From the NCBI GenBank assembly GCA_018712605.1, contig DVGR01000097.1, positions 1 through 50,201 of the forward strand: a stretch of DNA of 50,201 nucleotides, written 5' to 3'. The notes under the pieces are model-generated. The model made no database searches, was not told the origin of the DNA, and saw only the letters and a program-made list of their open reading frames with translations. The stretch comes from Candidatus Choladousia intestinigallinarum. Lineage in GTDB: Bacteria > Bacillota > Clostridia > Lachnospirales > Lachnospiraceae. The position numbers were made by a program, and so were the translations under genes. Shown in pieces: positions 1 through 50,201 of the stretch (within the stretch, counting starts at the first letter, position 1; each line of letters begins with the position of its first letter).

Positions 1-236
1 ATATGGACTGCGGCATCGAGGTCTATGACCGGGAGAGTCAGGATACCCATGCCGGAGGCAGCGGCTGCGGCTGCTCCGCAGTGGTGCTGGCCGCGATGAT
101 TCTGCCTAAGCTCAGAAAAGAAATCTGGAAAAGGGTGCTGTTTGTGCCTACAGGCGCACTTCTCTCAAAAGTGAGCTTTAATGAAGGACAGACCATTCCG
201 GGAATTGCCCATGGGGTAGTTCTGGAACATTGCTGA
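1..236 (+). CDS. spoVAD: Stage V sporulation protein AD, C-terminal end (partial)
   Basis: The reading frame is open from the window edge, so only the last ~78 residues are seen. SpoVAD is a thiolase-fold protein of the SpoVA channel that moves dipicolinic acid into the forespore and out again at germination. The visible tail holds the glycine/cysteine-rich stretch GGSGCGCSAVVLAA and the segment RVLFVPTGALLSK, both typical of the SpoVAD C-terminus. It is followed after 13 bp by spoVAE, the usual clostridial order. The identification rests on this tail and on the neighbour. Confidence 0.88.
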   Translation, partial: MDCGIEVYDRESQDTHAGGSGCGCSAVVLAAMILPKLRKEIWKRVLFVPTGALLSKVSFNEGQTIPGIAHGVVLEHC

Positions 237-249
237 GAAAGGAGACAGG

Positions 250-606
250 ATGGACTATATTCGCGCGTTTTTGGTGGGAGGGCTGATCTGCGCCCTGGTA
301 CAAATTTTATTGGAAAAGACAAAGCTTCTTCCTGGAAGAGTCATGGTGATATTGGTTTGCTCAGGAGCGGTGCTGGGAGCTCTGGGCGTCTATGAACCTT
401 TTCTCTCCTTTGCGGGAGCGGGAGCCTCCGTCCCTCTTCTGGGATTCGGAAATACCCTTTGGCAGGGAGTAAAGGAGGCTGCGGACGCAGAAGGGCTGCT
501 GGGACTTTTTAAAGGCGGCTTCACTGCCAGCGCCGTTGGAATCAGCGCAGCGCTGATTTTCTCCTATCTGGCCAGCCTGGTCTTTGAGCCAAAGATGAAA
601 GAGTAG
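250..606 (+). CDS. spoVAE: Stage V sporulation protein AE
   Basis: Small integral membrane protein of 118 residues, the usual family length, needed with SpoVAC and SpoVAD for dipicolinic acid transport in the spore inner membrane. Hydrophobic segments lie near residues 5-20, 30-50, 58-75 and 92-112. The stretch GFGNTLWQGV followed by GLLGLFKGGFTASAVGISAAL is characteristic of SpoVAE. The ATG follows a GAAAGGAGAC ribosome binding site and sits 13 bp after spoVAD, so the two are co-transcribed. No strong terminator is visible after the gene, but the next promoter begins 11 bp downstream. Confidence 0.93.
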   Translation: MDYIRAFLVGGLICALVQILLEKTKLLPGRVMVILVCSGAVLGALGVYEPFLSFAGAGASVPLLGFGNTLWQGVKEAADAEGLLGLFKGGFTASAVGISAALIFSYLASLVFEPKMKE

Positions 607-617
607 GTGAATCACTC

Positions 618-680
618 TTGACAACCGTCCTAAAGGGGATTATAAATAAAAAGAAAATAGTTAACAGAACGAACTGTTAA
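618..680 (+). promoter_or_regulatory. Sigma-A promoter with downstream palindromic operator for the marR operon
   Basis: TTGACA (618-623), a 17 bp spacer and TATAAA (641-646) form a near-consensus vegetative promoter. About 15 bp after the -10 lies an inverted repeat, TTAACAG (661-667) and CTGTTAA (674-680) around a 6 bp centre. Its place just after the expected transcription start and before a marR-type gene suggests the operator for autorepression. The promoter and palindrome are read directly; the link to the regulator is inference. Confidence 0.8.
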
Positions 681-733
681 TGGTTTGAACTAAAATAAAG
701 GACAAAAGGGCGGTAAAAGAGAGGAGTGTACTT

Positions 734-1216
734 GTGGAGGCTACGAAAGATCAGATGAGCGAGGCGCTTTTAGAAGGGTGGCTCGCTATGTCTCTGGCCA
801 TCAGCAATGAGCGTCTGGTGAAAGCTATGACTTACAATGAGTCTATGGTCTGCGGTTTTTTGTACCGGCAGAGAAAGGAAGGGGGAGAGCCCCTGACTGC
901 CACGGAGCTGTGCGGGCATCTCTCCATGAAAAAGTCTCAGATGAATCTGATTCTGAACCGGCTGGAAAGCCAGGGGCTTATAAAGAGAGAGCGGTCCAGC
1001 CAGGATAAAAGACAGGTGTACCTTTTCCTGACAGATCAGGGAGTCCCCTTTTATGAGAAGGCCCACAGTGAAATACTGCGGCTCCCCAGAGGGGTCATTG
1101 AGAGAATGGGCCAGGAGAAGGCGGGGAGGTTTACAGAGCTGATGAAGGAAGCGGCAGCCTGTTTCCGCAGGATGCAGGAGGAAGAGAAGGACAGAGAAAG
1201 GAAGGAAAAAGAATGA
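734..1216 (+). CDS. MarR-family transcriptional regulator
   Basis: A 160-residue winged-helix regulator. The core runs TATELCGHLSMKKSQMNLILNRLESQGLIKRERSSQDKR (residues ~54-92): the helix-turn-helix followed by the wing, with the family's conserved R-(S/D)-x-x-D-K-R pattern. The GTG start is chosen because GAGGAG lies 7 bp upstream. It is the first gene of an operon with an SCP2-like protein (4 bp overlap), an iron-type alcohol dehydrogenase and an aldehyde dehydrogenase. MarR repressors often respond to small lipophilic or phenolic ligands, so it probably derepresses this operon when an aldehyde or related compound is present. The ligand is unknown. Confidence 0.9.
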   Translation: MEATKDQMSEALLEGWLAMSLAISNERLVKAMTYNESMVCGFLYRQRKEGGEPLTATELCGHLSMKKSQMNLILNRLESQGLIKRERSSQDKRQVYLFLTDQGVPFYEKAHSEILRLPRGVIERMGQEKAGRFTELMKEAAACFRRMQEEEKDRERKEKE

Positions 1217-1698
1217 AACGGGAGCTGTTAAGCCGTATAAACCAGATTGTACTGGAAGTGCTGTTTCGGGGATTTCGCGTATTATACCGGGAGGACAGCC
1301 GTGTCAGGAAAGAGATCCGTCAGTGGAAGGACGGCCTGACGCTGAAGCTGGTCTGCGGGCCCCGGGGGGCCGTGCTGGCTATGAGGAAGGACCCGGACAG
1401 AGGCGTGGCCAGGATCCGCCGGGCCCAGAGAGCGGACATTACCATGCGCTTTAAATCTGTGGAAGGGGCATTCCGGGTATTGAGCGGTCAGGTGGGAGTG
1501 GCGGACGCCTATGCGGCCCATCTGTTTTTCCTGGAAGGAGATATCTATCAGACCATGAGCTTTGTGCGGTGCGTGGAATACCTGGAGGCTTATCTGTTTC
1601 CCGGGTTTATGACCAAGAGAATTTTAAAAGAGGTGCCGGGCAAGGAGGTATCCTCTCTTCTGGTATACGGCAAGGCTTTATTAGAATCAGGAAGATAG
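1213..1698 (+). CDS. SCP2 sterol-binding-like small protein
   Basis: A 161-residue protein with no clear catalytic motif. The middle (residues ~45-105) reads like an SCP2/lipid-carrier fold: a basic beta-rich stretch, RAQRADITMRFKSVEGAFRVLSG, then an acidic-hydrophobic segment FFLEGDIYQTM. Such domains bind hydrophobic ligands in a tunnel. There is no signal peptide or obvious membrane segment. The ATG overlaps the end of the marR gene by 4 bp, and the alcohol dehydrogenase follows after 28 bp. The context suggests a carrier presenting a lipophilic alcohol or aldehyde to the two dehydrogenases. The family assignment is from pattern recognition only. Confidence 0.5.
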   Translation: MKRELLSRINQIVLEVLFRGFRVLYREDSRVRKEIRQWKDGLTLKLVCGPRGAVLAMRKDPDRGVARIRRAQRADITMRFKSVEGAFRVLSGQVGVADAYAAHLFFLEGDIYQTMSFVRCVEYLEAYLFPGFMTKRILKEVPGKEVSSLLVYGKALLESGR

Positions 1699-1726
1699 AA
1701 GCGAAAGAGAACATACGGAGGTATCT

Positions 1727-2908
1727 ATGTCTACATATTATGAGTTTACAAACCCTACCAAGCTCTGTTCAGGAAAAGGAGCGGCGGACAACATTTCCTA
1801 TGAGCTGAAGATGCTGGGGGCCAGAAGGCCCATGGTACTCAGCGACGGTGTTCTGGAGAAAATCGGAACGCTTTCCATTGTGCTGGATTCTCTGGGAGAC
1901 CTCCAGGTAGGACGGGTATTTACCGATATCCCCAGGGACAGCAGCGTGGACACGGTAAACCGCATTGCCGGGGAATACAGGGACTACGGCTGTGACAGCC
2001 TTCTGGCAGTGGGTGGCGGCAGCGTCCTGGACACGGCTAAGGGAGTCCGGCTGCTGATCGGACAGAAAGCGGACGATCTGAAAACCCTTATGGGGTGCGA
2101 GAGCATTCCCAGGGGAGAACACATACCTTTTGTGGCGGTTCCCACCACGGCGGGCACAGGCAGTGAAGCCACGGCTGTGGCCGTGATCAAGGATACGGTG
2201 AACCATGTGAAGATGGAATACATTTCTACGGAGCTCATGCCGGATGTGGCCGTGCTGGATCCCAGAATGACTATGACACTTCCTCCCAGAATCACTGCTT
2301 CCACAGGAATGGACACCCTTTGTCACGCCGTGGAGGCATATAGCTGTATTCAGAAGAATCCGGTCAGCGACGCCTACGCCCTGACGGCTGTGGGGCTGGT
2401 GCGTGAAAATCTCATCAAAGCGGTGCGTTTCGGAAGCTCCTCCAAGGCCAGGCTGGCATTGGCTAACGCAAGCTTTCTGGCGGGGGCATCCTTCAGCAAC
2501 AGCATGGTGGGAATCATCCACGCCATCGGTCACGCCTTGGGAGGGGTATGCGGAGTGCCTCACGGGGACGCTATGAATATTCTCCTTCCTGCGGGAATGA
2601 TGTTCAACCGAAAAGTCTGCGGGGATTCTTACGGAAAGCTGCTCTTTTACCTGGCCGGCGAGGAAGTATATCTGAAGACGCCTCCCAGAAAGAGAGCTGA
2701 CAGGGCTATTGCGGAGGTGCTGCGCTTAAGAAGCCGCCTCCATGCCCTTACAGGACTTCCCCAGACATTGAAGGAAGCAGGGGTAGATCCGGCAAGCTTT
2801 CCGGAGGTGGCCAAGACTGCCCTCAATGACGGGGCGTCCATTGTAAATCCAAGACAGGTGACGTATGAGGCTGTAATTCGGATTCTGGAGGTGTGCTATG
2901 GAGATTAA
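1727..2908 (+). CDS. Iron-containing (group III) alcohol dehydrogenase
   Basis: NAD(P)-dependent dehydrogenase of 393 residues interconverting an alcohol and its aldehyde. The nucleotide-binding GGGS motif is at residues 96-99. The metal site is complete: Asp196, His200 (in CHAVEAY), His265 (in IIHAIGHALGG) and His279 (in VPHGDAMN), at the spacing of the FucO/ADH4 family. PTTAGTGSEAT at 139-149 is the second family signature. The ATG follows an ACGGAGG site. Its stop codon overlaps the start of the aldehyde dehydrogenase by 11 bp, so the pair probably runs alcohol to aldehyde to acid, or the reverse. The substrate is not readable from sequence. Confidence 0.92.
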   Translation: MSTYYEFTNPTKLCSGKGAADNISYELKMLGARRPMVLSDGVLEKIGTLSIVLDSLGDLQVGRVFTDIPRDSSVDTVNRIAGEYRDYGCDSLLAVGGGSVLDTAKGVRLLIGQKADDLKTLMGCESIPRGEHIPFVAVPTTAGTGSEATAVAVIKDTVNHVKMEYISTELMPDVAVLDPRMTMTLPPRITASTGMDTLCHAVEAYSCIQKNPVSDAYALTAVGLVRENLIKAVRFGSSSKARLALANASFLAGASFSNSMVGIIHAIGHALGGVCGVPHGDAMNILLPAGMMFNRKVCGDSYGKLLFYLAGEEVYLKTPPRKRADRAIAEVLRLRSRLHALTGLPQTLKEAGVDPASFPEVAKTALNDGASIVNPRQVTYEAVIRILEVCYGD

Positions 2909-4268
2909 AGAGCTGGTAGAGCAGCAGAGAGCTTATTTTGAGACGGGGAAGACGAAAAATGTCTCCTGGAGAATCGGGGCTTTAGTGACTTTAAAGAAAG
3001 CGATTGTCAGATATGAAAAAGAGATCAACCAGGCCCTTTTGGAGGATCTGAAAAAATCCGGGTTTGAGACGTATATGTGCGAGACGGGCATGGTGCTCAG
3101 TGAGCTTTCTTTTATGATCCGTCATCTGAGAGGCTACGCAAGGCCCAAGCGGGTGCTTACCCCTCTGGCCCAGTTCCACGCCAAGAGCTTTATCTCCCCG
3201 GAGCCCTACGGAGTGACCCTCGTTATGTCTCCCTGGAATTATCCCTTTATGCTGGCTATGGAGCCTGTGATCGGAGCCATTGCCGCAGGAAACTGCGTGG
3301 TGATCAAGCCCAGCGCCTATGCCCCGGCTACCTCTCAGGTGATTGACCGGATTGTCAGGGAATGCTTCGCCCCCCGTTTTGTCACGGTGGTTCAGGGAGG
3401 GCGCAAAGAAAACGAGGCTCTTCTGGAACAGCGGTTTGATTTTATATTTTTTACGGGCAGCGTATCCGTAGGGAAGCTGGTTATGGAGAAGGCGTCCAGA
3501 TATCTGACTCCCGTTTGCTTGGAGCTGGGCGGAAAGAGTCCCTGTATCGTGGACGAGACGGCCAATTTAAAGCGGGCGGCTGCCAGGATCGTATTCGGGA
3601 AATTTCTCAATCTGGGCCAGACCTGTGTGGCCCCGGACTATATTTTTGTCCATGAGAAGGTAAAGGATAAGCTTCTGGAAGAGATCCAGCGCTTTATCCG
3701 CAGGCAGTTGGGAGACAATCCTCTGGAAAATGAGAATTACGGGAAAATTATCAATGAAAAGCATTTCAACCGTCTTCTGGGACTGATGAAGTCTGGAAAG
3801 ATTTATCTGGGGGGAGAAGCCTCAAGGGAGACTCTGCAGATTGCGCCTACTGTGCTGGTAGATGTAAAGCCCTCGGATCCTGTGATGCAGGAGGAAATTT
3901 TCGGGCCGATTCTGCCGGTACTCACCTTCAGGGATATCCGGGAGGTGATCACCTTTGTACAGCACAGGGAGAAGCCTCTTGCACTGTACCTTTTTACTAG
4001 GAGCAAAAAGACGGAAAAGCAGATCCTTCTCCATCTGAGCTTCGGCGGCGGATGCATCAACGATACGATTATTCATCTGGCCACCAGCCGTATGGGCTTT
4101 GGCGGCGTGGGAGCCAGCGGGATGGGAAGCTACCACGGAAAGAGAAGCTTCCAGACTTTCAGCCATGAGAGAAGCATTGTGAAAAAATATAATTGGCTGG
4201 ATCTTCCGATCCGGTATCAGCCGTACAAGAATTGGAAGGAATTTTTGCTGCGGATCTTTCTCCGATAA
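2898..4268 (+). CDS. NAD(P)-dependent aldehyde dehydrogenase (ALDH3-like)
   Basis: A 456-residue enzyme oxidising aldehydes to carboxylates. It shows SPWNYP (111-116), the cofactor loop FFTGS (~184-188), the general base Glu209 in LELGGKSP and the nucleophile Cys243 in GQTC. The short N-terminus and the basic, aromatic C-terminal tail (RYQPYKNWKEFLLRIF) resemble the class-3 fatty-aldehyde group, some members of which attach to membranes through the tail. It overlaps the alcohol dehydrogenase by 11 bp and ends the MarR-controlled operon. With the SCP2-like protein upstream, medium- or long-chain aldehydes are a reasonable but untested substrate class. Confidence 0.92.
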   Translation: MEIKELVEQQRAYFETGKTKNVSWRIGALVTLKKAIVRYEKEINQALLEDLKKSGFETYMCETGMVLSELSFMIRHLRGYARPKRVLTPLAQFHAKSFISPEPYGVTLVMSPWNYPFMLAMEPVIGAIAAGNCVVIKPSAYAPATSQVIDRIVRECFAPRFVTVVQGGRKENEALLEQRFDFIFFTGSVSVGKLVMEKASRYLTPVCLELGGKSPCIVDETANLKRAAARIVFGKFLNLGQTCVAPDYIFVHEKVKDKLLEEIQRFIRRQLGDNPLENENYGKIINEKHFNRLLGLMKSGKIYLGGEASRETLQIAPTVLVDVKPSDPVMQEEIFGPILPVLTFRDIREVITFVQHREKPLALYLFTRSKKTEKQILLHLSFGGGCINDTIIHLATSRMGFGGVGASGMGSYHGKRSFQTFSHERSIVKKYNWLDLPIRYQPYKNWKEFLLRIFLR

Positions 4269-4360
4269 TAATTCCTCTAAGGAAGGGGTAGATATTTTCC
4301 TCCAGGGATGGTATGATACCACAGAATAAGTTTTGCATGGACAGAATACAGGAGGAAAAA

Positions 4361-5707
4361 ATGGGTAAAGAACATATAAAGGTGGCTAAGTTCGGCGGGA
4401 GTTCCCTGGCGGATGGGGCGCACTTTCGGCAGGTAAAGGAGATCGTGGAGGCGGATCCTCAGAGGCGGTATATCGTTCCCTCCGCTCCGGGGAAGAGATC
4501 TCCCCAGGATGAGAAGGTGACGGACTTGCTGTACCTGTGCTATGAGGAAGCCAAGCACGGACGCCCTTACAAAAAACTTTTAGATAAAATAAAGCTGAGA
4601 TACAAAGAGATCTGTCAGGAACTCTCCATGGAGTTCTTTTTAGAGCCGGAGTTTGAAAAGATCGAGGCGGCTTTTCTGGATCATGCGGGAGCGGAGTATG
4701 CCGCTTCCCGGGGCGAATATCTCAATGGAAAGCTTCTGGCTGCCTATCTGGGATATGAGTTCGTGGACGCCGCAGAGGTGGTGCGGTTTGGAAAGGGCGG
4801 ACGGTTCGAGGATGAGAGGACGAATTTCTTCCTTGGACAGAAGCTTTCAGGAATTGAGAGAGCGGTAATCCCTGGCTTTTACGGGGCGGATGACGCAGGC
4901 AACATCTACACCTTCTCCAGAGGCGGGTCGGATGTCACCGGCGCCATTGTGGCCAGGGCAGTCCTGGCGGATCTGTATGAAAACTGGACGGACGTCTCAG
5001 GCTTTCTCCTGGCGGATCCAGGGATCATTAAAAATCCCAGAAAGATCGATATCATGACCTATGAGGAGCTGCGGGAGCTGGCCTACCGGGGAGCCACGGT
5101 TCTCCACGAGGAGGCCGTATATCCCGTCCGCAGAGAGGGAATTTCCATTCACATCCGAAATACCAATGCGCCCCGGGAGACCGGCACCATGATCTGCAGC
5201 CGGATTGCGCCGGAGGACGAGGTGCCCATTACGGGAATTGCCGGCAAGAAAAAATTTGCGGCCATCAGCATTGCCAAAAACCGGCTGAATTCCCAGCCGG
5301 GATTCTGCAAAAAGCTCCTGGAGGCCTTCGAGGAAAATGAAATTGTCTTTGAGCATATGCCTTCCGGCATCGATACGATCTGCGTGATTCTTCCCCAGGA
5401 AGAGCTGAGGGCAAAGGAGAAAGCCATCAAGGAGTCCCTTTCCCGGCTGCTGTCCCCTGATAAAATCGAAATAGACCGGGATATGGCCCTGGTAACGGTA
5501 GTGGGGAAGGGGATGCGGTCTGTGTCAGGTATTGCTGCCAGATTTTTCACTTCCCTGGGAGAGGCGGATGTGAATATTAAGATGATTGACATGGGCTCTA
5601 ATGAGATCAACTGTACCATCGGCGTAAAAAACGATGATTTTGAGCGGTCCATCCAAGCCCTTTATAAGGCTTTGGTAGAAGAGACCTGGGAGGAAAAGAA
5701 AAAATGA
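4361..5707 (+). CDS. lysC: Aspartate kinase (aspartokinase)
   Basis: Phosphorylates L-aspartate in the first step to lysine, methionine, threonine and diaminopimelate. KFGGSS (residues 10-15) and FSRGGSDVTGA form the kinase and nucleotide site. The last ~150 residues hold two ACT domains (for example TVVGKGMRSVSGIAARFF and NIKMIDMGSNEINCTIGV) for amino-acid feedback control. At 448 residues it is a monofunctional enzyme. ATG 4361 is chosen over the upstream ATG 4313 because AGGAGG ends 5 bp before it and homology begins there. The next gene overlaps by 4 bp (ATGA). In a spore former it also supplies the precursor of dipicolinate. Confidence 0.93.
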   Translation: MGKEHIKVAKFGGSSLADGAHFRQVKEIVEADPQRRYIVPSAPGKRSPQDEKVTDLLYLCYEEAKHGRPYKKLLDKIKLRYKEICQELSMEFFLEPEFEKIEAAFLDHAGAEYAASRGEYLNGKLLAAYLGYEFVDAAEVVRFGKGGRFEDERTNFFLGQKLSGIERAVIPGFYGADDAGNIYTFSRGGSDVTGAIVARAVLADLYENWTDVSGFLLADPGIIKNPRKIDIMTYEELRELAYRGATVLHEEAVYPVRREGISIHIRNTNAPRETGTMICSRIAPEDEVPITGIAGKKKFAAISIAKNRLNSQPGFCKKLLEAFEENEIVFEHMPSGIDTICVILPQEELRAKEKAIKESLSRLLSPDKIEIDRDMALVTVVGKGMRSVSGIAARFFTSLGEADVNIKMIDMGSNEINCTIGVKNDDFERSIQALYKALVEETWEEKKK

Positions 5708-6876
5708 AGCCCTATCTGAGACGGGGATGCGACGTCCTTCTGGGGGTTTTATACCTGGGGCTTCTGGGAAGCTCCTATCAGCTTTTCCTCAGACAGGCCA
5801 TCCATTACCCGGGGAAGCTGGGGGTTTACGACTCGGATCTTCCGGTTCATATATCAGAGGGGATCAATGGAACTTCCTACAGCCTTATGGAGCGCTCCTA
5901 CGGATTTTTGATGGATACCCTGGGCTTAAATGAGAAAGCCGCAGCGCTCTGGCTTGCGTTTCTTACGGGGGCCACGGTACTTGCCCTGTGGGTGCTGCTG
6001 TGCCGGCTGTTTCCGGCAGGCAGCAAGAGGGCTTTGCATTTTCTGGCTTTTGCCTGTTCCTTTGTGATGCCCCTGTATATCCCCTGGGTGAATGATTACC
6101 GGTATATGGGGATGCAGTCGGGAAATCTCTGGCACAACTCCACGTATCTGGGCATGAAGTTTGCCGCTGTTTTGGTTCTTCTCATCTATTTTTCCTGGAT
6201 GAAAAGGTACCAGGAAGGAATTGGCGTCGGGCGGTGGCTGCTGTTTACGGCTTCCCTGATTTTTGTGAATCTTATGAAGCCCAATTTTATTCTCTGTTTT
6301 GCTCCGGCTATGGGGATTTGGCTTCTGGGGGACTGCGTCCAGGCGAAGGGACGGACTCTGAAATATCAGATTCTCTTCGGGATTCCAGTTCTGCTCTCTC
6401 TCTTAGTGGTGATTTATCAGACTGCGGTGCTTTTTCAGGGAGAGGGGGACGGATCACGGATTACGCTGATGCTCTCCTATAATTTCCTTAAATATAACCG
6501 GTATCCTGGGGCGGCTCTGCTGCAGTCCGCGGCTTTTCCCCTGCTGGTTCTGGCAGGGAACCTGAAGGAGCTGAAAAAAGACAAAGCCTTTGGGTTTTCC
6601 TGGCTGGTGTGGCTCTTTGGCCTGCTGACCTATCTCTTCGTGGGAGAAGAGGGCCCCAGAAAAACTCATGGGAATTTTTCCTGGGGCTATAGTTTCTGCG
6701 TCTTTCTGGTTTTTGCGGTATGTGCGGTGAAGGTTTATGAGAAAGTGAAAGAGGGAAAGCTCTCACCTATGAGAAAAGCGTATTTTGCAGGGACAGGAGC
6801 CGTGTTTCTCTGGCACCTGGGCTGCGGCCTTACATACTTTATACATCTCTATCTGGGCGGCACTTATATTTGCTGA
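5704..6876 (+). CDS. Polytopic membrane protein, possibly GT-C-like
   Basis: A 390-residue protein with about nine to ten hydrophobic segments. After the first segment comes an extracytoplasmic loop, GVYDSDLPVHI, whose acidic pair and histidine recall the first-loop motif of GT-C glycosyltransferases. A central NLMKPNFILCFAPA segment also resembles those enzymes. I cannot place it in a named family. Its ATG overlaps the aspartate kinase stop by 4 bp, so it is translationally coupled to that gene, an odd pairing. At the 3' end it overlaps the convergent lysR gene by 13 bp. Lipid-linked sugar transfer is one possibility; function is otherwise unknown. Confidence 0.6.
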   Translation: MKPYLRRGCDVLLGVLYLGLLGSSYQLFLRQAIHYPGKLGVYDSDLPVHISEGINGTSYSLMERSYGFLMDTLGLNEKAAALWLAFLTGATVLALWVLLCRLFPAGSKRALHFLAFACSFVMPLYIPWVNDYRYMGMQSGNLWHNSTYLGMKFAAVLVLLIYFSWMKRYQEGIGVGRWLLFTASLIFVNLMKPNFILCFAPAMGIWLLGDCVQAKGRTLKYQILFGIPVLLSLLVVIYQTAVLFQGEGDGSRITLMLSYNFLKYNRYPGAALLQSAAFPLLVLAGNLKELKKDKAFGFSWLVWLFGLLTYLFVGEEGPRKTHGNFSWGYSFCVFLVFAVCAVKVYEKVKEGKLSPMRKAYFAGTGAVFLWHLGCGLTYFIHLYLGGTYIC

Positions 6877-7772
6877 GAGAGGGGATCTCTCTGCTTTGCC
6901 CAGGTCTGAACAAAATTTAAAAACTGTCTGGAAGGGGCCGAAAGTTTTCGGCCCTTTAAATATGTCAGACGGATGCTGTTCTCCAGATAAGGGACCACGT
7001 CCACGGCGGAAACGCTGGAGTCGGCGAACACTAGGGCGGGCTGCTTCGTGAGAAGAGCCACCCCCATTCCCTTGCGCACCAGATCGATCATATTGGCAGC
7101 CCGATGGCTGGTGAAGGTGACGTTTGGGGTAAAGCCTGCCGTCAGACAGGCGTTGTAGCAGAGGGAATACATGAGAGTTCCCTTATTTAAAAAGAATAGA
7201 TTTTCTTCTTTCAGTTCATTTAATGTCACGAAATCTTTTCCGGCCAGAGGGTGTGTAGCGGGGAAAATCGCTACCACATGGTCTGTGTCAAAGGTGATCG
7301 TCTGAAACGTTTCTTCCTCTTCTTTGAATTCCCTGAGAAAGGCGAAATCACAGGCGCCTGTTTTCAGCATTTCTCCCATCTGGGCAGAGTCCGCCTCCGT
7401 GATATCCAGATGAATGTGGGGAAAGGCAAACTGGAATTCAGCCAGAACGTCGTTAATGTGGTAGTGAGCCATAACCGGAATGGATGCGATGGTGATCCGG
7501 GAATTGGTGTCCGCCAGATGGCTGCTCAGGACAGACGTATATTCCTTTTTGATTTCCAGCATTTTTTTGGCGTAGGGCAGGAAAGCGGTGCCGAAATGGT
7601 TCAGCTTTACCTTCCTGGTGGTACGGTCAAAGAGAGGCGCCCCCAGGTCTGCTTCAATGGACTTGATATGCTTGGAGAGGGTGGACTGGGCGATGAACAG
7701 AGACTCAGCCGCCTGAAGATAGTTTTCGGATTCAGCCAGGGTGACAAACTCTTGAATGTAATCTAATTCCAT
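6864..7772 (-). CDS. LysR-family transcriptional regulator
   Basis: A 302-residue regulator with the N-terminal winged helix (ELDYIQEFVTLAESENYLQAAESLFIAQSTLSKHI, with DLGAPLFDRTTRKVKL after it) and a type-2 periplasmic-binding-like effector domain. ATG 7772 is chosen over the longer frame starting at 7844: the shorter form begins at the family's usual point and has GAGGAAGA 4 bp upstream, and the -35/-10 of its own promoter lie inside the longer reading frame. It faces the esterase-transporter-hydrolase operon across 190 bp, the classic arrangement for a LysR activator and its target. The effector is probably the imported compound or a product of it. Confidence 0.93.
   Translation of the reverse strand: MELDYIQEFVTLAESENYLQAAESLFIAQSTLSKHIKSIEADLGAPLFDRTTRKVKLNHFGTAFLPYAKKMLEIKKEYTSVLSSHLADTNSRITIASIPVMAHYHINDVLAEFQFAFPHIHLDITEADSAQMGEMLKTGACDFAFLREFKEEEETFQTITFDTDHVVAIFPATHPLAGKDFVTLNELKEENLFFLNKGTLMYSLCYNACLTAGFTPNVTFTSHRAANMIDLVRKGMGVALLTKQPALVFADSSVSAVDVVPYLENSIRLTYLKGRKLSAPSRQFLNFVQTWAKQRDPLSQQI
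6932..6957 (+). terminator. Hairpin inside the lysR 3' end, likely terminator for the aspartate kinase operon
   Basis: GGGCCGAAA (6935-6943) pairs with TTTCGGCCC (6946-6954), extended by A-U/G-U pairs on both sides and followed by TTTAAA. It lies about 60 bp past the stop of the membrane protein gene and within the coding sequence of the convergent lysR. The T-tract is short, so efficiency is uncertain. Confidence 0.45.
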
Positions 7773-7815
7773 AATTCTTCCTCTTTCTCTTTGGTTCGTT
7801 ACTGATTTTAAAAAA

Positions 7816-7844
7816 ATTTTAAAACGAAAGAATAGAGTTGTCAA
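7816..7844 (-). promoter_or_regulatory. Promoter of the lysR gene
   Basis: On the minus strand TTGACA (7844-7839), a 17 bp spacer and TAAAAT (7821-7816) form a near-consensus sigma-A promoter. Transcription would start near 7809, giving a leader of about 37 nt before ATG 7772. Confidence 0.8.
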
Positions 7845-7853
7845 TGCAGACGA

Positions 7854-7874
7854 TTTATTCCTTTTCGGAATAAA
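7854..7874. promoter_or_regulatory. LysR-type binding box (T-N11-A inverted repeat)
   Basis: TTTATTCC (7854-7861) and GGAATAAA (7867-7874) form a perfect 8-bp inverted repeat around five bases. The core TTCC-N5-GGAA fits the LysR T-N11-A rule (7858-7870). Its centre lies about 63 bp upstream of the start predicted for the divergent operon, where LysR recognition sites normally sit, and close to the lysR -35, where binding could also repress lysR. Confidence 0.75.
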
Positions 7875-7891
7875 AGGGAAAGGAAGTCGAA

Positions 7892-7920
7892 TTGATTGTC
7901 GAATCTGTTTAAACTATAAT
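7892..7920 (+). promoter_or_regulatory. Promoter of the esterase/transporter operon
   Basis: TTGATT (7892-7897), a 17 bp spacer and a consensus TATAAT (7915-7920). The weaker -35 together with the upstream LysR box suits an activated promoter. The predicted leader is about 36 nt before ATG 7963. Confidence 0.78.
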
Positions 7921-7962
7921 GTGTACAGAAAGAAAACATAAACAATTTGACGGAGAAAAAAC

Positions 7963-8895
7963 ATGAAACCAAAATTAGCCTTTCCCATACCGACGACACC
8001 GGAATTTGATCCGGGGGAGCTGCCGGAAAATATTACAAAACATTTGGATCTGCAGTATGGCTGTGATTCCAGGGAACAGGTGCTGGATCTGTATCTTCCC
8101 CGAGAAGGAACGGGGAAGTCGCCGCTGATTCTCTACATTCATGAAGGGGCATTTGCCTTTGGGAGCAAGAGAGACAAAAGGGCGGAGACCTTGTTTAAAG
8201 CTCTGGAAAGAGGGTATGCCATTGCCAGTATAGATTACAGGAAGAGCGGTGAGGCTACATGGCCGGCTCCTCTCTATGATATTAAGACGGCAGTGCGGTT
8301 TTTAAGGGCTCACGCAGATACATACTCTCTGGATGAGAACCGGTTCGCCGCCTGGGGCATGTCGGCGGGAGCCTACTACGGCAGTCTGGCGGCAGTTACC
8401 CATGGCATTCCCGGTTTTGAAGATCCCCGGACCGGATACGGAGCGTTCAGCAGCGGCCTTCAGGCAGTTGTGGATCTGTGCGGCGCCTGTTCAGGATTTC
8501 ATCTTCTGGATGAGATGATCCGGGAGAACGGGGGGACAAACCCCACCCACGACAGGGAGAATTCACCGGAATCTATTCTTATGGGAAATCCTCTTCAGGA
8601 GATCCGAGAGCTTTGCCGGCTGGCGGCGCCTATTACCTATGTGAATGGGAAGGTCCCCCCCTTCTTTATTTTCCACTGCGTTAGCGACCCGGTGGTTCCG
8701 GTACAGCAGTCAGAAAATTTTGCTGCAGCTCTGAAGAAAGCGGCTGGAGAAGAGAAGGTAAAACTGGTTCTGGGACAAGGACAGGGGGATCATGGGAAAC
8801 CGGATTATAATACCCGGGAGATTGTAAGGGAGGCCCTGGATTTTCTGGATCAGGTCTTTTCCCTTCATGAGGAAACGGAGGCGCTTCCTGCATAA
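7963..8895 (+). CDS. Alpha/beta-hydrolase esterase
   Basis: A 310-residue cytoplasmic hydrolase of the hormone-sensitive-lipase/acetyl-esterase type. An oxyanion-type H-E-G sits at residues 60-62 (HGG in most relatives), the nucleophile elbow GMSAG at 132-136 (Ser134), and the probable acid and base at Asp242 (SDPVVP) and His277 (GDHG). No signal peptide is seen, so it acts on something already taken up. It is the first gene of the LysR-divergent operon, followed after 64 bp by the substrate-binding protein. It probably cleaves a carboxylic ester from the imported compound. The substrate is unknown. Confidence 0.85.
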   Translation: MKPKLAFPIPTTPEFDPGELPENITKHLDLQYGCDSREQVLDLYLPREGTGKSPLILYIHEGAFAFGSKRDKRAETLFKALERGYAIASIDYRKSGEATWPAPLYDIKTAVRFLRAHADTYSLDENRFAAWGMSAGAYYGSLAAVTHGIPGFEDPRTGYGAFSSGLQAVVDLCGACSGFHLLDEMIRENGGTNPTHDRENSPESILMGNPLQEIRELCRLAAPITYVNGKVPPFFIFHCVSDPVVPVQQSENFAAALKKAAGEEKVKLVLGQGQGDHGKPDYNTREIVREALDFLDQVFSLHEETEALPA

Positions 8896-8959
8896 GAGGA
8901 GTAGTAAATGTCAAGGCATTTATTATAGACTACAAAAAAAGAAAGAGAGGGTAAAAATT

Positions 8960-10531
8960 ATGAAGAAAAAACTTGTGGCACTTTTGATGGCCGGCTGCAT
9001 GCTGTGTTCCCTTGCAGGGACAGGCATTGCCGCAAGTGCGGCGGAAGAGGGCAGAACTGAGAGCGTGACAGTAGGTGTATTGTCTGATCCGGAAAATATG
9101 GGGCCGTGGTCAGGAATGTCCCAGGGGCGTATCGCCATGCTGTTCTCTGTATATGAGTATATGGTAACTCGTGAGGACGGGGAAGTATACGGAGTGCTGG
9201 CTAAGGACTGGGAGAGAATCGACTCTAAGACGTACGATGTAGAGATTTATGACTACATCCACGATGCGGACGGGAATCCTCTGACAGCGTCGGATATTGT
9301 CTTCAGCTTTGAATCTGCCATCGCCACCAAGAACTACAGTAAGCTGAACGTGGTGGAGAGCGTAGAGGCTCTGGATGATTACAACGTAGAGTTCAAGTTT
9401 AACAAGGATCTGGAGATCGGAGAGTTTGAGAACGTAATGCTGGAGTGCGCCATTGTCACCCAGGCAGCCTATGAAGCTTCAGAAGATCAGATGGCCACCA
9501 CTCCTGTGGGAACCACCGCATACAAGGTGGAGAGCTACGTGCCCGGTTCTGAGCTGATTCTTCGCGACACCGGAAACTACTGGCAGACGGATGAATCCTT
9601 AGTACACGGCACCAGCGTCCACAATGCGGACGAGATCATCTTCTCTGTGATTACCGAGGCTTCCCAGCACACGGTAGCCCTTCAGACAGGGGCTGTAGAT
9701 GTGTCAAACGGCGTACCTGATACAGACATTGCCAAATTTGAAGAGGGCGGCGAGTATGCGGAAGGCAACCAGGTATCAATCGTACTGGATAACCTTTCCT
9801 ACGATATCACCTACAATATGTCAGACAGCTCCGTATTTAAGGACGACCTGAATCTCCGTCTGGCTCTGGCATATTCCATTGATAAAGAAGGGCTGAATCT
9901 GGGCGCTTTCAATGGAAACGGCGCGGCTGTGAAGGATTTCGCCAACGCTACTTATCCGGATTATAATTCTGAATGGGACAGCGAGGATTACTATGACTAC
10001 AATGTAGAGACTGCCCAGGAATATCTTGCTCAGTCCAATTACAACGGTGAGACTCTGACACTGATGTACACCAATTCCGGCGCTATGGAAATACTTGCCC
10101 AGATGCTTCAGGCATATTTCGGGGCAATCGGCGTAACGGTGGAACTGGTAGGATACGACCAGATGATGGCGCAGCAGGAGCAGTACAATGCGGAAGGATT
10201 CGATATTCTTCTTAGAACCACCGGTTCTACGGACTATATCGTAAATCAGTGGAAGCTGTGCTGGGATTCCAGAGATTATCAGGAAGTGACAGGGGGAACT
10301 TCAAACTTTACGCAGGACGACAAGCTTCAGGAGCTGATGGAAGCCTGCCTGAGTGTAGATACCTACGGAGAAGAATCCATTGAAGCTTTCCATGATTATA
10401 TGGTAGAAAACTGCTACGGATACGGCATTGTTGAAGGGCCCATCAATATCGTTCATTCTGAAAAGATTTCAGAGATAGCCCTGGATGCGAGAAATCAGAT
10501 TCTCCCGGGAGCATGTGTATACGCTGAATAA
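8960..10531 (+). CDS. ABC transporter substrate-binding protein, family 5 (peptide/nickel type)
   Basis: A 523-residue extracytoplasmic binding protein (SBP_bac_5, DppA/OppA class). The N-terminus MKKKLVALLMAGCMLCSLAG is a signal sequence. Cys13 could be a lipobox cysteine (MAGC), but the hydrophobic stretch before it is short, and cleavage after ASA near residue 28 is also possible, so anchoring is uncertain. ATG 8960 is preferred over the longer frame from 8867: GAGAGG lies upstream and the signal peptide starts here. Mature features include DGNPLTASDIVFSFESA and LRLALAYSIDKEGL, both family hallmarks. It delivers ligand to the permeases encoded next. The family binds peptides, glycosides, opines and other compounds, so the name does not fix the ligand. 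Confidence 0.93.
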   Translation: MKKKLVALLMAGCMLCSLAGTGIAASAAEEGRTESVTVGVLSDPENMGPWSGMSQGRIAMLFSVYEYMVTREDGEVYGVLAKDWERIDSKTYDVEIYDYIHDADGNPLTASDIVFSFESAIATKNYSKLNVVESVEALDDYNVEFKFNKDLEIGEFENVMLECAIVTQAAYEASEDQMATTPVGTTAYKVESYVPGSELILRDTGNYWQTDESLVHGTSVHNADEIIFSVITEASQHTVALQTGAVDVSNGVPDTDIAKFEEGGEYAEGNQVSIVLDNLSYDITYNMSDSSVFKDDLNLRLALAYSIDKEGLNLGAFNGNGAAVKDFANATYPDYNSEWDSEDYYDYNVETAQEYLAQSNYNGETLTLMYTNSGAMEILAQMLQAYFGAIGVTVELVGYDQMMAQQEQYNAEGFDILLRTTGSTDYIVNQWKLCWDSRDYQEVTGGTSNFTQDDKLQELMEACLSVDTYGEESIEAFHDYMVENCYGYGIVEGPINIVHSEKISEIALDARNQILPGACVYAE

Positions 10532-10540
10532 TTTTCTGTC

Positions 10541-10571
10541 AGGGCGGCCTTTGAAGACTTAAGGCCGCCCT
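10541..10571 (+). other. Stable hairpin between the binding protein and permease genes
   Basis: AGGGCGGCCTT (10541-10551) pairs perfectly with AAGGCCGCCCT (10561-10571) around nine bases. The following GTTTTGGG is a poor T-tract. Such hairpins after binding-protein genes often protect the upstream message or terminate partially, so that the binding protein is made in excess over the membrane parts. Confidence 0.7.
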
Positions 10572-10614
10572 GTTTTGGGATTGGGCTTATAGTATAGCGG
10601 AAAGGGTTTTGTGT

Positions 10615-11586
10615 ATGTGGAAATATATTATAAAACGTCTTCTCTGGATGATTCCTGTGCTCCTGGGGATTTCCATTGTAATATTTACGATTATGTATTT
10701 TTGTCCAGGAGATCCGGCTACAGCCATCCTGGGGAACGGAGCGACGCCGGCTGCCATTGCGGAAAAACGTGCGGAGATGGGGCTGGATGAACCGTACCTG
10801 GTTCGTCTGGGAGATTATTTAAGCCAGGTATTCCTTCACTTTGATCTGGGTACCTCCTACTTCCAGAATCAGTCCGTAATGTCAGGAATTCTTTACAGAC
10901 TTCCTTATACCTTTGCCATTGCGGCCATCTCCATGCTGCTGCAGATCTGCATAGGGACGCCCCTGGGAATCACTGCGGCAGTCCATCAGAACGGGATTGC
11001 GGACCGTGTCTGCATGATCGTGGCTCTGGGCGGCGTTTCTATCCCGGGCTTCTGGCTGGCTATGATGCTGGTGCTGGTATTTTCCGTACAGCTGGGATGG
11101 CTGCCTCCATACGGTGTGGGAGGACTTCCATATTATATTCTTCCCTGTGTGGCCAATGCCTTTGCGGGAATCGCCTCACAGGCCAGACAGACCCGTTCCA
11201 GTATGCTGGAGGTTATCCGGTCGGACTACATCGTAACGGCCAGGGCCAAGGGCCTTTCTGAGAGAGAGATTCTCTACAAACATGCGCTTCCCAACGCTCT
11301 GATTCCCATTATCACGGTAATCGGGAACGGCATGGGAATGATGCTTGGAGGAACGGTGGTCATTGAGTCTGTGTTCTCCATTCCGGGGATTGGAATGTAT
11401 ACCACCCAGGCCATTAACAACAGAGACTACCCCATCGTTATGGGAGGCGTGCTGTTCCTGGGAGCTGTGTTCAGTCTGATCATGCTGCTGGTGGATGTGA
11501 TTTACGCTTTCGTGGATCCAAGAATCAAGGCGCAGTATGAGGGGCAGCAGAGTATTTTCAGAAGAAGGAGGAAGAAAAATGGCTAA
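10615..11586 (+). CDS. ABC transporter permease, DppB/OppB type
   Basis: A 323-residue inner-membrane subunit with six predicted transmembrane segments. It begins MWKYIIKRLLWMIPVLLGISIVIF, the standard start of DppB proteins, followed by the loop PGDPA. The cytoplasmic coupling segment with the EAA-type motif is at VTARAKGLSEREILYKHALPNALIP. ATG 10615 is preferred over TTG 10609 because AAAGGG ends 8 bp before it. It forms the channel with the next gene product, whose start overlaps its stop by 8 bp. It is part of the LysR-linked operon. Confidence 0.93.
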   Translation: MWKYIIKRLLWMIPVLLGISIVIFTIMYFCPGDPATAILGNGATPAAIAEKRAEMGLDEPYLVRLGDYLSQVFLHFDLGTSYFQNQSVMSGILYRLPYTFAIAAISMLLQICIGTPLGITAAVHQNGIADRVCMIVALGGVSIPGFWLAMMLVLVFSVQLGWLPPYGVGGLPYYILPCVANAFAGIASQARQTRSSMLEVIRSDYIVTARAKGLSEREILYKHALPNALIPIITVIGNGMGMMLGGTVVIESVFSIPGIGMYTTQAINNRDYPIVMGGVLFLGAVFSLIMLLVDVIYAFVDPRIKAQYEGQQSIFRRRRKKNG

Positions 11587-12472
11587 TCATGGGGCTGCGG
11601 CGGCAGCGGATGTTAAAGTTAGAAAGAAAAAAGAAGGCCAGTTCAGTCTTGTGATGAAGCGCCTGAGCAAAAACAAAGTGGCTATGGCAGGCCTTGTGAT
11701 CATCCTGATTCTCTTTTTGGCGGCGATCCTGGCCCCCTACATAATCCCTTACGGCTATGACGCCATGAATATGGCGGAGCGGTTTGCCAGCCCCTCTCTA
11801 AAGCACCTGTGCGGAACAGATGAGATGGGAAGAGATATTTTCAGCCGTCTTCTGTACGGCGGGAGGGCTTCTCTGTCCCTGGGCTTTTTGGCCACGATCA
11901 TCTCCACCCTGGTGGGAATGTTTATCGGGTCTTTGGTAGGATATTTCGGCGGCGTGGTAGACACGGTGGTCATGCGATTTGTGGACATTCTGCAGGCTAT
12001 CCCGGGTATCCTTCTTGCCATCGCCATTTCCGCATGTCTGGGAAGCGGATTCGTAAACACCATCATTGCTCTGTCCATCGGAGGGGTTCCTATGACCGTG
12101 AGACTTCTGCGGGGATCGATTATGGGCGTGCGTAAGATGGAGTATCTGGAGGCGGCTCAGACCATTAACTGCTCTGTTCCCCGGCTGATTATTAAGCACA
12201 TTCTTCCCAACAGTATCTCGCCGATCATTGTGTCGGTAACCATGGGAATCGGAAATACCATCCTGATGGCTGCTTCTTTAAGCTATATCGGGCTGGGCGT
12301 GCAGCCTCCCACACCGGAGTGGGGCGCCATGCTCTCAGCGGCCAGAACGTACATGCGGGATTATCCCCACATGGTACTGTTTCCCGGTCTGGCCATCGCC
12401 ATCGTAGTGCTTTCGCTGAATATGCTGGGCGATGGGCTTCGGGATGCTCTGGATCCGAAACTGAAACAATAG
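11579..12472 (+). CDS. ABC transporter permease, DppC/OppC type
   Basis: A 297-residue partner permease. A basic, alanine-rich N-terminal tail precedes the first membrane segment (MAGLVIILILFLAAILAPYI), then comes the DppC hallmark LCGTDEMGRDIFSRLLYGGR. The coupling motif lies around YLEAAQTINCSVPRLIIKHILPNSISPI. ATG 11579 overlaps the dppB-like gene by 8 bp and follows AAGGAGGAAGA; the longer frame from 11537 lies inside the upstream gene. It forms the heterodimeric channel. Confidence 0.93.
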   Translation: MANHGAAAAADVKVRKKKEGQFSLVMKRLSKNKVAMAGLVIILILFLAAILAPYIIPYGYDAMNMAERFASPSLKHLCGTDEMGRDIFSRLLYGGRASLSLGFLATIISTLVGMFIGSLVGYFGGVVDTVVMRFVDILQAIPGILLAIAISACLGSGFVNTIIALSIGGVPMTVRLLRGSIMGVRKMEYLEAAQTINCSVPRLIIKHILPNSISPIIVSVTMGIGNTILMAASLSYIGLGVQPPTPEWGAMLSAARTYMRDYPHMVLFPGLAIAIVVLSLNMLGDGLRDALDPKLKQ

Positions 12473-12484
12473 GAGGGGAAGAAC

Positions 12485-13486
12485 GTGAGTATAGAGAAAA
12501 AACAGAGCCCTTTTCTGGAGGTAAAAAATCTGACGGTTCATTATACCTCAGAAGGTAAAAAAATACATGCGGTAAATGATGTTTCTCTTTCCCTGAACAG
12601 AGGCGAGACTCTGGGGCTCGTAGGAGAGACGGGGGCAGGAAAAACCACCATCGCCAAATCCATCCTGCGGATTCTGCCGGAACCTCCCGCCCATGTGGAT
12701 CAGGGGGAGATTCTGCTGGAGGGGAAGGATCTCCTTCCTCTTCCCAATGATGAGATGCGGAAAATCAGGGGAAAAAGAATTTCCATGATCTTCCAGGATC
12801 CCATGACTGCGCTGAATCCGGTTATGAGAATCGGCAGGCAGATTGCCGAAGGCATTCAGCTTCACGAAAAGATTTCCAAAAAGGAAGCGGAAGAAAAAGC
12901 TAAGAAGATGCTGGAGATGGTAGGAATTCCAGCCTCCAGATATAAAGAGTACCCCCATCAGTTTTCGGGCGGTATGAAGCAGAGAGTGGTGATTGCCATG
13001 GCTTTGTCCTGCAGCCCGGATCTGCTTCTGGCAGATGAGCCCACCACGGCCCTGGACGTGACCATCCAGGCCCAGGTGCTGGATATTATAAAGAACCTGC
13101 AGCAGAAGATGAATACTTCTATGATCATGATTACCCATGACCTGGGAATTGTGGCTGAGGTCTGCGACCAGGTGGCGGTGGTCTATGCAGGAGAGATCGT
13201 GGAGAGCGGCAGCAAGGAAGAGATTTTCGACCATCCCACACACCCTTACACGGTGGGGCTTTTTGGCTCCCTGCCGGATATTCATTCTGAAGTGGAGCGG
13301 CTTTCACCCATTGCCGGTATGCCGCCGGATCCAAGCAACCTGCCGGAGGGATGCGCATTTTCTCCCAGATGTCCTTATGCCACCAGGGAATGCCGTCAGG
13401 GCAAAGTGAAGCTGGCATCTTTAGGAGGAACCCATATGTGCCGCTGCATCCGAAATATGAAAGGGGAGGGAGAACAACATGGCTAA
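12485..13486 (+). CDS. ABC transporter ATPase, DppD/OppD type
   Basis: A 333-residue ATPase powering the importer. Walker A is GETGAGKTT (47-55), the signature FSGGM (160-164) and Walker B LLLADEP (180-186), with the switch histidine in MITHDLG. The C-terminal oligopeptide-transporter extension carries the cysteine motif CAFSPRCPYATREC, which in related proteins can bind an iron-sulfur cluster. The GTG start follows AGGAGGGGAA by a few bases. The stop overlaps the next ATPase gene by 8 bp. Confidence 0.94.
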   Translation: MSIEKKQSPFLEVKNLTVHYTSEGKKIHAVNDVSLSLNRGETLGLVGETGAGKTTIAKSILRILPEPPAHVDQGEILLEGKDLLPLPNDEMRKIRGKRISMIFQDPMTALNPVMRIGRQIAEGIQLHEKISKKEAEEKAKKMLEMVGIPASRYKEYPHQFSGGMKQRVVIAMALSCSPDLLLADEPTTALDVTIQAQVLDIIKNLQQKMNTSMIMITHDLGIVAEVCDQVAVVYAGEIVESGSKEEIFDHPTHPYTVGLFGSLPDIHSEVERLSPIAGMPPDPSNLPEGCAFSPRCPYATRECRQGKVKLASLGGTHMCRCIRNMKGEGEQHG

Positions 13487-14432
13487 AACTTTAATCGAAG
13501 TAAAGCATCTGAAAAAATATTTTCCCACTCCCAAAGGAATGCTCCATGCGGTGGATGATGTGACGTTTTCCATTGGAGAGGGACAAACCATGGGAGTCGT
13601 GGGAGAGTCCGGCTGCGGCAAATCCACGCTGGGACGTACCTTGATTCATTTGTATGAGAGTACGGACGGCCAGATTTTGTTTAAGGGAAAAGATATTACC
13701 CATGTGGGAAAGAGGAAGCTCCATGAGCTTCGCAAGGAAATGCAGATTATTTTTCAGGATCCCTTTGCGTCCCTGAATCCCCGTATGACCGTCCAGGAGA
13801 CCATTATGGAGCCTTTGGAGCTGGCTGGCTATCATAAAAGCAAACTCATGGATAAGACGGAAGAAATTATGGACATGGTGGGAATTGACGAGAGACTGCG
13901 CCATTCCTATCCCCATGAGCTGGACGGAGGAAGAAGGCAGCGTGTGGGAATCGGGCGGGCCCTAGCCCTGGATCCTGCCTTTGTGGTCTGCGACGAACCG
14001 GTTTCAGCCCTGGATGTGTCCATTCAGGCCCAGGTTCTCAATCTTCTTCAGGATCTCCAGGCAAAATCAGGAGTTACCTACATGTTTGTCACCCATGACC
14101 TGTCCGTGGTAAAGCATATCTCAGACTATATCTGCGTTATGTATCTGGGACAGCTTGTGGAGACCACTACCTCCAGGGAACTTTTTGCGCATCCGGTGCA
14201 TCCCTATACAAAAGCGCTGCTCTCCGCCATCCCTTCTGTAGACATTCACCACAAGAGGGAGAGAATTCTCCTTCAGGGAGAAATCGTCTCCCCTGTGGAG
14301 CCAAAGCCGGGATGCCGTTTTGCGGCCAGATGTCCTTACGCCACCAAGCAGTGCCAGGAACCCCAGCAGCTTCGAGAGATTGGAAAAGAACATTTTGTGT
14401 CCTGCTGCAGGGCGGAGGAAATCGGAGGATGA
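13479..14432 (+). CDS. ABC transporter ATPase, DppF/OppF type
   Basis: A 317-residue second ATPase, paired with the DppD-like subunit. Walker A is GESGCGKST (42-50), Walker B FVVCDEP (168-174), and the switch region FVTHDLSVVKHI. The ABC signature reads LDGGR (148-152) rather than LSGGQ; the same kind of substitution is known in clostridial DppF-like proteins, but it should weaken one of the two composite ATP sites. The C-terminal cysteine motif CRFAARCPYATKQC is present. The start lies within the upstream gene's end and follows GGGAGGG. Confidence 0.94.
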   Translation: MAKTLIEVKHLKKYFPTPKGMLHAVDDVTFSIGEGQTMGVVGESGCGKSTLGRTLIHLYESTDGQILFKGKDITHVGKRKLHELRKEMQIIFQDPFASLNPRMTVQETIMEPLELAGYHKSKLMDKTEEIMDMVGIDERLRHSYPHELDGGRRQRVGIGRALALDPAFVVCDEPVSALDVSIQAQVLNLLQDLQAKSGVTYMFVTHDLSVVKHISDYICVMYLGQLVETTTSRELFAHPVHPYTKALLSAIPSVDIHHKRERILLQGEIVSPVEPKPGCRFAARCPYATKQCQEPQQLREIGKEHFVSCCRAEEIGG

Positions 14433-14459
14433 GACATTTTGAGATAGGAGGGATGCGTC

Positions 14460-15740
14460 ATGAAAGCCGGTGCTGGAAAAGCTGAGATCGTACTTGCTGA
14501 CAGCTATCTGGAATTGGAAGATTTTGCTGTGATACACAGAACCCTGAACGCCAGGGCCCTTGTCCTGGAGAGCGAAGACACCGCAGTCCTTCTTTCCCTG
14601 GAGCTGACCTCGCTTCCAGAGGAAGAAGTGCAGAATCTGAAAGAAGCCATTGCGGAGCGTTTCAAGCTGAAGAAAGATTTGATCTGGGTCTGCGTGACCC
14701 ATACCTTTTCAGCGCCTCATTTTCTCCCGGATTTTCGTCTGAAGGGACCGGAACAGCTTGCGCTGAAGGAGAAATTCAGGGAGGAAGTGACCGGAGCGGC
14801 TATGAAAGCCGTGTCAAAGGCATTCCGCGCCCTTCAGCCTGCCAAAGCCGGGTTCGGCATTGGATTTTGTGAGGTGAACCGGAACCGGGACGTGGAGCTT
14901 GAAGACGGGTGGTGGATCGGAGAAGAGGGCATGGGACTTACGGACCGTCAGGTCTGTGTCCTTCGCTTTGACAGCATGGAGGACAGGACCATTGCTTTTC
15001 TGTTTCACTATGCAGTCCAGTCCTCTGTGATGGACGGTTCAAGACTGGGGGCAGGCGGAAAGGCGGTAACGCCGGATCTTGCCGGGATCGCCAGCGATTT
15101 TGTGGAAAAGAAAGATGAGCAGGGAGAGACGATAGCTCTCTTCCTTCTGGGCGCCGCCGGGGATCAGGCTCCGGTGGAGCGAGCTGTAAAAGAAACCTTT
15201 GTCCAGGGGGAGAGAATCCACAAAGACAAACAGGAAGAGGGTTTCGGGATCTGCGAGAGGCTGGGAAGCCAGCTTGGAGAGACTGTCTGGAAGATCCAGG
15301 AAAAGATCCGCTGTGAGGAAGAGTCCCGCAGTCTGGAATTTGGAAAGATCTTTTTCCGGGTGCCGGGGAAGGAGATGGAGCGGGAGCTGGCAAAGCTGCA
15401 TCCGGTAAAAGCGATGGAGTATATTCCCCAGGGAGAGAAGAGTGTGCAGGTGGAAGTGATTAAGCTGGGAGAACTGGCCCTTGTGGGGGTGAAGCCGGAG
15501 CTGAACTGTGCCACGGCCACGGCGATCCGATGCTGTTCTCCCTTTAACCGTACCCTTGTATGCACTATGGTCAACGGTGCGGAGAAATATATGGCGGACC
15601 GGGATTCCTATGACCGGTTTACTTATGAAGCTATGAATTCTCCCTTTGGGAAAGGAGCTGCAGAGATTCTCACCAGGCAGGCTCTGGGGCTTTTGGAGAG
15701 CATGGACAGACAGCAGGAGAAAGAAAGGAATCAGGTATGA
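14460..15740 (+). CDS. Neutral/alkaline ceramidase-like protein
   Basis: A 426-residue protein resembling the N-terminal catalytic domain of neutral ceramidases, zinc amidases that split ceramide into sphingosine and fatty acid. Visible family features are the opening motif GAGKAEI, a core strand followed by VTHTFSAPH (residues 79-87, matching the metal-site NTHSHSGP), NRNRD (140-144) and LLGAAGDQAP (229-238, matching NxxGDVSP). There is no signal peptide, and it lacks the C-terminal immunoglobulin-like domain of full ceramidases. It overlaps the next gene by 4 bp. With an importer upstream it would act on an internalised amide. Substrate and activity are inference. Confidence 0.6.
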   Translation: MKAGAGKAEIVLADSYLELEDFAVIHRTLNARALVLESEDTAVLLSLELTSLPEEEVQNLKEAIAERFKLKKDLIWVCVTHTFSAPHFLPDFRLKGPEQLALKEKFREEVTGAAMKAVSKAFRALQPAKAGFGIGFCEVNRNRDVELEDGWWIGEEGMGLTDRQVCVLRFDSMEDRTIAFLFHYAVQSSVMDGSRLGAGGKAVTPDLAGIASDFVEKKDEQGETIALFLLGAAGDQAPVERAVKETFVQGERIHKDKQEEGFGICERLGSQLGETVWKIQEKIRCEEESRSLEFGKIFFRVPGKEMERELAKLHPVKAMEYIPQGEKSVQVEVIKLGELALVGVKPELNCATATAIRCCSPFNRTLVCTMVNGAEKYMADRDSYDRFTYEAMNSPFGKGAAEILTRQALGLLESMDRQQEKERNQV

Positions 15741-17779
15741 AGGTACTGGAAGTTACAGCCATAACAAAAGTATTTGGAGATGGGCAGAAGACAATAGGAG
15801 CCGCTTTGCTGTATGACTGCGTCAGAACCAGAGAGGAACTTCAGAACACAGAATATACGGTGGAAGGCAGACGAGTCTTGGAGGCCTTCGTAAATCACAC
15901 GGGTTGTCTTGAAGATAAGGAAGAGGCTGGAAATTGGGTGATGCTTAAGCTGGACCCCGATGATGGGGAAGCTTCCACCAAAACCATGGTGGGGAGAGGA
16001 AGAGAAGCGCGAATTCACAGAGTTCCTCCAAGGCTTTTGGTGAGAGCTGGAGAGGAAACTTATGTCTCAGACCGAGAACGGAATCTTACGGCGGATCAGT
16101 TCCAAACCTTTGTGTTCCAGGTGCCGGGATCGGATCGGGAGATTACATACAATCTCTTCCAGCCCCAGCAGAAGACGGAAGGGGAAAGTTACCCCCTGGT
16201 GCTTTTTATGCACGACGCAGGATCTTGTTCCAGTGAGCCTCAGGCTGCGCTGATTCAGGGAAATGGAGCTGTGGCCTGGGCCGAGGAAGAGTCCCAGAAG
16301 CGCCATCCCTGCTTCGTCCTTGCACCCCAATACCCCTCTGTGGCGGCGGACGACGACTTTACGGTAACCTGGGAGGCGGACGCCACCGTAGAGCTGGTGA
16401 AGGATCTCTTGGAGAAATATCCCATAGACGCCAAAAGGGTGTACGGTACAGGACAGTCTATGGGCTGCATGATGCTCTGTGAATTAAATCTCAGGAATCC
16501 TGGCTTTTTCGCCGGATGCTTTTTGGTGGCCGGCCAGTGGAACCCAGCTACCATGTCGGGAGTAAAGAAAGAAAATCTCTGGATCCTTGTATCGGAGAAA
16601 GACGAGAAGGCATTTCCAATTATGGGAGCCTGCATGGAAGAGATAGAGAAGGCCGGCGGCCGTGTGACCAGGGGAAAACTGGACGGGGAAGCCTCTTTGG
16701 AAGAGCAGAACCAGAAAATGCGGGAGTTTGCTTCACAGGGAAACCACATTCTTTTTACCTGGTACCAGGGAAAGAGCGTGATGGCCGGCAAAAAGGCAGA
16801 ATTTCCCGGGGCTTACCACATGGCTACCTGGGAAAAGGCCTACGGCCTTGCGTCTGTGCAGGATTGGCTCTTCGCTCAGAAGGCGGTTCCTATGGATTTC
16901 TCCTGCAAGCATGAAGTGCTGCTTAGGGGAGAGGATGGAAGCCTGATTCCCATGGATGTGCCCTACTATGAATCCAGGCAGGTGGCGCCTGGAACGTGGC
17001 AGATCTTAAGCGATGGGGATTATACGTATCTGGTGGAAGGAGAAGAGGAAGCCCTGGTGATTGATTCCGGCTACGGATGCGGAAATATCCGGGCCTACTG
17101 CCAGAGCCTTACCAAGAAGCCGGTGCGGCGGATCGCCAATACCCATGACCATTTTGACCATACAGCCAACAACGGCTATTTTGACCGGGCGTATATGTCA
17201 CGGGAGACAAGCAGACTGGCTACCATTCCATTCCCAAGTTTTCAGGGAATTGAATTCTCAAGAGATTATCCTGTAGAGGTAATCGAGGAAGGCTACTGTT
17301 TCAATCTGGGCGGAAGAGAGCTTCTGACCTTCACCATGCCGGATCATGCGCCTGGCAGCCTGGCATTTTTGGATCGGAGAGAGGGGATTCTCTTCTGTGG
17401 GGACGAGCTGTGCATGCCCTTTGGGAAGCCTCTAAACGGCAGCGTGGAGCGGTTCAGGGGATATCTGAAAAAGCTTCAGGAATACAGACAGGAAATCCGC
17501 CTCCTATGCGGCGGCCCCGGGATTGAAAAGCCGGAGCTGATAGACCGGTTGGTGGAAAATATGGACTATATTCTGGCAGGCCATGAAGGAAAGCCAGTGG
17601 AGCCCATGCCGGAGAGAGGACCGGAGCCTTCCGAAGACGGGCCGGTGATTTATGACCGGAGGCTTCCGCACCAGCCGGACAGGCATCAGGAGGATCCGGC
17701 GGATCAGCCCTTTAAAAGAGTGATGGAATACGCCGGATGCAGAGTGATCTATGATGTAAGGCGTGTCTTTGAAAACTGA
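15737..17779 (+). CDS. Ig-like/esterase/metallo-beta-lactamase fusion hydrolase
   Basis: A 680-residue protein with three parts. Residues 1-~110 resemble the Ig-like N-terminal domain of COG4099-type esterases (YTVEGRRVLEAFVN). Residues ~125-385 are an alpha/beta hydrolase: strand LVLFMHDAG, nucleophile elbow GTGQSMG (Ser241) and a probable base His361. Residues ~420-625 are a metallo-beta-lactamase fold with THDHFDH (469-475), His537 in MPDHAPGS and Asp556 in FCGDE, so the zinc ligands look complete. No signal peptide is seen. Two hydrolase chemistries on one chain suggest consecutive cuts of one substrate, for example an ester and then a lactone, thioester or amide. It overlaps the ceramidase-like gene by 4 bp. 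Confidence 0.78.
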   Translation: MKVLEVTAITKVFGDGQKTIGAALLYDCVRTREELQNTEYTVEGRRVLEAFVNHTGCLEDKEEAGNWVMLKLDPDDGEASTKTMVGRGREARIHRVPPRLLVRAGEETYVSDRERNLTADQFQTFVFQVPGSDREITYNLFQPQQKTEGESYPLVLFMHDAGSCSSEPQAALIQGNGAVAWAEEESQKRHPCFVLAPQYPSVAADDDFTVTWEADATVELVKDLLEKYPIDAKRVYGTGQSMGCMMLCELNLRNPGFFAGCFLVAGQWNPATMSGVKKENLWILVSEKDEKAFPIMGACMEEIEKAGGRVTRGKLDGEASLEEQNQKMREFASQGNHILFTWYQGKSVMAGKKAEFPGAYHMATWEKAYGLASVQDWLFAQKAVPMDFSCKHEVLLRGEDGSLIPMDVPYYESRQVAPGTWQILSDGDYTYLVEGEEEALVIDSGYGCGNIRAYCQSLTKKPVRRIANTHDHFDHTANNGYFDRAYMSRETSRLATIPFPSFQGIEFSRDYPVEVIEEGYCFNLGGRELLTFTMPDHAPGSLAFLDRREGILFCGDELCMPFGKPLNGSVERFRGYLKKLQEYRQEIRLLCGGPGIEKPELIDRLVENMDYILAGHEGKPVEPMPERGPEPSEDGPVIYDRRLPHQPDRHQEDPADQPFKRVMEYAGCRVIYDVRRVFEN

Positions 17780-17818
17780 GCGGATTTGCATACAACATAG
17801 AATAGGAGAGCAGTAAAT

Positions 17819-18349
17819 ATGGAAACAGAAACAAAAGCATCCGTAACTCTTTTAGACGTCAGGATCGCCGTGGCGATCCTGATCTGCTGCCTGACCTCAA
17901 CCATACTGGATCACCTGGGCTTGAGGTTTCAGGCGGGGGAAATGAGGCTGGAAGTGATCCAGAAAATGACAGCCTGCATTTCCTGCCTTCTCTGCTGTCA
18001 GGACAATGTTCCTATAAGCAAAAAAGCCGGCATCAACCGGCTGATCATCACCGCCATCGGAGGGCTGGTGGGAATTGCAGTGATCTGTATCGACAACGTC
18101 CTTGGAAATCCGTGGATCATGGTACTGATGATCGCCCTGGGAATTCTCGTGACCCTGTTTTTGTGCAAGGCAGCCAAAGTGCCGTACATAAATGCCAGGA
18201 TCGGGGGCGTCACCTTTATTCTGGTTACCTGCACTCTGTCAGGCACGGCCAGGATCTGGTATGGGATCTTCCGGTTCGTTTCAACCTTTTACAGTGTGCT
18301 CATTGTCCTGCTGGTGACATGGGTATTCCAGAAGGCAGTGAAGAAATAA
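17819..18349 (+). CDS. ArAE/FUSC-like small integral membrane protein
   Basis: A 176-residue membrane protein with about five to six hydrophobic segments. LDVRIAVAILICCLTSTIL near the N-terminus and the RLIITAIGGLVGIAV stretch resemble the N-terminal membrane half of aromatic-acid exporter (ArAE/FUSC) proteins. The soluble half is absent. It is the last gene of the LysR-linked operon, 39 bp after the fusion hydrolase and just before a terminator. It may export a breakdown product of the imported compound. The family call is moderate and the substrate is unknown. Confidence 0.6.
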   Translation: METETKASVTLLDVRIAVAILICCLTSTILDHLGLRFQAGEMRLEVIQKMTACISCLLCCQDNVPISKKAGINRLIITAIGGLVGIAVICIDNVLGNPWIMVLMIALGILVTLFLCKAAKVPYINARIGGVTFILVTCTLSGTARIWYGIFRFVSTFYSVLIVLLVTWVFQKAVKK

Positions 18350-18363
18350 TGGTTTATAAAAAG

Positions 18364-18396
18364 GAGGGAAATGCTGTAAGGCATCCCTCTTTTTTT
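18364..18396 (+). terminator. Rho-independent terminator of the LysR-linked operon
   Basis: GAGGG-(AA bulge)-ATGC (18364-18374) pairs with GCAT-CCCTC (18381-18389) and is followed by seven T. It lies 14 bp after the last stop codon of the operon. Confidence 0.9.
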
Positions 18397-18429
18397 AATA
18401 TATTGTTTAGACGATTCAGATTATGCAAT

Positions 18430-18640
18430 TCATACCAACGCTTCTATCATTTCCTCCAGCTTCTGAATAAAGAGTCCTATAAAATACCCGTCGATCAGAC
18501 GGTGATTCACATCAAGCGTCATATTAATTTTGTATCTTCCATTGTTTTCCGTATATTTTCCCCACACAAGGATAGGAGCGGTATCATCTTTCAAGTTTGG
18601 ATCATCAGCGCTAAAGGCGCAAGAAAGAAGGTTTCGCCTG
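18430..18640 (-). pseudogene. Truncated chloramphenicol-acetyltransferase-like gene (C-terminal remnant)
   Basis: The minus strand encodes about 70 residues ending at a TGA (18432-18430) that match the C-terminus of trimeric CAT-type O-acetyltransferases: PILVWGKYTENNGRY, then NHRLIDGYFIGLF, then a final helix QKLEEMIEALV. The active-site histidine region (here NHRLIDG, usually HHxxxDG) is recognisable. The N-terminal two thirds are missing; the frame runs into the promoter of the next operon, and no start codon with a ribosome binding site is seen. It is a decayed gene. Confidence 0.65.
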
Positions 18641-18651
18641 TAAAAAATCCC

Positions 18652-18680
18652 TTGACAAATTGTGCATTCTATAATACTAT
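18652..18680 (+). promoter_or_regulatory. Sigma-A promoter of the padR operon
   Basis: TTGACA (18652-18657), a 17 bp spacer and TACTAT (18675-18680). A TATAAT also occurs at 18670-18675 but would leave only 12 bp to the -35. Confidence 0.75.
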
Positions 18681-18687
18681 ATGAAAT

Positions 18688-18729
18688 ATAATATTGAGAA
18701 GTAAATAATATTAAGAAAAAAATAATATT
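18688..18729 (+). repeat. Three exact ATAATATT repeats at 17-bp period (candidate PadR operator)
   Basis: Identical 8-mers lie at 18688-18695, 18705-18712 and 18722-18729. They start 7 bp after the -10 and end 45 bp before the padR start codon, so a bound protein would block transcription. The core AATATT is itself palindromic, as expected for a dimeric regulator. The repeats are read directly; binding by this PadR is inference. Confidence 0.75.
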
Positions 18730-18774
18730 AACTTTAAGTAAAAGTAGAGATTTTGGAAATGAGAAGGTGATACT

Positions 18775-19101
18775 ATGGTTTTTAATACAGGAGCCGCACT
18801 GCTGGACGCCATCGTACTCTCGGTAGTTTCCTCAGAAGAGGAAGGGACATATGGGTACAGGATCACCCAGGAAGTGAGGGCTGTCCTGGAAGTATCGGAA
18901 TCCACTCTGTACCCGGTTCTGCGCAGGCTTCAGAAAGATAACTGCCTGACTGTATATGACAAAGAATACGGCGGAAGGAATCGAAGATACTATAAGATTA
19001 CAGAGCAGGGTCTGGCGCAGTTAGCTCTGTATCGAAATGAGTGGAAAATCTATTCGGAAAAAATTACGGCGATTTTGTCGCTGGGGAGGAATTTGTTATG
19101 A
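18775..19101 (+). CDS. PadR-family transcriptional regulator
   Basis: A 108-residue regulator of the short PadR subfamily. It has the winged helix GTYGYRITQEVRAVLEVSESTLYPVLRRLQKDNCLTVYDKEYGGRNRRYYKIT (residues ~23-78), with the family's TLYPVLxRL and RRYYxIT motifs, and a short dimerisation helix. The ATG follows GAGAAGGTGAT. Its stop overlaps the DUF1700 gene by 4 bp (ATGA). PadR repressors commonly control DUF1700/DUF4097 envelope genes, exactly the neighbours here, and the repeats in its leader suggest autoregulation. Confidence 0.93.
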   Translation: MVFNTGAALLDAIVLSVVSSEEEGTYGYRITQEVRAVLEVSESTLYPVLRRLQKDNCLTVYDKEYGGRNRRYYKITEQGLAQLALYRNEWKIYSEKITAILSLGRNLL

Positions 19102-19868
19102 ATCGGGAAGAGTTCTTAAAGCAGCTTTCGTATCTGCTTTCAGATCTGGAAGAGGAAGAGAGGGAAGAAGCTCTGGCTTACTACCGGGATTATCTGGAGG
19201 AATCCGGGGAGCTTAGCCCGGAAGAAATCCAGGCAAGGCTTGGCAGCCCGGAGAAGGTTGCGGCGGAGATTAAAGGCGGCCTATCCGGGAATGACCGCGG
19301 AGGGGAATTTACGGAGCGCGGATATGAAGACTCACGCTATAAAGAAGAGGATAGGATTCCGGATCAGTACGGACAGATTGTGGAAACTGGATATAGAAAG
19401 GAAAAGCGAACCGGAAGAAAGAGAAGAAGAGGTTCAGATAAAAGAAATCAGGGACTTATACTCATTCTGCTGATCGTATTTTTTGGCATTCCTGCGGCAG
19501 GCAGTCTGATCTCAGCGGGATTTTCCGTGATATTCGGGATTCTGGGAGGAATCCTGGGGGTATTTGCAGGGTTGTTTGGTCTGGTCTTTGCGGCTTTCGG
19601 CGCAGCTATTGGATTCTTAGCCGGGGGTATAGAGATGATCCTGCAGGGAGGGAGCCGCATGGCTTCGCCTGCATACGGGACCATGACGATCGGCGGCGGA
19701 TTTTTTATGCTGGCTGCGGCTCTGATAGCGGCTTTTCTGGGCAAGTGGGGATGTTCCAACGTGATCCCCGCCCTATTCCGGTTTATATTTGAACAGCTTG
19801 GAAGATTCTTCCGGTGGCTTGGAAAGGCTCTTCGGCGGATCTTTGACAAAGGAGGTGCTTCTAAGTGA
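19098..19868 (+). CDS. DUF1700 family membrane protein
   Basis: A 256-residue protein with the family's N-terminal cytoplasmic helical hairpin, MNREEFLKQLSYLLSDLEEEEREEALAYYRDYLEE. A charged linker (residues ~70-118) leads to glycine-rich membrane segments from ~120 to ~220 and an amphipathic basic tail. ATG 19098 is preferred over the longer frame from 19041: it matches the family start, follows GGGGAGGA and overlaps the padR stop. DUF1700 proteins occur with PadR and DUF4097 proteins in envelope-stress modules; the biochemical role is unknown. Confidence 0.88.
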   Translation: MNREEFLKQLSYLLSDLEEEEREEALAYYRDYLEESGELSPEEIQARLGSPEKVAAEIKGGLSGNDRGGEFTERGYEDSRYKEEDRIPDQYGQIVETGYRKEKRTGRKRRRGSDKRNQGLILILLIVFFGIPAAGSLISAGFSVIFGILGGILGVFAGLFGLVFAAFGAAIGFLAGGIEMILQGGSRMASPAYGTMTIGGGFFMLAAALIAAFLGKWGCSNVIPALFRFIFEQLGRFFRWLGKALRRIFDKGGASK

Positions 19869-20671
19869 AAAAGAGTACAAAGGCCCTGCTGATTGCGGCG
19901 TTTTGCTGCGGATTGATTGGATTATCATTTTGTCTGGCCAGTTTTTTCTTCGGGATCAATGAGCGCACGATGACAGGCGTGATCCAGGAAGGGAGAGTGC
20001 AGTTGGATGAGAAGCTTGGATGGTTCAGGAATATTGGAACAGACCTGACGAAATCAGAAGATGAGAGTACAGAGTTTTCAGAAGAGTATGCCAATGTCAC
20101 TGAATTAGACCTGGATCTGGGAGATACCGCCTGCATTCTTATACCTTATGACGGTGCCCGGTGGAAGGTGAAGGGCAGCCTTCTTCCGACGGGATTTAAG
20201 TGTGAGCAGGACGGAACTAAACTGAAGATCAAGTCCAAGAAAAGTACCTGGAACTTCTGGAAGTTTGGGAATGAGACTGCTTCCCTTGAGATCTATATAC
20301 CGGAGCGGGAGCTTCTGGAAGAGATGAAGATAGATGTGGGCACCGGAGAACTGACGGTGGAGGATGGAGTGATCCGCTGCAAGAAGCTTGAGGTGGACTG
20401 CGGTGTTGGAAACAGCAGCCTGAGGATGGACATCCGGGAAGAAATGAAAATCGACTGCGGCGTGGGAGAAGTAGATGTGACCCTTGTGGGAAAGAGCACG
20501 GACTTTGATTACAATCTGCAGTGCGGTGTAGGAGAAGTAGTTATTGACGGAGAGTCGTATGGAAGCATTGGTGCGGAGAAAAAGGTTTCTCACGATGCAG
20601 AGAAAGAGATTCGCATTGACTGCGGCGTGGGTTCCGTATCTGTTGAATTTGAAGAGGAGGATGTACAATGA
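19865..20671 (+). CDS. DUF4097-type beta-helix protein with N-terminal anchor
   Basis: A 268-residue protein: one membrane segment at residues ~7-30, then a repetitive beta-rich domain. The phrase CGVGE/S recurs four times (DCGVGNSS, DCGVGEVDV, QCGVGEVVI, DCGVGSVSV), alternating with short strands, as in the DUF4097/LiaG-like solenoid fold. The GTG start follows AAAGGAGG and overlaps the upstream stop by 4 bp (GTGA). Related proteins sit with LiaI/PspC-type envelope-stress systems. It probably faces the outside of the membrane; function is not established. Confidence 0.85.
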   Translation: MKKSTKALLIAAFCCGLIGLSFCLASFFFGINERTMTGVIQEGRVQLDEKLGWFRNIGTDLTKSEDESTEFSEEYANVTELDLDLGDTACILIPYDGARWKVKGSLLPTGFKCEQDGTKLKIKSKKSTWNFWKFGNETASLEIYIPERELLEEMKIDVGTGELTVEDGVIRCKKLEVDCGVGNSSLRMDIREEMKIDCGVGEVDVTLVGKSTDFDYNLQCGVGEVVIDGESYGSIGAEKKVSHDAEKEIRIDCGVGSVSVEFEEEDVQ

Positions 20672-20850
20672 GAAAGTTATATAAATCCAACACGGATATA
20701 AAAATCTGCGGGGTATGCGGAGGAATCGGAGAATATTTGAATATAGATCCCACCCTGATCAGACTGATCTTTATTGTTTTAGCATTTACACAGGTTGGAA
20801 TCCTGGCCTATATCATAGCGGCCCTGGTGATTCCAAGAGAGACCTACTAA
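20668..20850 (+). CDS. PspC-domain protein
   Basis: A 60-residue protein that is almost entirely one PspC domain: KLYKSNTDIKICGVCGGIGEYLNID followed by a hydrophobic stretch LIRLIFIVLAFTQVGILAYIIAALVIP. PspC proteins act at the membrane in phage-shock and Lia-type stress responses. It overlaps the DUF4097 gene by 4 bp and closes the PadR-DUF1700-DUF4097-PspC operon, whose composition points to sensing or buffering of envelope stress. Confidence 0.92.
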   Translation: MRKLYKSNTDIKICGVCGGIGEYLNIDPTLIRLIFIVLAFTQVGILAYIIAALVIPRETY

Positions 20851-20870
20851 GGGGTTTTTGTCTCAAGAAC

Positions 20871-20934
20871 TGTATAAAGCATAAAAAAGCGGCCATACTC
20901 CTAAAAAATAATTCGTTAAGGAGTATGGCTGTTT
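20871..20934 (+). promoter_or_regulatory. Putative sigma-G promoter overlapping an RBS-occluding hairpin
   Basis: TGTATA (20871-20876), a 17 bp spacer and CATACTC (20894-20900) resemble the forespore sigma-G consensus (GHATR / CATNHTA). The same DNA forms a long inverted repeat: CCATACTCCT (20893-20902) pairs with AGGAGTATGG (20919-20928), and G-U/A-U pairs extend the stem outward to about 20887/20934. The right arm contains the AGGAG ribosome binding site of the SASP gene. A transcript starting near 20907 would lack the left arm and leave the site open; read-through from the PspC operon would hide it. Confidence 0.55.
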
Positions 20935-21144
20935 ATGTCTGAGAAAGAGAAGAAGATAGTCTGGGACGAACTGAGCCCGGACGACAAATTGAAATATGAG
21001 ATTGCGGAAGAACTGGGCCTTCTGGAAAAAGTCAAGGAGTCAGGCTGGAAGTCGCTTTCTGCCAAGGAGACAGGCCGGATCGGAGGCCTGATGACGAAAA
21101 AGAAAAGAGAAAAAAAGAAGGAAGGGAATTGCAAAAACTCCTGA
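20935..21144 (+). CDS. Alpha/beta-type small acid-soluble spore protein (divergent)
   Basis: A 69-residue protein with the SASP plan: LKYEIAEELGL (residues ~18-28, matching the germination-protease site region KxEIAxExG), a linker, then SAKETGRIGGLMTKKKREKKKE (matching S-x-x-x-G-x-x-G-G-x-M-x-K). SASPs coat and protect spore DNA and are cut by Gpr, encoded 3.8 kb downstream. The linker sequence and very basic tail make it a minor, divergent member. The ATG follows AAGGAG by 11 bp, a rather long spacing. It is monocistronic between the PspC operon and holA. Confidence 0.75.
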   Translation: MSEKEKKIVWDELSPDDKLKYEIAEELGLLEKVKESGWKSLSAKETGRIGGLMTKKKREKKKEGNCKNS

Positions 21145-21203
21145 AATGAGGCATACTAAAGAATGGCAGAAGGGTTGGCGGCAGTGAGGAGTTGTAAGTA
21201 AGA

Positions 21204-22211
21204 ATGAAGAACCTGAACGAGGATTTAAAATCGGGACAGCTTAAATCGGTCTATCTTCTCTACGGAGAAGAAAACTATCTGAAGGATATGTATAAGAACA
21301 GGCTCAAAAAGGCTTTGATCCCGGAGGATGATACCATGAATCTTACCGTATACCGGGGAAAAGGAGTCGATATCCGGGAGGTGATCAGCCAGGCGGATAC
21401 CATGCCCTTTTTTGCCCCTCACCGCATGATCCTTCTGGAGAGCACAGGGTTATTTAAAGGGAGCGCCGTGGAATTAGCCGAATATCTGCCCCGGATGCCC
21501 CAAGAGACCGTGATGGTATTCGTGGAAGATGAGGTGGACAAAAGAGGAAAGCTTTACAAAGCTGTAAAGAGCTGCGGCAGGGCAGTAGAGCTGGGGCGTC
21601 AGGACGCAAAAACCTTGACAGCCTGGGTATTGGGCAGCGTAAAGAAAGAGAAGAAAAATCTTACCCGGCAGGCCCTGGATCTTTTCTTTCAGAAAGCCGG
21701 GGACGATATGGTGAATATTTCAAATGAGCTGGAGAAGCTTTTTTGCTACACCTACGGCAGAAATGTCATTGATGTGGAAGATATCCAGGAGATTTGTACA
21801 GTGACCACGGAGAACCGTATTTTTGATATGATCCATGCGGTTGCGGAGAAGAACCAGAGAAAAGCCTTGGATCTTTACTATGATCTTCTGTCTCTGAAGG
21901 AACCGCCTATGCGGATTTTGTTTCTGATTGCGAGGCAGTTCAACCAGCTTTATCAGATCAAGGATCTGGCGGAGCAGGGATTTGATTCAGGAGGGATTTC
22001 CCAGAGGGCGGGGATCCAGCCCTTTATCGTAAAAAGAAGCCTGCGCCAGGCGGAGCGTTTTGAGAAGGCGGCCTTGCGCCAGGCAGTGGAAGACTGCGTG
22101 GCTGCTGAGGAAGCGGTGAAGACGGGCAGGCTGGGAGACCAGTTGGCAGTGGAGATGATTCTGGTGCGCTACAGCAGTAAGCAAAGCCAGGAGGCAAGTT
22201 TTCAGAATTAG
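21204..22211 (+). CDS. holA: DNA polymerase III delta subunit
   Basis: A 335-residue clamp-loader subunit (YqeN in Bacillus). The N-terminal AAA+-like domain opens LKSVYLLYGEENYLKDMY, and FFAPHRMILLES is the next strand. Domain II/III features include DMVNISNELEKLFCYT and the C-terminal PPMRILFLIARQFNQLYQIKDL, which is diagnostic. It lacks a functional Walker A, as expected for delta. In most Firmicutes rpsT follows directly; here about 2.3 kb of extra DNA intervenes. Confidence 0.93.
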   Translation: MKNLNEDLKSGQLKSVYLLYGEENYLKDMYKNRLKKALIPEDDTMNLTVYRGKGVDIREVISQADTMPFFAPHRMILLESTGLFKGSAVELAEYLPRMPQETVMVFVEDEVDKRGKLYKAVKSCGRAVELGRQDAKTLTAWVLGSVKKEKKNLTRQALDLFFQKAGDDMVNISNELEKLFCYTYGRNVIDVEDIQEICTVTTENRIFDMIHAVAEKNQRKALDLYYDLLSLKEPPMRILFLIARQFNQLYQIKDLAEQGFDSGGISQRAGIQPFIVKRSLRQAERFEKAALRQAVEDCVAAEEAVKTGRLGDQLAVEMILVRYSSKQSQEASFQN

Positions 22212-22490
22212 TTTATAATCTTTGAAAAAAACTAAGATTATCTCCACATTCTGTACATATGTGGATGGTAAGATTTAAATATCAGCAGGTCAGAGCTGCA
22301 GTGCGATCCATACGGAGCTTTTACTCTATAGGAACGAAGTTTCCTATAGAGTGAGAAAGACTCAGATGCGCGTGTGCGTCAGAGGCACAAATTGCGGCGG
22401 GTGCCGTCAGAGGGGAGGTATCCGTCGTGGCGCTGGAGCATAGAAGGGGGAAGCATTTCGCTTCCCCCTTCACAATTATATGCTTAAACG
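22212..22490. other. Gene-free structured stretch between holA and rhuM
   Basis: No credible reading frame. Two perfect hairpins stand out: ACTCTATAGGAA (22323-22334) with TTCCTATAGAGT (22341-22352), and GAAGGGGGAAGC (22443-22454) with GCTTCCCCCTTC (22460-22471). Between them, GC-rich sequence contains smaller complements such as GGCAC/GTGCC. Neither hairpin has a T-tract. It could be a small structured RNA or a repeat-type element; I recognise no known RNA family. Confidence 0.5.
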
Positions 22491-22535
22491 AAATCCTGTT
22501 ATCGGCTGTGATATAGCTGATAACGGGATTTTTTG
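22491..22535 (+). terminator. Rho-independent terminator between holA and rhuM
   Basis: AAATCCTGTTATC (22491-22503) pairs with GATAACGGGATTT (22519-22531) with one wobble, plus an inner GCT/AGC, and runs into TTTTTTG on the plus strand. On the minus strand the T-tract is weaker (ATTTCGTTT), so it may also serve rhuM in part. Confidence 0.85.
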
Positions 22536-22538
22536 TCG

Positions 22539-23567
22539 TTAGTTGTTTTTTTCTTCTGTGCTGGCAACGAGACGGTCAAAATCACTTTGATACAGACGAT
22601 CTTGAATGACACGGTACTGCTCAAATTCACTTTCCGCAAAGGCTTTTGCGATTGCGGCCGTGACTTTACCTTTGTTTTGTAAGATTTCCGCATCGTTGAA
22701 TTGCAGGAACGCATCCAGTTTGGAAGCCCAATCTGCCATCGTCATGGGAATATGCCGCCGGGCTTGTCTTGTAGCGTAGTCCAGATACATCGTGACGATC
22801 TCGTTAAGCTCCTGTATTTCACCCTTGGATAGGTAATTTTTTGCAATCGACACATCTGCTTTTACGATTTTTCCATCGGGAGCATTGCGCCATGAGGTCA
22901 ATCCCATATGTTCTTTTGTGTGGTCTGCTCTTGCTACAATGACTTCCGCTGCGGTATTTCCGTGAACGGCATAGTGCATCTTATTCTGTACTGTTGCAAA
23001 GAAATCTTTCGTGATTTGGCTATCAAGAGAATAATCAACAGCAGTAGCATAGATGTCTGTAATCTTTTGATAGAAACGGCGCTCACTGGCTCGAATCTCC
23101 TGTATCTCAGAAATTAAGTGGTCAAAATAATCCTCGTCGAAGATTTGACCGTTAATCAATCTGCTTTTATCTAAAACATACCCTTGCTTCGCAAAGGTAT
23201 CCAACACTTTTGTTGCCCATTGACGGAATTGTGTTGCCCTGCCGGAGTTGACACGGTAGCCAACGGCAATTATGGTAGATAGCGAATAAAATTTATATTG
23301 ATAGGTTTTTCCGTTATCCGCAACTTGTGCAAAATTTGCACAAGTTGATTCCTCGGACAATTCGCCGCTTTCATAGATGTTTTTCAAATGTTTTGTGACA
23401 ACGCTTCTGTCTACATCGAAAAGCTGCCCAATCGCTTTTTGTGTCAGCCATACATCGTGATCCTGTACACGGACTTCAATACCGTCCTCGTGAGCATCCT
23501 TTGTAAATACAAGAAAATCCACAGTACTGTTTCGGATCTGCAACTTTGTATTTTTGTTCTCAGCCAT
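22539..23567 (-). CDS. RhuM-family protein
   Basis: A 342-residue full-length member of the RhuM (virulence protein) family. Family hallmarks are VWLTQKAIGQLFDVDRSVVTKHLKNIYESGEL (residues ~39-71, a helix-turn-helix-like region), YKFYSLSTIIAVGYRVNSGRATQFRQWA (~92-119) and the C-terminal AFAESEFEQYR. RhuM proteins occur on pathogenicity islands, integrative elements and next to restriction systems; their molecular function is not firmly established. Upstream of the ATG lies GGATGGTGAT. Codon use and AT content differ from the flanking housekeeping genes, and the neighbours are broken genes, so it is probably the last intact gene of an acquired segment. Confidence 0.88.
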   Translation of the reverse strand: MAENKNTKLQIRNSTVDFLVFTKDAHEDGIEVRVQDHDVWLTQKAIGQLFDVDRSVVTKHLKNIYESGELSEESTCANFAQVADNGKTYQYKFYSLSTIIAVGYRVNSGRATQFRQWATKVLDTFAKQGYVLDKSRLINGQIFDEDYFDHLISEIQEIRASERRFYQKITDIYATAVDYSLDSQITKDFFATVQNKMHYAVHGNTAAEVIVARADHTKEHMGLTSWRNAPDGKIVKADVSIAKNYLSKGEIQELNEIVTMYLDYATRQARRHIPMTMADWASKLDAFLQFNDAEILQNKGKVTAAIAKAFAESEFEQYRVIQDRLYQSDFDRLVASTEEKNN

Positions 23568-23584
23568 TATGTATCACCATCCAA

Positions 23585-23850
23585 TCATTCCTCATCGGAG
23601 CTGCTCTCTCTTGCCCTGCTCTTATAAACATTATGCTTATTTTTGCACAGAGGGCTGCAAAATACAGCACTTGGTCTGCTTGCAACAAATGCTTTGGTAC
23701 AGTGCTTGCAAAACTTAATCGGGTTTTCGCTGTCGGTCAGCATAAAACTGAACAGTTATCTGTACGTCCAGCAGCAGGGAATGAAAGTCCCGAACGATGG
23801 TCAGCTTATCCAACAGGGCGATGTGGTAAATTTTATATTATCCATTATAC
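23585..23850 (-). pseudogene. 5'-truncated, frameshifted zinc-finger gene (DUF6076-like C-terminus)
   Basis: Reading the minus strand gives YHIALLDKLTIVRDFHSLLL and VQITVQF in one frame, then, after a one-base shift at a TTTT run near 23745, FMLTDSENPIKFCKHCTKAF and SAVFCSPLCKNKHNVYKS in another, ending at TGA 23585-23587. The FCKHC...FCSPLC pair is a four-cysteine zinc site like that in the C-terminus of DUF6076-type proteins common on clostridial mobile elements. The N-terminal part is absent. The family name is tentative; the frameshift and truncation are directly visible. Confidence 0.55.
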
Positions 23851-23919
23851 GATTTCTTCTCCCCGGAATCAATCTCTGTCCTATTTTGTTCTAAAAAATC
23901 TTTCTTTAATATGCTCATT

Positions 23920-24190
23920 GACTGAGATGCACTCCAACAGGGATTATACTTTTGAACCCGAAAAGCTCCATTTTGCCGATTTTCATATCGAGGGAGAATA
24001 CAAGTTGCCTGAGTCAAAAGAGACATATGACAAATATATCGAAGGTGGTCATGGGCATACTGTGGTTTTCTTTATTAAGAAAGCACTAATGTTAGGTTGG
24101 AAAGCTGAAGAACAGAGACGATTCTTACATCTCCGAGGAAAGCCCACGGCTGAGGATACTGGAGAAGAACAGATGCGGACGATGGAATAG
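23920..24190 (+). pseudogene. Unrecognised open frame in the decayed insert, probably a gene fragment
   Basis: An open frame continues to TAG 24188-24190 and encodes about 90 residues from an internal ATG, including MHSNRDYTFEPEKLHFADFH, GGHGHTVVFFIKKALMLGWK and EEQRRFLHLRGKPTAEDTG. The composition is protein-like and fairly hydrophilic, but I recognise no family and no ribosome binding site precedes a start. It lies between two broken genes, so a leftover fragment is more likely than an intact gene. Confidence 0.3.
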
Positions 24191-24208
24191 TCCAGCACTG
24201 AAACTACT

Positions 24209-24400
24209 ATGTCTGAACTGACTTCCAAACGACTATTAAAAGGGGCGGTACCGAGGTTAATTGATGAATGGCAGCTTGCTCTGGGTGGCGACAAGCTCAT
24301 TAAAGATGGCGCAAAGAGTCTAAAATCAATGGAAGCCCAAATTGACACCGATAAGATGAATGCTCTATCTTTTCTTATGATTTTAACCGGAACACCCTAA
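24209..24400 (+). pseudogene. Internally deleted AAA/DUF4143 ATPase remnant
   Basis: The 63-residue frame joins two distant parts of a DUF4143-type ATPase. RLLKGAVPRLIDEWQ is the Walker B region from the N-terminal third. It runs straight into LGGDKLIKDGAKSLKSM and DTDKMNALSFLMILTG, which belong to the extreme C-terminus. About 250 residues are missing between them and the Walker A part is gone. These ATPases are common accessory genes on clostridial chromosomes and elements. Confidence 0.7.
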
Positions 24401-24435
24401 TTTAGAGTAAAAACTCCGCACTTTTTATAAAAAGA

Positions 24436-24475
24436 CAGAAAAAAACACAGTCGGCATGACGGAACCGACTGTGTT
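24436..24475 (-). terminator. rpsT terminator
   Basis: On the minus strand, AACACAGTCGG pairs perfectly with CCGACTGTGTT (arms at 24465-24475 and 24444-24454) and is followed by a run of seven T (24445-24439). It lies 22 bp after the rpsT stop. Confidence 0.92.
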
Positions 24476-24496
24476 CAATATTCATCTATGCTAAGC

Positions 24497-24760
24497 TTAT
24501 GCCAGGGTGTTGACTGCTTTAGTCAGACGAGAAACCTTTCTTGCTGCATTGTTCTTATGATAGATTCCCTTCTTTGCAGCTTTGTCAATAATGGAAATCG
24601 CATTCAATAAAGCAGCGTCAGCAGCAGCCTTGTCGTTAGAAGCAACTGCAGCCTCTACCTTCTTCATAGCTGTCTTTACGGCTGATTTCGCAGCTTTGTT
24701 ACGCTCATTTCTGGCCTTTGCAACCAGGATTCTCTTCTTTGCAGATTTGATGTTAGCCAA
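24497..24760 (-). CDS. rpsT: 30S ribosomal protein S20
   Basis: An 87-residue primary 16S rRNA-binding protein of the small subunit, beginning ANIKSAKKRILVAKARNERNKAAKS, the family's hallmark N-terminus. The start is TTG at 24760: the conserved sequence begins there and GGAGGTG lies about 8 bp upstream, while the longer frame to 24859 overlaps the promoter region. The gene is divergent from gpr. Enterobacterial rpsT also uses a weak start codon linked to autoregulation; whether that holds here is unknown. Confidence 0.95.
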   Translation of the reverse strand: MANIKSAKKRILVAKARNERNKAAKSAVKTAMKKVEAAVASNDKAAADAALLNAISIIDKAAKKGIYHKNNAARKVSRLTKAVNTLA

Positions 24761-24842
24761 CCCGTACACCTCCAAACATTTTAAATTAATCAGTTGTTTC
24801 ATTAAAATCGGACACGGACGTTTAATGTAAACATACTCATAT

Positions 24843-24871
24843 ATCTTAGTCCAAACCAAGTTTTATGTCAA
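24843..24871 (-). promoter_or_regulatory. Promoter of rpsT
   Basis: On the minus strand TTGACA (24871-24866), a 17 bp spacer and TAAGAT (24848-24843). The predicted leader before the TTG start is about 75 nt, long enough to hold a translational control element. Confidence 0.8.
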
Positions 24872-24954
24872 TACATATTTCCGAAAATCTTGTAAAAAAT
24901 AGTAATAAGACGGATTGTACAAAATCATTAAGGTCTATACGAAGGAGAGAAAAA

Positions 24955-25911
24955 ATGATCGGGAGTTTTCAGATACGGACGGATCTGGCCCTGGAAGCCA
25001 GAGAAGGATACGATGGGGATGAATCCAGAATCCGGGGGGTGACGGTAGAGGAAGAGGCCGATGCACAGCGGGAGATCTACACCACTACGGTTCGGATTGA
25101 AACGGAAAATGGCGCCAGGGCCATAGGAAAACCTGTGGGGACGTATATCACCCTGGAGGCGCCGAACATGTCATCGCCGGATGAAGGATACCACAGAGAG
25201 ATTTCAGGGGAACTTTCCAGGCATCTGCGCAGCCTTATGGGGGAGCAGGGGAAGTCTGTCCTTGTGGTGGGACTTGGCAACCGGGAGGTGACGCCGGATG
25301 CCCTTGGCCCCAATGTAGTGAACAACCTTCATATCACCAGGCACATGATCCGGGAGTACGGGAAGAATTTTTTGAGCGATGAGGAGACGGAATGTATCAG
25401 TGCCATTGTACCGGGCGTCATGGCTCAGACCGGTATGGAGACGCTGGAAATCGTAAAAGGAGTGGTGGATGAGACAAAGCCGGATGTGGTCATAGTCATT
25501 GATGCCCTGGCAGCCAGAAGCACAAAGCGGCTGAACCGGACGATCCAGATTACAGACGCCGGAATTCATCCCGGCTCCGGGGTTGGAAATCACAGAAATG
25601 GAATCAATCAGGAAGCTTTAGGAGTGCCGGTAATCGCCGTGGGAGTACCTACGGTGGTGGATGCGGCCACTATTGTGAATGACACCATGGAAGAGCTGGT
25701 GAATCAGATGGATGGACACCAGGAAATGCAGAGGCTGGGAGGCGCCCTGGGCACTCTGGACAGCGCACAGAAGCATCAGATGATCCGGGAACTGATTTCC
25801 CCTCATTTAAATACCATGTTTGTGACGCCCAAGGATATTGACGAGACAGTAAAATACTTGAGCTATACCATCTCAGAGGGACTGAATATGGCTTTTTCCG
25901 GCAAGGGGTAA
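24955..25911 (+). CDS. gpr: Germination protease (SASP-specific)
   Basis: A 318-residue protease that degrades SASPs at germination. It is made as a zymogen: the N-terminus QIRTDLALEARE carries the TDLA-type site, resembling SASP sites, where the propeptide is removed. Conserved core segments are VVGLGNREVTPDALGPNVVNNL, HMIREYG, VPGVMAQTGMET and DALAARSTKRLNRTIQITD, typical of the A25 family. ATG 24955 is chosen because GAAGGAGAG lies upstream and the prosequence begins there. It is followed by spoIIP, as in Bacillus. Confidence 0.95.
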   Translation: MIGSFQIRTDLALEAREGYDGDESRIRGVTVEEEADAQREIYTTTVRIETENGARAIGKPVGTYITLEAPNMSSPDEGYHREISGELSRHLRSLMGEQGKSVLVVGLGNREVTPDALGPNVVNNLHITRHMIREYGKNFLSDEETECISAIVPGVMAQTGMETLEIVKGVVDETKPDVVIVIDALAARSTKRLNRTIQITDAGIHPGSGVGNHRNGINQEALGVPVIAVGVPTVVDAATIVNDTMEELVNQMDGHQEMQRLGGALGTLDSAQKHQMIRELISPHLNTMFVTPKDIDETVKYLSYTISEGLNMAFSGKG

Positions 25912-25925
25912 CCATGACCGCCCTG

Positions 25926-25954
25926 TCATAATCTTGTCCATTCCCTCATATAAT
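25926..25954 (+). promoter_or_regulatory. Putative sigma-E promoter of spoIIP
   Basis: TCATAAT (25926-25932), a 14 bp spacer and CATATAAT (25947-25954) fit the mother-cell sigma-E pattern (KMATATT, 13-15 bp, CATACAAT). spoIIP is sigma-E dependent in Bacillus, so position and function agree. The leader is about 50 nt and contains GGCGGCCTGCGGCC. Confidence 0.65.
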
Positions 25955-26012
25955 AAAATATCGGCGGCCTGCGGCCATTTCTGCGCCTGGGGATGCCGGA
26001 GGGGAGAACGGG

Positions 26013-27251
26013 ATGCGGAATGGAGAATGGCTGCAGAGGCTTTTGTATATTTTAATGGCAGTTCTGAGTACGTATATTATTTACAAAGGAGGAGAGGTGC
26101 TGGTTCGGGAAGCAGATTTATCGGAGATCGTTCCCGATGAATGGAAAAAGGGCATAGAAGATGCGGCTGTTTCTGCGTACGCCCCTGCTTACAGTGCGGC
26201 GGTGAGGGGAGATGGAACGGGAAACTGGATCTCAGAATGGATGGAGCAGCTTGTACCGATCTATACCTATATGGCTGAGAGACCCCAGGAGACAGAGGCC
26301 GGAGGCGAACCGCAAGAAACCGGTGAGTCGGAGACTGAGGCGGAACAGACACAGGAACCGGAAACTGCATCAGGGCAGACACAGGAACCGGAGGCTGTGA
26401 CTGGGCAGACAGAGAGTGCGGAAGATGGCGCTGACACTTATGAAGCGGCGGAAGCTTCAGCGCCGGGAACTGCCGGGATCTCCCCGGAACTGCTCTCACA
26501 GCTTTCAGATTTTGACTATCTCTTAAACGAGTACTTCACCCTGGACGCAGGGACAACCATCGACGGAGAGCTGCTCAATGCCGGGGATCTTTTGAATGAA
26601 GACCTGACCATAGAAAAAAAGTCAGGGATGCCCCAGATTCTCATTTATCACACACACTCTCAGGAAACCTTTGCGGATTCCAGGGAAGGAGTGACAGAGG
26701 ATTCCATTGTGGGAATGGGAGAGGTGCTGGCGGAGCTGCTCAGGGACAAGTACGGCTACCAGGTGATACACGATACGGGCGTGTATGATCTGATTGACGG
26801 AGTGCTGGACCGCAGCGCTGCCTATGACTATGCAAGAGCCGCTGTGCTGGAAATTCTGGAGCAAAATCCTTCTATAGAGGTAATCATTGACCTGCACCGG
26901 GACGGAGTGGAGGGTGAAAAGTTCGTGACGGAGATTGACGGAAAACCGGCCTCCATGATTATGTTTTTTAACGGCCTGTCCAGGGACAATCAAAACCAGC
27001 CCCTGACCTGGCTGGAGAATCCATATATCCGTGAGAATCTTGCATTCTCTCTGCAGCTTGAACTGAAAGCCAGAGAGCAGTATCCGGGCTTTACCAGGAA
27101 TATTTATCTGAAAGCCCAGCGCTACAACCTCCATTTAAGGCCCAGGTCGCTCCTGGTGGAGGCGGGCACCCAGCTCAACACCGTAGAGGAAGAGAGAAAT
27201 GCCATGGAGCCCCTGGCGGAACTTCTTGACCAGGTACTGACAGGCAGGTGA
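26013..27251 (+). CDS. spoIIP: Stage II sporulation protein P (peptidoglycan amidase/endopeptidase)
   Basis: A 412-residue enzyme that cuts septal peptidoglycan with SpoIID and SpoIIM to drive engulfment. A single membrane anchor lies at residues ~10-25. A low-complexity Gln/Glu/Thr linker at ~90-140 contains two GQTQEPE-type repeats. The catalytic domain has YHTHSQE (212-218; His213 and Glu218), DLHRD (His295) and SLLVEAGTQLNT. The ATG follows GGAGGGGAGA. The linker presumably spans the space between membrane and wall. Compared with Bacillus, yqxA is absent between spoIIP and lepA. Confidence 0.95.
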   Translation: MRNGEWLQRLLYILMAVLSTYIIYKGGEVLVREADLSEIVPDEWKKGIEDAAVSAYAPAYSAAVRGDGTGNWISEWMEQLVPIYTYMAERPQETEAGGEPQETGESETEAEQTQEPETASGQTQEPEAVTGQTESAEDGADTYEAAEASAPGTAGISPELLSQLSDFDYLLNEYFTLDAGTTIDGELLNAGDLLNEDLTIEKKSGMPQILIYHTHSQETFADSREGVTEDSIVGMGEVLAELLRDKYGYQVIHDTGVYDLIDGVLDRSAAYDYARAAVLEILEQNPSIEVIIDLHRDGVEGEKFVTEIDGKPASMIMFFNGLSRDNQNQPLTWLENPYIRENLAFSLQLELKAREQYPGFTRNIYLKAQRYNLHLRPRSLLVEAGTQLNTVEEERNAMEPLAELLDQVLTGR

Positions 27252-27353
27252 TGAGACCGGCCCCAAGAATCTTTACCTTGCTATGGACAATACGGGAAAA
27301 GATGTGTTAAACTGTTCCAGATACAGGATACAGCCTGGCAAGGAGGAACACAA

Positions 27354-29165
27354 GTGACGACAGATCAGAGCAAAATCAGGAATTTTTGTATAATAGCCCA
27401 TATTGACCATGGCAAGTCTACCTTGGCGGACCGGATTATCGAGATGACAGGACTTCTGACCAGCCGTGAGATGCAGAATCAGGTTCTGGATAATATGGAT
27501 CTGGAGCGGGAGCGGGGGATTACGATTAAATCCCAGGCGGTGCGCACCGTATACAAGGCTGATGATGGTGAAGAATATATTTTTAATTTAATAGATACTC
27601 CGGGACACGTGGATTTCAACTATGAGGTTTCCAGAAGCCTTGCGGCCTGCGACGGCGCTATTTTAGTGGTGGATGCGGCTCAGGGAATTGAGGCGCAGAC
27701 TCTGGCCAATGTCTATCTGGCTCTGGATCATGATCTGGACGTGATGCCCGTGATTAATAAAATTGACCTTCCAAGTGCGGAACCGGATAGGGTGATCCAG
27801 GAGATCGAGGACGTGATTGGGATTGAGGCGGAGGACGCCCCCAGGATTTCGGCCAAGACCGGGGAGAATGTACATCAGGTTCTGGAGAAGATCGTTGAAA
27901 AGATTCCGGCCCCCCAGGGAGATCCCCAGGCGCCGCTGAAGGCATTGATTTTTGATTCTATCTATGATTCTTATAAGGGAGTCATTATATTTATCCGTCT
28001 TATGGAGGGAACGGTCAGGAAGGGCACCCCTATTTTAATGATGGCTACGAAAACCCAGGCTGAGGTCGTGGAGGTGGGATATTTTGGCGCAGGTCAGTTT
28101 ATTCCCTGTGAAGAGCTTGGGGCAGGAATGGTAGGCTATATTACTGCCAGCCTTAAAAATGTCAAAGACACCCGGGTGGGCGATACGGTGACTAACGCAT
28201 TGAAGCCCTGCGCGGAGCCGCTTCCGGGTTACAAGAAAGTAAATCCCATGGTTTACTGCGGCATGTATCCGGCGGACGGGGCAAAGTACCCGGATCTGCG
28301 GGATGCCCTGGAGAAGCTTCAGCTAAACGATGCGTCCCTGCAGTTTGAGCCGGAGACCTCTGTGGCTTTGGGCTTTGGTTTCCGCTGCGGTTTCCTGGGA
28401 CTTCTGCATCTGGAGATTATCCAGGAGCGGCTGGAGAGGGAGTATAACCTGGATCTGGTAACCACGGCGCCCAGCGTAATCTATAAAGTTTATAAGACAA
28501 ACGGAGAAGTAATAGAGCTGACGAACCCTACCAATCTGCCGGATCCCTCTGAGATCGAATACATGGAAGAGCCGGTAGTGGCGGCGGAGATCATGGTGAC
28601 CACAGAATATATCGGTTCCATTATGGAGCTGTGCCAGGAACGCAGGGGAATATACGAAGGCATGGAATACATGGAGGAGACCAGGGCTCTTCTGAAATAT
28701 ACGCTGCCTCTTAATGAGATTATCTACGATTTCTTTGACGCACTGAAGTCCCGATCCAGAGGCTACGCATCCTTTGACTATGAGCTTAAAGGATATATGC
28801 GTTCAGAGCTGGTGAAGCTGGATATTCTGGTAAATAAGGAGGAAGTGGATGCTCTTTCCTTTATTGTCCATGGAGATACGGCCTATGAGAGAGGACGCAG
28901 GATGTGTGAGAAGCTGAAGGAAGAGATTCCAAGACAGCTCTTTGAGATTCCTATCCAGGCGGCCATCGGAAGCAAGATTATTGCCAGGGAGACGGTCCGG
29001 GCCATGAGAAAAGACGTCCTGGCAAAATGCTACGGCGGAGATATCACACGAAAGAAAAAACTTCTGGAGAAACAGAAGGAAGGAAAGAAAAGGATGCGCC
29101 AGGTAGGAAATGTGGAGATTCCGCAGAAAGCCTTCATGAGCGTATTAAAGCTGGACGACAAATAA
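27354..29165 (+). CDS. lepA: Elongation factor 4 (LepA)
   Basis: A 603-residue translational GTPase acting on stalled or mis-translocated ribosomes. The G-domain motifs are G1 AHIDHGKST (residues ~15-23), G2 with [13 protein letters not shown]3 DTPGHVDF, G4 NKIDLP and G5 SAKTG. The LepA-specific C-terminal domain ends [22 protein letters not shown]. The length is normal. The GTG start follows AAGGAGG. The gene lies after spoIIP as in Bacillus, but hemW comes about 1.4 kb later, separated by two opposing genes. Confidence 0.97.
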
Positions 29166-29197
29166 TCTCCCGGCCGCCCTGGTCTGGAGAGCATAAA

Positions 29198-29241
29198 GGA
29201 GGGGATGCCGCATGAAATCTGTTTCATGCGGCATCCCCTCC
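29198..29241. terminator. 20-bp perfect stem between convergent lepA and RHH genes
   Basis: Bases 29198-29217 pair without mismatch with 29222-29241 around a TCTG loop. There is no good T-tract on either strand (GGCAG on plus, CCTTTATG on minus). Its place between convergent genes and its length make it a shared terminator or a barrier to read-through. Confidence 0.7.
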
Positions 29242-29247
29242 GGCAGT

Positions 29248-29427
29248 TTACTGTTCGTCTTCTTTCCGGGATTTCTTCCTGCGCCGGACGCATTCCGTAA
29301 GAAGATACTCGATCTGTCCGTTTACAGAGCGGAATTCTTCTTCAGCCCAAGCAGCCAGTTCGTTGTAGAGAGAAGCGGAAAGGCGAAGGGGAATCTGCTT
29401 TTTTGTTTTTTCTTTCTTAGTTTCCAT
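29248..29427 (-). CDS. Arc-like ribbon-helix-helix protein
   Basis: A 59-residue basic protein with a ribbon-helix-helix pattern: strand [14 protein letters not shown] (alternating residues), helix [28 protein letters not shown] 29427 is preferred over 29457 because GGGAGG lies 6 bp upstream. It is the second gene of an operon with the Band 7 protein, beginning 36 bp after it. RHH proteins usually bind palindromes near their own promoter, and a candidate site overlaps the -10 of this operon. Confidence 0.78.
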
Positions 29428-29462
29428 TCGTTCCTCCCTTCTTTCCGCTTCCTGCATGGGAT

Positions 29463-30425
29463 CTAGTAGATAGAGCCGCTGTTGACAATGGGCTGCGGAT
29501 CTTTATTTCCGCAGAGCACTACCAGCAAGTTGCTGACCATGGCGGCTTTACGTTCTTCGTCCAATTCTACAATGTCATTTTCGCTTAATTTCTGAAGGGC
29601 CATATCCACCATACTTACAGCTCCCTCAACGATTTTCTGCCGGGCGTCGATGACAGCCTCTGCCTGCTGGCGCTGGAGCATGGCGGAAGCGATCTCGGGA
29701 GCGTAGGCCAGGCGGGTGATCCGCACTTCCTTGATGGTGATGCCGGCGCTCTCAGCCTTCTCCTGCAGTTCCTTCTGCATAATATCCGCTACCTCCTGGG
29801 TGCTGCCCCGGAGACTCTTTTCATCGTTGAGGCCAGTGTCATAGGGATAGCGGCGGGCGGTGTTCCGGGTGATGGCGTCGCACTGGATGGAGAGATAATT
29901 TTTGTAATTCTCCACATTCAGGACCGCTTTGGTAGGGTTGGTCACCTGCCAGATGACGATGGTGCCGATCTCAATAGGATTTCCCTGCTGGTCATTCACC
30001 TTCTGCTTCTCATTGTTCAGCGTCATGATCTTTGTGGAGATCTTTTTGCTTATGGAAGAGACGGAGACTCCGGAGCCGGAGGCTGTGACCGTGGGGATTT
30101 TAATGGATGGATTCAGTCCCGAAGCAAAGGGATTCGTCCAGTAATATCCTTCCTCCTTCAGGGTTCCATAATAGTTTCCAAAGAGAGACAGCACCAGGGC
30201 CTCGTTAGGATTGATAATATGGAGCCCGCAAAGCAGGAGAATGCCTGCCAGCAGCAGGATGGTTCCCAGGATGACAAAGAAGACAATCACGGCAGTGGAA
30301 GCGCCCAGGACTCCGGGAGCAATGTAAGCCGGGAGGCAGCCCAGCACCATCAGGATTCCCAGAAAAAGAAATAGGTAGCCGGACGGCGCCTGCAGAATTT
30401 TTTCGTCTATGTCTTTGGTGTTCAT
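29463..30425 (-). CDS. SPFH/Band 7 domain membrane protein
   Basis: A 320-residue protein with two N-terminal membrane segments (residues ~17-35 and ~43-67), then a Band 7 domain starting [47 protein letters not shown] and [36 protein letters not shown] are prohibitin-homology hallmarks. Such proteins form oligomeric rings or membrane microdomains. The ATG follows AGGAGGGGAAAG. It heads a two-gene operon with the RHH protein, inserted between lepA and hemW relative to Bacillus. Confidence 0.9.
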
Positions 30426-30442
30426 AACTTTCCCCTCCTAAA

Positions 30443-30493
30443 ATGATATTATTTTGATATCAATATCATAACACTAAGAATCGCCTGTGTCAA
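30443..30493 (-). promoter_or_regulatory. Promoter of the Band 7 operon with inverted repeat over the -10
   Basis: On the minus strand TTGACA (30493-30488), a 17 bp spacer and TATGAT (30470-30465). An inverted repeat, ATGATATT (30443-30450) and AATATCAT (30462-30469), overlaps the -10, and TGATAT recurs at 11-bp period (30444, 30455). A bound protein would block RNA polymerase; the RHH protein of the operon is the obvious candidate. Confidence 0.75.
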
Positions 30494-30572
30494 TAGGAAT
30501 GTTGCAAAGAGATGGTTGTTGCGCCGGAAAATCCGTGTTAAAGTAAGCCAAGTGAGAAAGGAGACGTCAAAC

Positions 30573-31733
30573 ATGAAACCTCTGGAGATATATTTGCATA
30601 TTCCTTTTTGCGTAAAGAAATGCAGCTACTGTGATTTCCTGTCTGCTCCGGGAAGCAGTGAAACCCGGAGGGCTTATATAGAAGCTCTCAAAAAAGAAAT
30701 CCTGCATTTTCCCGGATGGGAAAAATACAGAGTTGAGACAGTTTTTTTTGGCGGAGGGACTCCCTCCCTTCTGCCGGCGGAAGATATTGATGCGGTATTG
30801 GAAACATTGAGAGAGAGATTTGCTTTTTCAGACAGCCCTGAAATTACCATAGAGTGCAATCCAGGAACGGCGGATCGGGAGAAACTTATCTCATACCGCA
30901 GTTCGGGGATCAACAGACTGAGCCTGGGACTTCAGTCGGCAGACAACCGGTGGCTGGCCCTGCTGGGAAGAATCCATACCTGGGAGGATTTTCTTCAGAC
31001 GTACCACCAGGCCAGAAGCGCAGGTTTTTCCAATATAAATGTGGATCTTATGTCGGCCCTGCCGGGACAGAGCCCTGATTCCTGGGGAGATACCCTGAAA
31101 AAAACAGCCGCCCTTAAGCCGGAGCATATATCGGCCTACAGTCTGATTCTGGAACCGGGAACGCCTCTGTATGAGCGGTACCGGGATGAGGCGGAAAAAA
31201 GGGAAAAAGGAGAAGATACGGAATTTCTTCCCACGGAAGAGGAAGAGCGTGAAATGTATTGGAGTACCCAGGAAATCCTGGAAGAGGCGGGGATGAAGCG
31301 GTATGAGATCTCGAATTATGCCCGGCCGGGATATGCCTGCCGTCACAACGTGGGCTACTGGACAGGGATAGAGTATGCAGGCTTTGGGCTGGGAGCGGCT
31401 TCCCTGCTGGAACATGTGAGATATGAAAATCCCAGGGAACTTTCTTCCTATATAAACGGGGACTTTACGGGACGTGTGAGGACGGCGCTGAAGATGAAAG
31501 ATGAGATGGAAGAGTTTATGTTTTTGGGACTGCGGCTGAAAAAAGGCGTTTCCGGTAAAGAGTTCCGGAAACGCTTTGACAGGGAGATAAATACGGTTTA
31601 TGGGGAAACGATCCTCAGGCTGCAGAAAGAAGGAATGCTTAAACAGGAAGAAGACTTTCTGTCCCTGACGGACCGGGGAACGGATCTGGCGAACTATGTG
31701 ATGGCTGAATTTCTCCTGGATAAGGAAGCTTAG
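30573..31733 (+). CDS. hemW: Radical SAM heme chaperone HemW (HemN-like)
   Basis: A 386-residue radical-SAM protein. The cluster motif CVKKCSYC (Cys13, Cys17, Cys20) is followed by VFFGGGTPSLLP and TIECNPGT. It lacks the extra N-terminal region of true coproporphyrinogen oxidases (HemN), so the heme-chaperone HemW is the better name, although databases often say HemN. ATG 30573 is chosen because AAAGGAGAC lies upstream and the family start matches. It converges on the next gene with a 4 bp overlap of stop codons. Confidence 0.92.
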   Translation: MKPLEIYLHIPFCVKKCSYCDFLSAPGSSETRRAYIEALKKEILHFPGWEKYRVETVFFGGGTPSLLPAEDIDAVLETLRERFAFSDSPEITIECNPGTADREKLISYRSSGINRLSLGLQSADNRWLALLGRIHTWEDFLQTYHQARSAGFSNINVDLMSALPGQSPDSWGDTLKKTAALKPEHISAYSLILEPGTPLYERYRDEAEKREKGEDTEFLPTEEEEREMYWSTQEILEEAGMKRYEISNYARPGYACRHNVGYWTGIEYAGFGLGAASLLEHVRYENPRELSSYINGDFTGRVRTALKMKDEMEEFMFLGLRLKKGVSGKEFRKRFDREINTVYGETILRLQKEGMLKQEEDFLSLTDRGTDLANYVMAEFLLDKEA

Positions 31734-32458
31734 TTCCCGTCCAGGGCGGCGGTTACGATTCCTCCGGCGTAATCATGGATAAGCTGGTAAGCTTCCGGGG
31801 AATAATGAATACCATCCGTAGTGCTGATCTCGTTGACCATGATGTAAGTATAGCTGTCAATATACGCCTCATCCCGGAGATTTCTCAGATGGGCGTTAAA
31901 GTCCCCGATCTCTTCATTGGTGATGTTGTCGCAGCGGGCAGGATCAATGGGATTGACCGAGAGAAAGAAAAAGGAGGTATCTGGGTAGTCTTCCATAAGC
32001 TCCTGGTACAAATCCATGTACAGCTCCAGGTTATCGTAGTCGTTTACCCCCAGATTAAAGATGACAGGAGCGTCCGGGAGAGAGGCCATGGCCTCCGTAA
32101 GGGCGGGAAGCCCGGATGAGACGAACCAGTCATATCCCTCCCCGGGGGCGGCAATATACAGGCAGTTGTCTTCGCCCATGGCCTCTTCCATGCCGACGGT
32201 TCTTGAATCTCCCACCCAGATAAAGCAGTGATCCTGGGGCAGGGAGGAGGAAGGCTTCGAGGATGAGGGAATGCCTGAAGAAAATTTGGGCTCTTCGGTC
32301 TGAATCTGTCCGCTGTCTTCCGCTTCAGTGGAAACCGGCGAAGAGGCTTCTCGATTCTCATCACGGAGCTGATCCACAAAGTGGATAAAGACAAGGAGGA
32401 TCAGGATTAAAATTCCTGCCACAGGCAGGAGAACTGAAAAAATATGATGACGCTTCAT
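31730..32458 (-). CDS. Membrane-anchored SGNH/GDSL-like hydrolase
   Basis: A 242-residue protein with an N-terminal membrane anchor (residues ~7-25), a Ser/Pro/Glu linker to ~72 and a compact SGNH-like domain: FIWVGDSRTVG (block I, GDS), FNLGVNDYDN (block III, GxND) and TTDGIHYSPEAY (block V, DxxH). The catalytic Ser, Asp and His are present. The domain probably works outside the membrane as an esterase acting on wall polymers or glycans, but the substrate cannot be read. It is convergent with hemW and divergent from hrcA. Confidence 0.8.
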   Translation of the reverse strand: MKRHHIFSVLLPVAGILILILLVFIHFVDQLRDENREASSPVSTEAEDSGQIQTEEPKFSSGIPSSSKPSSSLPQDHCFIWVGDSRTVGMEEAMGEDNCLYIAAPGEGYDWFVSSGLPALTEAMASLPDAPVIFNLGVNDYDNLELYMDLYQELMEDYPDTSFFFLSVNPIDPARCDNITNEEIGDFNAHLRNLRDEAYIDSYTYIMVNEISTTDGIHYSPEAYQLIHDYAGGIVTAALDGN

Positions 32459-32490
32459 ATAATTAGTCCTTTCGTAATTGCTTATGCGTT

Positions 32491-32520
32491 ACTATACCAT
32501 AGAAAGGTACCGGGGGACAA
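32491..32520 (-). promoter_or_regulatory. Probable promoter of the SGNH gene
   Basis: On the minus strand TTGTCC (32520-32515), an 18 bp spacer and TATAGT (32496-32491), about 33 bp before ATG 32458. Confidence 0.6.
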
Positions 32521-32545
32521 GTTGGAAAAATTTTAAAAAAGGCTA

Positions 32546-32615
32546 TTGACAAAAAGACGAACCGGTATTATATTAACTGCATAAGGAATTAGCACTCGAA
32601 TGAAGTGAGTGCTAA
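32546..32615 (+). promoter_or_regulatory. hrcA-operon promoter with CIRCE operator
   Basis: TTGACA (32546-32551), a 17 bp spacer and TATATT (32569-32574) make a vegetative promoter. Fourteen bases later comes a perfect CIRCE element, TTAGCACTC (32589-32597), nine bases, GAGTGCTAA (32607-32615). HrcA binds CIRCE and represses the heat-shock operon until it is inactivated by misfolded protein demand on GroEL. Confidence 0.97.
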
Positions 32616-32768
32616 CAATACGAATGATTCAAGAATGCCGCCGGCATTCTTGCTGCGAGGCGCAGGTCATGCAGCGCATGACATTTTTCTTATGTGCGTC
32701 TCTGCAATCCGCCGGAGGCACATCGGAGATAAAGTATGAATCCTTATAAAGAGAAAGGAGGAGTTCGG
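32616..32768 (+). other. Structured hrcA leader with terminator-like hairpin
   Basis: The 153 bp between CIRCE and the hrcA start contain CAAGAATGCCG (32630-32640) with CGGCATTCTTG (32642-32652), and GTCATGC (32666-32672) with GCATGAC (32676-32682) followed by ATTTTTCTT. The second looks like a short intrinsic terminator. A further TGTGC...GCACA complement flanks 32693-32722. It may attenuate the operon or be a palindromic repeat inserted in the leader. Confidence 0.55.
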
Positions 32769-33806
32769 ATGCAGCTGGATGATAGGAAATGGACGATTTT
32801 AAAAGCTATCATCAAGACATACCTGGAGACAGGCGAACCGGTAGGTTCCAGGACGATTTCCAAGTATGCAGATTTGAATCTGAGTTCCGCCACCATACGA
32901 AATGAGATGTCAGACCTGGAAGAGATGGGCTATATTCTTCAGCCCCACACTTCCGCAGGACGCATTCCTTCTGATGCGGGTTATCGCCTTTATGTGGATC
33001 GCATGATGGAGGAAAAAGACCGGGAAGTCACGGAGATGAAGGAGATGATGATTCAGCGGCAGGATAAGATGGAGCTTCTGTTAAAGCAGCTTGCCACGGT
33101 TCTTGCTAAGAATACCAATTATGCGGCCATGATTTCCGGTCCCCAGTTTCACAGGACAAAACTTAAATTCATCCAACTGTCCATCGTGACGGAATCCCAG
33201 ATCCTGGCGGTAATCGTCACCGAGGGAAATGTGGTAAAGAATAAGATCATCCGCCTGGAGCACGGGCTGGATCAGAAGACGATCCTGGAGCTGAACATCC
33301 TGCTGAACAGCGCGCTGAACGGGCTGACTATAGAACAGATTAATCTGGCTACGATCGCAAAGCTAAAGGAGCAGGCCGGGATTCACAGCGAGGTGGTAAA
33401 CCGGGTGCTGGATGCGGTGGCCGAGTCGGTTCAGTCGGAGGACGAGGTAGAGATTTATACCAGCGGGGCAACAAATATTTTCAAATACCCAGAACTGAGC
33501 ACCAGTGAGAAGGCCAGCGAGCTCATTCATACCTTTGAGGATAAGGAAGGGCTGGCAGGGCTGATCGGAACAGGCGAGGAAGAGACTGGGATTCAGGTGT
33601 ATATCGGTCAGGAATCGCCGCTGCCGTCTATGCAGGATTGCAGCGTGGTGACAGCTACGTATGAGCTGGGAGAGGGAATGTACGGACGGATCGGAGTGAT
33701 CGGTCCTAAACGTATGGATTACGATAAGGTGGTAGGCACTTTGAGAACCCTGATGATTCAGCTTGACGAGATATTTCACAGAGACAAAAAGGACAAAGAA
33801 GAATAG
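32769..33806 (+). CDS. hrcA: Heat-inducible transcription repressor HrcA
   Basis: A 345-residue repressor of the class I heat-shock genes. The N-terminal winged helix runs LDDRKWTILKAIIKTYLETGEPVGSRTISKYADLNLSSATIRNEMSDLEEMGYILQPHTSAGRIPS (hallmark motifs GSRTI, SSATIRNEM and HTSAGRIP). ATG 32769 is chosen because AAAGGAGG lies 7 bp upstream; the ATG at 32736 is 11 codons longer with no such site. It controls its own operon through the CIRCE element upstream. grpE follows after 17 bp. Confidence 0.96.
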   Translation: MQLDDRKWTILKAIIKTYLETGEPVGSRTISKYADLNLSSATIRNEMSDLEEMGYILQPHTSAGRIPSDAGYRLYVDRMMEEKDREVTEMKEMMIQRQDKMELLLKQLATVLAKNTNYAAMISGPQFHRTKLKFIQLSIVTESQILAVIVTEGNVVKNKIIRLEHGLDQKTILELNILLNSALNGLTIEQINLATIAKLKEQAGIHSEVVNRVLDAVAESVQSEDEVEIYTSGATNIFKYPELSTSEKASELIHTFEDKEGLAGLIGTGEEETGIQVYIGQESPLPSMQDCSVVTATYELGEGMYGRIGVIGPKRMDYDKVVGTLRTLMIQLDEIFHRDKKDKEE

Positions 33807-33823
33807 AAAGGTGGAAGTGACCA

Positions 33824-34489
33824 GTGGAAGAGATCAGAAAGGAAGGAACTTCCCAGGAGGTTCCAGAGGAAGGTTCGCCAAACGGAGAAGTTCCCGTTGA
33901 GGACTCCTTGGAGGAAGGCTCTGAAGAAACCATGAATTCTGAACAGGCTTCCGGGGAAGAAGATTCCCAGGGGACAGAAGAGTCTCTGGAGGAAGAGGGT
34001 TCCCAGGAGGATGGGGAAAAGAAAAAGGGATTCTTTGGAAAGAAAAAGAAAGATAAAAAAGATATCCGCATCGAGGAGCTGACAGACAGAGTGCAGCGCC
34101 AGATGGCAGAATTCGATAATTTCCGCAAGCGCTCTGAGAAAGAGAAAGCAGCCATGTTTGAAACGGGAGCCAAAAGTGTGATTGAGAAAATCCTCCCCAC
34201 CATTGATAATTTTGAGCGGGGGCTGGCGGGAATTCCCGAGGAAAAGAAAGACGATCCTTTTGTGGAGGGGATGGAGAAGGTATACAGACAGATGCTTTCC
34301 ACCCTGGAAGGAATCGGCGTTAAGCCCATCGAGGCTGTGGGCAAAGAGTTTGATCCTAATTTCCACAATGCGGTGATGCATGTGGAGGATGAGGAAGCCG
34401 GCGAGAATGTGATTGTAGAAGAGTTCCAAAAAGGCTACACATACCGGGAGGCCGTTGTAAGGCACAGCATGGTAAAAGTGGCAAATTAA
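33824..34489 (+). CDS. grpE: Nucleotide exchange factor GrpE
   Basis: A 221-residue co-chaperone releasing ADP from DnaK. The first ~60 residues are a long, very acidic, repetitive tail (Glu/Ser/Gly rich), then a basic stretch KKKGFFGKKKKDKKD. The coiled coil begins RIEELTDRVQRQMAEFDNFRKRSEKEK, and the C-terminal beta domain ends GYTYREAVVRHSMVKVAN, as in the family. The GTG start follows GAAAGGTGG. The N-terminal tail is longer than in Bacillus. Confidence 0.96.
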   Translation: MEEIRKEGTSQEVPEEGSPNGEVPVEDSLEEGSEETMNSEQASGEEDSQGTEESLEEEGSQEDGEKKKGFFGKKKKDKKDIRIEELTDRVQRQMAEFDNFRKRSEKEKAAMFETGAKSVIEKILPTIDNFERGLAGIPEEKKDDPFVEGMEKVYRQMLSTLEGIGVKPIEAVGKEFDPNFHNAVMHVEDEEAGENVIVEEFQKGYTYREAVVRHSMVKVAN

Positions 34490-34519
34490 GTTAAAACTGG
34501 AAGTAAGTTTTTGATATAG

Positions 34520-36442
<1,923 letters not shown>

Positions 36443-36474
36443 TTTCAGAAGAAAATCATTTCCAAGACAGCATA

Positions 36475-36500
36475 CCCCTGAGGGCAGGAGCCTTCAGGGG
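36475..36500 (+). other. Hairpin between dnaK and dnaJ
   Basis: CCCCTGAGG (36475-36483) pairs with CCTTCAGGGG (36491-36500) with one bulge. There is no T-tract, so it is more likely an RNA-processing or stability element setting dnaK and dnaJ levels apart than a full terminator. Confidence 0.6.
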
Positions 36501-36524
36501 CATCGTTAGGTGTAGGAGGTAGCT

Positions 36525-37712
36525 ATGGCAGAGAATAAACGGGATTACTATGAGGTTCTGGGAGTAGACCGGAATGCGGACGAGGCGACCTTGAAAAAGG
36601 CTTACCGGGTCCTGGCAAAGAAGTATCACCCTGATATGAATCCTGGAGATAAAGAGGCGGAGCAGAAGTTTAAAGAGGCATCGGAGGCGTACGCAGTGCT
36701 CAGTGATCCGGATAAAAGGCGGCAGTATGACCAGTTTGGCCATGCGGCCTTTGAACAGGGCGGAGCAGGCGGCGGCTTCGGCGGTTTTGACGGCTTTAAT
36801 TTCAGCGGAGATATGGGCGACATTTTCGGGGATATATTCGGTGATCTTTTCGGAGGAAGGAGAAGAGGCGGCGCCAGAGGCCCTATGCAGGGAGCCAATG
36901 TCAGAACCAGTGTCCGCATCACTTTTGAGGAAGCCGTATTCGGATGTGAGAAGGAGCTGGAGCTTACGTTAAAGGACGAGTGTCCCACCTGCCATGGCAC
37001 GGGAGCAAAACCGGGAACGAACCCGGAGACTTGTCCTAAGTGCGGCGGAAAAGGACAGATTGTGTACACCCAGCAGTCTCTCTTTGGCACCATGCAGAAT
37101 GTCCAGACCTGTCCAGACTGCCACGGAACAGGTAAAATTGTAAAAGAGAAGTGCCCCGGATGCTCCGGCTCCGGCTATGTGTCCAGCAGGAAGAAGATAA
37201 AGGTGACGATACCTGCAGGCATCGACAACGGGCAGAGCATCCGCATCAGAGAAAAGGGAGAGCCGGGGACGAACGGCGGCCCCAGAGGCGACCTTTTGGT
37301 GGAAGTGATCGTGGCAAGACATCCGGTTTTCCAGCGGCAGGATATGAATATTTACTCTACAGTGCCTATGACCTTCGCCCAGGCGGCCCTTGGAGGGGAG
37401 ATCCGCATCAGTACAGTGGACGGGGATATCCTTTATACGGTTAAGCCGGGTACCCAGACCGACACCAAGGTAAGGTTTAAAGGAAAGGGCGTACCCTCCC
37501 TGAGAAATAAGAATCTCCGGGGCGACCACTACGTTACCCTGGTGATCCAGGTTCCCACCAAGATGAACGAGGCGGCAAAGCAGGCCCTGAGAGATTTCGA
37601 CATGGAGACAGGGAACAGCTTGGGGAGAACCGGCGGCAAAACGGAAAAGAAAGCGGAAAAGCCTAAAAAGAAAGGCTTTATGGATAAACTGAAAGAGACC
37701 TTTGAAGATTAG
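36525..37712 (+). CDS. dnaJ: Chaperone protein DnaJ (Hsp40)
   Basis: A 395-residue type I Hsp40 that loads substrates onto DnaK and stimulates its ATPase. The J domain spans residues 7-72 with HPD at 35-37, and a Gly/Phe-rich region lies at ~78-112. Four CxxCxGxG zinc repeats begin at residues 153, 170, 196 and 210, followed by the C-terminal substrate domains. The Lys-rich tail [20 protein letters not shown] is an extension beyond the minimal family length. The ATG follows TAGGAGG. prmA starts 8 bp after the stop. Confidence 0.97.
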
Positions 37713-37720
37713 GAGCCAGT

Positions 37721-38674
37721 ATGCGTTGGAATAAATTTACCTTAAAGACCCTGTCACAGGCGGAAGATATGGTGATCTCAGCCCTTTCAGACGCAGGTGT
37801 GGAAGGGGTGGAGATTGAAGACAAAGTACCCCTTACTGAGGCGGAAAAACAGCAGATGTTTGTAGACATCCTGCCGGAGGGGCCGGAGGATGACGGGATC
37901 GCCTATCTCAGTTTTTATCTGGAAGAGGATGCGGATAAAGAAGAGATCCTGGCCAGAGTACGGGAGGAATTGGACTCTCTTAGGATGTTTATGGACATCG
38001 GGGAGGGGACGATCACGGAATCCCGGACAGAGGATAAGGACTGGATCAATAACTGGAAGCAGTATTTCCATCAGTTTTATGTGGATGACATCTTAATTAT
38101 TCCCTCCTGGGAAGAGGTGAAGGAAGAAGACCGGGATAAAAACATTCTTCATATTGATCCCGGAACTGCTTTTGGAACCGGTATGCATGAGACCACCCAG
38201 CTATGCCTGCGGCAGCTCAAAAAGTACGTTAAGCCAGGGATGCGTCTCCTGGATGTAGGGACAGGAAGCGGGATCCTTTCTATAGCGGCCCTTAAGATGG
38301 GGGCAGCCCTGGCGGTGGGAACAGATCTGGATCCCTGCGCCATTTCTGCCGCAGAGGAAAACCTGGTGGCCAATGAGATCCCTGAGGGAGCTATGGAAGT
38401 GCTGATCGGCAATCTCATTGACGATGAACAGCTTCAGGAGAAGGTGGGCTATGAAAGTTTCGACCTGGTAGCGGCCAATATTCTCACAGAGGTGCTGCTC
38501 CCCCTGACCCCAGTGGCAGTGAAGCACTTGAAAAAGGGCGGCGTGTATATTACATCAGGGATCCTGGAGGAAAAAGAAGAGAAAATCACGGAGGCTGTGA
38601 AAGCAGCCGGAATGGAGCTTTTGGAGGTAACCAGACAGAATGACTGGGTATCGGTGACGGCCAGAAAGAGGTAA
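37721..38674 (+). CDS. prmA: Ribosomal protein L11 methyltransferase
   Basis: A 317-residue SAM-dependent methyltransferase modifying ribosomal protein L11. The N-terminal L11-recognition domain begins MRWNKFTLKTLSQAEDMVISALSDAGVEGVEIED. The SAM site is LLDVGTGSGILSIAALKMG, preceded by the family motif DPGTAFGTGMHETTQLCL. The motif DLVAANILTEVL matches the NILA-type substrate loop. It lies between dnaJ and rsmE, as in Bacillus (yqeT). Confidence 0.96.
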   Translation: MRWNKFTLKTLSQAEDMVISALSDAGVEGVEIEDKVPLTEAEKQQMFVDILPEGPEDDGIAYLSFYLEEDADKEEILARVREELDSLRMFMDIGEGTITESRTEDKDWINNWKQYFHQFYVDDILIIPSWEEVKEEDRDKNILHIDPGTAFGTGMHETTQLCLRQLKKYVKPGMRLLDVGTGSGILSIAALKMGAALAVGTDLDPCAISAAEENLVANEIPEGAMEVLIGNLIDDEQLQEKVGYESFDLVAANILTEVLLPLTPVAVKHLKKGGVYITSGILEEKEEKITEAVKAAGMELLEVTRQNDWVSVTARKR

Positions 38675-38677
38675 AAA

Positions 38678-39421
38678 ATGTATCATTTTTTTGTTGAGCC
38701 GGAGCAGATCGGAGAAAAACAGATTCGGATTTTGGGCCAGGATGTGAACCATATCCGAAATGTCCTCAGAATGAAAACGGGGGAACAGATCACCGTAAGC
38801 AGCCGTGAGGACGCTGGAAGAGCGTACCGCTGCAGGATAGATTCCTTCCAGGACGAGCAGGTAAATGCTGAGATTATGTGGGTTCAGGAGGCAGATACGG
38901 AGCTTCCTGTCCGCATTTCTCTTTTTCAGGGCCTTCCAAAGGGCGACAAGATGGAGCTGATTATCCAGAAGGCGGTGGAGCTGGGAGCCTGTGAGATTGT
39001 GCCTGTGGCTTCCAAAAGAGCGGTGGTGAAGCTGGACGAGAAAAAAGCTCAAAGCAAGGTTAAAAGGTGGAATGCCATTGCGGAGAGCGCAGCTAAGCAG
39101 TCGGGACGCCTCCGGATCCCTCAGGTGAAGCCGGTGATGAGCTTTAAAGAGGCCGCTGCATACGGAACAGGCTTTGACAGAAAGCTGATCCCCTATGAAC
39201 TGGCTAAAGGCATGGATGAGACCAGGGCGGCTCTGAAGACGATTCAACCTGGAGACTCCGTGGCAATTTTTATCGGTCCTGAGGGAGGATTTGAGGAAGA
39301 GGAAGTAAAGCAGGCGGCAGCAGGGGGATTTGTCCCTATTACACTTGGAAAGCGCATTCTTCGCACAGAGACGGCAGGAATGGCGCTTTTGTCTGTTTTA
39401 ATGTTTCATATGGAAAAATAA
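38678..39421 (+). CDS. rsmE: 16S rRNA (uracil-1498-N3)-methyltransferase
   Basis: A 247-residue SPOUT methyltransferase (YqeU). It opens with the PUA-like domain MYHFFVEPEQ and HIRNVLRMKTGEQITV. The knot region carries ELGACEIVPVASKRAVVK, the cofactor motif IFIGPEGGFEEEEV and LGKRILRTETAGMALLSVL, all diagnostic. It starts 3 bp after the prmA stop and closes the heat-shock/modification operon. Confidence 0.96.
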   Translation: MYHFFVEPEQIGEKQIRILGQDVNHIRNVLRMKTGEQITVSSREDAGRAYRCRIDSFQDEQVNAEIMWVQEADTELPVRISLFQGLPKGDKMELIIQKAVELGACEIVPVASKRAVVKLDEKKAQSKVKRWNAIAESAAKQSGRLRIPQVKPVMSFKEAAAYGTGFDRKLIPYELAKGMDETRAALKTIQPGDSVAIFIGPEGGFEEEEVKQAAAGGFVPITLGKRILRTETAGMALLSVLMFHMEK

Positions 39422-39428
39422 GCGGGGC

Positions 39429-39457
39429 TTGCATTTGCGACCGTTTTCCTGTAGAAT
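39429..39457 (+). promoter_or_regulatory. Promoter of the cysteine desulfurase-thiI operon
   Basis: TTGCAT (39429-39434), a 17 bp spacer and TAGAAT (39452-39457), directly after the rsmE stop. The predicted leader is about 38 nt. Confidence 0.6.
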
Positions 39458-39501
39458 AACAGCGCAAAACATTTATGCGGGAATTTGATACGGAGGGAGC
39501 T

Positions 39502-40659
39502 ATGGAGGCTTATCTGGACAATTCAGCCACCACCCCATGCCTGGAGTCGGTGCGGGATATTGTAGTAAAGACCATGATGGTGGATTATGGAAATCCATCC
39601 TCGAGACATCAAAAAGGTGTGGAGGCGGAGCATTATCTTAAGGACGCCAGAGAAAAGATTGCCGCCACTTTAAAAGTAAAGGAAAAAGAAATTTTCTTTA
39701 CGTCCGGGGGAACGGAATCCAACAACTGGGCCTTGACAGGCACAGCTTTTGCCAACAGGCGGGCAGGCTGCCATATTATCACCACCGCCGTAGAACATGC
39801 GGCAGTGAGGATGCCTCTGCGGTTCCTGGAGGATCAGGGGTTTGAAGTGACGGTTCTTCCAGTGGACGGCACCGGACATGTGGATCCCCAGCAGGCGGCG
39901 GAGGCCGTGAGGGAGGACACGATTCTGGTATCTGTGATGCTGGTGAACAACGAGGTGGGAACTCTTGAGCCGGTGGAAGAAATCAGCAGAAGAGTGAAGG
40001 AAAAGAAACCTTCCGTTCTCTTTCATGTGGACGCCATACAGGCATATGGGAAGATGAGGATTCTGCCTAAAAGGATGGGGATTGATCTGATGTCCGTCAG
40101 CGGTCATAAGATCCATGGCCCCAAAGGGATTGGTTTTTTATATGTAAATGAAAAGGTAAAGATTCATCCCATGATTCTGGGAGGCGGGCAGCAGCAGGGA
40201 ATGCGTTCCGGCACGGATAATGTACCGGGAGCGGCGGGCCTGGGCGTGGCTGCCTGGGAAGCTTATCAGAATCTGGACCAGGCAAGGGAACATATGTTTT
40301 TACTGAAGGATCGGCTGATGCGGGGGCTTGCCAATTTGCCGGAGGTTCACGTGATCTCGGAAGAGGGGGAGAAGAGTGCGCCCCACATTGTAAGCGCTGC
40401 TTTTCCCGGCGTGAGAAGCGAGGTTCTCCTTCATGCGCTGGAGGAGAGAGGGATTTACGTTTCCTCAGGCTCCGCCTGCTCTTCGAATAAAAAATCGGCG
40501 GTGAGCTCTGTCCTTGAGGAGCTGCATTTGAAACCTGCCCTTTTAGAATCTACACTGCGCTTCAGCTTCAGTCCTTTCACCAGGGAAGAAGAGATTGACT
40601 ATTGCCTGGAGAATCTTGGGGAGCTTTTGCCTGTGCTGAGAAGATACAGGCGCAGATAA
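39502..40659 (+). CDS. Cysteine desulfurase (NifS/IscS-type)
   Basis: A 385-residue PLP enzyme that takes sulfur from cysteine as a persulfide. YLDNSATTP opens the protein; Lys203 in SGHKIHGPKG binds PLP, and Cys326 in SSGSACSSNKK is the sulfur carrier. ATG 39502 is chosen because CGGAGGGAG lies just upstream; the ATG at 39475 lacks such a site. thiI follows 45 bp later with its own AGGAGG, and no scaffold gene is nearby. The pair therefore probably makes 4-thiouridine in tRNA (and perhaps thiazole for thiamine), like NifZ-ThiI of Bacillus. Confidence 0.94.
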   Translation: MEAYLDNSATTPCLESVRDIVVKTMMVDYGNPSSRHQKGVEAEHYLKDAREKIAATLKVKEKEIFFTSGGTESNNWALTGTAFANRRAGCHIITTAVEHAAVRMPLRFLEDQGFEVTVLPVDGTGHVDPQQAAEAVREDTILVSVMLVNNEVGTLEPVEEISRRVKEKKPSVLFHVDAIQAYGKMRILPKRMGIDLMSVSGHKIHGPKGIGFLYVNEKVKIHPMILGGGQQQGMRSGTDNVPGAAGLGVAAWEAYQNLDQAREHMFLLKDRLMRGLANLPEVHVISEEGEKSAPHIVSAAFPGVRSEVLLHALEERGIYVSSGSACSSNKKSAVSSVLEELHLKPALLESTLRFSFSPFTREEEIDYCLENLGELLPVLRRYRRR

Positions 40660-40704
40660 GGAATCGCTGACTGGGGGTTACGGTACTGTTTGGGAGGAAA
40701 CTGT

Positions 40705-41883
40705 ATGTTTAAGACTTTTTTGATTAAGTATGGGGAAATCGGCATAAAAGGGAAAAACCGCCATCTTTTTGAGGACGCTCTGGTGAAGCAGATCCGTCAC
40801 GGGCTGAAAAAGGCGGAGGGAACCTTTCAGGTTTACAAAGAGCAGGGCAGAATCTACGTGGACTGCCAGGAGCCCTTTGATTTTGAAGAGACGGTAGAGT
40901 GCCTGAAGAGGGTATTCGGTATAGTGGGAATCTGCCCGGTTATGAAAACAGAGGACCGTGGGCTGGATGAGCTGGGAAATGAAATCATTGATTTCCTGCA
41001 GAATGTCTATGAGATTCGGGAGCAGACCTTTAAGGTGGTTACACGCCGTGCCAGAAAAAGCTATCCCGTGGAGTCCATGGAAGTCAGCAGCTATCTGGGA
41101 GGAAGGATTGCGGAGGCTTTTCCCAGCCTCAAGGTGGATGTCCATAACCCGGAGATTCTGATTCACGTGGAAATCCGGGAGAAAATTTATATTTATTCTA
41201 AAATCATACCGGGGCCGGGGGGAATGCCTGTGGGTACCAACGGCAAGGCTATGCTTCTTCTGTCGGGAGGAATAGACAGTCCTGTGGCAGGATACCGGAT
41301 CTGCAAAAGAGGGGTGAAGCTGGATGCGGTTTACTTCCATGCTCCGCCATACACCAGCGAGAGAGCCAAGGAAAAGGTAGTGGATCTGGCCCGCATCGTG
41401 TCAAAATATTCGGGCCCCATTATGCTTCACGTGGTGAATTTTACAGATATTCAGCTTTATATTTATGATAAATGCCCGCACGATGAGCTGACGATAATCA
41501 TGCGCCGTTATATGATGAAAATTGCGGAGCATTTTGCCAGAGAGACAAATTCTCTGGGCCTGATTACCGGTGAAAGCATCGGTCAGGTGGCAAGCCAGAC
41601 CATGCAGAGCCTTGCGGCCACCAATGAAGTCTGCACGATGCCTGTATTCCGTCCTCTGATTGGGGATGACAAGCAGGAGATCGTGGACATTGCACAGGAA
41701 ATCGGCACCTATGAGACCTCCATCCTGCCCTATGAGGACTGCTGTACGATTTTCGTGGCCAAGCATCCGGTGACAAAGCCAAACATCAACGCCATTAAGC
41801 GTTCAGAGAAAAAGCTGGAAGAGAAAATTGATGAGATGGTGGAGACCGCCATCCAAACAGTGGAGAGGGTCTGGGTAGAATAG
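40705..41883 (+). CDS. thiI: tRNA 4-thiouridine synthase ThiI
   Basis: A 392-residue ATP-dependent sulfurtransferase. It contains an N-terminal ferredoxin-like domain, a THUMP domain and a PP-loop ATPase with SGGIDS at residues 187-192. GESIGQVASQTMQSL and PLIGDDKQEIVDIAQEIGTYETS are family hallmarks. It lacks the C-terminal rhodanese domain of the E. coli protein, normal for Firmicutes, where sulfur comes directly from the partner desulfurase encoded upstream. ATG 40705 is chosen over GTG/ATG options upstream because GGGAGG lies 8 bp before it. Confidence 0.96.
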   Translation: MFKTFLIKYGEIGIKGKNRHLFEDALVKQIRHGLKKAEGTFQVYKEQGRIYVDCQEPFDFEETVECLKRVFGIVGICPVMKTEDRGLDELGNEIIDFLQNVYEIREQTFKVVTRRARKSYPVESMEVSSYLGGRIAEAFPSLKVDVHNPEILIHVEIREKIYIYSKIIPGPGGMPVGTNGKAMLLLSGGIDSPVAGYRICKRGVKLDAVYFHAPPYTSERAKEKVVDLARIVSKYSGPIMLHVVNFTDIQLYIYDKCPHDELTIIMRRYMMKIAEHFARETNSLGLITGESIGQVASQTMQSLAATNEVCTMPVFRPLIGDDKQEIVDIAQEIGTYETSILPYEDCCTIFVAKHPVTKPNINAIKRSEKKLEEKIDEMVETAIQTVERVWVE

Positions 41884-41887
41884 ATTA

Positions 41888-42006
41888 GAATCCTGACAGA
41901 TATTCGGAATCCAGGCTATCGCCTTCCTTCCTCATATCTGTTGTCGTCTCGAAAGCAGAATCCCCCCGGCCTGCAAGCAGTCCGTGGGCTTCTGCTTTGA
42001 GACTGG
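41888..42006. repeat. 119-bp intergenic repeat, copy 1
   Basis: Copy 1 of a near-identical 119-bp unit; copy 2 starts 178 bp later. Inside it GTCTCGAAAGCAGA and TCTGCTTTGAGAC are complementary apart from one bulged base, so it can fold into a long hairpin. No gene was recognised on either strand. Confidence 0.85.
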
Positions 42007-42065
42007 GTGTTGTTATAAGCATTATAAGCATAAGTCCCCGGATTCCTCCGTGCGCTGCACTCCCG

Positions 42066-42184
42066 GAATCCTAACAGATATTCGGAATCCAGGCTATCGC
42101 CTTCCTTCCTCATATCTGTTGTCGTCTCGAAAGCAGACCCCCATTGGCCTGCAAGCAGTCCATGGGCTTCTGCTTTGAGACTGG
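42066..42184. repeat. 119-bp intergenic repeat, copy 2
   Basis: Copy 2 differs from copy 1 at only a few positions (for example CTAACAG for CTGACAG, and CCCCATTGG for ATCCCCCCGG). The 59 bp between the copies are unrelated and contain two TTATAAGCATTATAAGC-like half repeats. Confidence 0.85.
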
Positions 42185-42197
42185 ACTTATGCAATAT

Positions 42198-42238
42198 AAA
42201 AACAGCCGATACAAGTAAAACTTGTCCGGCCTGTTTTC
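42198..42238. terminator. Bidirectional terminator between thiI and the HPr-like gene
   Basis: AAAACAG...CAAG pairs with CTTG...CTGTTTT around a short TAAAA loop, with A and T runs outside both arms. It can serve both thiI and the convergent HPr-like gene, whose stop lies 30 bp away. Confidence 0.8.
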
Positions 42239-42267
42239 TATGACATATGGCTGCTGTTATGAAAAAA

Positions 42268-42498
42268 CTAGCAGATATATGATTTGAGAACTTCCATGAT
42301 TTCGTCAATATTGTCCTCTGCATGGATGTTCAGTTTGATGGGTTTGGAAAGATCCAGACTGAAGATACCCATAATGGACTTTGCATCAATTACGTATCTT
42401 CCGGAAACAAGATCGAAATCATTGTTGAATTTTGTGATCTCATTTACAAAAGATTTTACTTTATCAATGGAATTCAAAGAAATCTGTACTGTTTTCAT
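42268..42498 (-). CDS. HPr-like protein lacking the PTS histidine (Crh-like)
   Basis: A 76-residue protein with the HPr fold pattern. The region around the regulatory serine is conserved: DAKSIMGIFSLDLSKPIKLNI matches VNLKSIMGVMSLG of HPr, so Ser41 corresponds to Ser46. The active-site segment (N-x-x-G-x-H-A-R-P) is replaced by LNSIDKVKSF, with no histidine near position 15. It therefore cannot carry phosphate in the sugar PTS but might still be phosphorylated by HPr kinase, as Bacillus Crh is. The ATG follows GGGAGG. It is a single gene, divergent from mtaB. Confidence 0.8.
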   Translation of the reverse strand: MKTVQISLNSIDKVKSFVNEITKFNNDFDLVSGRYVIDAKSIMGIFSLDLSKPIKLNIHAEDNIDEIMEVLKSYIC

Positions 42499-42540
42499 GG
42501 TTGTTATCCTCCCAATAAATTTTTATTTTGTTTCATAACC

Positions 42541-42569
42541 ATATTAACGGGTGTGTGGTCAAAAGTCAA
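42541..42569 (-). promoter_or_regulatory. Promoter of the HPr-like gene
   Basis: On the minus strand TTGACT (42569-42564), a 17 bp spacer and TAATAT (42546-42541), about 42 bp before the ATG. Confidence 0.7.
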
Positions 42570-42630
42570 GAATAAAACAGCCGAAGATCATTCGCAGAAT
42601 TCGTTAAAAATGCCGAAATGGAGGTTAAAA

Positions 42631-43947
42631 ATGAACAAAAAAGCGGCTCTTCATAACCTGGGATGTAAAGTAAATGCATACGAAATGGAAGCTATGCGCC
42701 AGCTCCTTGTGGAAGCTGGCTATGAAATCGTGCCCTTTGCCCCGGGAGCTGACGTATATGTAATAAATACGTGTACGGTTACGAATATAGCAGACCGCAA
42801 ATCCAGGCAGATGCTGCACAAAGCCAAGAAGATGAACCCTCAGGCCGTGGTGGTGGCTGCCGGCTGTTACAGCCAGACATCCAGAGAGGCGGTAGAGGCG
42901 GATCCCTGTGTGGATATAGTTCTGGGAAACAACCGCAAAGGCGAGTTGGTGGAGGCGCTGGAGTTGTATCAGGCAGCGGGAAATCCTCAGGGAGTGTATT
43001 CAAGGATTACGGAGATTGGGAAGGAAAAAGATTGTGAGGATCTCCATGTGGAGGAGACCTCTGAGCATACCCGGGCCAGCCTGAAGGTGCAGGACGGCTG
43101 CAATCAGTTCTGCAGCTATTGCATTATTCCCTATGCCCGGGGGAGAATCCGAAGCCGGGTGCCGGAGGATGTCTGCCGGGAAGTGAAGACGCTGACAGAG
43201 AACGGGTGCCGGGAGATTGTTCTGACGGGAATTCATCTGAGTTCTTACGGGAAGGATCACGGCAGTTCCCTGCAGGAGCTGATTCTGAGAGTACATGAGA
43301 TCGAAGGGGTGAAGCGGATCCGGCTGGGTTCCCTGGAACCTGGAATCATTACGGAGGAGTTTGCCAAGACCATAGGCGGCCTGGAGAAGCTCTGTCCCCA
43401 TTTCCATCTCTCTCTGCAGAGCGGCTGCGATGCCACCTTAAGAAGAATGAATCGCCGCTATACTACGGAAGAGTACCGGGAAAAATGCCATCTTCTCAGA
43501 GAGACCTTTGATGAGCCGGCTCTGACGACAGATGTTATCGTAGGATTTCCAGGGGAGACCCAGGAGGAATTTGATCAGACGGCCGCTTTTCTGGAAGAGA
43601 TTGCCCTGTATGAAACTCACATTTTTAAATATTCCAGGCGCAAGGGTACGAAAGCGGCGTCTATGCCGAATCAGGTGGCGGAAAGTGTAAAAAATGAGAG
43701 AAGCGCTTACCTGATTGAACTGGGCGAAAAGAACCGCAGACGATTTGAGGAAAAGCATCTTGGCCGGGAGGCGGAAGTGCTTTTTGAAGAGAAAATTTCC
43801 CTCCAGGGAAAGGAATATTATACAGGATATACGAAAGAGTATATAAAAGGAGCCCTTCCGGCGGATCGTGATTACACGAACCAGTGCCGTCGGGGAAGGC
43901 TGGGGGAAAAGATTGGGGATCATCTTTACCTTTTAGAAAATCATTGA
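42631..43947 (+). CDS. mtaB: tRNA t6A37 methylthiotransferase MtaB
   Basis: A 438-residue radical-SAM methylthiotransferase (YqeV) converting t6A37 to ms2t6A37. The N-terminal cluster cysteines are Cys12, Cys48 and Cys79 (HNLGCKVN, NTCTVTN, AAGCYSQ), and the radical-SAM cluster is CNQFCSYC (157, 161, 164). The C-terminus is TRAM-like. ATG 42631 is preferred over the long frame from 42322 because the family start matches and ATGGAGG lies 8 bp upstream. In Bacillus it directly follows rsmE; here the desulfurase-thiI pair, repeats and HPr-like gene intervene. Confidence 0.95.
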   Translation: MNKKAALHNLGCKVNAYEMEAMRQLLVEAGYEIVPFAPGADVYVINTCTVTNIADRKSRQMLHKAKKMNPQAVVVAAGCYSQTSREAVEADPCVDIVLGNNRKGELVEALELYQAAGNPQGVYSRITEIGKEKDCEDLHVEETSEHTRASLKVQDGCNQFCSYCIIPYARGRIRSRVPEDVCREVKTLTENGCREIVLTGIHLSSYGKDHGSSLQELILRVHEIEGVKRIRLGSLEPGIITEEFAKTIGGLEKLCPHFHLSLQSGCDATLRRMNRRYTTEEYREKCHLLRETFDEPALTTDVIVGFPGETQEEFDQTAAFLEEIALYETHIFKYSRRKGTKAASMPNQVAESVKNERSAYLIELGEKNRRRFEEKHLGREAEVLFEEKISLQGKEYYTGYTKEYIKGALPADRDYTNQCRRGRLGEKIGDHLYLLENH

Positions 43948-43972
43948 AATATTTTGAAAACTATATTAGAAT
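43944..43972 (+). promoter_or_regulatory. Promoter of the ireB operon
   Basis: TTGAAA (43944-43949), a 17 bp spacer and TAGAAT (43967-43972), overlapping the mtaB stop and lying 31 bp before the ireB ATG. Confidence 0.75.
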
Positions 43973-44003
43973 AGAACCAAAGTTTAGATAAGGGCGTGGA
44001 AAT

Positions 44004-44270
44004 ATGGCAGAAATTAATAACACACAATATTTTAAGATTAGCACGGATCCTGAGAAACGGGTTAAGATGGTTCTTGATCTTGTATATAATGCGATGGAAG
44101 AGAAAGGCTATAACCCGGTGAACCAGATTGTTGGTTATATTATGTCCGGGGATCCCACTTACATTACGAGCCATAAGAATGCTCGCAGCATGATCATGAA
44201 GGTAGAGCGTGATGAGCTGGTGGAAGAGCTTTTAAGAGCATATATAAAGAATAAATCCTGGGAGCAGTAA
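44004..44270 (+). CDS. ireB: IreB family regulatory phosphoprotein
   Basis: An 88-residue protein (DUF965, YrzL) with the family core [34 protein letters not shown] nearly intact. In Enterococcus IreB is phosphorylated by the Ser/Thr kinase IreK and negatively affects cephalosporin resistance. Thr residues near the N-terminus ([10 protein letters not shown]) occupy the expected phosphorylation region. The gene is followed after 5 bp by ruvX, the standard Firmicutes order. Confidence 0.95.
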
Positions 44271-44275
44271 TCCGG

Positions 44276-44713
44276 GTGGAGAGAATACTGGGACTTGATT
44301 TTGGTTCAAAGACCGTGGGCGTGGCAGTCAGTGATCCCTTGGGAATCACGGCTCAGGGGGTGGAGATCATCCGGCGGGAGCAGGAGAACAAGCTGCGGCG
44401 GACTTTGGCCAGGATTGAAGCGTTGGCGCAGGAATACCAGGTGAACTCTATCGTACTTGGTTTTCCTAAAAACATGAACAATACGGTGGGAGAGCGAGGG
44501 GAGAAAACCCTTGCTTTCGGAGAGATGCTGAAGAGGCGGACGGGCCTTCCGGTGGTTTTGTGGGATGAAAGGCTGACTACAGTTACGGCAAACAGAGTCC
44601 TGATGGAGAGCGGCGTGCGCAGAGAAGAGCGGAAAGAGTACGTGGATAAGCTGGCGGCAGTGTTTATCCTGCAGAATTATTTGGACAGTTTAGTGAGGAA
44701 GGAAGATGGATAA
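44276..44713 (+). CDS. ruvX: RuvX/YqgF family putative Holliday junction resolvase
   Basis: A 145-residue RNase H-fold protein. The acidic active site is visible as [19 protein letters not shown] (Asp7), the central [18 protein letters not shown] and [14 protein letters not shown]. It acts in rRNA maturation and has been proposed as a Holliday junction resolvase. The GTG start overlaps AGCAGTAATCCGG and lies 5 bp after ireB; the stop overlaps the next gene by 8 bp. Confidence 0.95.
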
Positions 44714-44966
44714 AATTTATTTTTGCCCGGTCGGTGAAGAAGAGGCGGTCGGGTTCTTTGTGGTGGAAGAAACCAGAATCAATGGCGCCTCCTATCTTTT
44801 GGTAACAGAATCAGAGGATGAGGAAGCGGAGGCCTACATTTTAAAAGACCTTTCCCAGGATGGGGAGGCAGAGGCCAGATACGTGTTTGTGGAAGACGAA
44901 CAGGAACTGGAAGCGGTATCGAAGATATTTGCAGAGCTTTTAGAGGACGTGGATATTGAGCTCTGA
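44706..44966 (+). CDS. DUF1292 family protein (YrzB-like)
   Basis: An 86-residue, strongly acidic protein with the DUF1292 pattern: [24 protein letters not shown] followed by [36 protein letters not shown]. It is the usual partner of ireB and ruvX (yrzL-yrrK-yrzB in Bacillus). The molecular function is unknown. The start lies 8 bp inside the ruvX 3' end. Confidence 0.9.
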
Positions 44967-45011
44967 CACAATAGAGTAACTGATTAAAAACAATTTTTAT
45001 GGAGGTGCAGA

Positions 45012-46679
45012 TTGAAGAGAGAAAAGAATATGAAATTGAAAGTGATTCCGATTGGCGGCCTTGGTCTGATCGGAATGAATATTACTGCCTTTGAATACAA
45101 TGAAAGTATTATTGTGGTAGACTGCGGACTTGCGTTCCCGGAAAACGACATGCTGGGAATCGATTTGGTGATTCCTGATGTATCTTATCTGAAAGAAAAT
45201 ATAGACAAAGTAAAGGGTTTTGTGTTTACTCACGGTCATGAGGATCATATTGGAGCCCTTCCCTATGTGCTGAAGGAGCTGAACATTCCGCTCTACGCTA
45301 CGAAGCTGACCATGGGGCTAATAGAGCGGAAACTGAATGAACACGGATTGATGCGCTCCACCAAGAGAAAGGTGGTAAAGCCCGGACAGTCCATCAGCTT
45401 GGGTGAATTCAGGATTGAATTTATCAAGACCAACCACAGTATTGTAGATGCGGTGGCCCTGGCTATTTACTCTCCGGCAGGAATCGTGGTGCATACGGGA
45501 GACTTCAAGGTGGATTACACACCGGTATTCGGGGATGCCATTGACCTGCAGAGATTTGCGGAGATCGGTAAGAAGGGTGTGCTTGCCTTGATGTGCGACA
45601 GTACCAATGCGGAGAGGCCCGGCTTTACGGCATCAGAGCGCACGGTGGGGCGCACCTTTGACAACATTTTTTCTGAGCACAGGAATACAAGAATTATTAT
45701 CGCCACCTTTGCTTCCAATGTGGACCGGGTGCGCCAGATTATCAATTCTGCCTACAAGTATGGCAGAAAAGTAGTGGTGGAAGGCCGCAGTATGGTGAAC
45801 ATTATCTCTACGGCTTCGGAGCTGGGATATCTGAATATTCCAGAGAATACTCTGATTGATCTGGAACAGATGAAAAATTATCCTGACGACCAGGTGGTGC
45901 TGATCACCACGGGAAGCCAGGGAGAGTCTATGGCGGCTCTTTCCAGGATCGCTTTTAATATGCACAAAAAAGTCATGATCAAACCGGGAGATACGGTAAT
46001 CTTCAGTTCCAATCCTATTCCCGGCAATGAGAAGGCCGTTTCCAAAGTGATCAACGAGCTGTCTATGAAAGGGGCGGACGTGATTTTCCAGGATGCCCAT
46101 GTGTCCGGCCACGCCTGCCAGGAAGAGATTAAGCTGATCTATACCTTGGTGAAGCCAAAATACGCAATCCCCGTACACGGGGAGTACCGCCATCTGAAAA
46201 GTCAGGCGGGAATCGCCAGGGATTTGGGATTCGACGATGAGCATATTTTTATTTTGAAGACTGGTGATGTCCTGGAGCTGGACAAGGAGTCGGCCCAGGT
46301 GACAGGCCACGTTCAGACTGGCGCCCTTCTGGTGGACGGCCTGGGAGTGGGCGACGTGGGAAATATTGTCCTGCGTGACCGCCAGCATCTGGCGGAGGAC
46401 GGCATCATGATCGCCGTTCTTACCCTGGAGAAATACACCAATCAGATTCTTTCAGGGCCGGACATTGTCTCCAGAGGATTCGTCTATGTCCGGGAGGCTG
46501 AGGATCTTATGGAAGAGGCCAGGGATGTGGTGGAAGACACTATGCAGTACTGTATCAAGCACAGGATCACAGACTGGAGCAAGATGAAAAACATGATCCG
46601 GGATTCACTGGGAGATTTCCTGTGGAAGAGAACGAAGCGCCGTCCTATGATCCTGCCCATCATTATGGAAGTAGAGTAG
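45012..46679 (+). CDS. rnj: Ribonuclease J
   Basis: A 555-residue metallo-beta-lactamase/beta-CASP ribonuclease with 5'-3' exonuclease and endonuclease activity in mRNA decay and rRNA processing. HGHEDH at residues 74-79 is the zinc motif, with VHTGDFKVDYTP, the beta-CASP block around TTGSQGESMAALSRI and HVSGHACQEEIKLI after it. The TTG start at 45012 follows GGAGGT by 5 bp; the ATG at 45030 is possible but has a weaker site. Confidence 0.95.
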   Translation: MKREKNMKLKVIPIGGLGLIGMNITAFEYNESIIVVDCGLAFPENDMLGIDLVIPDVSYLKENIDKVKGFVFTHGHEDHIGALPYVLKELNIPLYATKLTMGLIERKLNEHGLMRSTKRKVVKPGQSISLGEFRIEFIKTNHSIVDAVALAIYSPAGIVVHTGDFKVDYTPVFGDAIDLQRFAEIGKKGVLALMCDSTNAERPGFTASERTVGRTFDNIFSEHRNTRIIIATFASNVDRVRQIINSAYKYGRKVVVEGRSMVNIISTASELGYLNIPENTLIDLEQMKNYPDDQVVLITTGSQGESMAALSRIAFNMHKKVMIKPGDTVIFSSNPIPGNEKAVSKVINELSMKGADVIFQDAHVSGHACQEEIKLIYTLVKPKYAIPVHGEYRHLKSQAGIARDLGFDDEHIFILKTGDVLELDKESAQVTGHVQTGALLVDGLGVGDVGNIVLRDRQHLAEDGIMIAVLTLEKYTNQILSGPDIVSRGFVYVREAEDLMEEARDVVEDTMQYCIKHRITDWSKMKNMIRDSLGDFLWKRTKRRPMILPIIMEVE

Positions 46680-46689
46680 GTGGCAGTAT

Positions 46690-47046
46690 ATGAAGCAGGT
46701 TGAAATGTATACAAAGCAGTTGGTTCAGGCCATACAGGAGAGTCAGGAATACCAGGAGTTTTGCGAGGTCCGTGAAGAGCTTCGCCGTCAGCCGGAACTC
46801 CGGGAGCGGATGAACGAGATGCGCCGGATGAATTTTGAACTGCAGAGCACGGCGCCCTCGGAGGAATTGTATCGGGAACTGAACAGCATATGGAAAGAGT
46901 TTCGGGAATTCCGAAAAAATCCTCTGGCGGATGAATTTTTGAAGGCGGAGCTGGCTATGTGCCGGATGCTGCAGCAGATCAACAATGAGATAACCTCTGC
47001 CGTGGATTTGGACACAGAAGAGATCGTAGAACAGCTTTCTTTCTAG
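46690..47046 (+). CDS. YlbF/YmcA family protein
   Basis: A 118-residue helical protein. KQLVQAIQESQEYQEFCEVREELRRQPELRERMNEMRRMNFELQ and the C-terminal FLKAELAMCRMLQQINNEIT fit the YlbF/YmcA (Com_YlbF) family. In Bacillus these proteins form the Y-complex, which binds RNase Y and affects mRNA maturation and sporulation. Its place directly after RNase J supports a role in RNA metabolism. The start lies 10 bp after the rnj stop. Confidence 0.85.
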   Translation: MKQVEMYTKQLVQAIQESQEYQEFCEVREELRRQPELRERMNEMRRMNFELQSTAPSEELYRELNSIWKEFREFRKNPLADEFLKAELAMCRMLQQINNEITSAVDLDTEEIVEQLSF

Positions 47047-47055
47047 GAGCAAATT

Positions 47056-47733
47056 ATGATTATTGAGGAACGCATGGAGGTGTACCTGGAGTCTCTGGAT
47101 GGGGGAAACGGCCCTTTTCTGGACGAACTGGAGGCTAATGCAAGAAAAAACAGGGTGCCGGTGATCCGCCCTGGGATGCAGAGTCTCCTTAAGGTACTCC
47201 TTGCCCTTAAGAAACCCCAGAGAATCCTGGAGGTGGGGACAGCCATTGGCTTTTCCGCTCTTCTGATGGCCGACAGTACAGACAGCGGCTGCAGGATTGT
47301 TACAGTTGAAAATTATGAAAAACGGATAGCAGAGGCCAGAGAGAATTTTCGCAGGGCAGGGATGGAAGAGCGGATTACCCTCATCCATGGAGACGCAGGG
47401 GAAGTTCTTTCGGCCATGAAGGATTCTTTTGACTTTATTTTTATGGATGCGGCCAAAGGACAGTACATTCATTTTCTGCCGGATGCCCTGCGGCTTTTGA
47501 AAACCGGAGGGCTTCTTGTATCTGACAATGTGCTTCAGGAAGGGGAGCTCATTGAATCCCACTATGCTGTGGAGCGCAGGAACCGTACCATCTACAAACG
47601 CATGAGGGAGTATCTCTACGTGCTGAAGCATACAGAGGGACTGGTGACATCCATTCTCCCCACAGGAGACGGAGCCGCTGTAACCGTAAAGACAAAAGAG
47701 GACATAGAGATCCGAAGAGGGAGGGTATCATGA
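47056..47733 (+). CDS. trmR: tRNA 5-hydroxyuridine methyltransferase (TrmR/YrrM-like)
   Basis: A 225-residue class I SAM-dependent O-methyltransferase. The SAM site ILEVGTAIGFSALLMA, the acidic IVTVENYEKRIAEARENF and the metal-binding FDFIFMDAAKGQYIHFLPDAL follow the COMT-like family. YrrM of Bacillus methylates 5-hydroxyuridine at tRNA position 34 to mo5U. The next gene, overlapping by 4 bp, is a U32-family protein that in Bacillus makes the hydroxyuridine, so the two form a modification module. Confidence 0.88.
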   Translation: MIIEERMEVYLESLDGGNGPFLDELEANARKNRVPVIRPGMQSLLKVLLALKKPQRILEVGTAIGFSALLMADSTDSGCRIVTVENYEKRIAEARENFRRAGMEERITLIHGDAGEVLSAMKDSFDFIFMDAAKGQYIHFLPDALRLLKTGGLLVSDNVLQEGELIESHYAVERRNRTIYKRMREYLYVLKHTEGLVTSILPTGDGAAVTVKTKEDIEIRRGRVS

Positions 47734-48962
47734 GACGTCCTGAACTGCTCATACCGGCCAGCAGTCTTGAGGTACTGAAGACAGCCGTGATTTACGGCGC
47801 CGATGCCGTGTATATCGGGGGAGAGGCCTTTGGCCTTCGGGCAAAGGCGAAAAATTTCACTCTGGAAGAGATGAAGGAAGGAATCCGCTTCGCCCATAAG
47901 GCCGGCGTGCGGGTCTATGTGACGGCCAATATCCTGGCTCATAACCGTGACCTGGAGGGAATCGAAGCTTACTTCAGGGAGCTGCGGGAGATTGGGCCGG
48001 ATGCCTTGATCCTGGCGGATCCCGGCGTGTATAGAATCGCCTGCAGAGTCTGTCCGGAGATCGAGCGGCATATCAGTACCCAGGCCAACAATACCAATTA
48101 TGAGACTTACCGGTTCTGGCATGAGATGGGAGCCAAGAGAGTGGTGGCTGCCAGAGAGCTGACACTGGAGGAATTAAAGGAGCTGCGGGAGAAGATACCG
48201 ACGGAAATGGAGATCGAGGCTTTCATCCATGGAGCCATGTGCATTTCTTATTCGGGCCGCTGTCTCTTAAGCAATTACTTTACAGGGCGGGATGCCAATC
48301 AGGGCGCCTGCACCCACCCCTGCCGTTGGAAGTACGCCGTGGTGGAGGAAAAAAGGCCGGGGGAATATATCCCAGTGGAAGAAAACGAGAGAGGAACGTA
48401 TCTGTTCAGCTCCCGGGATCTGTGTATGGTGGGTCATATACCGGAGCTGTTGGAGACCGGGATTGACAGCCTGAAAATTGAGGGGAGGATGAAGACGGCC
48501 CTGTACGTGGCCTCTGTGGCCAGGACTTACCGGAAAGCCATTGACGATTACCGGAAGGATCCTGAATTGTATAAACAGAATATGGATTGGTATCTGTCAC
48601 AGGTGGCGAGCTGTACCTTCCGGCCCTTTGGAACAGGCTTCTTTTTCGGCAGGCCGGATGAGGGCGGACAGCTCTACGATGGAAGCGCCTATGTAAAGGG
48701 CTATACGTATCTGGGCATAGCGGGAAAACGAAATGACCAGGGGCTGTACCATCTGGAACAGAAAAATAAATTTACGGTAGGAGAAACCATTGAGATTATG
48801 AAACCGGACGGGAGAAATATTCCTGTAACGGTAGAGTGCATCCGCTCTCTGGAGGGTGAGGAGATGGACAGCGCTCCCCATGCCAGACAGCAGCTTTTGG
48901 TGGGACTTGGAGGACTGGCCGATGAGTATGACATTCTTCGTCGCAGGGAGAAGGTTTCCTGA
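47730..48962 (+). CDS. U32 family protein, likely tRNA uridine-34 hydroxylase (TrhP-like)
   Basis: A 410-residue member of the peptidase U32 family, now linked to prephenate-dependent tRNA hydroxylation (TrhP). The signature EAFIHGAMCISYSGRCLLSNYFTGRDANQGACTHPCRW contains four cysteines likely to bind an iron-sulfur cluster, and SLKIEGRMKTALYVA is the second conserved block. Bacillus has two adjacent paralogues (YrrN and YrrO); only one is seen here. Despite the family name, protease activity is doubtful. It is coupled to trmR by a 4 bp overlap. Confidence 0.9.
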   Translation: MRRPELLIPASSLEVLKTAVIYGADAVYIGGEAFGLRAKAKNFTLEEMKEGIRFAHKAGVRVYVTANILAHNRDLEGIEAYFRELREIGPDALILADPGVYRIACRVCPEIERHISTQANNTNYETYRFWHEMGAKRVVAARELTLEELKELREKIPTEMEIEAFIHGAMCISYSGRCLLSNYFTGRDANQGACTHPCRWKYAVVEEKRPGEYIPVEENERGTYLFSSRDLCMVGHIPELLETGIDSLKIEGRMKTALYVASVARTYRKAIDDYRKDPELYKQNMDWYLSQVASCTFRPFGTGFFFGRPDEGGQLYDGSAYVKGYTYLGIAGKRNDQGLYHLEQKNKFTVGETIEIMKPDGRNIPVTVECIRSLEGEEMDSAPHARQQLLVGLGGLADEYDILRRREKVS

Positions 48963-49036
48963 AAGAATTCTCATGGTTTTCTGTCTGCGGCAGCAGGCAG
49001 GCCGAACCGTATGCAGAAATAAAAAGGAGGAAAAGC

Positions 49037-49064
49037 ACTTTTAGGCGGATCATGGCATACTATA
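49037..49064 (+). promoter_or_regulatory. Putative sigma-K (or sigma-E) promoter of sigK
   Basis: CATACTATA (49056-49064) fits the sigma-K -10 pattern CATANNNTA and also resembles sigma-E CATACANT. An AC pair at 49037-49038, 17 bp upstream, fits the minimal sigma-K -35. The start would lie near 49071, about 20 nt before the TTG start codon. This suggests mother-cell expression and possible autoregulation. Confidence 0.5.
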
Positions 49065-49089
49065 ACATAAAACCGCTTAGAGGTGCTTT

Positions 49090-49707
49090 TTGCAAACATT
49101 TAAGAAGCCGCTTTCTCCTGAGGAAGAAAAGTATTATCTTGCCAGATACAAGGAGGGAGATATGACAGCCAGAAATATTCTGATTGAGCACAATCTAAGG
49201 CTGGTTGCCCATGTAGCAAAAAAATATCAGTCCCAGGAGTATGAGAATGATGATCTGATCTCAATCGGGATAATCGGGTTAATTAAAGCTGTCACCACTT
49301 TTGACAGCGGGAAAAACAGCCGTCTGGCTACTTATGCGGCCCGGTGCATTGAAAATGAACTGCTTATGATGCTCCGCACCCGCAAAAAGCTGTCCCGGGA
49401 GATTTCTATGTATGAGAAGATCGGGGTGGACCAGGAGGGAAGAGAGCTGCGGCTGATGGATGTGCTGGAGAGTGAGCCAGTGGACATTCTGGAACGGCTG
49501 GAGATAGAGAAAAACATCGGCAGGCTCAGGGAGTGTCTGCCGGGAATCCTCACGGAGCGGGAGTGGCAGGTCATAAGCGGCAGGTACGGACTGTCCGGCG
49601 AGAAGGAGCAGACCCAAAGAGAGATAGCGGGGAGGCTTGGGATCAGCCGGTCCTATGTGTCCAGAATTGAGAAAAACGCATTGAAAAAACTGCGGGAGAG
49701 GTTATGA
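49090..49707 (+). CDS. sigK: Sporulation sigma factor SigK, without pro-sequence
   Basis: A 205-residue sigma-70 family factor for late mother-cell transcription. It begins with KPLSPEEEKYYLARYKEGD and continues NILIEHNLRLVAHVAKKY (region 2.1), DDLISIGIIGLIKAVTTFD (2.2), ATYAARCIENELLMMLR (2.3-2.4) and QREIAGRLGISRSYVSRIEKNALKKL (4.2), close to SigK and SigE. The start is TTG 49090 after AGAGGTG; an in-frame TAG at 49078-49080 excludes a longer N-terminus. There is thus no room for the hydrophobic pro-sequence of Bacillus pro-SigK, and the gene is continuous, with no skin-type element. SigE is less likely because the conserved region starts so near the N-terminus. Confidence 0.88.
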   Translation: MQTFKKPLSPEEEKYYLARYKEGDMTARNILIEHNLRLVAHVAKKYQSQEYENDDLISIGIIGLIKAVTTFDSGKNSRLATYAARCIENELLMMLRTRKKLSREISMYEKIGVDQEGRELRLMDVLESEPVDILERLEIEKNIGRLRECLPGILTEREWQVISGRYGLSGEKEQTQREIAGRLGISRSYVSRIEKNALKKLRERL

Positions 49708-50201
49708 TTTACATCTGTGAATACAGCGGGGAGGTTTCCACCGGCAGCCTGCGGGAATGCGCAGCGGTCCGGGGGCTGCCTCTGAGAGAAATAAAAAACG
49801 AAGAGAAGGAGAGGCAGCGGATCACGGCATGGCTGCTTCTGCTCTGTGGTTTGCAGAGAGAATATGGCATTCCGGGCCTGAGAGAGGGAGAAATCCGACG
49901 AGGGCTGCAGGGGAAGCCATATTTTACCAGATGGCCGGACATTTACTTTAACCTCAGCCACTGCCAGTCAGCCTGCGCCTGCATTCTGTCGGAACAGGAA
50001 GCGGGGATTGACGTGGAACACAGGTTTCCCTATAAAGACTCCCTGGCCAGGCGGATCTGCCATGAAAGGGAGTGGGAGCTTCTGCAGAGTGGTTTGGGAA
50101 GCAGCCAGGAAAAGGCCTGGGCGCTTCAGGCTCTGTGGTCCCTGAAGGAGAGCTACATGAAGTATGACGGCAGAGGTCTCTCCATAGGAATGAAAAGTCT
50201 T
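49704..50201 (+). CDS. 4'-phosphopantetheinyl transferase, Sfp type (partial, cut by window end)
   Basis: The frame stays open to the window edge; 166 residues are visible. The enzyme moves phosphopantetheine from CoA to carrier proteins. Conserved motifs are GKPYFTRWPDIYFNLSHC (P1/P1a), AGIDVEH (with the magnesium-binding Asp) and LWSLKESYMKYDGRGL (W-x-x-K-E-S-x-x-K). ATG 49704 overlaps the sigK stop by 4 bp, so the two are translationally coupled, an unusual partner for sigK. No carrier-protein or synthetase gene is seen in this window. Confidence 0.9.
   Translation, partial: MIYICEYSGEVSTGSLRECAAVRGLPLREIKNEEKERQRITAWLLLLCGLQREYGIPGLREGEIRRGLQGKPYFTRWPDIYFNLSHCQSACACILSEQEAGIDVEHRFPYKDSLARRICHEREWELLQSGLGSSQEKAWALQALWSLKESYMKYDGRGLSIGMKSL

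Follow-up and report, generated by a model that had tools for sequence, protein, structure and literature searches.

Descriptions of tannases often place them outside the cell or on its surface. In Lactiplantibacillus plantarum, TanB and LpdBCD are taken here to be a tannase plus gallate decarboxylase system. The neutral ceramidases of family PF04734 are represented by the structures 2zws and 4wgk; in 2zws, His97, His204, Glu411 and Tyr448 are presumably the zinc ligands, and the role of the active-site Ser is likewise assumed. A route leading from tannase through gallate decarboxylase to phloroglucinol is described in PMC10470551.

The window, a 50,201-nucleotide stretch of Candidatus Choladousia intestinigallinarum DNA, contains a locus that shares features with all of these. 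As in the tannase/gallate decarboxylase systems, tannase-B and relatives of UbiD/UbiX are encoded in the same genome and in some related loci, a palindrome is held in common with a UbiX/UbiD operon of another genome (G733), and the chemistry is probably similar, namely acyl-ester hydrolysis of phenolics. In contrast, the operon in the window has neither a tannase nor a decarboxylase gene, and an importer, a ceramidase-like protein (CER) and a metallo-beta-lactamase-type (MBL) domain are additional. No published description of this cluster was found in searches on ceramidase, tannase, tannin, LysR operator and ellagic acid, which covered listings and the openings of abstracts.

The best explanation, to which a probability of about 50% is given, is that LysR controls the uptake of a plant phenolic ester or acyl-glycoside and its de-esterification in the cytosol, the galloyl or hydroxybenzoyl (hydrolysable-tannin) type being the likeliest. 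In such a scheme the lipoprotein substrate-binding protein would bind the conjugate and DppBCDF would import it. Inside the cell, acyl bonds would be cut by BD-FAE and the EstA-like domain, both of them alpha/beta esterases, and the MBL domain and CER may act on other bonds (lactone, ester or amide). The freed aromatic acid might be exported, by the FUSC-like protein here and by MATE proteins in relatives, or it might be decarboxylated by the UbiD/UbiX that a separate contig encodes next to a tannase. The palindrome at 7854-7874 would be the site from which LysR acts.

Layout of the operon

A divergent lysR gene lies opposite nine co-directional genes, and a strong terminator closes the operon. 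This is the layout given in the original prediction, which had counted eight genes; its gene names (LysR, esterase, Dpp/Opp importer, ceramidase-like, fusion and ArAE-like) are each backed by Pfam. The lysR gene (6864..7772, minus strand; LysR_substrate and HTH_1) has a frame open up to 7844. The ATG at 7772 is most likely the start, because the best lysR promoter-like site (7844-7816) falls within the longer frame and because the MELDYI N-terminus common to relatives begins at 7772. That site (7816..7844, minus strand; TTGACA-17-TAAAAT) is a probable promoter from its consensus match alone, 11 of 12 bases. Between the divergent promoters lies a probable LysR operator (7854..7874), TTTATTCC-TTTTC-GGAATAAA, with perfect 8-bp arms, and beyond it is the probable operon promoter (7892..7920, plus strand; TTGATT-17-TATAAT).

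The genes of the operon are all on the plus strand. A BD-FAE-family alpha/beta esterase (7963..8895; Pfam BD-FAE, 2.3e-53), which lacks a hydrophobic N-terminus, is followed by a substrate-binding protein (8960..10531, start ATG 8960; SBP_bac_5) with a hydrophobic N-terminus and a lipobox-like LMAGC. The permeases, both BPD_transp_1 by Pfam, are of the DppB/OppB type (10615..11586; alternative start TTG 10609) and the DppC/OppC type (11579..12472; ORF open from 11537). From Pfam and NCBIfam profile comparison, the two ABC ATPases, each with oligo_HPY, are of the DppD type (12485..13486) and the DppF type (13479..14432). Downstream are CER (14460..15740), a short protein of the neutral-ceramidase fold (PF04734) with a changed site; a fusion (15737..17779) of an EstA-type Ig part and a PHB-depolymerase/EstA-like esterase (about residues 1-378) with an MBL domain (about 379-680); and a small FUSC-like membrane protein, possibly of the aromatic-acid-exporter type (17819..18349; PF13515, E 2.5e-6), with a hydrophobic N-terminal stretch. 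The intrinsic terminator (18358..18395, plus strand) is a hairpin of -18.9 kcal/mol (z -4.4), a stability that none of 200 shuffles equalled. By ORF limits the intergenic gaps are 61, 77, -50, 12, -8, 27, -4 and 39 nt, the first becoming 64 nt with the start at 8960; with gaps this short or overlapping, a single transcript for the nine genes is plausible.

Related loci and their links to tannase and decarboxylase genes

Close alignment yielded 34 CER loci from public genomes, where an earlier single-protein contig scan had given none. The window's genus supplies 15 of them as contigs and 19 are from elsewhere; this set excludes the loci numbered L130-L132, L153-L158, L164-L183 and L195-L201. 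Genes in the relatives were called as longest ORFs, and families F14 and F20, probably antisense artefacts, were disregarded. Contig ends truncate many loci, which makes the neighbour counts lower bounds: a COG2159-type amidohydrolase in 29/34, LysR in 25, MBL in 23, a Dpp permease in 20, the Ig-esterase in 17 and a beta-glucoside-type PTS in 7. A cer2 query matched eight of the loci, of which seven is the better count since L099 matches only weakly (72 bits), probably through its CER. The CER locus is a conserved gene unit. Rare co-occurrence of the hydrolases, with one another or beside a LysR-dpp cluster, would have refuted the original prediction of LysR-controlled import and hydrolysis; these counts show no such rarity, and the prediction is supported in that part.

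The amidohydrolase partner, absent from the window's own genome in a genome search, belongs to PF04909, as do LigW, gamma-resorcylate decarboxylase and ACMSD, which are its best PDB matches. It differs from them in its N-terminal motif, D-A/S-N-x-Y-W, and in having Ser at the usual Asp position. Against a phenolic substrate, two of 391 class genomes match the amidohydrolase profile yet lack both a tannase-B match and a nearby CER. The motif in those two is DINMHH, so their proteins may be another subfamily.

Tannase-B homologues occur in five of the CER loci (L098, L105, L115, L116 and L119), all among the 19 outside the window's genus. Four score 638, 330, 691 and 617 bits against an NCBIfam cut-off of 300; the fifth, in L119, scores 274 bits in an ORF truncated by the locus end. 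In the other 29 loci no tannase lies within the fetched flanks, which reach at most 10 kb and often stop at a contig end. A VdcC-like UbiD is present in two loci (L098 and L124) and UbiX in L098. Tannase-B is rare, being found in 5 of 391 class genomes (four over the cut-off) and in none of 14 control genomes. Within the 47 genomes of the genus (G000-G046), tannase-B is present in 16/16 with a CER orthologue and 8/31 without (Fisher 7e-7), and the VdcC-like UbiD in 16/16 and 9/31 (1e-6), co-occurrences that are confounded by ancestry. Three genomes with weaker CER matches (G026, G027 and G037) were scored as negative; scored as positive, they make the tannase-B figure 17/19. The UbiD and UbiX scores fall under the VdcC and VdcB cut-offs, the former passed by none of 98 genomes, and the VdcC model is unspecific, since it also matches in 8 of the 14 controls.

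No tannase query matches the window, and the operon also has no UbiD/UbiX-type decarboxylase. Instead, contig C112 of the same genome carries tannase-B (334 bits), UbiX, LysR and UbiD in a row. Sequence identity to the window's LysR is only 30% for the LysR of C112 and 61% for that of the Murimonas cluster. Murimonas intestini DSM 26524 has its genes in the order found here.

The palindrome is the sole site in its own genome at up to two mismatches. Of 361 class genomes searched, two have it exactly, the window's and G733. In G733 a LysR gene flanks it on one side and a UbiX/UbiD operon on the other, and a tannase-B scoring 671 bits lies about 2.2 kb past UbiD. A reversed control was also found in two class genomes, so that the position of the G733 site, already known before the 361-genome count, is telling and the count is not. 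Exact copies are present in the CER clusters of Lucifera butyrica and Clostridium neonatale, and copies with one and two mismatches in those of Paenibacillus and Murimonas, respectively. In L115, L118, L122 and L199 a GAATTG element, read by eye, lies 3' of the palindrome with a comparable spacing. A degenerate pattern also finds a related palindrome-like site in the UbiX-tannase locus on C112, but it was composed after both own-genome sites had been viewed and is no independent test. The exact core, a fairer measure, has eight sites in the genome compared with one for the reversed control: two at the LysR loci of the operon and C112 (the latter overlapping the 3' end of the C112 LysR frame), five within other coding frames and one on C266. 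The G733 operon and the UbiX-tannase locus may carry the same and a related operator, respectively. With the tannase-B and decarboxylase linkage, the shared palindrome adds support to the plant ester that was one of the substrates first proposed.

Sites of the hydrolases and parts of the importer

CER scores 35.8 bits against PF04734 (Ceramidase_alk; cut-off 32.1) and profile-matches 4wgk and 2zws. Alignment to these gives the site residues His81, Phe83, His87, Gln187, Ala237, Glu347 and Tyr377. Residues were tabulated for 29 sequences, 25 CER rows and four CER2 paralogues. CER keeps the residues at the 2zws positions His97, Glu411 and Tyr448, but it is short, and the positions of His99, His204 and the active-site Ser differ in 25, 25 and 23 of the 25 CER rows. 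That of His204 is Gln in 23 rows, including the window's, and Lys in two; that of Ser is Ala in the window and Ser in two rows. The CER2 paralogues retain His, His and Ser (4/4). An additional His, His87, is present in 25/25 CER rows. A simple hydropathy scan found no hydrophobic stretch at the CER N-terminus of the kind expected for a secreted or surface protein, a feature that the operon's hydrolases as a whole lack.

The fusion is one 680-residue frame with Pfam matches to EstA_Ig_like and Lactamase_B and weak alpha/beta-hydrolase matches. It is not an assembly artefact, since the same in-frame esterase-MBL join is found in four of the 34 loci (L096, from Murimonas intestini, L097, L098 and L128). 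Residues 3-311 match 3doh, which we take to be EstA from Thermotoga maritima, and residues 136-303 match 3wyd (LC-Est1C); the conserved Ser and His are shared with these, GQSxG and His361 being invariant in 13 sequences, but here the esterase is joined to an MBL domain. In that domain HxHxDH, the next His and the Asp are invariant in 17/17 sequences, and what is presumably the final His of the binuclear site is missing, by eye, in 16 of 17, the window's among them. Hydroxyacylglutathione-hydrolase-type models score best. Fusions of CER with an esterase were also observed (L067-L070, family F19; Pfam of L068). An esterase like the window's BD-FAE occurs in only two of the 34 CER loci, and its relatives occur in 8 of 20 tannase/lpdC loci.

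The importer has the same parts as the Dpp/Opp/Nik ABC importers, SBP_bac_5, two permeases and two oligo_HPY ATPases, yet its proteins are under the cut-off of every NCBIfam model among the matches listed, and a phenolic would be a proposed substrate. In G161 this importer family adjoins tannase-like genes, of 391 bits (L195/L132) and, under the cut-off, 268 bits (L201). The FUSC-like protein has 176 residues and scores 28.1 bits against PF13515 (FUSC_2; cut-off 25.6); no relative was noticed in the neighbourhoods examined in related loci, nine of the 34 of which have MATE genes. Export of an end product is plausible.

Substrate and competing explanations

The gene associations suggest a plant phenolic (tannin-like) conjugate as substrate rather than a sphingolipid. 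The sphingolipid-like compound offered originally finds no support, and use of sphingolipids or N-acyl amides by a true ceramidase is quite improbable: CER does match PF04734, 4wgk and 2zws, but its N-terminus and replaced site residues are against this, and among the families looked for the genes linked to it are tannases and decarboxylases. An N-acyl amino acid or a drug, both also on the original list, would be unlikely but conceivable substrates. The Dpp importer could also be scavenging peptides or opines with the hydrolases incidental, and agrocinopine-binding proteins are among the PDB matches of the substrate-binding protein. This is improbable, as Pfam finds no peptidase in the operon and the hydrolases and importer co-occur in many loci. 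That one operon combines an MBL fold with esterases and an efflux-like protein might instead point to detoxification of, or resistance to, an ester-, lactone- or beta-lactam-type drug. This too is quite improbable, since an importer works in the wrong direction for resistance, and the MBL part is far under the beta-lactamase cut-offs in the NCBIfam comparison and lacks the last canonical His.

A less unlikely alternative is the uptake of acylated or aryl glycosides in general, with the sugar serving as carbon source and an aromatic moiety that is variable or an exported by-product. The beta-glucoside-type PTS in seven CER loci is consistent with it, and one of these (L105) holds, along with PTS and tannase-B, a gene resembling the GH65-family gene of L156/L178. 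From sequence and similarity, GH3-like and HAD genes are present in the amidohydrolase loci L157/L158, and MBL homologues adjoin kinase- and transketolase-like genes in L085/L086. However, uptake of glycosides leaves the tannase and UbiD/UbiX linkage and the palindrome at the UbiX/UbiD operon unexplained, and Pfam finds no glycosidase in the window's operon.

Under the preferred reading, import of a phenolic ester, some anaerobes would use a conserved importer and cytosolic hydrolases to reserve the conjugate for their own use. More tentatively, CER might be a ceramidase-fold enzyme with a rewired metal site (His99/His204 positions lost, new His87, Ser lost) and a new substrate, and with the equally altered amidohydrolase partner could represent an undescribed anaerobic cytosolic route for imported intact phenolic conjugates, in which Dpp and beta-glucoside PTS are interchangeable and one LysR operator type serves several lineages. 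In Lachnospiraceae and other CER-bearing genomes, 'ceramidase' may be a misleading label. An ellagic-acid/urolithin substrate is no more than conceivable. PTS-type clusters, e.g., those of C. neonatale and Lactobacillus, hint at a sugar moiety, and the substrate could then be a different one. The palindrome and gene set provide testable candidates for the substrate and the inducer, together with two enzyme families whose active sites are altered.

The predicted LysR-regulated operon and its candidate operator

Each gene type claimed in the original prediction has a Pfam match. The regulator and import genes are LysR, SBP_bac_5 (the substrate-binding protein, SBP), two permeases and two oligo_HPY ATPases; the others encode a BD-FAE esterase, a Ceramidase_alk protein (CER), FUSC_2 and one EstA_Ig_like/alpha-beta hydrolase/Lactamase_B fusion. 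The operon has nine co-directional genes rather than eight, separated by short gaps or overlapping; the expected closing terminator is a strong one at 18358-18395. A promoter-like sequence match lies at 7892-7920, and starts at 7772 for lysR and 8960 for the SBP gene are more likely. The SBP has a lipoprotein-like signal at its N-terminus, and a hydrophobic N-terminus is absent from the esterase, CER and the fusion, which argues that hydrolysis should occur in the cell interior, following import. As an architecture, import followed by cytosolic hydrolysis is well supported.

The candidate operator, the palindrome TTTATTCC-N5-GGAATAAA (7854-7874), lies between two divergent promoters and, with up to 2 mismatches allowed, has no second copy in the window's genome. 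The Lucifera cluster has one exact copy, between the LysR and amidohydrolase genes, and the C. neonatale cluster has two; the Paenibacillus copy differs at 1 position and the Murimonas copy at 2. At the same tolerance of up to 2 mismatches, the palindrome is missing from most CER loci in the window's genus. A set of 102 stretches totalling 1.64 Mb, some of which overlap and all of which were picked for CER/tannase/lpd-type genes, holds 24 copies of the exact core ATTCC-N5-GGAAT, against 2.4 expected (first-order model); about two thirds of these copies lie close to a LysR promoter or first-gene promoter in CER clusters or at tannase/lpd loci. Among 361 class genomes, two have an exact match to the full palindrome: the window's and G733. 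Because a reversed control pattern likewise occurs in two, the evidence is its position, not its count. In G733, where the site was already known before that count, LysR lies on one side of it and a UbiX/UbiD operon on the other; a tannase-B gene (671 bits), preceded by a second core, follows about 2.2 kb past UbiD.

Conservation of the cluster

CER relatives were detected in 20 of 98 genomes close to the window's. A scan of named genomes found CER in 34 loci, which are not independent because 15 are contigs from the window's genus (19 are outside it). They include Murimonas intestini, Lucifera butyrica, Clostridium neonatale and Paenibacillus pinistramenti, as well as bins labelled Spirochaeta, Atopobium, Propionibacteriaceae and Lactobacillus. 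The predicted co-occurrence of the hydrolases with LysR and dpp genes is not refuted: LysR is present in 25/34, a Dpp permease in 20/34, the Ig-esterase in 17/34 and the metallo-beta-lactamase (MBL) part in 23/34. A COG2159-type amidohydrolase accompanies 29, MATE 9, a beta-glucoside PTS 7, an esterase resembling the window's BD-FAE 2, and a second CER paralogue (CER2) 7, plus one weak match. Among 20 tannase/lpdC comparison loci, MBL and permease were each found once, and CER, Ig-esterase and amidohydrolase in none. Within the genus, 16/47 genomes have the amidohydrolase, including 15 of the 16 that carry a CER orthologue; it was not found in the window's own genome (assembly 87% complete).

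In Murimonas, SBP-DppBCDF-CER-fusion are in the window's order, followed by the amidohydrolase. The esterase-MBL fusion occurs in 4/34 CER loci; in L067-L070 (Pfam run on one of them) CER is instead joined to an esterase. These differing fusions argue for a single pathway. The latter fusion is a natural protein of 886-914 aa, a CER-type domain plus EstA Ig/esterase (e.g., L068:9635-12373); the L068 linker is a long Gly/Pro-rich stretch.

Active sites of the hydrolases

The CER profile matches neutral ceramidases 4wgk and 2zws. In an alignment of 25 CER and 4 CER2 rows, we compared the positions of 2zws His97, His99, His204, Glu411, Tyr448 and the active-site Ser, residues with functional roles in ceramidases. 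The His97, Glu411 and Tyr448 positions agree in 29/29 rows. Among the CER rows, His99 is replaced by Phe (22), Ile (2) or Leu (1), and His204 by Gln (23) or Lys (2); the Ser position holds Ala (18), Cys (2), Val (2), Ser (2) or Asp (1), and His87 (numbered as in the window's CER) is common to 25/25. The His99, His204 and Ser positions are conserved in all four CER2 rows, which have no His87. Given these changed positions and the lack of a hydrophobic N-terminus, the sphingolipid-like substrate among the original candidates is unlikely. CER and CER2 are tandem in L115, L116, L118 and L122 (e.g., L116:11300-12550).

The nearest solved relatives of the amidohydrolase include LigW, gamma-resorcylate decarboxylase and ACMSD, from which it differs in its N-terminal motif, D-A/S-N-x-Y-W, with Ser where Asp is usual (14 sequences). 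The MBL part keeps HxHxDH and the next His and Asp in 17/17 sequences, and lacks the last His in 16/17. In the Ig-esterase, both GQSxG and His361 are invariant (13/13).

Tannase and decarboxylase genes and the proposed substrate

The best-supported substrate class is a plant phenolic, galloyl-type conjugate (probability about 0.5). Tannase-B homologues occur in 5/34 CER loci, all among the 19 outside genus contigs. Four score above NCBIfam's 300-bit cut-off (L098 638, L115 691, L116 617, L105 330); the fifth, in L119, scores 274, its ORF interrupted by the locus end. No tannase was found in the vicinity of the other 29. VdcC-like UbiD decarboxylases are in L098 and L124 (2/34), and UbiX in L098 (1/34). 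Tannase-B is rare in the class-wide sample (5/391 genomes, 4 above cut-off) and occurs in 0/14 control genomes; within the genus it is present in 16/16 genomes with a CER orthologue versus 8/31 without one (Fisher 7e-7, ancestry uncorrected). VdcC-like UbiD (16/16 versus 9/31, Fisher 1e-6) is weaker support, because no genome exceeds the VdcC model cut-off and the same model matches 8/14 controls. In a relative, G161, genes of the window's importer family have tannase-like neighbours, scoring 391 bits in L195/L132 and 268, under cut-off, in L201. The 29 CER loci lacking a tannase in their vicinity count against the phenolic link, as do two class genomes that match the amidohydrolase profile and have neither a tannase-B match nor CER nearby. 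The main rival, acyl or aryl glycosides as a general class, is possible though distinctly less probable: amidohydrolase or cerB clusters in L195, L157 and L158 have GH3-like and HAD phosphatase-like genes, and L195 a lactonase-like one (similarity only), hinting at a glycosidic substrate.

The component families are already known; the portions of the ceramidase, tannase and tannin literature consulted yielded no description of the gene combination, changed CER site or shared palindrome.

On another contig of the window's genome (C112:1524-6698), tannase-B-like, UbiX, LysR and UbiD genes are consecutive, probably a locus for phenolic-ester/hydroxyarylate decarboxylation. In the window, an iron alcohol dehydrogenase is followed by an aldehyde dehydrogenase-family gene (1727-4268), and PadR regulator, HAAS-domain and DUF4097 genes are consecutive directly past the operon terminator (18775-20671). 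A RhuM-family gene (22539-23567, reverse strand; PF13310, 351 bits) is flanked by DNA polymerase III delta and germination-protease genes.
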